DNA of 64,000 nt from Zoroaster sp. YZ-2022 (lineage: Eukaryota; Echinodermata; Asteroidea; Forcipulatida; Zoroasteridae). A program made the translations under genes and the position numbers. The notes beneath the pieces were generated by a model. It searched no databases and was not told the DNA's origin. It saw only the letters and a list, made by a program, of their open reading frames with translations. The stretch spans positions 13,776,060 through 13,840,059 of the forward strand of contig CM055823.1 in the NCBI GenBank assembly GCA_029582265.1, given 5' to 3'. Positions 1-64,000 of the stretch are shown piece by piece; the first letter of the stretch is position 1, and each line of letters opens with the position of its first letter.

Positions 1-220
1 AATGATGTGAACACTACTGGGTAAGCTATGTTTCAGAAGGTGGCATTTTTCGTGTAGAAACATCATTGGATCTGACTCTTGAACACGCAATATAAAATTG
101 TCCATGAGAGAAGTCGGGTTTGAAAAGATGAAGTCCTGCAACTTCAAGGGTAACGGTTTGTCATTGCTCGGCCTTGTTGAATGTCGTGGTAAATTCACAA
201 ATTTGTTGGTGTTGCAGCTT
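1..220 (-). pseudogene. Pif1/Helitron-type helicase C-terminal fragment
   Basis: Minus-strand translation from about 220 down to 40 gives the conserved end of Pif1-family helicases: a TTTFNKAEQ-like stretch in place of the usual T-INK-QGQ block, then QTVTLEVAGLHLF, then FSHGQFYIACSRV. In the family this is the last helicase motif, with the FSHGQ-Y-A-SRV arginine finger. It is found in Helitron Rep-helicases and in cellular Pif1. An in-frame stop lies inside the NK-Q motif and another follows soon after the SRV motif, and no upstream helicase motifs can be recognised beyond 221. I read it as a decayed fragment, more likely from a Helitron than from host Pif1, but too little remains to decide. 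It may continue off the left edge. Confidence 0.7.
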
Positions 221-1871
221 TTCCCCTTCTCTGAATTGAAGGTCCCCCATGTGAGTATGCCCTCAATTTTTCCTTAAAAAGTAAGATGTGAAGTCCATAA
301 TTATATACATTTGAGAGACTGTGTTGATATTGGTCCGATATAATGACCTGGGGTACTTGACTTCCAACTGAGTATTTTGGATACAATAAGCCCTGACAAA
401 GTGGTGCTAATTTGCTTCAAAGCGTAGGACCCTTTCCAAAAATGGATGCTTGCCAGTGATGTTGTTTTCACTATAGTGTACTGGGTGGTTTCCTTCGGGA
501 TTGGAATAACTGGATGGGCCTCTGGAGTAAAATAAAATAAAAGTTTAGACATCACTCAATATTTTGTCCGTTATTTTTAATATTTGTAATGACTTTTGAT
601 TTAGCATTGGTTTGTATTGGTGCACCCGGCCCCACTAAATAGTGACAATCAATCAATGTTTTGAATTTAAGTTTTAACAATTGTAAGAGTTTAATGATTT
701 TTTAAATATTTTGTATTAAGCATTGGTTGCCATGAGCGTTGATTTGGTGCGGTGTAGCCCTATCCCAGCAAACATTTTATTATTGGCCCGATACTGGCCT
801 ATACACACGTATACATGTACAGTTAGTTTAACAGCAAATACAGTACTGGCCAGGCTGTATAATGGAAGAGCAAGAGTATTATAATGAGAATACATACAGG
901 GGACCTGACGTACATGGTTGTCCAATGTTGGAGATATGGTGGTGAATAACGTGACGCCATTAGGCAAATGAAACATGCACCAAATGCAGGTTCAGGTACT
1001 GTAATGGCGTGGGTGACAGCCGCCGCATAGCAGAAATGATCGGGGTGAAACGTGGGAAAAGACCTTTCCCCTTGCGCGGAAATAATGCCATCTGGCTATT
1101 TCTAAGGATGGCCAAGACACTCTCTGGATTTTTTTCACACCGCCAGGGGTAAGTCCACAGCCAGAGAACCCTGAGGCACCAGCGAACACTTCCGACGAAC
1201 ACAAAAGAGGCGGTTTGGGAGTTATGCTCTTATAACATAAGATATACTGTACAGATACACATACATGCTTGAAAGAGAAAGTAACAACTTGACAAGGTAA
1301 GTGTTTATTTCAACCATCCAGTTTTCAAAAAACATTTGACAAACCTAATCTGTAAGAGATTCATTATAATAGGTGCTCATGTTTTTAAAACGTAAACTGT
1401 TACATAGGTTTTTAATGTTTTTCAAACATTTTAAGGACAGCAACTTTTAAATAATAATTCATTCATTTGAAACACAATGTATAGACCCTTTCACTGGGTG
1501 CAGATTGAATAATTTCTCAGGATGTTTAGTTGGTACCATTACACATCAAGAATTCACATCAAGAAAGTTTTTAGATTAATATTCAGTAATTTTGGAACTG
1601 GGTGATTACCAAATGTAAACACCTTACCACCATAACCACCTAGCTATTTTGGCTAATAAGAACCCTCCTGAATCCGCCAAAATCCAACACAATGCACAAA
1701 CACTACCACCCAACTGTTGGGACACCTGGCCCCATGCAATGTATCCCTGTCTGGGCTATACAGTACTGATCAGTCCATCAAAATACAACACCATACAGTA
1801 GCACTATCACCCAACTGTTGGACTTAGCTGGAATTAGGACACCCAGTCCCATGTAAAGTATCCCTGTCAGG
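221..1871. other. Intergenic DNA, no supportable gene
   Basis: Short ORFs on the minus strand (for example 301-555 and 960-1204) show no recognisable domain. Between about 1640 and 1860 there is a local duplication: blocks with CACCCAACTGTTGG and a TATCCCTGTC segment occur twice. The second copy is the insertion site of the MITE at 1872. Confidence 0.5.
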
Positions 1872-2046
1872 CAAGCACGGATTACCGCATGGGCAAACTG
1901 GGCACGTGCCCCGGGCCCAGGAGCCAATAGGGGCCCTTGGTTTTCAAAAAAAAAAGAAAAAAGCATAGTACTAGTAGTATTATGCGCGTGTATGGGCCCG
2001 TGGTGAATTTGTGCCCAGGGCCTGTGCTCATGATGATCCGTCCATG
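1872..2046. mobile_element. hAT-like MITE, 175 bp
   Basis: The segment is bounded by an exact 8 bp direct repeat CTGTCAGG at 1864-1871 and 2047-2054. Its ends are imperfect inverted repeats: CAAGCACGGAT at the left, and CATGGACGGAT read inward from the right. The sequence continuing after 2054 rejoins the duplicated flank seen at 1745-1770, so this is a clean insertion. An 8 bp duplication with CA-starting termini fits the hAT superfamily. It has no coding capacity, and the interior is G/C rich with a poly-A stretch. Confidence 0.65.
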
Positions 2047-2124
2047 CTGTCAGGGCTATATACAGTACGGAGAACATCAAAATCCAACAAACCCTGCTGT
2101 TGGAGTTTGAATGGTTTGGGGTAG

Positions 2125-2235
2125 TTATGGTTAAAAGGACAATAACTCAGTGACTGAAAGTAATACCCCACATGATAAGGATACATGTACCATTGATGCT
2201 GCATAAATGAGCCAGTAATTGTACAGTGTTAGTAG
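2125..2235. repeat. Interspersed repeat (AGGGACA-type family), partial copy
   Basis: The block begins after TTAA with AAGGACAATAACTC and includes a CACATGATAAGG segment and a GCTGCATAAATGA segment. It resembles 28026-28165 and, in the opposite orientation, 19623-19832. The other end is not recognisable here, so this is a partial or diverged copy. Confidence 0.55.
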
Positions 2236-2324
2236 TTACATTAAATTGTTTTGTTTTTTTGTGTGTACCCTTAACATGAAATAAAAGTCTAATTTGAAAG
2301 TATTATAAATATCCTGCAAAGTTC

Positions 2325-2764
2325 CTACATGCAGGATGGCCACTGCACCCCCACCGATACCCTAGGATGGCTACTGCATCCCCACCGATACCGTAGGATG
2401 GCCACTGCATCCCTACCGATATCCTAGGATGGCCACTGCATCCCTACCGATATCCTAGGATGGCCACTGCATCCCTACCGATATCCTAGGATGGCCACTG
2501 CATCCCTACTGATACCCTAGGATGGCCACTGCATCCCACTGATACCCTAGGATGGCCACTGCATCCCCACTGATACCCTAGGATGGCCACTGCATCCCAC
2601 TGATACCATAGGATGGCCACTGCATCCCCACTGATACCCTAGGATGGCCACTGCATCCCCACTGATACCCTAGGATGGCCACTGCATCCCACTGATACCC
2701 TAGGATGGCCACTGCACCCCACTGTTACCCTAGGATGGCCACTGCATCCCCACTGACACCCAAA
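2325..2764. repeat. Minisatellite, left part
   Basis: Tandem units of about 28-30 bp, each containing TAGGATGGCCACTGCATC and CCCACTGATACCC, with about 15 copies. The array stops at the left LTR of the gypsy element and resumes at 12742 in the same phase, so the retrotransposon landed inside it. Variants (ATACCATAGG, GTTACCC, TATCCTAGG) are shared across both halves. Confidence 0.9.
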
Positions 2765-4377
2765 TGTGACAGCTCAAAATGAATATATCACGACACGGAT
2801 GGTGTACATTTTAAGCGGTCTTGTTCTTTTAATGGTGTGACTGCATTTACTCAAAAGAAAAAACCCTGAAAAGATACAAAATACAATTCCTGTATAAATA
2901 TAATGAATTGGAAAATACTAATAAAAATAATAAATGTGAACTCTCTTTACACAGTGTACTTTAACTTGCAAAGTCAAATAAAGAAACAAATAACTATGTA
3001 TAGCACAAGTGTAATTGAATGACATCTATCAATGTGAAGTTAATAAATCACAGACTTGACTCAGTCTATTCATCATTCAAATAATGTAAGAAAATTAAGT
3101 GTGAATATAATAATAGGAAATATAATCAAAAAGATAACTATTAACTAGATAAATTTAAAGATAACAATAATCAGTCAAATGATGAAGAATAAGAAATTAT
3201 GTAAACAGCAATGGATAAAACTAACAAGTAACCGAAATAAAATACAAGTATTTTAGGCTAAGTTGTTATTGACCCTATGCTCTAGAAAGTTAAATACCCA
3301 AGAGAACAATAAAACTGGTGGTTATTCCTAGTGGTTGCTAATGGAATGAAAAATAGAAATGATCACATATCAATTGCTGGAGAAAACTTAAATAAGAACA
3401 ACCATACTATTATCAATAACAAAGAAATATCGATGGACAGAATTGTGTGCAAACCTATAGGCAATTGATAATTAGATTTCATATGCTCTAGAAACACTCA
3501 GCTAATAGTCTAGGGACTTGATACTCCAGAAACGAAATGAGCATGCCATAATAAATCAAGGTTTCTTGCGCCACTACCAAGTACCAATAACCTTCAACCT
3601 TTCACTTGCAGCTGATGAGGACAACCACATGTTATTATGGCTAGGTCACTCCTATAGTAGACACATGTACACTATTTTAAGTGGTGGTATAAGGTTAAAG
3701 AAAAGCAGTTTGATCACAGTATTAAATTTATGAATGTTTCCAAACTAAATTTACTGTATAAAATACTAAACTATGGTGAATATTCTAAAATAGATCAGAT
3801 AATATAAACATGCATCCATCCTTAAAGGAGCACACTCATACAAAGTGATCAAGTAAATTAAAAGGAACTAAATAAAGTTAACAAATACTCCTAAAAATGT
3901 ATAAATGAAGACAATCTTATTAAAAGTAACTAAAGAGAATAAAAACTAAAAACTAATTCATTTTGTAAATGAACTCAATGTCATTTAAACAAATCAGCAA
4001 ATCAGTTAAACAAATAATTCACTTTCCACCGACTAAACTACTGAGTAAACCAATTAATTTTCTGACTAGATGTCAAAATAATACTCAGAAAACACTAATT
4101 AATAACTTGATAATAAGTGTGATAAAAGAACAAATTAAACGAAAGTACTCTCACCCCAGTCTAATCAGTGGGAAGCCATTATGAGGTGCAATGAAGAACT
4201 TGAATATTAAGTGTACACTGTATACATATGGACAGCACAATATTTTGATGTGGCCCAAACAGAAGCTGTGGTGGTTATGACCACAAGACAAAGCAACTTC
4301 TTAGATGGTATCAAACTTTTAAGGGTCAAGCGAGGGCGCAATATATAAAATAGGGTATGTCAATTCTACCTGTCACA
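2765..4377 (-). repeat. 3' LTR of the gypsy element
   Basis: This 1613 bp repeat is colinear with 10057-12741. It lacks about 60 bp present in the other LTR (near 10257-10317) between short TTTAACT direct repeats, consistent with slippage or recombination deletion. It marks the empty site (GGTTAAAGAAAAG at about 3690-3702) of the THAP element nested in the other LTR. The small ORFs inside it (3518-3733, 3969-4184) recur in the other LTR and are not genes. Confidence 0.92.
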
Positions 4378-4390
4378 TACTCCCCTGCTT
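4378..4390 (-). other. Polypurine tract
   Basis: On the minus strand AAGCAGGGGAGTA directly abuts the TGTGAC start of the 3' LTR. This is the position and composition expected for the plus-strand primer of an LTR retrotransposon. Confidence 0.7.
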
Positions 4391-4497
4391 AAAGGTTGGC
4401 GTCTCGACAACCTCGACAAATAAAGTAAACTAAATTGAATATAGAAAAAAATTGAAAAATTTAAGTAATCTTATTTTAATTTTAAAAAAAGAGCAAA

Positions 4498-5412
4498 TCA
4501 TCTCTGTTGGACTCCTGCCAACATCTGAGCGAGCAGCAGTTGGATTCGGCTGATGTCCGCCAAGATTTGTGGATCCACAGCTGGAACTGGGTGCGCTGGA
4601 ATCTCTGACTGAACAGCAGATCTGGGTAAGTGATGGAGATTAGTGTGTCGCCCTGCTCCCGTACGGTTAGTGCGGCGATTCTCTGAAAGTGGTTCTATTG
4701 CGACATCACAAGATGCATCACCTTCAGGGATTAGCTCTCGTGGGGAATCTACTTCTGGCAAGTCAGCTTCAGGAACTACATCAGCTGGACCAGTTAGCGC
4801 CTGTGTAGGATGCATTACTAGCTGGTGCTGCTCCCCTGCTTTGTGTGAAGCAGTGGGTTGTTCCTCCGGTTCTATCCTCTCAACGGTTGGCATTTCAGAA
4901 GCCTCATCATCTCGATGCTCCACAAACAAGAGAACGTCATCATCATCCTCCTCGTCAGAGTGATCTGAAGAGACTGGTGCATCATCTCTAGTCGCCTGGC
5001 GACCAGCTACTGGTGCCACATCTTGCACCAAGGCCCGTCCATCCAACAGGTCTCTGCTGTTGATGGTTTTCTCCTGCCCATCTCCGTCAAGTGGAACTAC
5101 AACGTAAACATGACCTGTTGGATTAGGTCTGCCTACCACCTTGTGTGGTCTCTCTCCCCATATATCTTGGATTTTGTGCCTTGTCTTTATTCCTCGATTA
5201 CGCAGGAACACTCTAGCACCAATAGGTAGATCTGCATCTACTGCCTTCTCGTTATTCCTAGTCTGCCTCCTCAGTGCCTCTTTCTCAGTCTTATCAGATG
5301 CCATCTGGAATGCCAACTTCATCCTGGTGTGGTGGTCTGAAACCCATTCATCTAACCCAGGATCTTCGTTATCTTCCCAACTTCCTACTCCAAGAAGGTG
5401 GTCCACTGGCAA
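4498..5412 (-). pseudogene. Gypsy pol: integrase C-terminal region
   Basis: This 304-codon frame continues pol after a frame change near 5400. About residues 45-125 contain an RNRGIKTRHKIQDIWGERPH stretch followed by a short beta-rich block ending in SRDLL, which matches the integrase C-terminal DNA-binding (GPY/F-type) module of gypsy elements. The rest is acidic, low-complexity linker (runs of D, E and S) without a recognisable domain, ending in an alpha-helical tail. No RT, protease or chromodomain signature is seen. As the last part of pol it would be translated only as part of the polyprotein, so in this copy it is cut off by the frame break. Confidence 0.75.
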
Positions 5413-7067
5413 TCTCGGCTCACGCCCGAAGAAGAGGTAGTAGGGGGAATAACCCGTCGAGGAGTGGGGATCGCATTATAGGCATAAATTAGCTCAGGTA
5501 GGTGGTCTGGGGGAAGGGTGCGAAGTCGATCATGCAGAGTACGATTGAATCTCTCGCACTGGCCATTCCCTTCTGGGTGGTATGGGGTGGTACGACTCTT
5601 GGTGACACCATACATCTCGCAGAGTTCTTTTATGACCTTACTTTCAAAATTTCTGCCTTGATCACTATGTAGCCTGCGGGGAACACCAAAACGGACAAAC
5701 CAATCACGTACTAAAACACGAGCAACCGTCCTTGCCTTCTGGTCTCTGCAAGGTATTGCCTGTGTGAACTTTGTGAAGACATCGGTGAGGACTAGTACAT
5801 TCTCTACATTGTTCGTGCCCGGCTCGAGGTCAGTGAAGTCCATGGCAAGAACTTCAAGCGGTCGCTTGGCTAAAAGGGAACCCATCGTTGGACGAAGTTT
5901 CTTTCCAGCTTTAGCTAAAGCACACCTCTGGCAATTTTGGCAGTAAAGCTCAATGTCAGTTATCATCCCTGGCCAAAAACATCTGCTGCGTGTGAGTGCA
6001 AGTGTCTTTTCCACTCCCTGATGTCCCACCTGGTCATGGACTGCATCCAGCACCTGCTCCCGTAAGACCAAGGGAAGTAGAAGCTGGGAAACATCACGGC
6101 TTGCCTCCGTTCTCTTTCTGTAGAGCACATTATCTCTGACCTCTAGCTGTTTCCAAAACTTAAACAGTTTGCGGGTCAGTTTCTCCTCCTTCATGAGTTG
6201 GCTTAGGCACGGCTGTTGTCTATCCTCCCAGTAGTGCCAGAGTCGACCAAGGTATCTGTCTTTCTTTTGGAGTGTGACTAGATCCTCAGCAGGGATAGAT
6301 GGTAGAGTTGACATTGCAGTCGGTGCTGTAACTTCAGGTCTGGCACGAACTTCATCTAGTCCAGCATCAACCAGGGTTTTCCGGATTTGTGAGCGTATGG
6401 TCCTGGGGATATGGGTCGACATGTAGGTAGGGGAAAAGGTATCTTCTGCAGATATCTGTTCAAACCGTGCAGTTTGTGAGTCTGCACTATGTGTAGCCTT
6501 TCTACTAAGGGCATCGGCGTTCTGATTGCTCTTTCCAGATCTATATTTGATAGTGAAGTTGAACTGTGCAAGCTCTGCAGCCCATCTGGTTTCAGTTGCT
6601 CCCAATTTAGAGTTGGTCTGGAGGTAACTTAGGGGATTGTTATCAGTATAAACGACAAAGTTTGCACCGAGAAGGAGATCTCTAAACTTCACTGTAATGG
6701 CCCAGCGCAATGCCAACAGCTCGAGCTTCATACTGCTATAGTTGTCCATGTTCCTCTCACTTCCTCGAAGACCTCTACTAGCATAGCCAAGAACAACATG
6801 TTTATGGTCCTGTTCCTGGGACAGGACAGCACCAAGACCTAGGTGACTAGCATCAATTTCTAGAATGAAGGGAGATTTGAAGTCTGGGTAACCAAGGAGT
6901 GGGGCTGATGTCAACAGTGACTTGAGCTGGTTGAAGGAGGCTTCACAAGCATCATTCCAGGCATCAGTAATAAATGCCTCTGGTGAAGTGGCTCTCTTGC
7001 CCTTGTTCTTTTTGGGACCTCCAAGCAGTGCGTGAAGGGGGGCAGCTACCTCAGCAAATCCTTTCAC
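5385..7067 (-). pseudogene. Gypsy pol: RNase H and integrase core
   Basis: The 560-codon frame begins in the RT connection. It has an RNase H region with ILEIDAS and [10 protein letters not shown], carrying catalytic aspartates. The integrase follows: an HHCC zinc motif (HDQVGHQG, then CQNCQRC), then the DDE core with [18 protein letters not shown] and [12 protein letters not shown]. These residues cut the viral-type cDNA ends and join them to host DNA. The catalytic set looks complete. Frame changes at about 7067-7090 (to RT) and about 5400 (to the integrase tail) show that the copy is broken. An RNase H with TDN-PL followed by a zinc-finger integrase is standard Ty3/gypsy. Confidence 0.9.
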
Positions 7068-7881
7068 AAATCTCCGATAGTAACTGAAGACCTAGGAAGC
7101 TACGAATTTCTCCTTCAGTACTTGGCCTCTTCCATTCAGCTACGGCACTTATCTTTCCTGGGTCTGGTGCAATTCCACTGGCTGATATTTCATGGCCTAA
7201 GTACTTGAGCTTCTCGGCAAACCAGAAACACTTTTCAGGCTTCACCATCAGGTTAAACTCGAGGAGACAATCCAGAACCATCTGGAGACGTTCAAGTGTT
7301 TCGTCAAACGTCTTGCCAAACACCAGAATGTCATCAAGATATACTATCAGGGACTGGAAATTCTTGTCCCCAGCTTTGTCCATAAGACGCATGAATGTCG
7401 CTGGGGCATTGCAGAGACCGAATGGCATACGAGTGAACTCATACAAGCCACCCGTGCCAACACGAAATGCTGTCTTCTCTATATCTCGTTCTTCAACTGG
7501 GATTTGGTAGAAGCCATGTGCAAGGTCCAAGCTACAAAAATACTGGGCTCCGTTCAGTGCATCGAGTGCCTCATCAATACGTGGAAGGGGGTAGGCATCT
7601 TTATGGGTTTTCGCATTGAGTGCCCTGTAATCAACGCACATCCGCAGATTTCCATTGTGTATTCTGACGAGGACAACGGGGGAAGCATAGGGGCTTGATG
7701 ACTCCCGGATAATTCCTTGGTTCAGGGATTTTTGCAGGTGATCCCTCACTTCATTCCACAAGTGTGGTGGGATACGGCGGTGTGGTACTCGCACTGGGAT
7801 ATCATCTGTAGTGATGATCCTGTGTTCAATTCTATTACAGTACCCCATTTCATCATCATCCTTGCTGAAGATCGACATCAC
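7051..7881 (-). pseudogene. Gypsy pol: reverse transcriptase
   Basis: This 276-codon frame carries the RT palm and fingers. VDYRALN and the YPLPRIDE block come first, then FCSLDLAHGFYQIPV with the first catalytic aspartate, then FGLCNAPATF. YLDDILVFG supplies the two aspartates of the YxDD box. The KCFW and LGHEIS blocks follow, then the start of the thumb. This is the typical Ty3/gypsy RT arrangement. The reading frame leaves pol near 7075 and joins the protease side near 7860-7880, so both junctions are frame changes rather than normal processing sites. Confidence 0.92.
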
Positions 7882-8762
7882 TGCGACTGGCGATTACTTC
7901 GCGCAGCTTTTCTCGCTGTGCTTCACTTAGTCTCTCTCCAATGCTTATTCGAGACATCAACTGCTGGACGTCATCTGAAGAGTGGTCTGATTCTTTCCCT
8001 GTTTCTATCTGTATTTCTTGTCCTGTTGCATAAAGGGTCTCACTGCTGTATTCTGGGACTGCACTGCTAAATGTGGCGAATGGAGTCCTTGGGGGTAAAT
8101 ACAGGTCACTATTGCTGAAATTAGCAACTTGAATGGGTATTCTGCCGCTGCTGTCTATGGACACTAGTGTGGGAGCTACAGCAAAGCCCTTTGGGAGGTG
8201 GGTAACATCTACATCATGTTGCTCTATCAAAGCTTCGTAAACTTCATTCCTGACAGCAGGTCTTACGGAGCCTTCAATCACAAGGAGAGAATTGGCAGGG
8301 ACTAAAATTGGCTTGCGATCAGTGGTGCGAACCTTGCCTGATACTGACCGATGGAGAGTTGCACTTCTAACTTCCTCGTAGAGGGCGAGGACATGTGCCC
8401 ACTCAGCACCATCAGTCCTGCTGTGCAACGCCTTTAAGTAGTCACAGCCATCCTCAGAGCTTAACTTGTCCCGGATATCCCTGAATATGTTAGACCCAAT
8501 GACTCCTGGGACTTTCTTCTTGCGCTGTGCAATGGATGTGCCAGATGGGTCCTTCACGACGAAAACCCATATTCCTGAATGAATGGCCCAATACAGTTAC
8601 TGTCAACTCGACGTAGCCTAGGTAGGGTATTGCCAAGCCTTGGGCACCGGTGATGCTGATGAACGAGGTCACATCTACTAAGTCCTCTGGAGAAAAGTGT
8701 TCTCTGAAGAAGGATTCGGTAATTGTCGAGACCTGCGCTCCCGTGTCAAGTAGACAACGCAC
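7856..8762 (-). pseudogene. Gypsy pol: aspartic protease region and linker
   Basis: Two overlapping minus frames cover this stretch (8490-8762 and 7856-8557). The upstream one starts with CLLDTGAQVSTI, the D-T/S-G catalytic motif of retropepsins, followed by beta-strand sequence and YLGYVELTV. The downstream one has the second half of the fold (LVIEGSVRP, an FAVAPTLV-type strand) and a linker toward RT. The protease would cleave the Gag-Pol polyprotein. The change of frame at about 8490-8557 separates the protease from the linker, a disabling break unless programmed frameshifting is involved. Confidence 0.8.
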
Positions 8763-8881
8763 TTCCGATGTCCCTAGCTGGACAATAGCTTCTGGGCAGT
8801 GCCCTACCGCCCTCTTATAGATGGAGCCTCCGTCAATTGACTCTAATAGGCCTGCCGTATGGCTCTCGATGACAGACCTAT

Positions 8882-9946
8882 CTAGTTTAACTGTTGCTGG
8901 GGGGTCGATTGCTGAAGGCCGAACTGCTGGTCTGGAGACTGCTGGGGGACAAACTCCTGGGGGACAAACTGCTGGGGCTGGAAAATGGCACCATTGTTGC
9001 CTTGAAGGGGTCGTCTTGCCGAAGTAGAGTATCCACGAGCTGAGGATGATGGGGGATGAGGGCAGTCTCGTTTGAGGTGCTGCGTGGAATGGCAGTTATA
9101 GCACCGACGTGGGCCTCGCTGATTCCATCGGCTGCTTTGTGCCTGGCTCATCGCCTTGATGAGAGTGTCAATCTGCTGTTGTTGTTTCTGCAACTGTCCC
9201 GCTTGTTTCTCTAGCAGGGACTGGATGACACTGGCACTCTTTACAGCTTCTACCTCGTGGATGTTCGCCTCCTTTCGGTTGCTTTGGCTGCAACCCAGCC
9301 ACTCGATAGCCCAGTCTCGAACATCGAAGGTCAAATTGGGTGACTCAATATTCAGACGCCGCAGTTCCCGCCTCAGACTTTCATCCCGAACGGCTTCAGC
9401 CAGCCGTCCCTTCAACGTTGTCTCCCGAGCTGTGCCGATAGAGTCATCCAGCTTTTGTATTCTATCGAATAACTCCACCAACTTTAGCGAGCACGTGAGA
9501 AGGTCTTCTCCAGACCATTGGTGGTAAGCAAAGAACTTCTTCTGAAGTTGTAGAAGAGTGTCTCCATCTCCAAAAACTTTAAGCAAGACCCTGAATATTG
9601 CCTCAGGGTCTCCTTTTACTTCCTCGCCTCTCCCAAGGATTTCTTGACGAGCTTGGCCAGCTAGATGGTCAAGGATGAAGGCGCTGCTATCTTCCTTACT
9701 CAACTGCCTAGCACCTAGCTGGCCCTTCACATCGCTCACCCACTCTACTATGGATAGGTCACCTGGCTTTTCTGGGGTGCCCCTAAACCGGTCAAGCCTC
9801 CTCCCAGCAGCAACATAGATCTGCTTTGTAGCTGCTGGTGGGGTGGTGCTGCTTACGGCTTTTTGTTTTTCCTGTTCCGCCATGAAAGCCAGCTTCATAT
9901 CCTCCAGCTCCTCTCGCAGCTTCCGTATGTCATCAACACCCATCAT
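8882..9946 (-). CDS. Gypsy Gag polyprotein
   Basis: An uninterrupted 354-codon frame. It has an N-terminal coiled-coil-like stretch (residues about 5-30), then an alpha-helical capsid-like region (about 45-225), a short glutamine-rich helix, and one CCHC zinc knuckle, CYNCHSTQHLKRDC, near residue 285. The tail is rich in Q, P and S with repeated FVPQ-type units. Gag packages the element RNA into particles; the knuckle binds RNA. It is the first gene after the primer-binding site, as expected, and the protease frame follows about 120 bp downstream. MMGVDD is the first in-frame methionine. This is the only element gene here that looks fully open. Confidence 0.9.
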   Translation of the reverse strand: MMGVDDIRKLREELEDMKLAFMAEQEKQKAVSSTTPPAATKQIYVAAGRRLDRFRGTPEKPGDLSIVEWVSDVKGQLGARQLSKEDSSAFILDHLAGQARQEILGRGEEVKGDPEAIFRVLLKVFGDGDTLLQLQKKFFAYHQWSGEDLLTCSLKLVELFDRIQKLDDSIGTARETTLKGRLAEAVRDESLRRELRRLNIESPNLTFDVRDWAIEWLGCSQSNRKEANIHEVEAVKSASVIQSLLEKQAGQLQKQQQQIDTLIKAMSQAQSSRWNQRGPRRCYNCHSTQHLKRDCPHPPSSSARGYSTSARRPLQGNNGAIFQPQQFVPQEFVPQQSPDQQFGLQQSTPQQQLN

Positions 9947-10037
9947 TTTTGCAGCTCTTTTATGCTTTCTAGGTCATGGGGTATGCAGGCTGCGTCACCT
10001 CCTCCTAGACTGGGGGTTGCAGTATTTAGTACACCAT

Positions 10038-10053
10038 CCTGTCTACGACGCCA
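10038..10053 (-). other. Candidate primer-binding site
   Basis: Three bases inside the upstream LTR the minus strand reads TGGCGTCGTAGACAGG. A TGG start is the complement of a tRNA CCA end, and the position is right. I could not assign the matching tRNA with confidence; a serine-type acceptor is only a loose match. Confidence 0.5.
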
Positions 10054-11043
10054 AAATGTGACAGTTCAAAATGAATATATCACGACACGGATGGTGTACA
10101 TTTTAAGCGGTCTTGTTCTTTTAATGGTGTGACTGCATTTACTCAAAAGAAAAAAAACCTGAAAAGATACAAAATACAATTCCTGTATAAATATAATGAA
10201 TTGGAAAATACTAATAAAAATAATAAATGTGAACTCTCTTTACACAGTGTACTTTAACTCAAAAGTTAAGTTATTGTCAAATAAGAAAATACAAGGCATG
10301 GGAATGTTTTAACTTGCAAAGTCAAATAAAGAAACAAATAACTATGTATAGCACAAGTGTAATTGAATGACATCTATCAATGTGAAGTTAATAAATCACA
10401 GACTTGACTCAGTCTATTCATCATTCAAATAATGTAAGAAAATTAAGTGTGAATATAATAATAGGAAATATAATCAAAAAGATAACTATTAACTAGATAA
10501 ATTTAAAGATAAAAATAATCAGTCAAATGATGAAGAATAAGAAATTATGTAAACAGCAATGGATAAAACTAATAAGTAACTAAAATAAAATACAAGTATT
10601 TTAGGCTAAGTTGTTATTGACCCTATGCTCTAGAAAGTTAAATACCCAAGAGAACAATAAAACTGGTGGTTATTCCTAGTGGTTGCTAATGGAATGAAAA
10701 ATAGAAATGATCACATATCAATTGCTGGAGAAAACTTAAATAAGAACAACCATACTATTATCAATAACAAAGAAATATCGATGGACAGAATTGTGTGCAA
10801 ACCTATAGGCAATTGATAATTAGATTTCATATGCTCTAGAAACACTCAGCTAATAGTCTAGGGACTTGATACTCCAGAAACGAAATGAGCATGCCATAAT
10901 AAATCAAGGTTTCTTGCGCCACTACCAAGTACCAATAACCTTCAACCTTTCACTTGCAGCTGAGGACAACCACATGTTATTATGGCTAGGTCACTCCTAT
11001 AGTAGATACATGTACACTATTTTAAGTGGTGGTATAAGGTTAA

Positions 11044-12055
11044 AGATGGACTTCAACGGAATATATTACAGTGTTTTGATGCTGTTAGGCTTACAAGAAG
11101 TGTGTAATGATTACTTCTATATGATTAAAATTCAAATAAAGTAATTTCTTAATGTAAAAAAAAAATCATTTTGATCAGCATTTCACTATCTAGAAAAGTC
11201 GTGTTTAGAAAAGCCGAACTCATGAATAATTCATATCGTAGTTGTGACGTACAATCAAGGACTGGCATTCGCTGCTTATGCCCACATGTCATGAGTGTTC
11301 CCCAGCAAAGTGCATTAAAAAGCGGCGATATGCGAAGCGAACTCCCAGTCGTACTCACTTGCCTTCTCTCGATATTTGGCGCTTTCAAAGTTGGAACAGA
11401 GCCTTGCTTCAAGCGATATTTGGTATCCAAACCAAAACTTTCTTTCACTTGACTGGAAGAATCTCTACAGTCGCCCGTAAAATGGGCTGAACAAATCAAC
11501 GACCATTTTGTCAACGTGAAATCCTTTCTGTATTGTTCACGAACTTCACCCACTCCTTGGAAGCCGCCGGATTCATGGAAATCGGAAAAACTAACATCTG
11601 GATTCTTGGTGGCACTTCTTGTACATCCACCAACAGCACATGTGCTAGGCATTATGCCGTCTTACACAAAATCGTCAAAGCAGGGAAAAAATCATGTGTA
11701 TCAGCTTCGAGCAAGTAAAATCCCATTGCCAAACACAAAGACAAAACGGCTTCCTTTATTTATGCCCCAGATAGTACGTCACACTTACGCTGGTTTACGT
11801 GGCCGCTGGTATTTCACCGTTCATTTCGTATTGTATTTCTATGGGCCTTTGCTGGGAACCATGAAAGCGCGCAGCCAACGGCGAGAAAAAACCACTCGCT
11901 CAGAAATCTAAGAAGGGGGGCTATTTTTTACAATCAAAATTAAACAAAATAACGGGGAATAAAACCATCGTACTGATAATGAAATAATAACTAAACACAA
12001 CATAAACAAGACTCAGGAGACGATTTAGTGTACGAGCTCTCGTTGAAGTCCATCT
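11044..12055. mobile_element. TTAA-flanked THAP-carrying DNA transposon fragment (Kolobok-like)
   Basis: The insertion is exact. The partner LTR has GGTTAAAGAAAAG, while here TTAA occurs on both sides (11040-11043 and 12056-12059). The ends are a perfect 15 bp inverted repeat, AGATGGACTTCAACG. TTAA duplications occur in piggyBac and Kolobok transposons; a THAP domain is typical of Kolobok (and P) but not of piggyBac. At 1012 bp it is far too short for a full transposase, so it is a deletion derivative that kept the DNA-binding end. Confidence 0.82.
11149..11652 (-). CDS. THAP domain protein, truncated transposase end
   Basis: The first 90 or so residues form a THAP zinc finger: MPSTCAVGGC at the start supplies the first cysteine pair, W (about residue 50) is the invariant tryptophan, and ICSAHF gives the closing C and H. 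YRLKQGSVPT matches the family's C-terminal AVPT-type box. THAP domains bind DNA, often transposon termini. After about residue 95 the similarity stops and the remaining sequence is not recognisable. The expected RNase H-like catalytic domain is absent. It may be inert, or it may act as a DNA-binding protein that competes with full transposases. Confidence 0.75.
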   Translation of the reverse strand: MPSTCAVGGCTRSATKNPDVSFSDFHESGGFQGVGEVREQYRKDFTLTKWSLICSAHFTGDCRDSSSQVKESFGLDTKYRLKQGSVPTLKAPNIERRQVSTTGSSLRISPLFNALCWGTLMTCGHKQRMPVLDCTSQLRYELFMSSAFLNTTFLDSEMLIKMIFFLH

Positions 12056-12741
12056 TTAAAGAAAAGCAGTTTGATCACAGTATTAAATTTATGAATGTTT
12101 CCAAACTAAATGTACTGTATAAAATACTAAACTATGGTGAATATTCTAAAATAGATCAGATAATATAAACATGCATCCATCCTTAAAGGAGCACACTCAT
12201 ACAAAGTGATCAAGTAAATTAAAAGGAACTAAAGAAAGTGAACAAATACTCCTAAAAATGTATAAATGAAGACAATCTTATTAAAAGTAACTAAAGAGAA
12301 TAAAAGCTAAAAAGTAATTCATTTTGTAAATGAACTCAATGTCATTTAAACAAATCAGCAAATCAGTTAAACAAATAATTCACTTTCCACCGACTAAACT
12401 ACTGAGTAAACCAATTAATTTTCTGACTAGATGTCAAAATAATACTCAGAAAACACTAATTAATAACTTGATAATAAGTGTGATAAAAGAACAAATTAAA
12501 TGAAAGTACTCTCACCCCAGTCTAATCAGTGGGAAGCCATTATGAGGTGCAATGAAGAACTTGAATATTAAGTGTACACTGTATACATATGGACAGCACA
12601 ATATTTTGATGATGTGGCCCAAACAGAAGCTGTGGTGGTTATGACCACAAGACAAAGCAACTTCTTAGATGGTATCAAACTTTTAAGGGTCAAGCGAGGG
12701 CGCAATATATAAAATAGGGTATGTCAATTCTACCTGTCACA

Positions 12742-13305
12742 CTAGGATGGCCACTGCATCCCACTGATACCCTAGGATGGCCACTGCATCCCACTGATAC
12801 CATAGGATGGCCACTGCACCCCACTGATACCCTAGGATGGCCACTGCACCCCACTGTTACCCTAGGATGGCCACTGCATCCCCACTGATACCCTAGGATG
12901 GCCACTGCATCCCACTGATACCCTAGGATGGCCACTGCATCCCACTGATACCATAGGATGGCCACTGCATCCCACTGATACCATAGGATGGCCACTGCAT
13001 CCCACTGATACCCTAGGATGGCCACTGCATCCCCACTGATACCCTAGGATGGCCACTGCATCCCCACTGATACCCTAGGATGGCCACTGCACCCCACTGA
13101 TACCCTAGGATGGCCACTGCATCCCACTGATACCCTAGGATGGCCATTGCATCCCCACTGATACCCTAGGATGGCCACTGCACCCTACTGATACCCTAGG
13201 AAGGCCACTGATACCCTAGGATGGCCATTGCATCCCCACTGATACCCTAGGATGGCCACTGCATCCCCACTGATACCCTAGGAAGGCCACTGCCTCCCTA
13301 CTGTT
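12742..13305. repeat. Minisatellite, right part
   Basis: This is the continuation of the array at 2325-2764, again 28-30 bp units with TAGGATGGCCACTGC, about 20 copies, some shortened near 13200. It begins exactly at the outer edge of the gypsy LTR. Long open frames on the minus strand here (12690-13025) merely translate the repeat and are not genes. Confidence 0.9.
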
Positions 13306-13771
13306 CTTAACAAATAGTATCCAAAACGTGTTTATTTATTCACAGAGATTTAAATGTGATGTTATAATTAATTGAATTATTATGAAAAATATATGAAGAG
13401 TTTCATAGCAAAACGCTCATATATCTATTTGGCTGAGAGGATATATTGCAGATTGCAGAGAAGCTGGCATGGCGATTATCACGGTTTGGAATAAAACGTG
13501 TATAATGATTGAGTTTATATAGTGGTTATGTCGCATTTGTGTTTGCGAACAATGTGTTAGTGGTGTTGGTGCAAAAGTTTTAAATATGGCATTTATCAAG
13601 TTTTGCTATGAAACTCTTCACATGTATATGTGATTTCATATATTAACTAATACAAACTTAATAGAAGTTTTTGACATTTTAAACACATATGAATAAAGCA
13701 CAAATGTTTAAACTGTGTATGCAAAAAATTATACACAAACAGCTCTTGAGTTTTGAATTGATTAAATATAA
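13306..13771. other. 3' flank of the RAG1-like gene, contains a foldback
   Basis: AT-rich and without coding signal. It holds the inverted-repeat element at 13394-13620. Because the gene above ends at 13772 on the minus strand, its 3' UTR probably lies here; I did not see a single clear polyadenylation signal. Confidence 0.4.
13394..13620. mobile_element. Short inverted-repeat MITE, 227 bp
   Basis: A perfect 21 bp inverted repeat starts TGAAGAGTTTCATAGC at 13394 and closes at 13600-13620. The interior is AT-rich with no ORF. No convincing target duplication could be read, so the superfamily is unknown. It lies just past the stop codon of the RAG1-like gene and could be part of its 3' UTR. 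Confidence 0.7.
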
Positions 13772-14076
13772 TCAAAGGCTAGGTTTGTTTGAAAAGGCTG
13801 CTGGTGGTGCATGAACTGGGCTAGTCATAACCCAGTGTGACTTGATGACAGACTTTAGAATATCTATATCTTTTGTCAGACCGCGGACATCACGTCGAAT
13901 GTTGTTGAAACTGGCATGTACAGACTCCCCTCCATGTTCACCATGGAATCCGAAACCAAAATGCCACTTTCGTATCCAGGGAATAGTGTGGTCCTCAAGA
14001 AGATGCATCTTAGGTGGAACTGACTCAGATGGGAATTCAGCCCGAAAGTATGCCACGTAGGTCTTGATTGAATCAT
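13772..14076 (-). CDS. RAG1-like gene, exon 8 (residues 1052-1152)
   Basis: The acceptor is TTTTTAG, and the frame ends at 13772. MHLLEDHTIPWIRKW and FGFHGEHGGESVHASFNNI are the conserved C-terminal blocks of the family; E1102 in GGES is the proposed third catalytic residue. The tail is short and proline-containing. Confidence 0.85.
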
Positions 14077-17000
14077 CTAAAAAACAACAAACAAATAAGT
14101 GTTAAATAGCAGTCTCAAAAATAACAATCTCTCAAAAATGATGTTCTCTCAAACCCTAGCTGGATGTGAGTAATCTACAGCAAATCCAACTCATACATAC
14201 TGCAGCCATGCTCTACATGTACAAATATACATATGCAAAACCCTAAAATACTTCCTGCAACTTCCTACATATACGTGCTTTCTGACCATGTCCTAATAAA
14301 GCATCACCATTTCAACCCAACCATTATCTGGATGTCAATACAGTGACACATGATCAATACAGTGACACATGATCAATAAGTACATGATCAATAAGTACAC
14401 CATCACTGTACACAATCCTTTTAGAGCATTTTGTAAAGAGGAAACACCACTTCACAGTTCATAATTTTAATCTCGAAGTAATACCAGAAAAATGTACAGA
14501 ATATTCCAATATGCATAATTGACTATCTTGAGTAGATAAGTTTCCTAATGGTGATAGTACCTTGGTGACAAAATACATGTAATGTTAAATGACCAGGTTA
14601 ATATCTCTAGCTAATACATGTTATATCCCTAACCCATAACACCTAAGTACAGTTATTGATTTGAATACAGTTAATTGAACATAGTATGTTAATAATTAAT
14701 CTTATTTGAATGTTTCTGACATTTGTAAGGGTCAAGTGCACGTATACATGTAGGTGGGGTACCAATGTTTGTGAAATGTTGATGCAACTCATTCTACAAT
14801 ACTGGGAAAGATGATACATGTAAAAGATGGAGAACAAACATTTTGTTAAATAAGGAAGTTTTTGTCGACCATATACTATACTGGGCTTTGTTTGTAGTTA
14901 TATTGGTACATGTATTATAGATCAGTTGAATGACTATGGTGGAGATGACTTACCATGCTGGATCAAACATTTCACTAAATTGTGCACATGATGAAATACC
15001 CACTGAAATGAATCTTTCAAATATGAATTTAATTATATAATTTTTTTTTAAATGAATATTGTAACTTCCCTTTAATTGAGTTAACATTGTGATATTATGT
15101 ATAGTTAAAACTTGTAGCTTTGCATGGTGAGGATGATAAGTAAGACTAATTGCGGTGACACCATGTGGAATCTCAATTGAGTAGTAATTAGTTCTGAAAA
15201 GAACTGGAGGTACAACTCGACGTAACGTCGAGTTGTACCTCCAGTTCTTTTCAGAACTAATTACTACTCAATTGAGATTCCACATGGTGTCACCGCAATT
15301 AGTCTTACTTATGTATAGTTACCTAATGCGTCTATAGCTTTATCATCTAAGAATGATGCAGTGTTGTAAATCACGTGACAATCACCAAACAGACTAAACA
15401 GTTTGGCATATTTGTCAGCAATAATCCTGGCTTGAGGAACTAGAGAAGGACACACTTCTTGAGTCTTGATGACCACTGCATCAGTAAGTAACTTGATATT
15501 CTCTTTCTGTAAAACAAAATGTAAAACAAAATGTAAAACATTATTTCTGTCATGCAACTATTGTCAAGGACTACTCTATTTGATTAAATAATTTGTGAGG
15601 GGTTTACAATACACAAATCTATATTTGACAATAGTCCCTGCCAACCTTGAAAATACTTGCACACATACATGTAGTCTTGTAACAAGACATAATCTATTTG
15701 CAATGCACACAGCACGATATGAAGACGTTCACATAACGTTTGGGTTCAAGACTAATGACTAACCAGACTAGGAATGATGAAAAATGAACAAAACTGTTTT
15801 CTCCAAACTACATGTGGATATCCGGTTGGTGACCTCCTTTCAACATAAACTCTGCCTACTTTACACGGAATGGTTTCAAAATTGTTTATGTACAAAAATG
15901 CATTGCCCACTTTTTATTTTTAGAATTAAAGAAAAAATCTTCAAGTGTTATGGTAAATCGTGAAATCGCAATGTTTTGCAAAATGGGTCCCATTTCAGCA
16001 ATAGAATCTTATTGAAATCGTAAAAAACATGAAATAAAGGTTCTCAGCCGATGTAATTACATGTATACAGTCAATTTTTCTTGCCTTGGAGCCAAAATTT
16101 TAAAGTGTGTGTGTGTGTGTACTGTCAGTACGTGCGCATATGACACATCTACCTATGACATGTACTGCAAGAGCAGTATCTTACAATGTCAAATTATGAT
16201 CTTGTTCACTCCAAAAGTGGATATCACACCACACACATATACATGTAAGAGTGGAGAATACTAGAAACTTTGACCGACAAAATGTCAGATAGTAACAGTC
16301 AGGTACAATGTAAACTTATTGCTCAATCCCTGATGTTTGACTGACTGACTGGATAGGTGTATAGTTACCTTACAACATTTATGTACATGGTTCCCACAAA
16401 AACTTTTGCCATCATACGCTTGACGATGCACCCTGAATCCCTGTAGTGTTATGTCCAGTTGATTAGATAGAGGACCCTGTCCTGGTTTTAATGAAGCATT
16501 ATCACGTAGAGCCTTTGCTTCCGCTAACTGAAAAAAATACACAAGTTTAAAGGGACTTTATCAACCAACAAAATTCATTGAAGATCTGGCACTCAGTATA
16601 CATTGCTGAGGCACATCGATGAAGGGAAAAATTGTGTCATTAACCCTCCTATTATCAGTGTAGTTCTTCACAAATTGGACCCATACTTCAAAATGTCTCA
16701 ACTGGGACATATTGTGGTACGCACTTTCTTATCTAATGATTAATGGCATAGCCCAAGGCTCTTCAGAGAGATGAGGTAAACTGAAGCAGCCACCTGCTTT
16801 GTTTCATTGCAAGATTAACTTGAAATAAACCAGTGCAGTAACTTGCGGTATACATGTACACGTACTGTGTGAGGATCAGAACAGTTTGGTTTTTGTCCCA
16901 TACCCAGGGGCATTTTGGGGTATCCATGTACCATTCTTCTGTACAGTATGCAATATTTTGAGGCATGCACACAAAAAGCATTGTGTACTTAGCAGTTCTT

Positions 17001-20000
17001 TTTTTTGCAGCATTTTGGAGACTGCATGTATACAAGGGTTAATCAATAAAACCAATGCAAGAATTAATTGCATTAATAAAAGCTATAATAAGTTATTTAC
17101 CAGCTGGTGTTGTTGTTGCATGAGGTCAGTCATAGAAGTGAGGTAATCCAACATGTCCTTACTTCCTTCATCAGATATCAAGATAATGTCTGTAAGCTCT
17201 TCATCCATCAGTTGGAATTCCTCATCTAATGCCTCTGCCTGTTGATCCAAATGCCTGGCTTGCTTCAACACAGAAATAAGCTCAAGGAATCTTGAATTAT
17301 GTACTTGTGTTTCTTCCTGGTCTTTTTGTGCAAGAACAGCTGCCACTTGCATGTCAAGGTCATGACATGCTCCCTCAAAGCTGTTGAAGTGTTTGAGGTA
17401 CAACCCAAGGCTGATATGAAGCCCAGGTGGGCACACCTGTCAAATCATTTCATATTCAATATTTCATTATTTTTTATTATCTTTATCTTACTCTATTGTT
17501 AATTATGACAAACATGTATCAAGTTTGAAAAAATTATATTTATTTTGAAAACAAATTTATGTCAATAATCACCTGTGTCAGTGGAATTCTAAACATTGGC
17601 TCATCTATAACATTGTTGAAGTATTTGGCCTTGGAGAGTTTTTTACCATCAACTTTGAATCTCTGAAGGTCATGGTCCAACGTTTGTAGAGTTCTCATTT
17701 GAGACGGTGGTCTTTGCTCATGGGACAAAAGCATATCTTTCTTCTTGATATCACAGTACAGACAGCAGTGTTGTCCTATACAAGATGGTACACAATCAAA
17801 TGTTGAAGAGATTGCATATATTTGGTATTATTTAATAATTCTTTTGCCAATATTTGGGTGATTTTTTTTTTTCACTGATGGGTGATTTTTTTTATGGGCA
17901 ACATCAGGAAGGCAATTTTTAAATGTATGAATTTACGAGGACCAATTGTTTTCCCCCATTGGACCTTCGGCTTTTCTGAACAAAAATTAAACGTATGTTC
18001 ACCAACCTATTTAAACGTATGTTGTTTAATTTCCTTATGACATAACTTCTTTAAAATGTTAGGTCAATTATCAATATTTGCTTAAAGCCCCACTTTAAAG
18101 AGAATTCAACATTTTATAAATGTGGTAGAACAAATACTGTAAAGCCTTAAAGTTGCTTGTTCTTTGCTCATGGCAAATTGTATGTTTAATACAATGTTGA
18201 TTTCTTTGAAACTACAAATGCTAGATGAAAAAAGTTATGAATTTATCAAGCTAGCCTAAAAAATTAATAAAATTACAGTCCTCAAAAGTTAGGCGGGTAG
18301 TCAACTTCCACTCTTTCAGCCTTCCACAAAAACAGTTTCACATCCTCAATCATGTAGATTCTTTATACATTACAAGACAAAATGTTTTAAAGTCCGATTA
18401 GAATGGGGATTGTATTCGGCAAAGTTAATAAGTTTTATAAATAAAGGAAATGTCACTTATTCCGAATTTAGAATCATTTCACTTTCATATATCTTTTTAC
18501 ATGGGGGAAAAAAAAGAGGAAACCCATGCCTGTTCCTAAGTGCCAATAAGCAGCTTACGAAAACCCTGGAGTGACGTCACAATGATATGCATTGACCTCG
18601 GACACATCATAGTTGGGAGACGCATCGGGAGTGCTCGGTTTCATTTTGATTTCAGTCTATTTTAGATTAATTCTTCAAGTATTTATTGAGATTTAGATTT
18701 ACACATCATTGTCTAATGCCACTACATTGTGTTATAGGTGGTTGGACACGCGATTGGGTAAACAATCCCTACATATTTGTGTAGTTCCACAAAACTGTGG
18801 TGACTCGACGTGGAAAACAACAACATTATTGTGGATTAATCTGTCATTTTTGCATTGGTAAATTACACCAAGCCTGTAGTACAATAGTATGAATAAATGA
18901 ATGACGAGGTAAGTATTTTTTTAATACAATTTCTTTGAATTTACTTTTCCCCCATTTTCCAAACAATTTAAATATTTTAAGATATCCTTTCATGGTGTAT
19001 TTTGTTTTCAATGTGTATAGATACTTGAACAGGTACATCAGTATGATAAAACAGTCTCTACCAAGCAGTTTAGATATTAAACAGACTCTATGGTTAGCTA
19101 ATTTTAGCCATAAATTGTTCATGGAGAGATACAAAGGTACATCTGTACAATCTGTTGATAATTTTAGAATAGAATTTTCTTTTATATGTAATTTGTACAT
19201 TGCTGTGTTCTTTTTCCATTTTATTTCATTTTAAGTTCATGTTCTTTTGATGTGGGAAAATTTGAGAATTTTTTTTAAGGTCTAAGTGTATTTATTATAA
19301 TATACACTGTACATGTAAATGGTTTACTCAGTGTAAGATTTTATATTATTTACATACTCTAAATGCAATTTTACCAAATAGTGGCTTAAATATTAATGCC
19401 AGTAATTGCAATATGAAGGTGATGGCACACACAACATGGTACAGTAATTGTATGTAAAGGTCTACAGTATATTCCATTCCATTTTTTCTTTGTTTAACAG
19501 GTATTCAATCAGTACATCCCACGTACTGGACCTTCAGAGGGTATTCAATGCGAGCTATGACGTTGCTAAATATGCTACAAGCCACCTTGTATGAGAGTTA
19601 TGATGATGCAGTCGTGGTTTAAAGGGACAGTATCGTCATGATCAGAGCAGACTTTCAACAGGGCATGGAATCACTGTCCTAGTTAAAGATTTATACAGTG
19701 ACTGTAAATTACCGGCTCATTTATGCAGCAGCAAAGGTAATGACCTGATCATGTGGGGTATTATTTTCAGTCACCGAGTTAATCTAAAATTATGCGCTCC
19801 GCTTCCATGCTCTGTTGATCGCGACAATGCCTTTAAGAGGCATAAATTATTGAAATGTGATTATTCAATTATTCAAACAAGGACTTTCAATCTATAATAT
19901 AGATTGCATGAGGAAATATAAGTTTTGTTTCCAATTTAGACACAATCTACATGCCAGACAAATATTCATAGTTTTTTAGTAAGTTGATGTAAATGTACAT

Positions 20001-23000
20001 GTACATACAGTACATGTACACAGTACATGCCATTCCAGTATTCCGTTTGTAAAATAAATACACAACAGAATCCAAATATAAAGTAAACTTGTTTGATGTG
20101 AAACAAAAATCATTTGAAAATTTACATATTTAAACAGATGCGTCATTGGAGTCCCTTTACAAGTTGAACATAATATGTGAACTGTCAAATTCTGGCATAT
20201 TTAACAAGCAAGTCTAAACGAAATGGGTCTCACTTTGTTAACAATGTAAATAACGCACATATTTGTGTGCGTGTGTAGGGGTAAGTGTAAGTACCAGACC
20301 TAGTCAGTGGGATCGTCTCCCAACTATGGCGTCACACGGAAGCATCGGCTTGGGCATCGTGACCTTTGTTTTTCAGAATCGTGAAAACGGGGCTTTAGAA
20401 ATGGTGCTAATTTTAGCTTTTTTTTTCAGTTTTAAAATTCTAAAAAAGGTATTAAATCATTAATAAGGACATATAAGCTACCGAATACCGTAAGCAGGTT
20501 GAACGCAAATTTCACGTTCTAACCAGACTTTAAGGTAATTTGGTGTTAATTATGAAACAAAATTTAATCGATACATGTATACTGTATGTTGATTACCAGA
20601 TGCGCCAGTGATTCCATACACTCTGCAAAGATACTCATAGTCTCCAAACATAAACATCCTGATGGTATGATTCTTCCATGTACTTGACTGCAGTTCAGCA
20701 ACTTGCTGACGAAAGCGAAGCAATCCAATCTTGAGGTTATCACTGGTATCTCTTGCTTCAAAGGCACATATAACAATGGTGTGTCGAAGGGAATTAGGGC
20801 GATCAACATTACCAATTTGAATCATTTGTTTGAATGTACCACCACCCTTGTCCCCTCCAATTTTGACCCAAATCTCATTATATGGGATGTTTCCTCCATG
20901 CCATGTCAACTGTTGATACCTGAAAACAAAATAAAAAACAATAAATTGCAATCAGTTAAATATCAAAGCAATTTCCACATAAGAATATAGGCCTGCCACC
21001 ACATTGTAAACAAGACAGTAACCACATATAAAACTAATTTGCAGAATATGGCATAAAATTAATTGGATTGAGAGTCGACACAATCATGACCGACAACACA
21101 ATAAGTAAGGGACCTTAGCCAATCTCACTAACTCCACCCGGAACAATCTACAATCTTATTACCCCCAAAAATTCTCGTCTTCACTATTTTTTACTCCAAG
21201 TCTCCTACAAGACCTTTAGAAAAATCTTGACAATAGAAGCCAGCCACACCAGTTTGATGTAACCACTTTGCCTGGCTGGGCATGGCTGGGCATGGCTGGC
21301 CCAATGTTAATCCGTCCACACAATAGAAAGGCTTAATTGGCAATTCAAAAGGTCTAATCCCTCCAGGAACTCTGTTGTCCATGGTTTAGGGAGTTAACAA
21401 TAGAAGTTTTTTGAGGACTGCAGGTTCATCACTGCTTTCCAGGTGAGTCTCACGGTTTTTGCGGGCGAGATTGGCGAGGGTCCCTAACCTAACCATTACC
21501 TCATTGAATGATATTACTCTCTTTACTCATTTATTCTTACATGTCATATTCATCAAGTTGTTGATTGACTTTGGCTATGAGGGACTTCACACCTACACAG
21601 GGAGCCTGCTTGATGCCAATTCCTCCATTCACTTCAGGGAAGGAAAATGGAAGATTCTCAGCAATCATGTTATCAGCAATAACCTCTTCTTGCTGTTTAC
21701 GCATTTGACCCTCTCCTTCTGTCAAAATGTTGTAGCCCTTCAACCATTTTTTCAATTTCCTGATGCGTTTCCAAGAGATTCCTAGATGTGTCTTGGCTGC
21801 TAAGAGCTGCTTAGTGGGAATCGTAATAATATTGAGATCAAGTTGTTTCAAGATACTCTCTAGATCACATCGCAGGTTAACAAGCTTATATTCATCTACA
21901 TGTTGCTCATCTTTAGCATCCATACTAAGATGACCACGGAATTTATCTAATATTTTGGAGCGACATCGGAGGGTTCTTTGGCTGGCATCACGACTGCTTA
22001 TCCGAGGCTTGGGAGCATGAAGTGTTGTCATAGGCTATACCAAAATGACAAAAAGAACATATATTGACAACAAATCTACTAATAATTATTGTTTATGAAG
22101 CAAAATTGTACAAAATGCATTGAAGACCTGATTAAAAAATATTGGTCTCATTAATGAAACGGCCTCATTTTTGAGAAGAAACTCACCGATCCACCAGTCA
22201 TATACTCGGCAGTGAAACCATCTTTAGATTGGGATAACTTGGTCCTCAAGATGTGTGTTCCAAGTTCTTCCATTTGTGGAGTCAAAGGGGCAGTCAGTGG
22301 ACGCTGTAGCATCCGAGTTACCTCACTTGGCACTGAGTAGTCATGATCATTTGTAACAGATCTTAAACTATTAATGGGTACACTCTGGGGAAGCAATGGC
22401 ACAGTCAAGGGGCAAAATACCAATGGAACCTGTGTTGATGGCTGACATGTAACAGTTGAATTCAAGATAAAGGGATTCAATGGCGTTGTCGGATGAATCT
22501 GTGGAGTCAAAGGGGCAGTCAGTGGACGCTGTAGCATCCGAGTTACCTCACTTGGCACTGAGTAGTCATGATCATTTGTAACAGATCTTAAACTATTAAT
22601 GGGTACACTCTGGGGAAGCAAAGGCACAGTCAAGGGGCAAAATACCAATGGAACCTGTGTTGATGGCTGACATGTAACAGTTGAATTCAAGATAAAGGGA
22701 TTCAATGGCGTTGTCGGATGAATCTGTGGTATGTGAACAGCTTCACTAGGTGCAGGTTGAGAGGTAGATGCACTGATGTCATCACATGTAACAGTTGAAT
22801 TCAAGGGTTCGAAAATGGGAGTCAAAGTCGTGGTCGGACAACATTGTGGTATCTGAACATCCTCACTAGAAAGTTGGGATGTTGGTGTGTTGTTTTGAAT
22901 GGAACTGAAACTTACAGAATGAATAATTGGACAAACGTGTGATTTCATATCCCCTATGGTAACATGTACCTTACATGATGTACATTTCATTACTAGTGAC

Positions 23001-23641
23001 AAAAATAAAGAGGCAAAATAACCTCTTGGAGCAGTGACATGCTTGAAGTGCATGTTTGCATGGCAGGAGGGACAAGGGACAGTAACACGGCCTGATGCTT
23101 GAAAGTTATCCAACAAGCACTTACGACAAAATAAATGCATGCAGGGAGTCTCAACAGCATTGTCAAGCAATTGATTGCAAAGTTGACATTGTACAGACTC
23201 TGTGTTTGACACTGGCTTAAACCGATGGATCTCATCCTTGGAGACTGTTGGGGATAGAGGGAGACTATTAAAGTGGTCAACATATGCAGGAGATCCTCTG
23301 GGCCGGCCACATGTTGTTAGATGCTTTCTTTTCCTACCAGGCTGAGATTGTTCACAGAATTTTGAACAGACAAAGCAGTTACCTCTTCTACGATGCTCTG
23401 GCCAAACAGGGGCAGTTTTCTTTGTTGGAATATAAAAGAAACAGTAGCAGGAATGGCACATGTGTGGAGGGTGAATGTTGATGTCATCTTCAGAGACATC
23501 AATTGCAAATGTTTTCAGAATTTTGTCAATATAATCACTGCATCGCTTAACACATTTACCCTGTTTCATCTGTTGTGATGTTGTGCATCGCTCTCCACAT
23601 AATCTACATAACCTTTTGAGATTTTCTACGTGCTGGTCCAT
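13772..23641 (-). CDS. RAG1-N-terminus-like RING protein with DDE-type nuclease domain (8 exons, intact)
   Basis: Eight minus-strand exons with GT-AG junctions join in phase to 1153 codons including the stop, with no internal stop. Residues 10-100 have cysteine and histidine pairs (LCRLCGERC, HMCHSC, CFVC) spaced like the RAG1 central zinc region. Residues 152-193 form a C3HC4 RING and 220-237 a zinc finger, in the RAG1 order. A Ser/Thr/Pro linker with a 75-residue tandem duplication follows. The second half has KIGGDKGGG (D673), FGDYEYL (D743) with a following CCLYC, a charged helical segment, and GEHGGESVHASF (E1102), a plausible RNase H-like catalytic triad. The closest precedent I know is the N-RAG-TP family reported from Aplysia. 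The RAG1 catalytic core itself is absent. It may be a mobile-element transposase or a domesticated host gene; bounding terminal repeats were not found. Confidence 0.85.
15136..15312. repeat. Perfect palindrome, 88 bp arms
   Basis: The two arms are exact reverse complements around the single unpaired base at 15224. Each arm starts ATAAGTAAGACTAATT and ends CTCGACGT at the centre. There is no spacer, so the DNA can extrude as a long cruciform, and the intron RNA would form a very long hairpin next to the exon 7 donor. Confidence 0.95.
15323..15506 (-). CDS. RAG1-like gene, exon 7 (residues 991-1052)
   Basis: The acceptor is TTTTACAG and the donor GTAACT at 15322-15317. It encodes a helical stretch without a recognised motif, and ends in phase 1. 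The donor lies about ten bases from a perfect 177 bp palindrome in the next intron. Confidence 0.8.
16369..16527 (-). CDS. RAG1-like gene, exon 6 (residues 938-990)
   Basis: The acceptor is TTTTTTCAG, the donor GTAACT. It contains HRQAYDGKSFCGNHVHKCCK, with clustered C and H residues that could coordinate zinc within the insertion domain. Confidence 0.8.
17101..17436 (-). CDS. RAG1-like gene, exon 5 (residues 826-937)
   Basis: The acceptor is TTGACAG, the donor GTAAAT. VCPPGLHISLGLYLKHF begins the exon and is followed by a long charged helical stretch rich in E, Q and L. It corresponds to the insertion region between the second and third catalytic residues. Confidence 0.82.
17573..17775 (-). 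CDS. RAG1-like gene, exon 4 (residues 758-825)
   Basis: The acceptor is GTATAG, the donor GTGATT, phase 0. It opens with QHCCLYCD, a C-x2-C pair just after the second aspartate. This placement matches the C(2)C motif seen after the second D in several cut-and-paste transposase superfamilies. Confidence 0.82.
17776..20596. other. Long intron of the RAG1-like gene
   Basis: This 2.8 kb intron separates exons 3 and 4. It contains the TTAA-flanked MITE at 19623-19832 and otherwise AT-rich sequence. A short plus-strand ORF at 18935-19234 has no recognisable similarity. Confidence 0.6.
19623..19832. mobile_element. TTAA-flanked MITE, 210 bp
   Basis: TTAA occurs at 19619-19622 and 19833-19836. The ends are diverged inverted repeats, AGGGACAGTATCG against AGGCATTGTCGCG. 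Internal segments (GGGCATGGAATC, CTCATTTATGCAGC, a CATGTGGGGTATTATTTTCAG block) recur at 28026-28165 and 2125-2235. Confidence 0.65.
20597..20919 (-). CDS. RAG1-like gene, exon 3 (residues 650-758)
   Basis: The acceptor is TTTTCAG and the donor GTAATC. It encodes WVKIGGDKGGG with D673, IVICAFEARD, and FMFGDYEYLCRVYGITGASG with D743. These blocks are the most conserved part of a family seen in many marine invertebrate proteins, and I take the aspartates as the first two catalytic residues of an RNase H-like fold. The final glycine codon is completed by exon 4. Confidence 0.85.
21541..22034 (-). CDS. RAG1-like gene, exon 2 (residues 486-650)
   Basis: The acceptor is GTATAG before 22034 and the donor GTAAGA after 21541 (phase 2). 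The product is basic and helical, with IPTKQLLAAKTHLGISWKRIRKLKKWLKG resembling a helix-turn-helix segment that could bind DNA. It lies between the linker and the first catalytic aspartate, where transposases often place a DNA-binding region. Confidence 0.82.
22187..23641 (-). CDS. RAG1-like gene, exon 1 (residues 1-485)
   Basis: The start is the ATG at 23641; an in-frame TGA lies just upstream, so no longer N-terminus is possible. An acceptor-like CCACAG ends at 23663, suggesting an untranslated 5' exon further up. The exon encodes the zinc-binding region, the RING (C152, C155, C167, H169, C172, C175, C190, C193), a C2HC-type finger at 220-237 and the repeated linker. It ends in phase 0 at a GTGAGT donor (22186-22181). 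RAG1's RING has E3 ubiquitin ligase activity; that is only an expectation here. Confidence 0.88.
22275..22724 (-). repeat. In-frame 225 bp tandem duplication in exon 1
   Basis: Two consecutive copies of 225 bp begin TGTGGAGTCAAAGG at 22275 and 22500 and differ by about one base. The repeat adds 75 codons to the Ser/Thr/Pro linker without changing frame. Such near-identity implies a recent event, possibly polymorphic. Confidence 0.9.
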
Positions 23642-23664
23642 TGTTCAATTTCTCAACAATGTCT

Positions 23665-25465
23665 GTGGAGCAAGCACAAACAAAATAAAAGGAAAAATAA
23701 CAAATTAACACTCCTACTACTACTACAAGGGTCAAAATCAGTCAAAATGTTGAAATACTTCTACTAGTGCTCTTAAAAGTCGAACGCTGTCAAACCTGAC
23801 GTGTAGTAAGTACACGTACAGGTCAAAATGAGTCGACCATTTTCGACTGGTAAAAGCATTGTCTGGTATTGTTCAAGGTGTTCAAAAGGATATTAAAAAC
23901 CAGTCAAAAATGCCCCTGTGTGCACATTTGGGTCAACAGTCAAAACAGGCAGTTGACTGGTTTTGACCTCTGTAGCTACTTGCCACTAAAGTGCAGCTAT
24001 AGTAGGATGGTTAAAACAAACAAATCTCTCAAGTTCCTTTATTTTGTTGATGTGTTATAAAAACAACAACTAAATTATTAAACAGTCTAAATTGTTTTGT
24101 ATTACATTTTACACAAATTTAAAAATATGTGTGCTTATTTATTGTGCTTATTTGATTTCATTTATTTCTCTTTGTAAAGCTCTTGTCTTCTGTAAACTTC
24201 TAATCCATGCCAATGACCAACTAGCAATGGCAAACATTTTACATTAATGACACTATTAGCAGACAGAAACTAAATGTAACATTCAAAATAAGTCATGTTA
24301 TGAAGACCAGACCTAATTCAAGTGGGGTATTGCCTCTGTGTATACTTGACAATTAGTAGTTGATATTTTAATTCATTGTTTATCCTAAGAGACCTTCATT
24401 GTACCAGTAATTTTCACTTTATACAATTGTACAATGTACAAGAACTTACAAACTTGCAAATTGAATAAAACATGAAAATCTACACATTTGGTAATTTTCA
24501 ACTATCAGTTAAGACTTACGTGTTAGAAAATTGGTGAGTATAATCCTCCAGCACACTTGAATCATCCATGTTGATTGGTCAATGGCTGAGCTATTAATAA
24601 ACTACATGTATAGAATAGCACGGTAGCAAGTATCGGGTTTGCTGTTATCAGTTTTAAAAATAGCAAATCTACATTCTTTACATGTCTTATTCTTTATTAC
24701 AGATATGTACAGCTTGTGTTTTCAAAACAAAAACAATATAAATAAATTGGTGTACATCCTATTTTTGTTCGACCAAAGCTCCAAAAATATGCTCTCATGT
24801 TTTACCAATTTAAAGCAGAGGGCATCGTATGGAGAGTTTTTGGTGATCTGCATTTGTCAATTGATTATGATTTAGGCCTTATCTTTGCATCTTTGTACAT
24901 ACTCATCTACATGTACATGTACATGTGTATTTGCTTTGTTTATAAATGATCAAGTTTGCTGGAAGATAATGTCACATACATGCTTGTGGAACGACAAGTA
25001 TAACATATCATATAGATTGGTGAAATTCTTGCGTCGGGAGATAAACAATTGATTTAATTTTGCCCTACACCGACGTGTGTATAGCACTGTATGCTCAGTG
25101 CTTTCCGAGTGTCTGTGAAAACATATCATTCTGCCTTGTGGTCATCACAGGAAGCTGAATCACTTTCCATGTTCAACTTTTTAATTTGTACATCAAATTA
25201 TGTACATCATACATGTATATACTGAATGCAGCAAACCCCTCAACACCCAGCCCCAAACCTCTAGTATTTGTTTTTTCAAAACCACTGTTGTACATGTACA
25301 GTGTACCTTACCTTAAAGTCTTTTAAAAGCTCAAAAATTCTAAACTTCATACATTATTATATCTTACGAAATAAAATAAATTTCAAAAATGTATAGTATG
25401 GACTCTTACAGTGTACCCATGTACAGTATTCATTATTACAAGAATGCATACATGATCAAATATTT
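23665..25465. other. Upstream flank of the RAG1-like gene
   Basis: No coding exon can be supported. A GTAAGT donor-like site at about 24519-24524, preceded on the minus strand by a short ATG-started frame, could be an untranslated first exon. Runs of ACATGTAC occur near 24905 and 25295. Confidence 0.4.
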
Positions 25466-26300
25466 TCCATGAGTACGAGTACACCTACATTTCACGAGTA
25501 CACCTACATTTCACGAGTACGAGTACACCTACATTTCACGAGTACGAGTACACCTACATTTCACGAGTACGAGTACACCTACATTTCACGAGTACGAGTA
25601 CACCTACATTCCACGAGTACGAGTACACCTACATTCCACGAGTACGAGTACACCTACATTTCATGAGTACGAGTACACCTACATTCCATGAGTACGAGTA
25701 CACCTACATTTCATGAGTACGAGTACACCTACATTTCATGAGTACGAGTACACCTACATTTCATGAGTACGAGTACACCTACATTTCATGAGTACGAGTA
25801 CACCTACATTTCATGAGTACGAGTACACCTACATTTCATGAGTACGAGTACACCTACATTTCATGAGTACGAGTACACCTACATTTCATGAGTACGAGTA
25901 CACCTACATTTCATGAGTACGAGTACACCTACATTTCATGAGTACGAGTACACCTACATTCCATGAGTACGAGTACACCTACATTCCATGAGTACGAGTA
26001 TACCTACATTTCATGAGTATGAGTACACCTACATTTCATGAGTACGAGTACACCTACATTTCATGAGTACGAGTACACCTACATTTCATGAGTATGAGTA
26101 CACCTACATTTCATGAGTACGAGTACACCTACATTTCATGAGTACGAGTACACCTACATTCCATGAGTACGAGTACACCTACATTCCATGAGTACGAGTA
26201 TACCTACATTTCATGAGTATGAGTACACCTACATTTCATGAGTATGAGTACACCTACATTTCATGAGTATGAGTACACCTACATTTCATGAGTATGAGTA
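25466..26300. repeat. 24 bp minisatellite
   Basis: About 34 tandem copies of a 24 bp unit, CATGAGTACGAGTACACCTACATTT with small variants (CACGAG, ATTCC, GAGTATGAG). Variants occur in blocks, suggesting higher-order duplication. Open frames across it only translate the repeat. Confidence 0.95.
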
Positions 26301-26638
26301 CCAAATAAAATGTACTAAAGACCTTCCACTCAGATCTATACATTACACACATGTACAGTGTACATGTACAGTGTACATGTGCATGTACCTGTGCTGTGGT
26401 TGTAGCTAAAATATAACTTTACATTTTACATCCATTCTTATTGATGTCACAACATGTTTAAAGTGTAGTTTAGTAATATCACACGACCAACACATGAGCT
26501 TTATGGAAAGAATTCAGTTACTCCTCAAAAATGATTGCAAATACTGACAAACATGAGTAATTTACTTGCAAGTTTGAAAACTAACTAGTTTTATGATGAA
26601 TGCAAGGAATTCAACAGTGATACAAATTTAAATCCTAC

Positions 26639-27133
26639 CTTTTGGAAGCTGTTGAATCAGTTGAAACACTCTGCTCTTTTCAATTAATTGTTTGGACTCA
26701 AAGAAATGTAGTGCAGGAGGAAATTGGTCACCATGAACAGCTGCAGCAAACTCCTCTTTCTTTGCAACCATAAGAATCTGATTTACTTTTAACTCCTTAG
26801 CATTGAGTTTAAGAGTACCACCAGTTCTTTGGGCAGATTCTTCTTGTAGGAATGATTTCCTATTATTAAGGTATGTCTGAAGAATAAAAAAATAACATGT
26901 ATGTGCAGACTGTTTATCTGTGGTTTTCATCTTAATATTGAAAGGAGTTAATTGACTAAACATATTGTTTTAATTAAAGTTCTTGTTCAATACCAATATG
27001 TTACACTTTTATGTTAAAATTACGTATATGAAGGGTAGAAGAGGAGATAAGTTACCTCAAAAGATTCTTGTGATGTATATGTGAACACTACCACCAGGCA
27101 GAAAGCTGCTAACATCCACTTTGTAACAGACAT
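26639..27133 (-). CDS. ADGF/ADA2-type adenosine deaminase, first two coding exons
   Basis: Exon 1 (27056-27133) encodes MSVTKWMLAAFCLVVVF, a signal peptide, and ends at a GTAACT donor. Exon 2 (26639-26876, acceptor TTCAG, donor GTAGG) encodes about 80 residues ending FPPALHFFESKQLIEKSRVFQLIQQLPK, with the next glycine split by the intron. This is the N-terminal (A_deaminase_N) block of secreted adenosine deaminase growth factors, where PKG leads into the metal-binding HxH. Those enzymes deaminate extracellular adenosine. The following catalytic exons would be expected at lower coordinates but were not found in this window, so either they lie off the left edge with the RAG1-like gene inside an intron, or this is a truncated copy. 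Confidence 0.72.
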
Positions 27134-28025
27134 TACTGAACACAGCTTTGTACACATGTACAAGAACCTACATGTAGGCGAGTTGATCTGTAGAAATACA
27201 TGTAAGTAAACTCTTTAATTTAAAGCTATAAAGTTTGGATGTTAAGCTGGAGCCTAGGGGTCCCATGTTAAATAATTACAGTAATGACAAATAACGAACA
27301 GGAACCCTGCTAAATGCAACATTACAATAATACAAGTGTGACACTGCAACAACATCCATTAGCTAGAACAATGGTTTTTTTGCACTCTGCTGAGGTCAAC
27401 CATATTAAACATAATGTTGTATCTTGTTGCAAGTTTTTACTGTGACTGTAATGGTTTTTCCATTACCAGACCAATGATTGTATACCAACTTTATCCCAAA
27501 AGCTTTCAGATAATAATTTGTTAATTTGATAACTGGTAATTATCAAAATAGTAGGCTCTTTTGAAGTTTTTCTAGTGTCTCTGGACATGTACACGTATGC
27601 ATCCAGTAATAAGGGAATAAAAGTTTGTTGTAGAATGTACAGGTACATATTGATCATTTGACTTCTTTACACTTTCCGTGACCTGTGTAAATGTGTTTGT
27701 ACATTTCATACTAAACATAACATCAAGAATTTTTTTTTAATTTTCAGATGAATAAGATTTGAGATGCAATGTTAGTGCCTTATTAAAAATAAATCAAATT
27801 AATAATGTTTCTGCTGATATCTCAATATACACGTACATGTACATGTACATACATGTATATCAGATTTGATGGTTTCTTGTCATAGACCAACTGGTGTGCA
27901 TTTTGTGCCCAGCGCAGTTTGACCTTTGGGGCTATTTTGTAAACAATGTGACGTCATATACATGTACACATGGTATAAACTGTGTATGATTGCTGCTATT
28001 TGGGCTGAATAAACACATTGAACTT
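27134..28025. other. Upstream flank of the ADGF exons
   Basis: AT-rich with no supported gene. It contains ACATGTAC palindromic runs near 27830-27860 and a TGACGTCA-like site near 27950. A promoter for the ADGF exons would lie here, but no specific element can be defended. Confidence 0.4.
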
Positions 28026-28165
28026 GTTAAAGGGCCAATATTGTCACCATCAACAGGGCATGGAATCAGAGTGCAAATTTTTGATTAACTCAGTTACTGA
28101 AAAAAATACCCCACATGATAAGGTCATGCTGCATAAATGAACCAGTGATTCAGTCACTGTGTTCA
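28026..28165. repeat. Interspersed repeat (AGGGACA-type family) copy
   Basis: TTAA followed by AGGGCCAATATTGTCACC, then CAACAGGGCATGGAATC, CCACATGATAAGG and GCTGCATAAATGA. These blocks match 19623-19832 (inverted) and 2125-2235. The far terminus is not clear. Confidence 0.6.
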
Positions 28166-28399
28166 ATAGGGAAGGAAATTAAACAACTACACAGTATACA
28201 TACATGTACTTTTCTTGTGTGATGAGTATGAAACACTATTTTCTGTTTCAGTTCCGTTTTATTTTGTGAAGAGAAGTAACTACCATTAAAACATCTACAC
28301 TGTAAAGAGTTTACATGTAGTTACACTATGTACATTGTAGAGTACATGTACATGTACATGTGTATGTAAAGAGAAAAATCACATTACATTTACAAACAC

Positions 28400-28566
28400 T
28401 GTATAAACAGTTCATTATTCAGTACGTGTACATTACTTCCTGTTATTCAGTACGTGTACATTACTTCCTGTTATTCAGTAGTGTACATTATTTCCTGTTA
28501 TCAGTATGTGTACATTATTTCCTATTCTTTACAAGATACTACAGTATCTTGTAAAGAACAGGAAAT
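28400..28566. repeat. Direct repeats ending in a 50 bp palindrome
   Basis: Units of about 28 bp with TTCAGTACGTGTACATTA and CTTCCTGTTA are repeated three to four times from 28415. The last unit runs into an almost perfect 50 bp palindrome at 28517-28566 (centre ATACTACAGTAT). Confidence 0.8.
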
Positions 28567-28932
28567 AAATTAAATTAAATAATACAATTACACTTACTCA
28601 TCATATAAAATAATGTATGTCAAATATGAAAAAGTTATTTTACAAGTTTACTCGCGTATACATGTAGGTGCAGATTGATCATTGATCTTTGAAGAATAAA
28701 TTATTGGGTAATTCTATATTAGAGTATTCTAATTTTATTACTTACAGTAGTTTACAAATTTTCCAGGAGCTGAGAAGAGTTTTCAAGCAGGAAAAAAAAT
28801 AAAATAAAAATCCCCTTGCCAACACCTGTCATGTACAAAAAAGGCTATGTTTTATGCCTTAATAATATAAATGAATTAAAAGGATCAAATCAATCAAAAT
28901 ATTTGACTAATGGTATTGTTTTATTGCATCAC

Positions 28933-29084
28933 AATTATTATACATGATTCCTTGGCTATAATTATTCAAAAATAAATTTTAAGTATGGAGGTTGCAACTC
29001 TGCTGAAAAAGGTACAGAGTTGCAACCTCCATACTTAAAATTTATTTTTGAATAATTATAGCCAAGGACTCATGTATAATAATT
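28933..29084. repeat. Near-perfect hairpin, 70 bp arms
   Basis: Arms at 28933-29002 and 29015-29084 are reverse complements with about one mismatch, around a 12-base loop CTGAAAAAGGTA. Each arm contains GGAGGTTGCAACTCTG near the loop. No target duplication was seen. Confidence 0.92.
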
Positions 29085-29274
29085 ACAAATGACGTTAGTC
29101 TTGTTAAATCCATGTTTACATTGATGGCTACACGTACATGTACTTCAAACTAGTGCACCAGATATTAAAATATGCAGAGCTTTCACTGGGAAAAGGGGCG
29201 ACGTGAGTAATTTCAATCAGCTAATACCAGCCTACATTGTATATGAAGTAATACAAAAATAACTACATATGTAA

Positions 29275-29440
29275 AGGTGTTCGAGTGTGCATCAATGTGA
29301 TGACGTCATCACCTAAAGTTGTTAAAAGACATGAATTACTGCAGGAAATATGAGTTATCATAATATATAATTAAAATGACACACATGAATAATGTGCTAC
29401 TGAAGACAATTAACTTCGGGTTCAGTCACATGACTGAATT
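29275..29440. repeat. Interspersed repeat, copy 1 (GGTGTTCGAGTG type)
   Basis: Shares GTGTTCGAGTG, CATCACCTAAAGTTGTTAAAAG, a CATAATATATAATTAAAAT block and a TTCAGTCA segment with 53029-53190 in the same order. Boundaries are approximate. Similar ATGACGTCATCA-containing stretches recur near 29575 and 32620. Confidence 0.7.
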
Positions 29441-30206
29441 TATACTTCACACAGAAGTAATACATTGGATTTTTTTATCATCGTACTAAATGTGATGAAA
29501 TTCTGTCCGATAATTTCTGAGATATGAAAATATTCCCTTTTAAATAATGCTGCTAGGGAGCACTCTGATCTGCGATGACGTCATCAAACATATTTTTTAA
29601 CGATAAGATACATGTACATGACTATAGTCACTTTATTCACCATCCTTATCACATTGGCTGCAGACTACATGTAATAGTGCTGCAGAATATTTGTTTCTGT
29701 TGAACTTCCGTTTTCAACCGGAAAAAAGGTCAAAACTGGGTCATGTCTGTGTACGAAATGTCACATAATTCAAGGTCTCTACTAGGCCTGGGCGAATAGT
29801 GAAATTTACTATTCAATTAATCGCGTGGCAACATTTCACGAATAATCGACTATTCGCGAATAGTTAGTAAAATTTGGTAAAATATAAGTACGAAAACATG
29901 TGCTTTGATTTCTGGCCTACATGTATTTGTAAGTTTCAGACAATAGACAAATACATACATTGAGTTCTTGAATTCCTGTTGTTGTTTCCTCTTTATTTCT
30001 TGCAAAATTGTACTAGAAATAATAGAATTTGTAAGTGAAAATCCAATGGTCGTTATGTTTAAGTATGTTATTGCTTTGGCAGCATGGGAAACTTCCAGCA
30101 CAATGGTAATTCATGCGCATGGTTATGTTCATCCCATATCCACAGAAGGAAGTCCCCCTAAACGTAATAAAATAACACGATTGAGTTGTATTTAAGTGGT
30201 CGTTAA

Positions 30207-30852
30207 CCCTCCTACTTCTGGTGCCTTTTTCATACAAGTTGGCCCACCATTTGAAACCATTCGCTTTTGTGGTTTTGAATGGTGAAATAACTGTGTACAC
30301 AGTATTGATTCCCAAGTGGATTGGAATGGTACATGTAGGTCAGCTAATACAAAACCTTGTTTGGATACTTCTAAGTGGTGAATTAATGGACCCTCTATGC
30401 CAGTGACATTAATGGTTTTAAATGACAGGTCTGCTATACCCTAAAGACCCTAGTGCCATTTTTAAGTGGTAGATCAATTACTTGTACACTGGCCACCATG
30501 TGTTAAAACTCCATAGGGTGCTGAGATGATGGATAGTCCACTTTATCTACATAATGCAGGTTTTGTTTTTCGGCTAGATGTGAAACCACACCAAGGTGTA
30601 ATGTATCCACCATTTAAAACCATTTGAATGATAAGCCACTGTGAAGTACATTCACCATTTGAATCCATTCGGCTATGGAAACACACCAAGGTGTAGTGTA
30701 ACAACCATTCAAAACCATTTGAATGGATATGAATGGTAGTTAAGCTTGCTACCAACACTGTTCAAATGGTATCACCAGGTGTGTACAAAACCAATGGGCA
30801 TTTTGGTAAGTGGAAATTTTGAATGGTTTCAAATGGTCAAACAGTAGGAGGG
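30207..30852. mobile_element. TTAA-flanked MITE nested in the hAT element
   Basis: TTAA at 30203-30206 and 30853-30856 flanks inverted ends CCCTCCTACT and AGTAGGAGGG. A CCC start with TTAA fits piggyBac-like or Kolobok-like elements. The interior is a dense set of short words such as TTTGAATGG and CCATTTGAAACC in both orientations. A related end (TTAACCCTCCTA) occurs alone at about 16640. Confidence 0.82.
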
Positions 30853-31933
30853 TTAAAAGTAATGCCAGTTATTTCAAATCGATCTGCCCTACAGTTGAAA
30901 CAAAAAAATAACCAGTGTAAGTGGTGTTTATGCTCATGTACATTGTAGGGGCCACTGTTTAGACATTATTCGTTCACAAAAATTACAAAGCTTTCACGGT
31001 GTGCCCCGCACTATGCTTAAAAAGCTTTCGAATCACGTGGTGCCTATACCCCTGAACTGATTTTGTACTATTTACAATGTATTTTTTTTTAGTTGCATGC
31101 ATTGAGTTGCACACTGTGTGTGCATGGGCACAAGGTTGTAATTCAGGATCCCAGTATCACGTGCCCATTTCCGCAGCGTTGTGATTGGATAGATTTGCAT
31201 AGTTTCTATTTTATTATTTTTCTCATTGGCTGTTTGAATATAAATATGTTCATTCATTATGTTGCACATTCATGACTCTTGGGGGTCGATGTTTCAGTAT
31301 GGTTTCACCGGTGCCCGTCTTTGGAAAAGAAGCACCTTTCTACTGGGTCTGGGAAAGAGAATCAGTGAATCGCTGTTTGGCGCCTGCATTCATGTTATGT
31401 TGTTAAACATGCTGACATGTAAATAGAGCGTGTTCAGTGGAGAGTGTACACGAAAGTTAGATTATAACTAATTATTATTCCCTGGACCACTCTTTTCACT
31501 ACGAACAATAAAGGTACTCAAAGAATAGAGTGTATCGTGGGAAAAAATGTGCTCGGCAATTTTGGCAGCGTATCGACCAAAAATATTTGCGTATCGGGTC
31601 GATACGCTAGTTTGTATGTGGGGAGAACCCTCTGTTGCATTTTCCAAGGCAAAATACTGATTGAATTCACAAGTACTAATCACCTAGAAGTAGGAAGCCA
31701 GCATTTGTTTTTAACTTTACCTTATAATTTATAATTCCCATAACCAGTAGATACATGTAGGTATTTCTTCTAAACAAGTTGGCCAAGGCAAAGTGATTTA
31801 TTCTTCTTCATACACAAAACATATTATATTTACTCTAAAGCATTTTAAACATCGGTCAACCCACGAACTGAACAATGGCAAGACCATTACATATTACGCG
31901 GCATGCCTTTGATGTTATCAGCCTTCAGCATGT

Positions 31934-32277
31934 AACAGTCGCTGCAGTCGCAGCCAGCCATGTCGGCTTCCTCAAAGACATTACCCACGAGTACTATTCG
32001 CGAATACTACAACGCGTACCACTACCAGCAGTGCCTAGACAAAACGGTTCAATTGGCAGTGTTACTCGCGAATAATAGTCACGAATAGTTAGCAAACAGT
32101 TCCCGACCGCAAGTTATGCAGTGCAACAGGCAATACATTATTGCAGGTAACAGTCGCTGCAGTCACACCCAGCCTACCAGCCATGTCAGCTTCCTCAAAG
32201 GCATTACTCGCGAATACTACAAAGTGTACCACTACCAGCAGTGCCTAGACAAAACGGTGCAATTGGCAGTGTTCACG
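31934..32277. repeat. Internal duplication in the hAT subterminal region
   Basis: A block of about 130 bp with GTAACAGTCGCTGCAGTC, CCATGTC, CTTCCTCAAAG and ACCACTACCAGCAGTGCC occurs at 31934-32065 and again at 32148-32277. Both copies are followed by ATTCGCGAAT palindromes. Confidence 0.85.
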
Positions 32278-32533
32278 AATAGTAGTCGCGAATAGTAGTC
32301 GCGAATAGTAGTCGCGAATAGTTCACAACCGGGAAGTTATGCAGTGCAAAGGCAATACATTATTACTCACAATTAATCGTGAATGGTCATTATTCGCGAA
32401 TAGTTGCAGGTATTTACGCCAGCGCGATTAATCGAATACGTGTAGGTCAAAATCCGCGAATACAAGTACAATTAGCAACAACTATTCGCGAATATTCGAA
32501 TAATCGAACTATTCGCCCAGGCCTAGTCTCTAC

Positions 32534-33993
32534 GATGATACAAAGATTGTTACTTTATCTGGTGTGGTTCATGAGATGATTTTTTAAAATATTAAAACTC
32601 TATTTGATGTAATTCGATATCTGATGACGTCATCATGACATCACAACTTCATTATGACATTAAATATATTTACCTTCATGTCAACGTAAAAGTATTTGTG
32701 ACGTTATAAGTTAGTCTGAACATTGCAAATATGGTTTTCTCTTCAGAAACTTTTCACAACAAAACTCGCATCCGTGGTGCCGTGTAAATATCTTTTGTGG
32801 TTCATGAAATTTAGTGTACATGTGTATTTCGATATCTGATGACATCACCATGACACCACAACTTTACCTGAAGCTATATTTCACAACTTTATTGACATGT
32901 TATGGTCTAAGTATGTGTCAAGTTTGAAAGATCTCTGAACTGAGGAGAAGAGAGAAAAAAAAACAATTTCAAAACGTGTTCGCGCTGTCTCACGAACACC
33001 TACAGTGTAACAATAACATACTGACTGACAAGAGATTATCAACAAATAACACAAAAAATATATGAAACAATTAATGCAGTCGTGCATAATTCCAATAAAG
33101 TGAGTGTACAATGCCAATCACTGAATCAAAATAAATTGATAACGATGATGAAAGCAAAACTAAATTGTTTAAAATTTACAAAAGAGATGTAGCGAAAAAA
33201 AAATTAAGAGTAAAGACTAGAATAAATCTGCTCAGTTAGAACTGCAAAAATGTGTAACAAAAGAAACAACACATGAAAACAATACTGTTGCAAAAGTAAT
33301 AAACATATTGAAAACAAAAATGCACAAAGTAAGAATAACTTGCTGCATAAAGCGTCAGCTTGGGCTGCGTCACTGGAGGGCAGTAGAGCTAGAGTGGCTT
33401 GAAGATCAGCAACAAGAAATGGATGTACAGGCACAGGAAAAGTTTGAAGAAACTTGAAAGAAACATAGAGAGACGTGGAAAAGCAGGAAGTCTGATGAAA
33501 TCAGGAGAAAGGAAATGCAGTCGATCAACAGGATGATCAACAGGATGAGAAACAGGAACAGGGAAGACAGGAACAGGGGAACGGTCAGTAGGGAGACCTA
33601 GCTCGGACTGTACGTACAGCAGGCACAGGGTGACTGGCGAAAAATGTCGGCACAAATCAATGTGGCTGAAAAACATGGCGGCACGGCAAATGGCTAGAAC
33701 ATGAAGAGCAAGACAAGAAGAAATACACATAGACTTGAAGAAAAGAAGTTCTTGAAGAACATGTAGACTTGAAGACGCAAAAATAAAAACTTGAAGCTTG
33801 AAATGTAATACTAGATTTGGATGTACAGTACATATACACCAATCACAACTTCTAAGTTCCCCCTAATATTTTTTAGAATATCTCAACAAGTATTGCATGA
33901 ATTTTAAAAATTCAAAAAGCAAATGACAGAATGACATGTTCTACACAGCTCGTAATGAAATGGTTGAAATTCAATCATGCATGCACAATTGAC
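32534..33993. other. Intergenic DNA, no supportable gene
   Basis: AT-rich at the left, purine-rich on the plus strand at 33360-33800. The minus-strand ORFs there (33389-33730 and neighbours) are hydrophobic translations of that purine bias, without domain or conserved start. Confidence 0.5.
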
Positions 33994-34325
33994 AGTGATT
34001 TGAATGAAAATTCAGCTGGAAAAAAAAGTTGCAGTACAAAGCATTGCTTCAAGGGCATGTTACACATGTAGTTTTCTGTAAGAACTCATGCATCAATAAC
34101 AATGGTATTGATGGCTGTTTCATAATAAGAAAATAATATTCAAAGAGCAACATGCAACATGCATGTCCATTGTTTCAGAAGGGTAGAGCAAGAGTTTAAT
34201 ATGGAATTGGTCCTCCATTATTCTCCATAACTGAGTTCTTACAGAAAACTACATGTGTAACATGCCCTTGAAGCAATGCTTTGTACTGCAACTTTTTTTT
34301 CAGCTGAATTTTCATTCAAATCACT
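33994..34325. mobile_element. Foldback MITE with about 95 bp arms
   Basis: Arms 33994-34088 and 34232-34325 are near-perfect reverse complements, beginning AGTGATTTGAATGAAAAT. The unique spacer is about 143 bp. No coding capacity. Confidence 0.9.
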
Positions 34326-34540
34326 GCTTATGTGAATAACATAACAATGGGATCATCCTAATCTCACAATAGTGAACTTTATGCCAAAAGTGTCTGCTTT
34401 GGGCAAGCTTACCTAATCACAAAATTTTAGATTGTAATAATTAGCAGAAGTTGAAAAGTTGAAGAAAAAAAAATGCAAATTTTTTGTACATGTAGGCCTA
34501 CATGGCTAGGGCCAAGGATACAGAAGGAGTCTAGTGTAAT

Positions 34541-34862
34541 GGCCCTAGAATGTTGCCCCACCAGTGTGGCATGGACCTGAATCCTTAGCCACATGTTGGT
34601 TCCATTGCCGCTAACGGCAGGATTTTGTAAATTCATAGTGCTCAAATTGACGATATTTGCAACTTTTTTTGTAAAATCACCATTTTTTGTAAGGAACGTA
34701 TCTACATGTACATGTAGTTTGTCAAAATAGTTGCAAATATCATAAATATGAGCTTTAGGAATTTACAAAATCCCACCGTTAGCGGCAATGGAACCACGGA
34801 ACCAGTGGCTAAGGATTTAGGTCCGTGCCACACTGTCAGTGGTGGGCAACCTAGAATGGGGC
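34541..34862. mobile_element. Diverged foldback element
   Basis: Arms 34541-34664 and 34729-34862 are imperfect inverted repeats. Shared blocks include TCCATTGCCGCTAACGG, AATCCTTAGCCAC and ATTTTGTAAATTC. Mismatches and indels make it older than its neighbour at 33994. Confidence 0.85.
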
Positions 34863-37257
34863 TGTGGATGTGCATACATACATACATGTAGCTATAGTAT
34901 TAGTAGCGGGCTCGCGGTATTGACATTTCCTATTCTGGTGACACATAAAATTGCACAATTTTAAATCGTTACTGAACACTTATGTTTTAGTTTTTCGCCC
35001 CCAAACTTACGTTAAATATTACCAAAATTATGTTAGTGTAAAATTTTCTTACATTTCGAACGTTATACCGTGACTTTTAATGAGTTTTTAGAGTGTTGAT
35101 TTTCCGTGAACCAACTCGAGATCGGCATTTAAAAAAAAAATTACCCGGAAGTTCGGGTTTACAATGTAGCAGGGTACCCAGAAATGGCTTATTTGCCGCT
35201 TAAAGTGACCTCTATACTCGGTTTAAAGGTCAGATATCATGTAGTGGAGTTGATGTTGTTTACGAAGGTTTTTTTCCGAAGGTTTTTTTTTGTTGCGTGA
35301 CCAGAATTTTTTTAATTTTTCTTGAGTTTAAAGCCTTTTTTAGATGGTAAGTTCTTAAGGAATGCTTTAAATACACTCATAAATGGATTTATTGGGTTTT
35401 TTTCTGCCTAGAAAGTGTTTATTTAAAGCAGAAATATGTTTCGCATAGATTCGCAGAATGAAAACAAAACTTGATGAAGTCGCGATTTCAGGACGATGTG
35501 TACCCATGGGCGTGGCTTCAGCTATATAGCTATCTTAAATTTAACTTGTTAAAATAAATGAATTAAATAATTTGATTATGCTTTTGGAAAATATGATGGT
35601 AATTTAAATGATTACAATGAACTTTTCTTTTACATTTAACAAAAACATATTCAAAGTAAAGTACTGAAGATCGACCTCAAAATTGTTGTGGAATGATTAT
35701 GTAATCAACCAGTGCTATACAGTCTGACTTTGAACTTACACTTGAACTATAGAGATCACATGATATGGTAAGATGATTAATACTTGTTTACTCTCTTTTT
35801 AATTTTTATTCTGTGTCTGTGTTTCTCATTGTCTTATTTTTATTATTGTTATTATTATAAATATTATCATCTTCATCATCGTCATCTTTGTCACCATCTT
35901 CACCACGGTCATCACCACTATTATTATTATTATTAATATTATTAAAATGTTATTATCATTTCTTTTTTCCCTCGTTCATTTGTACAGTCAGATCACGCGT
36001 GAGCAGTCACATGAGCAGGATCATCCACAGCTATCTCCAACTTCTTCTGATTTGCAGTGTGGGCAACATTTCCATCATCAAAAGCTTTCATTTGATATAT
36101 AATTTGTCTATGTGTGTGAAAATATGCAAACAAAGTGAAAATACAATAAATTACAAGAAATCCGGCCAGAAGAGTTTCAGGATTCAGGCATCTTTAAGAA
36201 GACGTAACTTCTGATTGGAGGCTCCAATTTCAATTTAGTTTTCACCATTGTATTTCTCTCATTAAGAGCTTTAATTTGATGTATAATTTTACCACGTTAG
36301 AAAAAAAAATATTTTGGACTATAGTATTAGTAATAGTAATACTAATACTTAATAGCTATTCATTGCTCAGTCATAATCTCCCAAAATATCGTTTTCAAAT
36401 CACTGATATTTGTCACATTTTGAAAGAAAAGTGGCGGTTGAATTCTACATTCTTTCCAAACACATGCTTAGCCATTGTGCGATATTCTTTCCGGAACGTA
36501 TTTTTTATGACCACAATTCTTGATTGTAAACTTCGGCGCTAACTTGGACATCACCAATTGCCTTTTTTTAAATTTTACAACAAACCAATGGATGGATGCA
36601 AAAACAAACTGCAACACCCGTCCAAACGTCTTATTTCATTTGTAATTTACTGTATATAGGGCCTAGTTGATTATAATATAAAGCTGTGGCCCCCGTATGT
36701 GCCTCTAATAAAGAACATCGAGAATACTTACATACAACAGTGAAAAAGACTCGGTATTACACAAAATCTTGCAAGTTACACACCACGTACAACGTGATCT
36801 TGGTCCTAGCTAGCTAGCTGTGTAGTCTACTGTTTAGACGACAATCGACTGCTGGTTACGACGTACGTATGTACACTGAGCTGAGCGCTGACTACGTCGA
36901 CTACGCGTACATCGACTGTACATACTGTACATAATACTGCACATACTGCACTTACGTGCATGGTTAATTGTTTGTCATACTTGTAATGGATGCGGTAGGA
37001 TATTTGGGTTGGACTTTTCAAGTCACCTTCAACAGTTCAAGACGGTGACGTCCAGAGGGCCCAATTTCATAGCGCTGCTTACCGGTAAGCAAATTCATCT
37101 TCGTGATACCTATAGCACAAAGTTAGCAAGAAAAATGTTCTATTTTTTTTTTTTATAGGCCTACTTGCAAGTCTCCCGTTGCTTTGATTGACGAAACAAA
37201 AGCTCCTTTATCATGGCCAGGCATCTGTTTGTTACAAGCGCATTGCTGCCAAATTGA
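34863..37257. other. Intergenic DNA, left flank of the Polinton
   Basis: No gene is supported. Low-complexity ATT/ATC runs occupy 35820-35950. A CTAGCTAGCTAG stretch and a cluster of GTACA/CGTAC words lie at 36800-36950. Confidence 0.5.
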
Positions 37258-37263
37258 AGGTTA

Positions 37264-37526
37264 GTAGTATGTAAGATGGGGGTTCCAGGCCACCTACTTA
37301 AAAAATGATTTTTAGGGGTATTCCCCTTTTGAGTAAGCGGCCCACCTCCCTAAAATGGGCGCGGTTGACGTTAAAAGAGTAGGTGGGTGCGGCGCCTTTG
37401 TTTTAGAAATAGTTTTTTAGGTGGTTTCCCTAAAATTAGAGCAGGTTTCGTGACGTCATGAAAATATTGATGAGGTCATGAAAAGATTAGGAGATCGTCG
37501 CGAGTAGTAGTTTAGAGATAAAAATT
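37264..37526. repeat. Polinton left terminal inverted repeat
   Basis: About 263 bp, starting GTAGTATGTAAGATGGG and matching the right repeat at roughly 95% or better. It contains ATGACGTCA-like palindromes near the inner end. In Polintons, terminal repeats serve protein-primed replication and integrase cleavage. Confidence 0.93.
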
Positions 37527-37577
37527 GAGATAAATATTTGAAAAATTAAAAATATAATATGTTGCTATAAACTAAAG

Positions 37578-37937
37578 ATGACAACGAAAAGAATAGAGAA
37601 TAAAAAATTGACATCAATCGTTCCTTGCAACTGGCTTTTAGTAGGTAAAACAGACAAGTGTTGCATCGCTAGCGTGTGTGGGGGTATATTTTGCGGGTTA
37701 CATCGGAGTCGTATTAAGCAAGGTAAACGCATACCCGTCGCGTGTTTAGGATGCGAAAAAGGAACAAAAACTTTATCAAATTATTGCACTCGATGCGCGA
37801 ATAAAGTATTAACAAATCGTTATAATAAAGTATTAACAAGTCGTTACAATCGTTTAAAAGTTGTAGAAGGAAAAGCTAGACGGAAATATAATTTAGTGTT
37901 GAAAGAGTTGTTAAAAACAACAACTCGTTTACAATAA
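37578..37937 (+). CDS. Small cysteine-rich protein
   Basis: A 119-residue product with cysteine pairs CIASVCGGIFC, CLGCEKG and YCTRCANK, suggesting one or two zinc ribbons in residues 28-75, then a basic helical tail with a short internal repeat (NKVLTNRYNKVLTSRYN). I do not recognise the family. It is the first gene inside the left repeat, on the same strand as the polymerase about 100 bp ahead. TATAAA lies 12 bases before the ATG. A role in DNA binding or regulation is a guess from the cysteines and charge. Confidence 0.65.
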   Translation: MTTKRIENKKLTSIVPCNWLLVGKTDKCCIASVCGGIFCGLHRSRIKQGKRIPVACLGCEKGTKTLSNYCTRCANKVLTNRYNKVLTSRYNRLKVVEGKARRKYNLVLKELLKTTTRLQ

Positions 37938-38039
37938 ATATACATATATAAAATTAGCTTAAAAAGCATACTTTTAAAAATGAGATAAACAAAATTGAAA
38001 AAACAAAAAATTATTATCTCATTTAATAATAAAACGAGT

Positions 38040-41000
38040 ATGGAATCGAGAAAATATTTATCGAAATGGACATTGCCAGAATTGAAAGAGTTTGCTCGAG
38101 AACACATTGGTCGAATAATTCTTGTGCAAAATAACAAGAATAAAGTAGATAAACGCAGTTATTACAACGCGGTTAAAAAATATTTAAAAAGACAAAAACA
38201 AAAGCCATTATATAAATTAAATTTAGCCGAATTGAGAGAGCGTATAGCGGTTGAAAATATTGAGCTGCCAGAACGCGGCGCGGGAGCAAGAGCGCAGTTG
38301 ATAAAAAAAGACTACATCGACGCTATTAAAAGGTTTCACGGACGAGAAACAGAGTTGAGATTTAACTCACCTAAAGACGGTGGCAGATATTTACGCGAAC
38401 GAATAATGGTGGTTCCGCTGAATCACAGCAAAGAAAAAGATTTAAATATATTTTGGCGAGCGGTAAAACCAAAGATAATCGCCAAGTTGACCATAGACTT
38501 GCAAGAATTTAACGCGTACAAGTTTATGATATTTATACGCGTTAAATTACGTAAAGAAAACCTAGGCGGCACGATCGATTTTGCCGAACCAAGATTTCAT
38601 AATAATAAGCAAATTGTTTTATTGAATTTAGATGACATCGAAAATATACTCGTTACTGTTTTTTCACAGATTCAAGAGGCTTTAGAAAAATGGACTCAAA
38701 AGGGTTCTGGATGGGAGGTAGATCGTATCGTAGATATGAATATCGCTATTGCGAAATATCAACCTTTGAGAGGCGGTTCTTATATCGAGCTATGCGACTA
38801 TATTAAAAATAAAAAGGCGTGCATCAACGTAAAAAACAAAGACGATGATTGTTTGCGATGGGCGCTGCGCAGCGCTCTTCTACCCGCGAAAATTCATCCG
38901 GAAAGAACGTCCAAATACCCGAAAGAGGACGGTTTAAATTTTAATAATATAGAAGCTCCAACCCCGATAAATCAAATTAAGCGAGTAGAACAACAAAACA
39001 ATATAGCGATAAACGTTTTTGGTTGCGAATCAAAAACGATACTAGTTTACAAACTCAGCGATCAACCCGCGGAGCTAGATCGTATAAATTTATTATTGAT
39101 TAACGAAGAAGCTAGATCTCACTACGTTTGGATAAAAGATGTGAATAAATTACTTTACGATCAAACGAGTCACAAAGAACGTAAACATTTTTGTTTGAGG
39201 TGCTTACAGGGTTTCTCGACAAAAGAGTATCTCGAAAATCACGTAAAAATGTGCAAGGGAATAAACGACAGACCGACAAAAATCGTTTTACCGGAAAAGG
39301 GTAAAAACGATACGGTTAAATTTATAAATTTTCATAAAAAGATGAAAGTTCCATTCGTTATATACGCCGACTTTGAAAGTATTATTAAAAAGATCGACGA
39401 TGTAAATGATACTAATACTGAAAAACTACAAGAACACATCGTTTGCGGTTATTCGTACGTCGTCGTTCGTTGCGGCGGCGAAACTAGCGATCCCGTTACG
39501 TATAGGGGAGAAGATGCGGCTAAACATTTTTTAAACGAATTAGAAAAAGAAGAAGAAAATATTAACGAGATATTTAAAAACCCTAAAAATTTACACATGA
39601 CTAAAGAAAATGTAGAAGATTACAACTCTGCGAGCGAGTGTTGGATATGCGAAAAGAAATTATTTGAAGGTGACGACGCAAAGTTTGCAAAAGTACGCGA
39701 TCATTGTCACATTACCGGTAAATATCGAGGCGCGGCGCATAATTGTTGTAATTTAAAACTGAGTTTAAAACCGAGTAAAACTTTTATTCCGGTCGTATTT
39801 CATAATTTGCGAGGCTACGACTCTCATCTCATTATGCAGGCCGCGAGTCAAACGACGGGAAATCTAACGTGCATTCCAAACAATATCGAAAAGTATATTT
39901 CTTTTTCAATCGGGCAATTACGATTTATAGACAGCGCTCAATTTTTACTGGCGTCGTTGGATAAACTCGTTAAATCAAACAATTCTTTTCCGATTACTAG
40001 CAAGTTCGAACCCGATTTAGAAAAATTTAATCTGTTAAAAAGCAAGGGTATTTATCCTTACGAGTACATGGATAGTTTTTCAAGATTTAAAGAGACGCGC
40101 CTTCCTCTTATAGAATCTTTTTACAGTAGTTTAAACAGCCAACACATTACCAAAGAACAATACGAGCACGCTAAAAACGTTTTCAACGAGTTTGATTGTA
40201 AAAATTTAGGAGACTATCACGATTTATACGTGCGTACCGATACTTGTTTATTGGCGGACGTGTTTGAAAATTTTCGCGCTACTTGCACGAAACAATACGG
40301 TTTAGATCCGGCTAATTATTATACTAGTCCGGGTCTGAGTTGGGACGCTTTGTTGAAACATTCGAAACAAACTTTAGAATTGCTCACGGACGTCGACATG
40401 CATTTATTTATAGAAAAAGGTACGCGCGGAGGAACGTGCATGGTGAGTAAACGATACGCTAAAGCAAACAACGCGTATTTGGACGATTACGACGAATCTA
40501 AACCATCGAGTTACATTACGTACTTGGACGCGAATAATTTATACGGCTACGCGATGAGTCAACCTTTGCCGACGGGTAATTTTAAATGGATGACTAATAA
40601 ACAAATTAACAAACTCGAGAGCGAAGGATTAAAAAATAAAAAAGGATGTATTTTAGAAGTCGATTTACAATATCCCAAAGAATTACACGATTCTCACAAC
40701 ACATTTCCACTCGCGCCAGAGTCGTTGACGGTGCCGAAAGAATGGATGAGCGAGTATCAAAAAAAGTTATTAAACGACAAACCGGCTCCAAACGTCGTAA
40801 AATTAGTTCCAAATTTGTACGATAAACGCAATTACGTGCTCCATTATCGTAATTTACGATTGTATTTACAGCTGGGTATGAAACTAACTAAAATTCATCG
40901 CGTTTTAGAATTTGACGAATCGTGTTGGATGAAATCGTACATCGATTTAAATACTCTGCTCAGAAAAGACGCGACGAGCGATTTCGAAAAAGATTTATAC

Positions 41001-41792
41001 AAACTCATGAACAATTCAGTTTTTGGAAAAACTATGGAAAACGTACGAAAACGCGTTAACGTGAATTTGAAGCGGTTAAACGACGAAAAAGCACAAAATC
41101 AAATTCGTTCGCTCATCGCGAAACCAAATTTTGCAGAGGCGAGGATTTTCGATAACGATCTAGTAGCGATTCACATGCACAAAACAAAACTCGTTCTCAA
41201 CCGCCCAGTTTACATAGGAATGAGCATACTGGATTTATCTAAACATTTAATGTACGATTTTTATTACAATCGTTTAAAGCTAAAATACAACGACGAGTGC
41301 GAGTTGGTATACACGGATACAGATAGCTTGTTGTTGGAAATTAAAACTCAAGACGTGTATTACGATATGAAAAAAGACAAGCATTTATACGATTTTAGTA
41401 ATTATAAACGAGGTCATTTTCTATTTTCTGAAGAAAATGTAAAAGTGATCGGTAAAATGAAAGGCGAGACCGCGGGAACTCTAATCTCTGAAATTGTATG
41501 TTTAAGACCAAAAATGTACTCGTTGTTTTTGTCTCGAGGAGAAAATATAAAAAAAGCTAATGGCGTTAAAAAAAAGGTTTTAATACAAGATATTAAACAC
41601 GAAAACTATAAACAAGTTTTATCATTGAAAAATACTCTACGTCACTCTATGAATTTTATTAGGCACGAAAAACATCGACTATATACAACGCGAATAAATA
41701 AAATATCGTTATCTCCTTTAGACACAAAGAGATATATTTTAGAAGACGGAATAGATACTTGTGCTTACGGTCATTACAGCGTTAGCGTTTAA
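38040..41792 (+). CDS. Protein-primed family B DNA polymerase
   Basis: 1250 residues from the ATG at 38040; the open frame reaches further upstream but has no ATG there. N-terminal SAP-like motifs (KWTLPELKEFARE and a second near residue 60) suggest DNA binding. A C2H2-like finger lies at about 382-406. Exonuclease motif I YADFES is at about 442-447. A His-Me (endonuclease VII-like) zinc module, with CWIC and DHCHITGKYRGAAHNCCN, is inserted at about 534-575. Polymerase motifs follow: A (YLDANNLYGYAM, D830), B (KLMNNSVFGK, from 988) and C (YTDTDS, 1091-1096). The enzyme would copy the element from its protein-capped ends. It is intact and ends 9 bp from the convergent integrase. Confidence 0.95.
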   Translation: MESRKYLSKWTLPELKEFAREHIGRIILVQNNKNKVDKRSYYNAVKKYLKRQKQKPLYKLNLAELRERIAVENIELPERGAGARAQLIKKDYIDAIKRFHGRETELRFNSPKDGGRYLRERIMVVPLNHSKEKDLNIFWRAVKPKIIAKLTIDLQEFNAYKFMIFIRVKLRKENLGGTIDFAEPRFHNNKQIVLLNLDDIENILVTVFSQIQEALEKWTQKGSGWEVDRIVDMNIAIAKYQPLRGGSYIELCDYIKNKKACINVKNKDDDCLRWALRSALLPAKIHPERTSKYPKEDGLNFNNIEAPTPINQIKRVEQQNNIAINVFGCESKTILVYKLSDQPAELDRINLLLINEEARSHYVWIKDVNKLLYDQTSHKERKHFCLRCLQGFSTKEYLENHVKMCKGINDRPTKIVLPEKGKNDTVKFINFHKKMKVPFVIYADFESIIKKIDDVNDTNTEKLQEHIVCGYSYVVVRCGGETSDPVTYRGEDAAKHFLNELEKEEENINEIFKNPKNLHMTKENVEDYNSASECWICEKKLFEGDDAKFAKVRDHCHITGKYRGAAHNCCNLKLSLKPSKTFIPVVFHNLRGYDSHLIMQAASQTTGNLTCIPNNIEKYISFSIGQLRFIDSAQFLLASLDKLVKSNNSFPITSKFEPDLEKFNLLKSKGIYPYEYMDSFSRFKETRLPLIESFYSSLNSQHITKEQYEHAKNVFNEFDCKNLGDYHDLYVRTDTCLLADVFENFRATCTKQYGLDPANYYTSPGLSWDALLKHSKQTLELLTDVDMHLFIEKGTRGGTCMVSKRYAKANNAYLDDYDESKPSSYITYLDANNLYGYAMSQPLPTGNFKWMTNKQINKLESEGLKNKKGCILEVDLQYPKELHDSHNTFPLAPESLTVPKEWMSEYQKKLLNDKPAPNVVKLVPNLYDKRNYVLHYRNLRLYLQLGMKLTKIHRVLEFDESCWMKSYIDLNTLLRKDATSDFEKDLYKLMNNSVFGKTMENVRKRVNVNLKRLNDEKAQNQIRSLIAKPNFAEARIFDNDLVAIHMHKTKLVLNRPVYIGMSILDLSKHLMYDFYYNRLKLKYNDECELVYTDTDSLLLEIKTQDVYYDMKKDKHLYDFSNYKRGHFLFSEENVKVIGKMKGETAGTLISEIVCLRPKMYSLFLSRGENIKKANGVKKKVLIQDIKHENYKQVLSLKNTLRHSMNFIRHEKHRLYTTRINKISLSPLDTKRYILEDGIDTCAYGHYSVSV

Positions 41793-41801
41793 CAGTTACA
41801 A

Positions 41802-42806
41802 TTACGATCGTTTAACAATAGGGGGATTTTCTGTATCTCGAGGAATAATTTGTAATTCTTCTCTTACAAAACTACGAGCGGGGCCCGCGTCTAAATAATA
41901 CAAGATTGGTTGACTCGCGGCTTTCGTCGTTTTAGATATTCTATAAATTTTTATAATCCATATAGGATCGGTCGCGCGGCGTCTCGTATCTTTTTCAGCT
42001 TCACCGGGCGCGCATAAATACCGAACTAAACTGTTGTTTGGGATTCTTTTTTCGTTCTTTTTAACAATAGCTGGCGAGGCTGGATTTTGCTCAACAACTC
42101 GCAACTTGATCGCGTCTTTAGGTTTTAAATTAATGAGTCGCGTCGTTTCATTGTTTAACGCTTTTACGACCGCTGGCAATCTTTTAACCCATTCTCTATT
42201 TCTCGTATTAGTCGCTATTTCTTTAGCGTATTGATGAGAAAATAATCTTTCGCTCAAAGTTCTATTAAATCGCTCTACTATACCCTGAGCTCTATGATTA
42301 CTCGCTTCGCTTCTTTGGACTAATACATTATGTTTACTCATTAATGCGTTAACGCTCGACATAAATTCTTTTCCAGGATCTACTTTTAAGCGCGTCGGCC
42401 AAGTTAACAACGAACGTTTATACATTTTTTCAAACGCGTTACCGACTTGCGTAGCGGTTTTATCGGTTAACGGTTCCGCTTCTTTATACCTACTGGCCTC
42501 ATCCACAACGGTCAACGCGTACTTGTACGTCTTTTTACCGACCACGTCGTGCGGAAGAAACAGCAGATCCGCTTGATGAACTTTATTCGGTTTTTCTAAC
42601 GTACTATTTGAACTGGTCGGTCTTGGAACGTATTTAGGATAGGGTAAATACATTTGCCACAGCGCTTGCTTTTTTATCCATCGTCGAACTAATGTTACAT
42701 TTACTTGGGTTTCTTTAGCTAATTTATTAATCGCGTCGAGACCTTTGTAGTATCCTTTAGGACTGTAATAAGAGTTTGAAAGTTTTAATTTTACTCGTTT
42801 ATCCAT
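41802..42806 (-). CDS. Retroviral-type integrase (Polinton INT)
   Basis: A 334-residue intact protein. A helix-turn-helix-like N-terminus (NKLAKETQVNVTLVRRWIKK) precedes the core, with catalytic residues D80 (HQADLLFLP), D143 (KVDPGKEF) and E178 (AQGIVERFNRTL). The spacing of about 35 residues between the last two is that of retroviral and Ty3/gypsy integrases. The C-terminal region (about 255-320) is beta-rich, ending in YYLDAGPARSFVREELQIIP, like the chromo/SH3-type tail of Polinton integrases. It inserts the replicated element into host DNA with a 6 bp stagger. The family is distinct from the gypsy integrase at 5385-7067. Confidence 0.95.
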   Translation of the reverse strand: MDKRVKLKLSNSYYSPKGYYKGLDAINKLAKETQVNVTLVRRWIKKQALWQMYLPYPKYVPRPTSSNSTLEKPNKVHQADLLFLPHDVVGKKTYKYALTVVDEASRYKEAEPLTDKTATQVGNAFEKMYKRSLLTWPTRLKVDPGKEFMSSVNALMSKHNVLVQRSEASNHRAQGIVERFNRTLSERLFSHQYAKEIATNTRNREWVKRLPAVVKALNNETTRLINLKPKDAIKLRVVEQNPASPAIVKKNEKRIPNNSLVRYLCAPGEAEKDTRRRATDPIWIIKIYRISKTTKAASQPILYYLDAGPARSFVREELQIIPRDTENPPIVKRS

Positions 42807-42833
42807 TTAATATTTATAAATATAAAAAAAAAA

Positions 42834-43073
42834 TTATTCAGCGGGCATAAGCGAAGCTGGTAAAATTCCTTGTTGAACCAACCACATTTGCGTCATCGAA
42901 GATAATCCAAGCGTCGCGGTTAGTTTTAACCCATCTTTTATATCCAACTTTCCCAAGTTGGCCGGTTCTACGCTTAATACGTTTTTACCTACATGTAGCA
43001 TGCTGTATAAAACAGTAAGAAGAGTCAAAACGCTGCTGTGATAAACCGAATCGGCGATTGTTTTCGTATTCAT
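42834..43073 (-). CDS. Small hydrophobic protein
   Basis: 79 residues. Two hydrophobic stretches (about 13-30 and 50-68) suggest a small membrane protein. No family is recognised. It lies between integrase and the 306-residue protein, with 27 bp to the integrase start, and is preceded on its own strand by GTATAAAAT. The frame is intact and compactly placed, which is the main support. Confidence 0.6.
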   Translation of the reverse strand: MNTKTIADSVYHSSVLTLLTVLYSMLHVGKNVLSVEPANLGKLDIKDGLKLTATLGLSSMTQMWLVQQGILPASLMPAE

Positions 43074-43114
43074 CGTATTTTATACTCATCAATATAATAT
43101 TAAAAAAAAACCTT

Positions 43115-44035
43115 TTATTCCATTTCAAACGCGACGCGTTGTTCTCTCGTTACCGCTTCGCTAGCGATTGCGGGTTTAATCGGCTCATTTATAAATGTCG
43201 GTTTTGCTTCGCTCGGTTCGCTTAAAAGGAAATAAGCGATACCCCCAATAGCTAAACCAATAGCTATATAATAGTAGTAGCTCGACGAGTTGTTTTCTTT
43301 ATAACTCGTCGCCGCCTCGCTATCGCGAGGCGTTTTGGCAATTTTCTCGGGTTTAGCGAGTTGCAGTTTTTTCTTTTTATTAAGTTCGGCGAGTCTTTTT
43401 CCAGCCGCGACTCTGTTTGGTTTTTTTTCTTTTTTAGTCGCTGGTTGGGTTACGGTCTTCGGCGTTGCAGCTTGCGGTTGCGCATTCTCCGACTCGTTGG
43501 TTTCCATCGCTTTCATTATACACAAGATTCTTCTTTTCTTTTTAAATGTTTTTGCCGTAATTAGAGAAGCGCTGAGCGGAGCGATCAACATACCGTACTT
43601 GTAGTATATTTCACACGCTACGGTACTAAGCATGCTCGAAATGAACGGATCTTTTTCTAAATCTGAAATTAATTTACCTTCGTCGTCAATTTGAAATCGA
43701 TGACCGTACAAATCTATACGATTTAAACTAAATCCTATTAGTTTAGCGTATAGCGTTAGAATGGCGCTACCTAAAGACTGCGTTATATCGCGACCTAATT
43801 TAGTTTCGTATTGCGTGAGTAACGCATCTCGCTCTTGCGTACTCAACGCTTCAATATCGCTAACGCTATACTCTTTACCGAAAAACTTTTTAGAATCTCC
43901 TCCGGATACGACCGATAAAAGACGTTTGTCTCGTAGTTTTTGCTTCAACGCATCTACATCGTCGTTTACATCGTTCATGGTGGGTGGTGAGCTTAACGCC
44001 GCTGACTCTGTCAATAGTTTAGCAACTTCTTCCAT
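43115..44035 (-). CDS. Polinton protein with C-terminal membrane anchor
   Basis: 306 residues. The N-terminal half is helical and acidic; residues about 180-240 are a low-complexity lysine/alanine/proline linker rich in KK motifs. A hydrophobic segment (YYYYIAIGLAIGGIAYFLL, about 253-271) would anchor it in a membrane. The tail is short and exposed. I do not recognise a characterised family. Position between integrase and packaging ATPase, and the anchor, suggest a virion or assembly membrane protein, an inference only. Confidence 0.65.
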   Translation of the reverse strand: MEEVAKLLTESAALSSPPTMNDVNDDVDALKQKLRDKRLLSVVSGGDSKKFFGKEYSVSDIEALSTQERDALLTQYETKLGRDITQSLGSAILTLYAKLIGFSLNRIDLYGHRFQIDDEGKLISDLEKDPFISSMLSTVACEIYYKYGMLIAPLSASLITAKTFKKKRRILCIMKAMETNESENAQPQAATPKTVTQPATKKEKKPNRVAAGKRLAELNKKKKLQLAKPEKIAKTPRDSEAATSYKENNSSSYYYYIAIGLAIGGIAYFLLSEPSEAKPTFINEPIKPAIASEAVTREQRVAFEME

Positions 44036-44041
44036 TTATTA

Positions 44042-44275
44042 TTAAACAGCTTTTATTATATTTTTTAATTTTTCAAAAAAAGCCAACAACTTGTACATTT
44101 TATTATCATTTAAAAATAAAACGAGTTCTTTTATAAATTGTTCTGTTTTAACATCGTTTAAAATTTGTACTAGTTCATTTATAAATTGTTCATCATCGAT
44201 ATAAAACAAAAGATAAACTAGTACAAATTTTCCTTTTTCAGTAGTTAAAAGTTTGTTTATTTTTTCAGTATTCAT
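44042..44275 (-). CDS. Small leucine-rich helical protein
   Basis: 77 residues containing a duplicated helical unit (EQFINELVQILND and EQFIKELVLFLND). No known family. The start codon sits inside TATAAATATGA, the motif found ahead of several other genes in this element. It ends 7 bp from the 306-residue gene, so the two could share a transcript. Confidence 0.55.
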   Translation of the reverse strand: MNTEKINKLLTTEKGKFVLVYLLFYIDDEQFINELVQILNDVKTEQFIKELVLFLNDNKMYKLLAFFEKLKNIIKAV

Positions 44276-44280
44276 ATTTA

Positions 44281-44579
44281 TATATCCTAAGATATATATT
44301 ATATTTATATATCCTAAGATATATATAAAATAAAAAACACTAACCTATTTATATATCCTAAGATATATATAAAATAAAAAACACTAACCTATGAGTAATT
44401 GCTAACGACCTATGGGTAATTGCTAACGACTTGGGGTAATTGCTCAACGACTTGGGGTAATTGCTAAACGACCTATGAGTAATTGCTCGACGACTTGGGG
44501 TAATTGCTCAACGACTTGGGGTAATTGCTAAACGACCTATGAGTAATTGCTAACGACCTATGGATAACTTATTAACGAC
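44281..44579. repeat. Polinton internal tandem repeats
   Basis: Two repeat families lie between the ATPase stop and the small helical gene. One is about 55-60 bp, seen two to three times, containing CCTAAGATATATATAAAAT. The other has roughly eight copies of a unit of about 19-21 bp, GGGTAATTGCTAACGAC or GGGTAATTGCTCAACGAC. Both are AT-rich and non-coding. Confidence 0.88.
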
Positions 44580-45200
44580 TTAGTCACGTATTTCATAACA
44601 GGTAGGTTGATCCGTTTTTAAAATCAATTTGCGATGTAAAACTCGTTTTAGTTGCGAGCGCGCTCGCTCTCGTAGTTCGGCCGTCGGAATAACATCGTTT
44701 TCTCTAAGACAATTTTCAAACGAGTCTCTATCTTTACAATAAAATAAACACACCCATTTGAGTTGTTCTCTAAAATCTTTCAATACGCTATTATATTTTT
44801 GCGAAAGAATCCAACAGCTGTGTTTAACGTGTCTACCGCTAAAAGCCAATTGGGTAATCATACATTTATTATTCTCGTCGTATTTTTTATAATGCAACTG
44901 TTTATTAGCGCTGCAATCGTCGATAATAAACAACGTTTCCTCAGATTTGGAAGCATCGCTATAAATTTGTATGGCTCGGTTTAACGATATGTCGTTTAAA
45001 TCCTTAACGTGTACGTTATCGTCGTTTAGAATCCATTTTCTATTTTTGTACGTATCGTTGTCGCCGATGGTGGGACATAGTATAACGATATTTTAAAAAT
45101 ATTTAAAATATTCTTTTTCTAATATATTTAAAACAAATTCAGTTTTTCCGCATCCCGTTTGTCCGCAAATTAACGCGGCGTGTGGATATTTAGGCAACAT
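44580..45200 (-). pseudogene. Packaging ATPase (FtsK/HerA-like), one nonsense codon
   Basis: The frame opens with a Walker A loop, ICGQTGCGKTE (residues about 11-21), and later has a Walker B-like LFIIDDCSA. This is the A32-type packaging ATPase found in Polintons, adenovirus-related elements and large DNA viruses, which drives genome entry into capsids. An in-frame TAA at 45093-45095 (codon 36) interrupts it just after the Walker A region; the remaining frame to 44580 is open, about 206 codons overall. It lies next to the capsid gene, 24 bp apart, the usual Polinton arrangement. The short length also fits. Confidence 0.85.
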
Positions 45201-45224
45201 TTTCTTTTACAATAGTCGCTAATT

Positions 45225-46503
45225 TTAATAATCGACGGATTCAAAACGCGAGTTTCTTATATTTAGTTGCGCGTCCATGATAATAAAAGTATACATGTTT
45301 AGTTCGCCCGCGGATTCAGCTTCTTTTTCAATTTGAATGGTAATTCCTTCGCTCAAGTTTTGTACTCGTCTTCCGCTTCCGTGTAATTTATTGTCGGTGC
45401 TAGTTCTCAAATCTAAAAATAAACCGTATTTATTCGTTAAATAATTGCTTAGTTTAAGTTTTGATAACTGTACCGCTTTAACGACTTGAATAGCGTGTTG
45501 CTCATTCGAATCGCCGAAATATTTTGAAATTTCTTCCCAATGTTGATACCTTTGCATTCCGTGCGCGTAGATTTGATTAGGTACTCCTTCTATCGTGATC
45601 GAAACTTTGTTAATTTTCGGATTATAAAAGTTGTTGCTTTCCATCTCGGTGGGTTCTCTGAATAAAAACAATATTCCTTTCATACTTTTTGCTGGAGTAT
45701 TTAAATTTATATTCCACGTCGTATCTCTTTTGTTTAACGTCGTCACGCTCTGTCTCAGTACGCGATCAAACAATATACTCGTTCTATTGCTGTATTGATT
45801 TTTAATCGTTCGAGCGAGTTCCGGCATATGAACGACTTCGTATTCTAAACTGATTCCGCTTATGATATATTTAGCTTGATCGTCGGTGCTTTTGATCACT
45901 TTACTAAATTTATTAAACACGAGTTCGTATGTCAATCGATCTCCTATGCCCGATTGATAGTAGGGTTGATGATCGGTCAACAATTCAAAATCCAGCGGAA
46001 TGTGATATCTATTTTTAAAAGTATCCGCGATAGCTTTATCTTTTCCCGAGAGTAATGTGACATCTTTATCACCAGCGTTCATTCTTACTTTAGTAATGTT
46101 TGAACGTTCGATTCCTTGATACGCTAAATTCTCGCTTTTAGCTTTCGTTATCCATTCATCTTTAAAACAATTGAACACATCCGCATCGTCTAAAGAAAAT
46201 ATTTCGTTTCCTTCCATTTTAATGATTATGTGTTTTACGATGGCTCTGCCGATGTTTTGTACCAACGTTCTATTTTCATCGTCTGCGCTAACGAGTTCTT
46301 ATATTGAAAGCTAATCGCGACGTATTCGGAACGATGACGTCGTTCATTCCTAAATTTGGAAAACGAACCGTCAACAATTGGTTTTCGTTAATGGTGCTCG
46401 GATTGTTTGTAATGACGACTTTTTGACGCAAACCTTTTACACCTCGAGGTTCTCGTAATCTTCTGTATGGATCCAACACATCTCCGTACGTATTATTAGC
46501 CAT
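45225..46503 (-). pseudogene. Probable major capsid protein, one frameshift
   Basis: Two minus frames, 46503 down to about 46285 and about 46282 down to 45225, cover a product of about 425 residues and are separated by a single-base frame change near 46282-46290. N-terminal DPYRRLREPRG and the FPNLGMNDVIVP block, then GRAIVKHIIIKMEGNEIFSLDDADVF, are the conserved start of the Polinton capsid family. ITIEGVPNQIYAHGMQ sits in the C-terminal part. I assign it as the double jelly-roll MCP from these blocks and from the adjacent ATPase; structure was not computed. The start chosen is MANN, in a CTATAAATATGG context, rather than the methionine five codons upstream. Confidence 0.7.
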
Positions 46504-46553
46504 ATTTATAGTTAACAACTATATTAATTTTTTATTAAAAAAGTAGTTATAAA

Positions 46554-46998
46554 ATGGTATCTATAGCGATGATGATCGGGGGTGCGGTAGTTAACGCGTT
46601 AGCGTTTACCGGTAGTAATTTTTTATTTAGTAATTTACGAAATAACGACGCAGAACAAGAACGTAAACGACACGATTTAGCGATAGAACAACTTTCGAGA
46701 GCAAGAGACGAATTTAGTAAAAAACGTTTAAAATATCTAGATTATTTAAATGAAAAAATACAAAAAGAATCGAGCGCCGTAAGAACGTTTAACAATATTG
46801 ATGATGCGCTGAATGAATATTTTATCATAACTAACGAACGAGTAAATTTACCGAGAGATTTATATAACGAACCTCAATTAGAAGATTTTTACGCTCCTAG
46901 CGAAGATAAAAAAAACTCGTGAAATTATATTTATCGTATTAGGGATGAGTATAGTAGGTTATGCGAGTTATAAATTATTAAAAAAAGATAAAAAGTAA
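46554..46998 (+). pseudogene. Polinton membrane/coiled-coil protein, one frameshift
   Basis: The first frame (46554-46922, 122 codons) starts MVSIAMMIGGAVVNALAFTG, a hydrophobic segment, then a charged coiled-coil rich in E, R and K (residues 28-75), then LPRDLYNEPQLEDFY. After an A-run near 46909 the frame changes; the other frame supplies a second short hydrophobic segment and a lysine tail ending at 46998. This two-anchor layout is common in metazoan Polinton proteins of unknown function. Its start, TTATAAAATGG, is 50 bp from the divergent capsid gene start. Confidence 0.65.
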
Positions 46999-47005
46999 TT
47001 ATAAA

Positions 47006-48332
47006 ATGGCGCACGGAGGGCGAGATCTAATGGAGGCGGATCCTTTATTACAAGATCTTGATGAAGGCGATTTTTCAGAGTATAGCTTCGGCGATGTTGA
47101 TGAAAGTATAACAAAATTAGAATTAGAAAGTGTAAAAAGAAAAGAGCAAGAAGAGTATTTTTCTCAAAAAACTAGATTTAGTAGATCTATAGTTGATGAT
47201 TTTTATGATTCGCGTAAAAAAGGTAAACCAAGCACAATAGATTATAATGATTTATTTTTTACCAAAAATGAAAAAGGGCAAAATTTACTCTATTTTGAAA
47301 GAGGTGGTAAAAAAAATACTATTATCTAAACCCAACGGTGGATTTTACGCAGAATCTACTTTAAAAAATAAAGCGTGATTAACCTATAAAGATCTATATA
47401 AATTTGATTCAAGTACAAAAGCTATAATAAATGTTATTGAAGAAATAGAAAAACCGTTTGAAGAACTACCGGTAGTTGAGAAAACTGATCAAACAAGTGG
47501 CGGTAGAAGGTTACCGGCTGTACCGATGCAACTGGTAGAAAAATCTAAAAAAGTACAAGAAGCTGTCGAAATGGTGGTGATTACTGCAGATAGTGAAGAA
47601 ACTCAATCAGATTTTATATTTCCGCGTCGAGAAATCTTGGGACTTGATAGAGCTTTACGAACGACTCGAGGTCACCTTGAATTAAATTTAGCTAAATTGA
47701 GCCAACTCGACGAAGAAATATCTAATCTTGAAAAAGAATACGTAAACGCTCGAGATCGAGACGATGTAGATGAAACGGCAAAACTACGTAAACTACTGCT
47801 AGGAAAAAAAGATGAAAGACGAATGAGATTAGAAGCCGCGAGTGAGAACGAAAACAATCTTCGTAGTCAAATTAATAGAATTAGAGAAACGTTTCAAAAA
47901 ATGCTTGAAAGAGACGTTACGTTGGGAGAAAGAATTAGAACTTTATTTAGAGAACAAGGCGTAACGATAGTCAGTATATTAACGGCTTTTAGTATGACCA
48001 TCGCTTTTATCATTGAAGCGTTCGGTAATGTTGTAAATTCGGTTTTACCAAAACCAACTCCAAAACCAACACCCACACCACCAACTCCAAAACCACCAGA
48101 TGGCGGCGGCGTAAAAGAGTGGATAGAAAAAACATTAAAAAATTTAGCGAATGTATTATCTAAACTAGGTGCAAAAGCTTTAGCCGCTTTACCGGCTATT
48201 ATCGGTACAGTTGTAAGTTGGTTATTTAAAACAGCGTCTAACGTCGTTACGTGGGCGGCAGAACATTTATGGCTAGCACTAAGTGGAGTTGGAGTATTAG
48301 TTTTAGCTTACACGCAGAAAATGTTAAAATAA
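47006..48332 (+). pseudogene. Polinton coiled-coil protein with C-terminal hydrophobic domain, two breaks
   Basis: N-terminal frame 47006-47329 (acidic, MAHGGRDLMEADPLL) and C-terminal frame 47526-48332 (268 codons) belong to one gene. Between them lie a frame change at the A-run near 47308 and a TGA at 47376-47378. The C-terminal part has a coiled coil (about residues 30-115), LGERIRTLFREQGVTIVSILTAFSM, a proline/threonine linker (KPTPTPPTPKPP) and a hydrophobic alanine-rich end. The order coiled coil, RTLFREQGVTI, PT-rich linker, glycine-lysine amphipathic helices is characteristic of a Polinton family with unknown role, likely structural. The start is ATTATAAAATGG. Confidence 0.68.
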
Positions 48333-49672
48333 CAATTCGTAAATCATGACACCTACACCGGCTAAAATCGCAAAACCAAGTACTAAATAATTTTTTTCTT
48401 CTTGATGACTAGCATCGCTAAAAACAACATCTTCTTTTATCGTAGTTTCTAAAGAGTCTTGCGCGTGTGTAGGTGTAGAAGGATATTCTAAATCATCTAA
48501 TTCTTGTGCGTGTTTAGCAATCAATGGTGTTGTTGATTGTAAAGGTAGAATAGGAGGAACAACGGGTGTTGAATTTGTATCTAAATTTGAACCCAACGAT
48601 AAATCACTCGTCGCGATTAATATATTATTGTTGTATGATGCGTACGTGCATATTCGTAAATTCATATCGCTAGGCATCATGTATAGATTTTCTCCGAGAC
48701 AAAAGTTTAATTGACTGCGAGCGTATTGTAAAACATCTTGATATCGTTGAATACTAGATTGTAAATCAACCGGAGAGTCAATCTCTGCGTTTACTATATT
48801 TATAAATTCACGTTGCGCGTCTAAACCGGTACCACCCGCTAAAAATGAGCTTTTTGCTTGCGCCTGAGCCCCCAATATCGCGTAAACGAACGTTCTTATA
48901 GAGTCGTTTATTCGTTGTGTACCAATGTCTGTAAAACCTGATTATAAATTTTGACCAAGCGAGCTCCGTAGAAGATTGTAAAACGAATGCGATAGTATAG
49001 GTTGAAGGATGATCTCCAAAACTCATTTTCGTCGCGGTTTTGTAATAATCGTAATCAGTCACCTCGGTAGAAACAACGTTCAAACTACTTTTATCGTAGT
49101 TGTTTCCGGGTACCGCTTTGTAACCGTTATCGTAATAATAAGCCGTTCCTAATCCGTTTGAATTTAAATCGACTCGTTGTTTCCAATTGGAGACTTGTGA
49201 AAGGTGAAATTCTTTACATAAGTTTTTGTACGCGCTTACGTCTATATTATTGGCAAACGCGTCATAAAAATTTTGGAATGATGTAGGACAGCTCATTTCT
49301 TTGAGCAATCGTCTAATTTGATAATAGACGTGAAATCTAAAAAAAACTACGAATCATCGGGTTTAAATGATTTAAATGATGATAACTCACACCGCATCTC
49401 GTTGTGGCGCAATATGTTGCAAAATTTATTTGATTTTGATAAAATTTTAGCGGGTTAGAATACCAATCATCAACAACGTCGTCGCTATCGACGCGAGGTA
49501 GCTTGTAGTTGCTAAAAACATTATCGAAATGAACGTTAAAAAACTCGTTCTTGTTAATGTAAATATTTATACTCGTTAAATCGCTAGCGTCAAAATTAAG
49601 AGGCGCTTTAAAATTTCCAGATTGCTCGTACGGATACGTAAAATTACTCTTGAAAGCTAATGGAAACGTCAT
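48324..49672 (-). pseudogene. Conserved Polinton protein, frame-broken in three parts
   Basis: Frames 49337-49672, 48808-49308 and 48324-48875 (all minus) are consecutive parts of one product of about 440 residues. Frame changes lie near 49337-49347, where there is an A-run, and near 48900. Recognisable blocks are SINIYINKNEFFNVHFDNVF and WYSNPLKFYQNQINFATYC near the N-terminus, and SIQRYQDVLQYARSQLNF near the middle. A single membrane anchor (LVLGFAILAGVGVMIYELLF) closes it. I know this family only as a conserved metazoan Polinton protein; a structural or entry role is unproven. It overlaps the preceding convergent gene by 9 bp. Confidence 0.6.
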
Positions 49673-49706
49673 TTTATTATTATTTACTATTATAAATAAT
49701 AATAAA

Positions 49707-50380
49707 ATGTACCATACGTTCGAAATCGAAATTGGTAAAGAAGGCGGATCGGTTAAATTAGATAACGTTATCGATAATCGGCAAAATGATCTCTCGATTA
49801 TATTACACAGCGTAAAGATTTGGGTGGGATATTACAACGTGCGTAAAAAAGAAAGAATAATCGTTCGAACGACGGGTGAGTCGGACGTTATAATGTTTAT
49901 CGAACCTGGGCTTTACAACATTAACGAAATTATCGATATTATAACGAAAGACGCGCCTTGGATCACTTTTGTCATCAATAAAATAACGGGTGTATTTTTG
50001 TTAAATATAACTCAAGAAACAAGTCTATTAAATTTACTAGTGGGTTGGCTAATTTGTTGGGGTTTCACAACGAATTTCTAACCGCGGGAGAATACAACAA
50101 CAAAATAGACGTACAACTTTTTAAAATTTTATACATTCATTGCGATCAAATTTCTACGACCGATAATTATTTCAACGGTAAACCTTGCACTATTTTAAAC
50201 GCTTTTCCTTTGTAAGACGCGTCTTTCGGCGAAAGCATGTACATGGAATATAAAAATCCGTTGATGAAAAAATTACGAGTCGGTACTTTTAACGAGTTGA
50301 CTTTTCGAGTCAGAGATAGCAAAAGCAAAGATGTACATAATCACGGTTTCCCCATTATTTTAAATATAGAAATACTATAA
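49707..50380 (+). pseudogene. Probable minor capsid protein, frameshift plus nonsense codon
   Basis: The first frame runs from ATG 49707 to 50081, a second frame continues to 50380, and there is a TAA at 50213-50215. The frame change is near 50035-50045. Beta-rich sequence with MYHTFEIEIGKEGG, a repeating LYNINEIIDII pattern, and later an FGESM block and a terminal FPIILNIEIL strand resemble the small jelly-roll (penton-type) protein that accompanies the MCP in Polintons. The assignment is tentative. It starts 34 bp from the divergent gene at 49672. Confidence 0.5.
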
Positions 50381-50382
50381 AT

Positions 50383-50881
50383 ATGGCGAGTATTTACGGA
50401 CCCAGTCGTACGACGAGCGCTACTAGCGTAGCCGATAGAGACTACGAAATTTTAAAAACATTGTCCGCCGAAATTTACGAACATCACGGATATCTAAACA
50501 GAAATGAAATTTTACAAACGACGGTTCTAGTAGGAAAATACAACGTTATACTCGGATGGCACTCTCATTTTAAACTACCCTTTTACATGTTTACCGCCAC
50601 GCCTACGTACTGCAGCATTTTTGTTTTGTTTATAAAAACTAGTAATATAGTTTCGTATAGTTCAACGCGCGATTTTGCGGCTAATATTTATTATATTCCT
50701 TCTCCAGAACGAGATGAGAGATTTTATTTTATCGATAATGAAACGCAACATTTAAAGTACGAAATGTCATTTTAAAATTCGAGACGAACAAAAAGTTTTT
50801 GTTGAAGCGACCTTTTTTGGTGCGCTAAATTCTAAAATCTGTTTTAATATAAAAATTAAAAGTTTACCGTTAAATAAATGA
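50383..50881 (+). pseudogene. MASIYGPSRT protein, copy 1, frameshifted
   Basis: 130 codons are open (50383-50775), then the frame changes near 50768-50775 and similarity to the second copy continues in another frame to 50881. It starts MASIYGPSRTTSATS and has hydrophobic beta-strand sequence. Its downstream paralogue (50897-51364) is intact. The start sits in ACTATAAATATGG, identical to that of copy 2. The function is unknown. Its neighbour and the capsid-region position make a virion surface protein plausible. Confidence 0.6.
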
Positions 50882-50896
50882 TTTTATACTATAAAT

Positions 50897-51364
50897 ATGG
50901 CGAGTATTTACGGACCTAGTCGAACGAGCGACGTTGTCGTTAGAGAGAGTTATAATAATAAAAACAACACTATTGAAAAAACTGGATTTGCTGATAATGT
51001 TGGAGGAAATGAATATTTATACAACTATGAGAACATAATTTGGATTACTTGGGATAGTGCATACGGCCTAAATTTAGGCGCTTATAATATAGTAACGGAT
51101 TGCACAACTTGGTTTACAAATAATGGCTCGCAAGCACGCTTTTTTACACGTGATATTGATCCGCGTGTTTCACCGTTCTTTTTTCCAGAATGGCAAGAAC
51201 TGCTCGCTTTTGATAATGAACTAAAGCTTTTAGAATGTGGTATTTGCTTTAAAACGGAATATAACAACTACAGGAAAAAAGTTTTTGTACGAGCGGTATT
51301 TTTCGGCTCTTTAAACACTGGAATCTGTTACGATGTCAAAGTTGTTACTTGGCCGTTAAATTAA
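50897..51364 (+). CDS. MASIYGPSRT protein, copy 2, intact
   Basis: 155 residues, MASIYGPSRTSDVV at the start and WPLN at the end, with no stop inside. It is a diverged tandem duplicate of 50383-50881: the first ten residues and a C-terminal KVFVRAVFFGSLNTGICYDVKV block correspond between copies, while the middle is quite different. Predominantly beta-like, with no transmembrane segment and no recognised domain. The identical TATAAATATGG start context suggests the promoter was duplicated with the gene. Confidence 0.65.
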   Translation: MASIYGPSRTSDVVVRESYNNKNNTIEKTGFADNVGGNEYLYNYENIIWITWDSAYGLNLGAYNIVTDCTTWFTNNGSQARFFTRDIDPRVSPFFFPEWQELLAFDNELKLLECGICFKTEYNNYRKKVFVRAVFFGSLNTGICYDVKVVTWPLN

Positions 51365-51394
51365 AAAAATAATAATCTTTTTCTATTAATAAAA

Positions 51395-52108
51395 ATGAGT
51401 GCGCATATAGAATCAACTAATGTACTTTATCCGAATTTAACGGTTTTAACGAATGACTCTGACGCGGAGCGTGCCAAAGCATTTCGTTTGCAAAAAATCG
51501 ACGATATTCAAAAAGAATTACGAATCGAAATAAACCAACGCGAGGCCGTATATAAAAAATATAATAAAATCATCAACGCTTGCGACGTTGTAGAAACTCT
51601 CGCAGAATTAGGGTGTATGGGAGCAGGAGCCGTCGGAATAGCCAGTATCGCCAGCGTTGTGTCGTCGCCGGTAGGATTCGCTTTAGAAGGTTTAGCTTTA
51701 GGTTTGGGCAGCGCAGCTTTCTCTCTCAGATTTTCGAAAAATAAATTATATAAAAAAGCTAAAAAACACGACGAAATACGAGTTTTAGCTTTGTCTAAAC
51801 TCAACACGATCGAAAACCACGTTAGTAAAGCCATCGAAGACGGTTACATCAGTCAAGAAGAATTTGTGCTCGTATGCGAAGAGCGAGAAAAATATTACAA
51901 AATGAAAGAAAAAATCCGTAATGTACTCGTTAAACCGACGACTTTACCATCGAAAACGGAGGTTAAACCCGTCGATGTAAATGCAGAAAAAAAAGTTCTT
52001 ATAGAAAAACTTTTGAGTTTAAACTTGAGCGTAAATAAATCTTATCACTCTCCTTTGCGAGTAAAAACCAATGATAGACCCCCACCGTACGCCCCAGCAA
52101 CATTGTAA
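51395..52108 (+). CDS. Polinton membrane protein with PPPYAP tail
   Basis: 237 residues, intact. An N-terminal coiled coil (about 20-60) leads to a hydrophobic hairpin, ELGCMGAGAVGIASIASVVSS and GFALEGLALGLGSAAFSL (about 68-105). KKAKKHDEIRVLALSKLNTIENHVSKAIEDG is a conserved helical block, and the C-terminus ends RPPPYAPATL. Related sequences are widespread in metazoan Polintons. The PPPY motif resembles the late-domain signals that recruit NEDD4-type ligases in budding viruses; whether it acts so here is an inference. It is the last gene before the right terminal repeat. Confidence 0.75.
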   Translation: MSAHIESTNVLYPNLTVLTNDSDAERAKAFRLQKIDDIQKELRIEINQREAVYKKYNKIINACDVVETLAELGCMGAGAVGIASIASVVSSPVGFALEGLALGLGSAAFSLRFSKNKLYKKAKKHDEIRVLALSKLNTIENHVSKAIEDGYISQEEFVLVCEEREKYYKMKEKIRNVLVKPTTLPSKTEVKPVDVNAEKKVLIEKLLSLNLSVNKSYHSPLRVKTNDRPPPYAPATL

Positions 52109-52153
52109 ATGCTGTAATTCGTTTATATATTCTTTCATCGCTAAATTATAATT

Positions 52154-52418
52154 AATTTTTATCTCTAAACCTTTCCCCGCGACGATCTCCTAATCTTTTC
52201 ATGACGTCATCAATATTTTCATGACGTCACGAAACCTGCTCTAATTTTAGGGAAACCACCTAAAAAACTATTTCTAAAACAAAGGCGCCGCACCCACCTA
52301 CTCTTTTAACGTCAACCGCGCCCATTTTAGGGAGGTGGGCCGCTTACTCAAAAGGGGAATACCCCCTAAAAAAATTTTTTTAAGTAGGTGGCCTGGAACC
52401 CCCATCTTACATACTACT
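52154..52418. repeat. Polinton right terminal inverted repeat
   Basis: Inverted copy of 37264-37526 ending CATACTACT, followed by AGGTTA. It differs from the left repeat by a few substitutions and small indels in A/T runs, and keeps an intact ATGACGTCATC where the left has ATGAGGTCATG. Confidence 0.93.
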
Positions 52419-52424
52419 AGGTTA

Positions 52425-53330
52425 AACAATTTTAGTAAGTTTTCGAAAAAATTACGAGACACTCTGTAGTTCGAACGAGATAAGCGAGTCAATTATATTG
52501 ACACGTGCGCATGTATGTGTTATGTTATGTACAGCAGGTTTGGGAACTGCATATGGAACCATAGAGATGGAACACTCGCTTCTTTATAACTGTTAGTTGC
52601 ACTTTAGGGTTAATGTGTTTAATAATTGGCTCAGGAATTTGAATACCCACACCCTTTTTACAGTTGCGAATGAGGGTAATGCCTGAAAGAATATCGAATG
52701 GGATCCCAGTATTTTATGTAAAAATCAAGCTGCAACGTAGTATTGAAAGTATTTCCCCCGGTATGTATTGGATGATAAATATCTTGAAGGTATTCAACAA
52801 CAAGCCAAATTGAAAGACACGGGTGATTTTATTTTATTTTATTTATTTATTTTTTTGTTTTTTGTTTTTTAGTTTTTTTAAATTTATTTGTATCACTATA
52901 TATTATATGTATTGCAGAAACTTTAACATTCACGTTCATTAGTCGCTTATTTGTAAGCACTATATATTTCACCTGTTGGCAGTATAAGTAACTAGAGGTA
53001 TTGAGTTTGTAGAAAACAAACTCTGGGTGTTCGAGTGCGCATCATATGTGAGACGTCATCACTTAAAGTTGTTAAAAGACAAGAGTTACTTCAGGAGATA
53101 TGAGTTTTCATAATATATAATTAAAATAACATATAATGTGCTATACTGAATACATTAACTTCCGGTTCAGTCATCCCATATAATTTTAAATTCTTCCAAC
53201 CGTAAGTTCCGGTTCAATAATGTGACGTCATTCACTTCATAAAATATTTCCTCGTAATATGGGTGCCAATTGTGTCAAATTGCGAAGGAGTGGGTAGGGT
53301 CAGCATCGCATTCTATATAGTGAATTAGTG
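52425..53330. other. Intergenic DNA
   Basis: No gene is visible. T-rich low complexity lies at 52840-52900, and a copy of an interspersed repeat at 53029-53190. Confidence 0.5.
53029..53190. repeat. Interspersed repeat, copy 2 (GGTGTTCGAGTG type)
   Basis: Colinear with 29275-29440: GGTGTTCGAGTG, GTCATCACTTAAAGTTG, CATAATATATAATTAAAAT, then TTCCGGTTCAGTCA. It is diverged by small indels. Confidence 0.7.
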
Positions 53331-53549
53331 TTACCATGGAGGAAGCTTCTCCATGGTGTTACTAAGTTGTCTAAGGGCCTCGGCTATGTAGTCATCTCTG
53401 TTCATGACCACAACAGCAGACCCTTTGTCAGTCCGTTTGATGACTATGTTCGTGGCTTGTCGGAGTTCACCGATGGCGTCCCGTTCAGCACGGGAAAGGT
53501 TGCTGGCACATCTAGTAGGAGGTTCCCTGTGAACCTCAGATGCAAACAA
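53331..53549 (-). pseudogene. Penelope-like RT, N-terminal fragment
   Basis: A 72-codon frame with LSRAERDAIGELRQATNIVIK and DKGSAVVVMNRDDYIAEALRQL. This is the conserved N-terminal block (IVIK-DKGSAVV-M-R-DY) of Penelope-like reverse transcriptases. The similarity ends abruptly at 53331, and no catalytic motif follows on this strand. The rest of a Penelope RT lies on the opposite strand from 54235, so the two form an inverted pair. Confidence 0.8.
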
Positions 53550-53904
53550 CCTAGGTAACGGCAGTAGCGGGGATCACACAACTTGGGATACAAGCCTTTT
53601 ACGCGGGTTGTACACAAAGTAGATTTATAGGAAGAAACTGACCTGAATAATACGCTAACATAATATAAGCAGTAGACTTACCTTGTCCATATTAGACCAA
53701 ACGGCATAACCTGTTCCTTGCTTTATAGTGTAACATTTCTCTGCCATTAATGTTTACAGTCATGGTGGTGGTGCACAATAGAGGTAATTGCATTTGGATA
53801 TAACTGTTATCAGATAAGTGATTGAACTGGACAGCAAGCAATGGCATAGCAGTTTGAGTCAAGTTTGTGGTTAGCCTGCTTACATGGGTAATAATCCAAT
53901 CCAA
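53550..53904. other. Unannotated DNA between Penelope fragments
   Basis: No recognisable coding or repeat feature; the short minus ORF at 53692-53904 has no similarity I can defend. Confidence 0.4.
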
Positions 53905-54197
53905 TTTCAGACATTTTCACAGGCTTCAGAGATATAGTTAACAAAAGACCATTTAACACCTCTGTTAATCCTTACACAATGCAGGTCTTAAATTTCAGAC
54001 ATTTGCTAACAAAGGAGGATTAGGAGGTCAGATCTTGTAGCCCAAATGTCTGAAAAGTAATCCTGACATCGAATTTCAGACATTTAAATGTCTGAAATTT
54101 AATCCTTCTCCTAAGTCCATTCATAAAATGTCTGAAATTAAATCCCCATTGTGCAATTTCAGACATTTTGATACTTACAAAAGAATTTCAGACATTT
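53905..54197. repeat. Cluster of TTTCAGACATTT motifs
   Basis: The word TTTCAGACATTT (or its last-base variants) occurs about five times forward and about three times inverted within 300 bp. At 54073-54098 a forward and an inverted copy abut to form a palindrome. Spacing is irregular. Confidence 0.8.
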
Positions 54198-54234
54198 CCT
54201 GTTTCATAGTGTAATCTGTTTATGTCTAAACTTG

Positions 54235-55353
54235 AAGACAGATTGCTATCTTCTGCCCCACCGTCCTCTAGTATAATGGTGGAGATTTATTGACGATATT
54301 TTCTCCATCTGGTGTGGTGGCCAAGATAGCCTAGATGAATTCATCAACTACGTTAATTCATTCCATGCCACCATCACGTTCACTGCTAACTACTCTCCCA
54401 ATAGTGTGAACTTCCTAGACGTCACCATCAACAAATCCCCCCCCCCCAGGGCATCTCGACTGATGTCTATTGTAAACCCACTGACACTCATCAATACCTC
54501 CTTTCTGACAGCTGCCACCCTAAGCACTGTAGAGGCCATTGCCTACAGTCAAGCCCTCCGTATAAGACGTATATGTTCCACTGATACATTATACAGGAGA
54601 CGGTCGTCTGAACTGAGGCAACACCTTGTATCTCGGGGTCATAGCAAACGCAGGGTCCAACCCCCTGAACACCCTCTTGGCTACCCTGGGTAACAAGAAA
54701 ACCCTTCAACAGAATTCCCCTGGTCACTACTTATCACCCCAGATTACCCAGACTTTCATCTATCGTAAATGATAACATGACTATTTTACACTCCTCTGAT
54801 AGGTTACGCTCAGCCATCCCTGAGCCCCTTTGACTGCTTTCCGTCGCCCCCGTAATTAACCTCGGCGATATATTGGATCGGGCTAGGTCCCTAGCACCAA
54901 CAGTGACCTTAACGTCACTGATCATGAATCACCACAGGGGTGCTCTAATTGTACCCGCTCGAGAAAACTTGTTTGTATCTCAAACCTGCTCAGAAGGTGA
55001 AAAGCCACAGTACTGGCCTCACCTACACAATCAGAACTAAATTCCAGTGTGACACACCCAATGCTATATATGTAATCTCATGTAAAATATGTGGTATACA
55101 ATATGTAGGGGAGACAAAGACCAAATTGTGTCTCCGCTTTGTCAACCATGTTTCCTCTGTGAAAAATAACAAACCCTACCCTGTGGCAATCCATTTTAAC
55201 AGCCCTAAGCATAACATTAAGGATGTTGAACTCATTGTAATTGAAGCCTGCACTAGCAATGATACACATCGCAAACTTAGGGAGTCACACTGGATACATC
55301 AACTCCACACACTTCAATCCTATGGTCTCAACATCAACACAGGTATCAAATAA
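54235..55353 (+). pseudogene. Penelope-like RT tail and GIY-YIG endonuclease
   Basis: From about 54280 the plus strand reads WWRFIDDIFSIW, the RT catalytic block with the double aspartate, then VNFLDVTINK, typical of Penelope-like RTs. A run of about ten C near 54437-54446 disrupts the sequence that follows, and stops appear downstream. From 54949 a 134-codon frame carries the GIY-YIG nuclease: NAIYVISCKICGIQYVGETKTKLCLRFVNH, with a preceding cysteine, and an HWIHQLHTLQSYGLNI end. Penelope elements use this nuclease to nick target DNA. The copy lacks a complete RT, so it is inactive. Confidence 0.85.
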
Positions 55354-56669
55354 CCCAGCTACCTTTACCTATATTACTATTCACCTATATCACTACTGGG
55401 TTTCATCAACCGCCTTGATATGTATTTTTACCTTTGTTACCTTATCTTATATATATATATATTTTTTCCAACCGTCTCTTTTAGGACAATTCTAATTTAG
55501 CTATTTACACCCACACACCAAGTCCTCAATTTGTATGGTGTAATTAAAAAAAACACTTTTTGTTGTCATATCCCTTTGTGTATTGTCCTATTTTTACCCT
55601 ATAGCTTTACTACAAGCTGCCACCTCTACCTATTGTGTGGCTCCATAATCCCTCCTTTGTTCACTTCTGATACTCCTATTGGCTTTTCTAGACTGATTCT
55701 TATCTTTAATTGGCTACTATTTTCCGGCTTCTTTTGGATCCCGCCCCATCCTTTGCTTTCCTTTTCCCTATATAAATGGATGTGTTTCTTATGTTTGTAC
55801 TTTGTCAAAGCCTCTGATTTTCCTGGAGACAAAATCACATCAAAATCACAATTTCATAAACAAACATAATTATCTCTGTTCCATTTTGATACGAATATTT
55901 GAAAATTCACATAGGAACTTTGAAGGAAGACTGTATTATTTGTGCAAATTTTATTTTATGCTTCTATTTAATTATTCTATTTAATAAAAAAAAAATCATC
56001 AAGTTTACATTGATTGAGGGCAATATATGAAGCGGAAACTGGCGGCACCGTGCCAAATTCTTTCCGAAAACCAAAATGCAGTATCAGTGTACAAGCATCC
56101 ACGCCCCCCCCCCCCCCACACACACACAAAAGCCAAACGGACCATTTACTTGCATATACTTTTTTTTTAAATCACTGGAAATGTCCCCATTGCCCAACAA
56201 TAGACCCCATTAGTAGGTTTACGTTGATACGTGATGACAACAATTTTGGGCTCATATTATAGTTGGTAAGGGCCATAATATAGTTCAGACAATAACACAG
56301 CTTTGGGCAGCGGCGGCGCCAGCTCAAAAAATATAGGGGAAAAGTGGGGGAAGCTTCAATTTTAGGGGCCAAAATCCTTTTCAGGGAAATTCCGGCAGTC
56401 TTATATTGCTGATCGGCAATGAAAAACAAGAATTTAGCAAGACATTACATCAGTGATATTTTTGTAATTGGGGTAATGAACTGTGGGGAGGGCAAAGAAT
56501 TTCCTCCACCCGTTTCGCCGCCACTGCAGTTGGGACGTAACAGCCCCATCTCTCCCCATTCCAGGTTATAATCCCATCTTTAAACGCAGCCCCTAAAATG
56601 TGTTCAACATTATTAATCCTACGAGATACGATTATATCAACAGCAGCTGCTGGTATAGGTTTATGTTTA
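55354..56669. other. Unannotated DNA up to the DIRS element
   Basis: Contains a TATATA run near 55450, an approximately 16-base C tract followed by CA repeats at 56103-56127, and AT-rich sequence. A minus-strand frame at 56450-56737 crosses into the DIRS end and has no recognised domain. Confidence 0.45.
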
Positions 56670-56852
56670 TACTGCGTCCTCTTACGGCTCGAATCAATAG
56701 GCGTTCTCCTCTGACTACCGGCGGTACTGAACTCCACTACCTGTCTTGCGCCCTGAACTCTGACCTCTTCTCATAACTGCGGCGGGCGCCAAAACGTGTG
56801 TGTGTTTTAGCGGAGAAGAATCTCTCTTTTTCTCGACGGGAACAGGAGAATT

Positions 56853-58348
56853 ATGTCATCCATTGAAGATGAAAGGTATAGTAATATTTCAGGATCACGT
56901 TATGATATAAATAAATCCTGTGAAATTGTAGGTGACGGTAAGAAAAAGGATAGAATTACCGATCATGGTCGTGATGACAGATCATCACAGTCATAGACTA
57001 ACGTCAGGTCTGATTCACGCCTCCTTTCTTTGGGTCGTGATGATGAGACAGGCCACACTTCACGCCTTCAGGTTTTGAGTCGAGAAAGCGATCAGGAGTA
57101 TATTCCACGCCTCCATTCTAAGGGTCGTGGGCAATATCCAAGAGAGAGTGGGGTGTTTTCCAATCCCAATCCTGGTGCAGATGTTTTTTCTGAGCAACAG
57201 TTAGCACGTTTGGAGAGCATGCAACAAAAACAGATGGATGTTTTTAAAAGTGTGCTACAAGACACCTTGCGAGACATAAGAAGTTCAAGGTCAAGATCCA
57301 TTTCACGATCGAGACCACGTAAGAGACAGGAGCGGAAGAGGAGACATCCCTCTACCTCTTCAAGTAGTTCATCCAACGAAAGGCGATATAGAAGAAATAT
57401 GCCTTCCCACATGTCTGATTCATCTTCAACCCCCAGCTCACAAAGTAGGGGGGTCCAGTTCAGGAGGATATCTTGTCGGTTACGGCAAACAATATGAATG
57501 ATGACGTGGGTGCTGAGGAAGAAGTGGTAAAGGTCCCAGATAAAGATTTACCGAAGCCCTTTTCAGGGCTGGCGAACCCACACGAGGAGGTTAAAGGGAC
57601 CTTGTTCGAGGATGAAGTGCTGAAGTGGTGGAAACAGCAGAGGACCCATGTTCTGGAACAGACCAAAAGGGATGATTTGCTGGAGGGTTTAAAACCTGAC
57701 CCATCAGTTGAGGAGTATTTTAAGGCTCCAGATATGCCAAAGCCAATCAGGGCAACTATGAAGAAGACCAAATTCGAGGCTTGGAAGAGTGATAATTCAG
57801 TTTGGTCGATTCAAGAGGACCTACTTCGGGCCTCCATCCCGCTTATAAAAGCAGTGGAAAAGATACAGAGTATGCCAGATGAGTTGCGAGAAGTTAAAAC
57901 TCTGTTAACATCTTCAGGCAGCCTTTTGGGTTCAGCCATACAGCGAGTGTCTATTTTCAGACATCGACACGCAGACCCCTTCATTAAAGAAGGGTACCTC
58001 CGAGACGTGACTCCGTCAATGAGCTGTATTCTGGGAGATGAATGGGCCCAGAAAGTGGAAGAAGAGGAAAAACTCAACAAGGTGACACAAAAAGTGGTGA
58101 AAAACACGTTGAGCACCAGCACGAAGCCGAAATCGTCTTCCAAAGATAGAGGTTCTTTCAAGAAATTTTCTAGCTACAACAAAGACACCTCATACAGCCG
58201 GAACAAAGGCTTCAACAACAGAAGCCAATATCATCGCAAGCCCTTCAATTCTAGCGGGCATGGTCGGTCTGGACAGAGTCATGATTCTTTTCGTTCTGAA
58301 TCAAAAGGAAAAGAGCAGTACCAGACAAAAAAGTATCAAAAAAACTAA
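56853..58348 (+). pseudogene. DIRS ORF1 (gag-like)
   Basis: The ATG at 56853 opens a frame that meets TAG at 56994-56996, continues in the same frame to 57497, and overlaps a second frame (57473-58348) that continues the product. The first part is serine/arginine-rich (RSRSISRSRPRKRQERKRR). The second part has a helical region and a basic, glycine/serine/tyrosine-rich end. This composition is typical of DIRS Gag, thought to bind RNA. No zinc knuckle is present. One nonsense codon and one frame change make it defective. Confidence 0.65.
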
Positions 58349-58379
58349 GTGGCAATCCACAAGACACCAAAGTACAAAA

Positions 58380-59770
58380 AGGGCCCGATTTGGTAAACTA
58401 CTATGGGCATCACTATGCAGGCAGAATAAAAAATTATCTTTCCGGATGGGAAAAACTAACCAACGATCCATTTATTCTCCAATCAGTAGTAGGTTACCAA
58501 ATCGAGTGGGTGTATCAGCCGTGGCAGATAAAGGTGCCAAAACAGTTTCGCATGAACGAGAAACAACAAAAAGTTACACAAGACGAAATACACAATATGC
58601 TAAAGAAAGGAGCAATAATGCAAGTGGAGGATTGCCCCAGTCAATTTATCTCCACGATCTTTGTCATACCCGTGGCCGAGCGGTCTAGTTTACCAGACTC
58701 AAGTTCTGGTGTTAGCAGCAGAATGTGGGTTCGAATCCCGGCCGTGACACTTGTGTCCTTGAGCAAGACACTTAACCATAATTGCTTCTCTCCACCCAGG
58801 GGTTAAATGGGTACCTGTGAGTGCAGAGTTTGTTGATTAGCCCTATATGCGCTGTAATGGCAGCAATTGAGCTGTATACTCCCCAGGGAGCTGAGATGGT
58901 TTCGGGAATGATTTATGAGCCTTATGAGCAGGGGTAATGATATAATGCGCCTTGAGCACCACTTAGTTGGTGGATACGTGCGCTATATAAGTCCACACAT
59001 TATTATTATTATTATTACCCAAGAAGTCGGGGGGATTCCGTCCCGTTTTCAACTTAAAGAGACTCAATCGGTTCATCAAATCCGAGCACTTCAAAATGGA
59101 ATCAGTGAGCATGGTCAAACAATTGATTCAGAAAGACGATTGGATGGTCTCCATCGATCTGAAGGATGCCTATTTTATGATTCCAATTTGGCCAGAACAC
59201 AGAAAGTTCCTGAGGTTCGAATGGGAAGACAAGTTACTGGAGTTTCAAGTGGTTCCGTTTGGTTTGAAGTCAGCTCCTCGCCTATTCACAAAACTCATGA
59301 AACCAGTCATTTCTCACCTACGACAGAGGTCAATGAAGTTGATCATTTACCTGGACGACCTACTCCTGATAGCTCAGTCTGAGAAAGAATGTCATATCCA
59401 GAAGCAATACATTCTACAATTATTCGAGAAGCTGGGTCTGTTAGTAAATTGGGAGAAATCTCAGTTGGTCCCATGTCACAAGATTCTTTTTCTAGGGCAC
59501 ATGATAGATTCCCACAGCATGACGTTGGGCCTCCCAGAAGAGAAAGTCAATCATCTGGAAAGTTTGTGCAAACAAACAATAAAAAAGCCTCAGATAACAG
59601 CAGATGCTTTGGCCAGCATACTGGGGAAAATGAACGCAACAGCAGAAGATGTCGTTCCAGCACCAATATTTTTCAGAGCCTTACAAGCAGATTTAATTCC
59701 AATAGTCCAGAAAGACCCGTCTTACCAGAGTCGGGTGAATTTGTCCGAAGCGAGTGTTCAAGAGCTTTAG
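58380..59770 (+). pseudogene. DIRS reverse transcriptase, split by a SINE
   Basis: The N-terminal part (to 58671) has WQIKVPKQF and the QDEIHNMLKKGAI block. The C-terminal part (from 59021, in the frame of 59096-59770) has WMVSIDLKDAYF with the first catalytic aspartate, FGLKSAPRLF and IIYLDDLLLIA with the YxDD box, then LFLGHMI. The SINE at 58672-59015 separates fingers from palm. The downstream frame ends in TAG at 59768-59770, before RNase H. Motifs are of DIRS/Ngaro type. Confidence 0.85.
58672..59015 (+). mobile_element. tRNA-derived SINE
   Basis: About 344 bp. The head GTGGCCGAGCGGTCT is a pol III box A in a serine/leucine-tRNA style, and GGTTCGAATCCCGGCC is box B, about 60 bases on. 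A central TTGAGCAAGACACTTAACC block is shared by many metazoan SINEs. The end is an ATT repeat. TACCC flanks it on both sides (58667-58671 and 59016-59020), consistent with a target duplication. It is the only tRNA-like sequence in the window. Confidence 0.88.
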
Positions 59771-59812
59771 TGGTGGGCACAGTGCCTTCACCAGTGGAAC
59801 GGGAAACCATTA

Positions 59813-61625
59813 ATGCTACCACATCCCGAGTTAACAATAACATCGGATGCGTCAACCCAGGGTTGGGGTGCTCACTGCGGCCGGGTCGATAGAGACAGGG
59901 GGACGATGGTCTCTAGCCGAGAAGGAACACCACATAAATTATCTGGAACTACTTGCATCCTTCCTAGCCCTTCAAACTTTTGCAGTGAACAAGAAGAAGT
60001 GCCATGTAAAGCTGCGTCTAGACAATTCAACAGCAATAGCATATATCAAGCACAAAGGGGGGACACATACCTCCAGCCTATCACACCTAGCAATACAGAT
60101 GTGGAAATGGTGCATGCAAAAGGAGATCACACTTACTGCTTACCATGTCCCAGGGATAGACAATGGCATTGCAGACTTCCAGTCACGAGTGTTTGTAGAC
60201 AGGCTGGAGTGGATGTTACATCCCAAAATCTTCACACAACTGTGCAATCAACTACAGTTTCGTCCCACAATAGACCTGTTTGCCTCGAGGCTAAATCATC
60301 AGACGCCTCGTTATGTGGCATGGAAGCCAGACCCAGGGGCAGTGGCGATCGATTCGTTGGACGAACGAACGAGCATATGCATTTCTGCCCTTTTGTCTCT
60401 TAGCACAAGTGTTGAAGAAAACAGAGATAGACGAAACGACCATCTTGGTGGTGGCACCAACATGGACAACCCAAGTATGGTACCCCATGTTACTAGAGTT
60501 GGCAATAACACAGCCAATCCTGCTTCCTCAGTGGGAAGACAGTCTAACACAACCACATTCAGGCCAGCCTCACCCATTGAACAGTTCCCTTCATCTAGCG
60601 GCGTGGCTGCTTTGCGGAGACGTTTCCAAGCGAAAGGGTTTTCGCAAGAAGTTGCTCAAGTCATGCTTGACAGTTGCAGATCATCAACTCACAAACAATA
60701 TCAATCAGCATGGGCAGCTTGGTGTAGCTGGTGTCATAGAAGAGGATTATTTGATCCAGTTTCAGCACCTATAACTGAAATTGTAGAATTCTTGGTAGCC
60801 TGTGAAAAGGACAAAGGTTTAAGTTACATATCCCTTGGAGTCTACAGATCTGCCATTTCCCTGTACCATCAACCAATAGGGGGTATGCCTGTAGGACAGT
60901 CAGCAGATGTTTGTCAGTTAATGAAAGGTTTTTTCAATCGAAATCCACCAAGACCAAAGTATGCACTGACTTGGGAGGTAGACCAAGTTTTGCTATATAT
61001 CAAAGACCTTCCACCTAATGATAGTCTGTCATTGAAAGTGCTTACCCTAAAGACCGTGTTACTTTTAGGCCTGGTAACTCTAGGAAGAGTATCATCCTTG
61101 GTGAATATTGACATTAAGGACTTGTCTGTATCACAAAGCTGTTTGAGTTTTATTCCAACCAAACTACACAAGCAGAATAGACCAGGGAATAATATTAGGA
61201 CTGTAATCATAGAATCATATGAAGATAAACGGATTTGCCCAGTGTACACCGTCTCCAAATATTTGACGAAAACGAGTGTCAGACGAGGGACGGAGATACA
61301 ATTGTTCATTAGTCACTTGAAACCACATAAGAAAGTGGTTTCTTCGACGATAAGTCGTTGGATGGTCGAAATGCTAGGCTTGGCGGGCATAGACACAGAG
61401 AAGTTCAAAGCACATTCAACAAGAGGTGCAGCTGCATCTTGTTCTCACAAACTGGGAGTAGCCTTAAGGGACATATTAGAAACTGCTGGTTGGTCTTCTA
61501 ATTCGACCTTCAGTCAATTTTATCATAGGCCTACAGCAACCTCAGTGGTTGCAAAGGCTGTCCTTGGTGGGGTGGCTTCAAAGTCGCCTATTGATTCGAG
61601 CCGTAAGAGGACGCAGCATAATTAA
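59813..61625 (+). pseudogene. DIRS RNase H and tyrosine recombinase
   Basis: Starts with RNase H: ITSDASTQGWGA at about 59830-59865, then, after a frame change near 59870, YLELLASFLAL and LRLDNSTAIAYI. The 592-codon frame (59847-61625) then holds a tyrosine recombinase. FKAHSTRGAAASCSHK carries the H-x-x-R pair, and ILETAGWSSNSTFSQFYHRP ends in the nucleophilic tyrosine of the FYHRP box. The recombinase would integrate circular DNA. The recombinase domain itself looks open and complete. Confidence 0.88.
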
Positions 61626-62215
61626 TGATTATGCGAGGGTACTTACCTGAAGTATAATCGTGATTATACAAGTCCTCTGGAGGTGAGAATCAATTCCCAC
61701 CCAGTATTGCAAGTAATGGTACTTGTAAAGTTCCCTAGCCCTTGTTTGTCACCTTCAAGTTTTGAACTTGAGATATTAGAGTAGTTATACCGATATGGTA
61801 TTTTGTTTTGCACATATTGAAATTTATTGTGCTATTGTTCACTTGTTCTACAGTTAATCTTGTTGTATTTTGAACCAGTTTGTTAAGTGGTTTATATATC
61901 GAGTTGCGATGTTCATCGCCTTGCTGTTTTTGTTTGGATGTTTCTAAACTGTCATTTTTTTATGCATGTAGAATAAAATGTAACCCACCCTGTAGCTGTC
62001 ACTCTTGAGTTTGTTGTTGGGTGACCCTTGCAATGAACAGAACCTTATGAGAAGAGGTCAGAGTTCAGGACGCAAGACAGGTAGTGGAGTTCAGTTTTTA
62101 AAGCCTGGTGTACCGCCGGTAGTCAGAGGAGAACGCATATTGATTCTCACCTCCAGAGGACTTGTATAATCACGATTATACTTCAGGTAAGTACCCTCGC
62201 ATAATCATTAATTAT
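61612..62215. repeat. DIRS right inverted repeats and internal complementary region
   Basis: 61612-61687 (ATTATGCGAGGGTACTTACC and onward) is the inverse of 62148-62215, and 62054-62146 is inverted at 56694-56776. The right copy has an extra stretch of about 15 bp (CACCAGGCTTTAAAAA on the inverse strand) absent from the left. Confidence 0.85.
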
Positions 62216-64000
62216 GTATGACGTTCGAATTCCGATTCATGTATGGGCTTTGTTGAGCCGACTTTTCAATTCTGGTTTGTTTTGAAGAACCACAGATCCT
62301 AGATAGAAGCATCCATTTATGGCAGGTTAATGGAATGGGGTGGAAAATTTAACCAAATGTTCAAGCTGCTTTTCGGCTAGTAGAAAATTAGAAAATGGGT
62401 TGGTCCAAAACGTTCAATCTGCTTTTCGGCTAGTAGAAAATTCAGAATAACACATGTGCACTTTTGAACCGCCAAATTTTGGATAGCTGAAAAATGGGAA
62501 TTTGAAAAAATGGGTTTTACCAAAACGTTAAATCTCATTTTCTAGAAAAGTATAGAAAACTAGAAAAATGCATTTTACGAAAATGTTCATTCTGCTTTTC
62601 TACTGTCAAAATAATTGAGTTGTCCACTTTTGGTCCCCCATAGAGAATGGAATGGGGTGGAATATATCACCAAAACGTTCAAGCGCCCGCCACTTAATAA
62701 CAGGTTCTAATCAACTTTGTTAATGAAAACGTTCACTTTAGTTTCTTCCATGATTGATATCTAGTCTCTTGAGGTAGCCCTTTTCCTGCTGAATGTACTT
62801 AAATAAAATGTTTGTTTAACTGTTGAAATAAACAATGTAAATCTTGATGATCTTGTTTAAAAAAAAATATTGATCATGCCTCCATGTTTTTAAATGCAAA
62901 CTATTACAGTAGGCTGGTTGAAATAAGTTATTTAAATCACAAATTAAATTACATGATTAAAAATGATTGATTTTGAGGGTTATACGTGTTATTAATTTTT
63001 CTTAATCATAGTACAATCAAATAATTGTATTCTCTTAATCAATTGCTTCTTTCTAAACTTTAAACCAGACGCTAACTGTATTCCTGTTTAAGACAATAGT
63101 AAACAAACCATAAAATGTCCTGCACCTATCCAACGCTTGCCCATCCTTAGGGGGCCTTATCGGAGAGGACGGCCCATTGCCCCCCTGTCATGGAGGCGAA
63201 ACACTTCTACCGGGAGGATTTCTGTCACAGAGACTGTTAAACGTCATTGAGTCTGTATATGAAGGGTGTTGTACAACTCCTGTTCCCCTGAGAATTCTCG
63301 GATGTCTTTGTTCCCCCTTCTTGATGAGACCCAACGAACAAAACCAAACAAAGTTCCAAAGTTTACAGGGCCTCCAACATCGACACACACCCAGACCACA
63401 ACACGCAGTTGTCAATAAATTTGTGACATACAGTTTCAGGTAAAGCTGCGACGCCACGGTGACGTCATCAGACATCGAAACACAGTAAAATCCAATTTTA
63501 ATATTTCAAAAAATGACATTTCACGAACCACAAAGGATACCCACGCAATCTCGCATCATCCTGCAGATCCCGAACTACGCGACACCCCGCACACAGACAC
63601 GACCCAATCTGACCGGTCGAAACCGGAAGTTTAACTGAAATAAAAGCCAACATGATATGGTATTTGGGCGTGCCTTCCGTGGACAAAATTACTATTAACA
63701 TGTGACCTTTTCAAAATGTGACTGACATCACCTGTCACCGCGCCCTCTGGTGGCGGGTTTAGAAAAATAATAATTTTCTATCCCAAAAACCATAGGAAAT
63801 TTGAATATGACTTCTGTGAATAAAAGTGATTAGTGACATGTTATCCTTTAAAACAAAAATGTTTGGTGACTTCTTCAAAGTTAAGATTATTTTTTTCCAA
63901 ACTCAGATATTGAAACAAATCAGGTACTAACGTTTTTTTCTCTTTCCTCCTTCCTTTCTTTTCCTCTTGTTTTTGTTTTTATCACAAGGAATTTTTATTG
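62216..64000. other. Right-end DNA, no supportable gene
   Basis: At 62340-62690 a phrase of about 35 bp with AAACGTTCAATCTGCTTTTC is repeated three to four times. The rest is AT-rich. Overlapping ORFs on both strands at 63177-63475 have no recognisable domain. ATGACGTCA-like sites occur near 63460. Confidence 0.45.

Follow-up and report, generated by a model that had tools for sequence, protein, structure and literature searches.

The window, a stretch of 64,000 nucleotides from the deep-sea starfish Zoroaster cf. ophiactis (chromosome 8), carries on its minus strand a gene that profile matches of the predicted protein mark, almost certainly, as a transposase gene of the Chapaev superfamily (DUF1280; Pfam PF06918) with a RAG1-type N-terminus. 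The fusion itself is not new, because the Chapaev architecture, as documented by Kapitonov and Jurka (2007, cited in Kapitonov and Koonin 2015, PMC4411706), already has a RAG1-like zinc (Chapa) domain together with a RING, in two subgroups. The unusual feature is the locus, which is solitary, has no terminal repeats that could be found, contains long repeat-filled introns, and keeps an intact frame among relatives that are mostly decaying.

Gene model and N-terminal half

The gene model consists of eight exons (3459 nt) encoding 1152 amino acids and a stop, with no internal stops and with GT-AG sites in all seven introns (Table 1). In a tblastn search of the protein against the window, the eight exons match and all other matches have E values of 1.7 or higher, which makes the model more than a product of chance. 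The sequence-only reading, which described eight exons joined in phase by GT-AG sites without a stop, is thus borne out, and the splice positions recur in relatives. An RNA family search gave no matches. RAG1L transposons have a convergent neighbour, RAG2L, with a kelch domain; no such domain was found in the eight ORFs scanned out of 44 in the window that are 130 aa or longer.

Table 1. Positions of the exons, domains, catalytic codons, and repeats of the Zoroaster gene in the window
Feature	Position	Strand	Basis
Exon 1, aa 1-485: RAG1-type N-terminal zinc region, RING, next finger, and linker	22187..23641	-	Gene model, profiles
Exon 2, starting at aa 486	21541..22034	-	Gene model
Exon 3: first and second catalytic Asp (D673, D743)	20597..20919	-	Gene model, alignments
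Exon 4: zinc pair C762-x2-C765	17573..17775	-	Gene model, alignments
Exon 5	17101..17436	-	Gene model
Exon 6	16369..16527	-	Gene model
Exon 7	15323..15506	-	Gene model
Exon 8: zinc H1076-x4-H1081, catalytic E1102, stop	13772..14076	-	Gene model, alignments
RAG1_imp_bd-like zinc region, aa 1-107	23321..23641	-	Pfam, 22.9 bits against a cutoff of 23.3; profile match
C3HC4 RING, aa 149-196	23054..23197	-	Profile and motif
D673 codon, aligned with RAG1 D600	20850..20852	-	Calculated from gene model
D743 codon, aligned with RAG1 D708	20640..20642	-	Calculated from gene model
E1102 codon, aligned with RAG1 E962	13925..13927	-	Calculated from gene model
In-frame tandem duplication of 225 nt: two 75-aa copies without amino-acid differences	22275..22729	-	
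Dispersed-repeat sequence, most of intron 3	18386..20537		Block matches elsewhere in the genome

The N-terminus holds zinc pairs, a C3HC4 RING, and then a CxxC finger. Its first 250 residues match the RAG1 N-terminus beyond the RING alone, and the profile from a ten-sequence alignment (A1) matches RAG1 at profile positions 8-251 with E=3e-23. The single protein matches Pfam RAG1_imp_bd with E=7.5e-5, slightly under the cutoff in bits, and the RING with E=1.2e-6. The RAG1-like zinc domain followed by a RING that is known from two Chapaev subgroups is therefore present, as judged by the RAG1 N-terminal profile, and so are the zinc motifs and the RING dimerisation region found at the N-terminus of RAG1 and RAG1-like proteins (TransibSU, ProtoRAG), which have the whole N-terminus in the same order. 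The HMM search thus supports the earlier proposal of a RAG1 N-terminal order rather than a generic RING. By homology, the RING may act as a ubiquitin ligase or as a dimerisation module, as in RAG1. Going by its description in PMC8355894, the N-RAG-TP of Aplysia is a mobile element that also has RAG1 N-terminal-like sequence; it is made up wholly of that part, whereas the Zoroaster gene has a full catalytic core.

Catalytic half and its probable distant relation to RAG1

The second half matches DUF1280 with E=9.4e-16 (58.5 bits against a cutoff of 25), and DUF1280 is matched by all ten sequences of alignment A1, the window sequence included. D673 (GGDKGG), D743 (FGDYE), and E1102 (GGES) are invariant across the ten sequences, in agreement with the D-D-E nuclease-like half that had been proposed from the sequence, and the zinc residues C762-x2-C765 and H1076-x4-H1081 are equally invariant. 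In the account of Majorek 2014, DUF1280 is assigned to Chapaev transposases and placed in clade II with RAG1.

An hhalign comparison with the mouse RAG1 core gives two collinear segments in which all seven catalytic and zinc residues of RAG1 (D600, D708, C727, C730, H937, H942, and E962) have counterparts in register. The score of 34.35 compares with a maximum of 32.71 over 300 shuffles and 19.48 with the reversed sequence; hhalign's own probabilities are low (12.5 and 4.4), and the smaller profile A2 aligned only five of the seven residues. The register of the motifs had been noticed by eye before hhalign was run, so the alignment serves as a check rather than as a blind find. In contrast to RAG1 itself, the core of the window protein is not convincingly found by direct sequence search, and its Pfam match is DUF1280. 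In phmmer, the C-terminal stretch has bit scores of -1.5 against RAG1 chain 3jbw and -2.4 against 6dbi, the core-only profiles A3 and A2 return no RAG1 match from the PDB at E<=10, and the RAG1 recombinase Pfam family has no match in the window protein at E<=1. The RAG1L chain 6b40 matches the A1 profile in its catalytic C-terminus with E=0.003, a result that is not repeated with the core-only A3 and A2. Clear sequence identity to the RAG1 core is accordingly lacking. Since the seven residues are in register and published work groups DUF1280 with RAG1, the best interpretation of the second half, at the level of sequence, is a distant homologue of the RAG1/Transib core, and the earlier statement that it is not this core is not supported. 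By homology, the second half would be a nuclease with an RNase H fold, cleaving DNA at the ends of transposons as RAG1 and Transib do.

Relatives, introns, and selection

Three parts of the protein have at least 167, 150, and 161 matches in the Zoroaster genome (self included, and one locus may count repeatedly), which puts the number of relatives, apparently mobile, at around 150 or more. The best other match among those listed has 79% amino-acid identity in exon 3, 74% in exon 8, and 57% in the N-terminus. For the comparison of junctions, four of ten relatives fetched from the same genome were used, along with a fifth, distant one. At junctions 1-6, every resolved GT-AG intron of the four lies at offset 0 (same codon and phase): in three of four at junctions 1, 5, and 6, in all four at junctions 3 and 4, and in three at junction 2, where the fourth has no intron. 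The intron at junction 7 is absent from all three testable close relatives, and the distant relative has introns 1, 2, 5, 6, and 7 at offset 0. Each of the seven junctions is therefore matched by at least one relative. The idea that the window gene gained intron 7 anew is rejected, and the intron is probably ancestral, because the distant relative carries one at the same position and phase.

The introns of the window gene sum to 6411 nt, and the resolved introns of the five relatives measure 87-226 nt each. The repeat sequence of intron 3 was compared with 40 of 4573 candidates. Among these, identity is 77-91% in the matches that span roughly 350 nt or more, from which the repeat is thus at least 9% diverged; a single piece of 85 nt is 96% identical to its match. 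The divergence between the repeat and its closest copy sets an upper bound on the age of an insertion into the intron.

The dN/dS of the core lies between 0.136 and 0.177 against relatives in all eight comparisons computed, at dS values of 1.27-1.69 that are near saturation; C1_99341 and C1_99408, the two of the ten relatives that are without the N-terminus, are left out of this set. Of the 28 pairs that the eight relatives form among themselves, 27 have a pN/pS of 0.39 or higher and one has 0.17, and most of these relatives appear to be decaying. A neutral drift of 5% would produce about seven stops, and none of 300 simulations kept a stop-free frame. A dN/dS below 1 between transposon lineages can also come from selection for transposition.

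One homologous protein each was found in Patiria and Acanthaster, and a protein search with the A1 profile returned only these two known starfish proteins (7999 candidates scored). Single occurrence in the two species may stem from repeat-masked annotation. The window gene groups with the two proteins at UFBoot values of 77 and 67, and the AU test keeps both alternative topologies (p 0.29-0.39) in a set of 5 of the 10 relatives and 9 of 35 database proteins, these being 35 of the 49 collected. Orthology is favoured by this placement, and the description as a single conserved orthologue across starfish is too strong.

Status of the locus and significance

A search for terminal repeats beside the gene found none. 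No inverted repeat pair joins positions 1-13771 and 23642-36500 (best E=0.52), and a scan for terminal repeats that start with CA and have a target-site duplication turned up a single match, which looks like chance, with 16 mismatches in 30. A 5' terminus beginning CAGACGCG is common to eight of the ten relatives and is absent from positions 8001-31000 around the window gene. The CA..TG terminal repeats and target-site duplication of Chapaev elements are thus not seen here, and the gene is therefore a Chapaev transposase gene that is not established as a Chapaev element. It has in common with Chapaev elements the RAG1-like zinc domain, the RING, a distant D-D-E core of RAG1/Transib type, the C(2)C and H(4)H residues, and residence in an animal genome; in contrast to them, it is a solitary copy with long introns, without detected terminal repeats, apparently old, and probably stationary. 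The sequence-only reading explained the intactness by selection or very recent mobility. Selection is supported by the core dN/dS of about 0.15, whereas very recent mobility is unsupported because no near-identical copy is listed and no terminal repeats were found.

The window copy may have lost its transposon ends and remained at the locus while repeats filled its introns, and selection would have kept it intact. Lost ends, a stationary position, and a selected frame would together make a host-retained gene (domesticated transposase) the most likely reading over an active element, and this reading is favoured by a modest degree of confidence. A substantial minority of the probability lies with an ordinary low-copy Chapaev copy that is intact by chance, its ends decayed or undetected, its long introns accidental, and without a host role. 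Such a copy would suit a genome in which many of the listed relatives are without stops and in which another subfamily has near-identical copies (98.9-99.2%) on two chromosomes. The AU test is compatible with a grouping of the window gene among the Zoroaster relatives, and no protein of Asterias, from the same order, is among the homology matches, in a database that may lack its proteome. However, no listed sibling exceeds 79% amino-acid identity in exon 3, terminal repeats were not found around the gene, the frame is free of stops even though intron 3 holds old repeat sequence, and the introns are long, unlike those of the five relatives examined. A new fusion of a RAG1-like N-terminus to a nuclease with no relation to the RAG1/Transib core would fit plain sequence search, which convincingly finds the N-terminus of RAG1 only, but it is highly improbable and is rejected since DUF1280 denotes Chapaev, the architecture is documented in PMC4411706, RAG1_imp_bd and DUF1280 are already paired in Antedon, in Branchiostoma floridae, and in two more proteins whose entries are unnamed or from EukProt, and the alignment with RAG1 puts the core in register. 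As regards the assembly of the RAG1 N-terminus, on which the gene had been expected to bear, nothing new is settled, the fusion being already known from the Chapaev literature cited above.

Within one genome, the presumed state of the RAG1 ancestor is displayed, namely a population of transposases in which a RAG1-type core is preceded by the N-terminus and RING of RAG1. Should the window gene be host-retained, it would offer a naturally occurring counterpart to RAG1 domestication, and it would become possible to test what the RAG1 N-terminus does apart from V(D)J recombination. More tentatively, a Chapaev transposase that has the RAG1 domain plan in full, with its catalytic residues intact, might have been domesticated in starfish independently of RAG1. 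In that event, there would be two host recombinases built like RAG1, each from its own branch of one clade, and the ends of well over 100 related copies in the genome could be substrates or control targets of the starfish protein.

N-terminus and exon structure

The RING of the window protein is recognized by Pfam at E=1.2e-6, and RAG1_imp_bd at E=7.5e-5, slightly below the family cutoff. RAG1_imp_bd is matched individually at E<=0.1 by four of the ten sequences in A1, the larger protein alignment and profile, the window's included. The best PDB match of the window protein is RAG1 (residues 143-256, E=4.7e-10, phmmer). The A1 profile covers RAG1 residues 102-392, with the zinc region, RING and next finger, at E=3e-23, which bears out the RAG1-like N-terminus claimed by the sequence-only reading. 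The phmmer, profile and RAG1_imp_bd matches together indicate that the predicted N-terminus is that of RAG1 and not a generic RING.

The eight-exon model is also supported by relatives that splice at matching positions. At junctions 1-6, resolved introns with GT-AG ends lie at the identical codon and phase in four of the ten own-genome relatives fetched, with three cases unresolved and the intron absent at junction 2 in one relative. Introns 1, 2, 5, 6, and 7 are at matching places in a fifth, distant relative. The introns of the window gene total 6411 nt, and the relatives' resolved introns are 87-226 nt each.

Window gene and other features of the window
Feature	Position	Description
Chapaev-superfamily transposase gene	23641-13772	Minus strand; 8 exons, 7 GT-AG introns; 1152 codons then stop
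Tandem duplication, exon 1	22275-22729	In-frame, 225 nt, 99% identical; two 75-aa copies with 0 amino-acid differences
Palindrome, intron 7	15136-15312	Perfect; arms 88 nt, centre 1 nt, 10 nt from exon 7; either inserted as a foldback or produced by the assembly
Gypsy-like LTR element	2755-12741	Pieces of its long terminal repeats share 97.7-98.9% identity; apparently inside a 30-nt tandem array; right repeat interrupted by a 1-kb insert that contains a THAP-domain ORF
Probable Maverick/Polinton-like element	37262-52419	Long ORFs, rve integrase, inverted ends of ~266 nt at 96%
DIRS-like ORFs	57000-62000	Reverse transcriptase and tyrosine-recombinase
tRNA-Leu (ARAGORN call)	58670-58748	Overlaps the ORFs of 57000-62000

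Putative catalytic core and known architecture

DUF1280 is found in the window protein by Pfam at E=9.4e-16, and PMC3985635 assigns this domain to Chapaev transposases, in one clade with RAG1. The RAG1 core lies beyond direct sequence search: the C-terminal stretch of the window protein scores -1.5 bits (phmmer, PDB), core-only profiles find no RAG1 match in PDB at E<=10, and the sole RAG1L core match is one chain at E=0.003 (A1 profile). Profile alignment of the window core with mouse RAG1 (hhalign) gives two collinear segments, in which D673, D743, C762, C765, H1076, H1081, and E1102 are in register with RAG1 D600, D708, C727, C730, H937, H942, and E962; hhalign's own probability for this alignment is low, and with the smaller profile five of the seven residues fall inside aligned parts. 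The first segment scores 34.35, compared to a maximum of 32.71 in 300 shuffles and 19.48 for the reversed sequence, and both segments sum to 64.2 against a shuffle maximum of 50.4. All seven residues are invariant in the ten aligned sequences, and the predicted core has the residues by which PMC12730594 defines the CMCT clade. The catalytic and zinc register and the shared DUF1280 clade suggest that the second half was wrongly read as unrelated to the RAG1/Transib core.

The fusion itself, as given by the sequence-only reading, is a documented Chapaev architecture. PMC4411706 describes two Chapaev subgroups with a RAG1-like arrangement, a Chapa zinc domain and then a RING, and infers that both were already joined to the core in a common ancestor; the window protein carries the same fusion. 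It is a known kind of protein.

Family copies and relatives

Own-genome searches (616 contigs, 1,001,958,528 bases) give at least 167, 150, and 161 matches to three parts of the window protein, self included, with 150 candidates scored per part and some loci possibly counted twice. Eight of the ten relatives are ~88-98% identical to each other (long pieces, among the matches listed). These eight have a common 5' end, CAGACGCGCTGGCGCC, where flanks diverge (five different flanks among the eight); it is absent from the other two relatives and the window. Two loci of a distant Chapaev subfamily, L045 and L046, are 98.9-99.2% identical between two chromosomes, a sign of recent activity. The shared 5' end with differing flanks and this near-identity suggest that the family is probably mobile, now or recently, in this starfish.

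A protein search with the smaller profile, A2, yields 46 proteins, some without a species name. Diadema antillarum, D. setosum, Strongylocentrotus, Lytechinus pictus, Holothuria, Antedon, Branchiostoma floridae, B. lanceolatum, Hydra, and the sponge Ephydatia have more than one each; Patiria, Acanthaster, L. variegatus, and a Branchiostoma hybrid have one. In a tree of 35 proteins, clusters mostly follow host group. The best tree joins the window gene with the Patiria and Acanthaster proteins (core identity 70% and 67%), with UFBoot support of 77 or 67; neither alternative is rejected by the AU test. Three protein-database homology searches return no Asterias homologue, which counts against a gene conserved through Asteroidea, unless the protein is missing from the database or unannotated. 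Separately, protein P0009 of Amphiura filiformis has a DUF1280 core, a different N-terminus and, by eye, a PHD-type-looking finger between the catalytic parts; here the core may have recombined with other domains.

Probable retention of the window copy

Among the own-genome matches listed, the predicted window gene stands alone, without a near-identical sibling: amino-acid identity to the best-scoring other match is 79% for exon 3, 74% for exon 8, and 57% for the N-terminus, with short N-terminal fragments at up to 66%. A search for inverted repeats flanking the gene detected none. Most of intron 3, ~2.15 kb, is repeat sequence, 77-91% identical to copies elsewhere over matches of at least about 350 nt, and an 85-nt piece matches elsewhere at 96% (40 of 4573 candidates scored).

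Neutral drift would be expected to bring ~7 stops at 5% divergence and 2.8 at 2%, and the window gene has 0. Against eight relatives, its dN/dS is 0.136-0.177 in the core, where dS is near saturation (1.27-1.69), and 0.278-0.359 in the N-terminus. Comparing these relatives with one another gives a pN/pS of 0.39 or more for 27 of 28 pairs (0.17 in the remaining pair), and five of the eight have in-frame stops. This sets a gene that is kept apart from relatives that are mostly decaying.

Purifying selection by itself cannot tell a host gene from a transposon lineage. No description of a domesticated Chapaev transposase appears in the titles and abstract openings of the papers listed from the literature collection searched. 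The absence of siblings and of ends, together with the old repeats in intron 3, tips the balance to a host gene; this locus makes a good candidate for a Chapaev transposase retained by its host.
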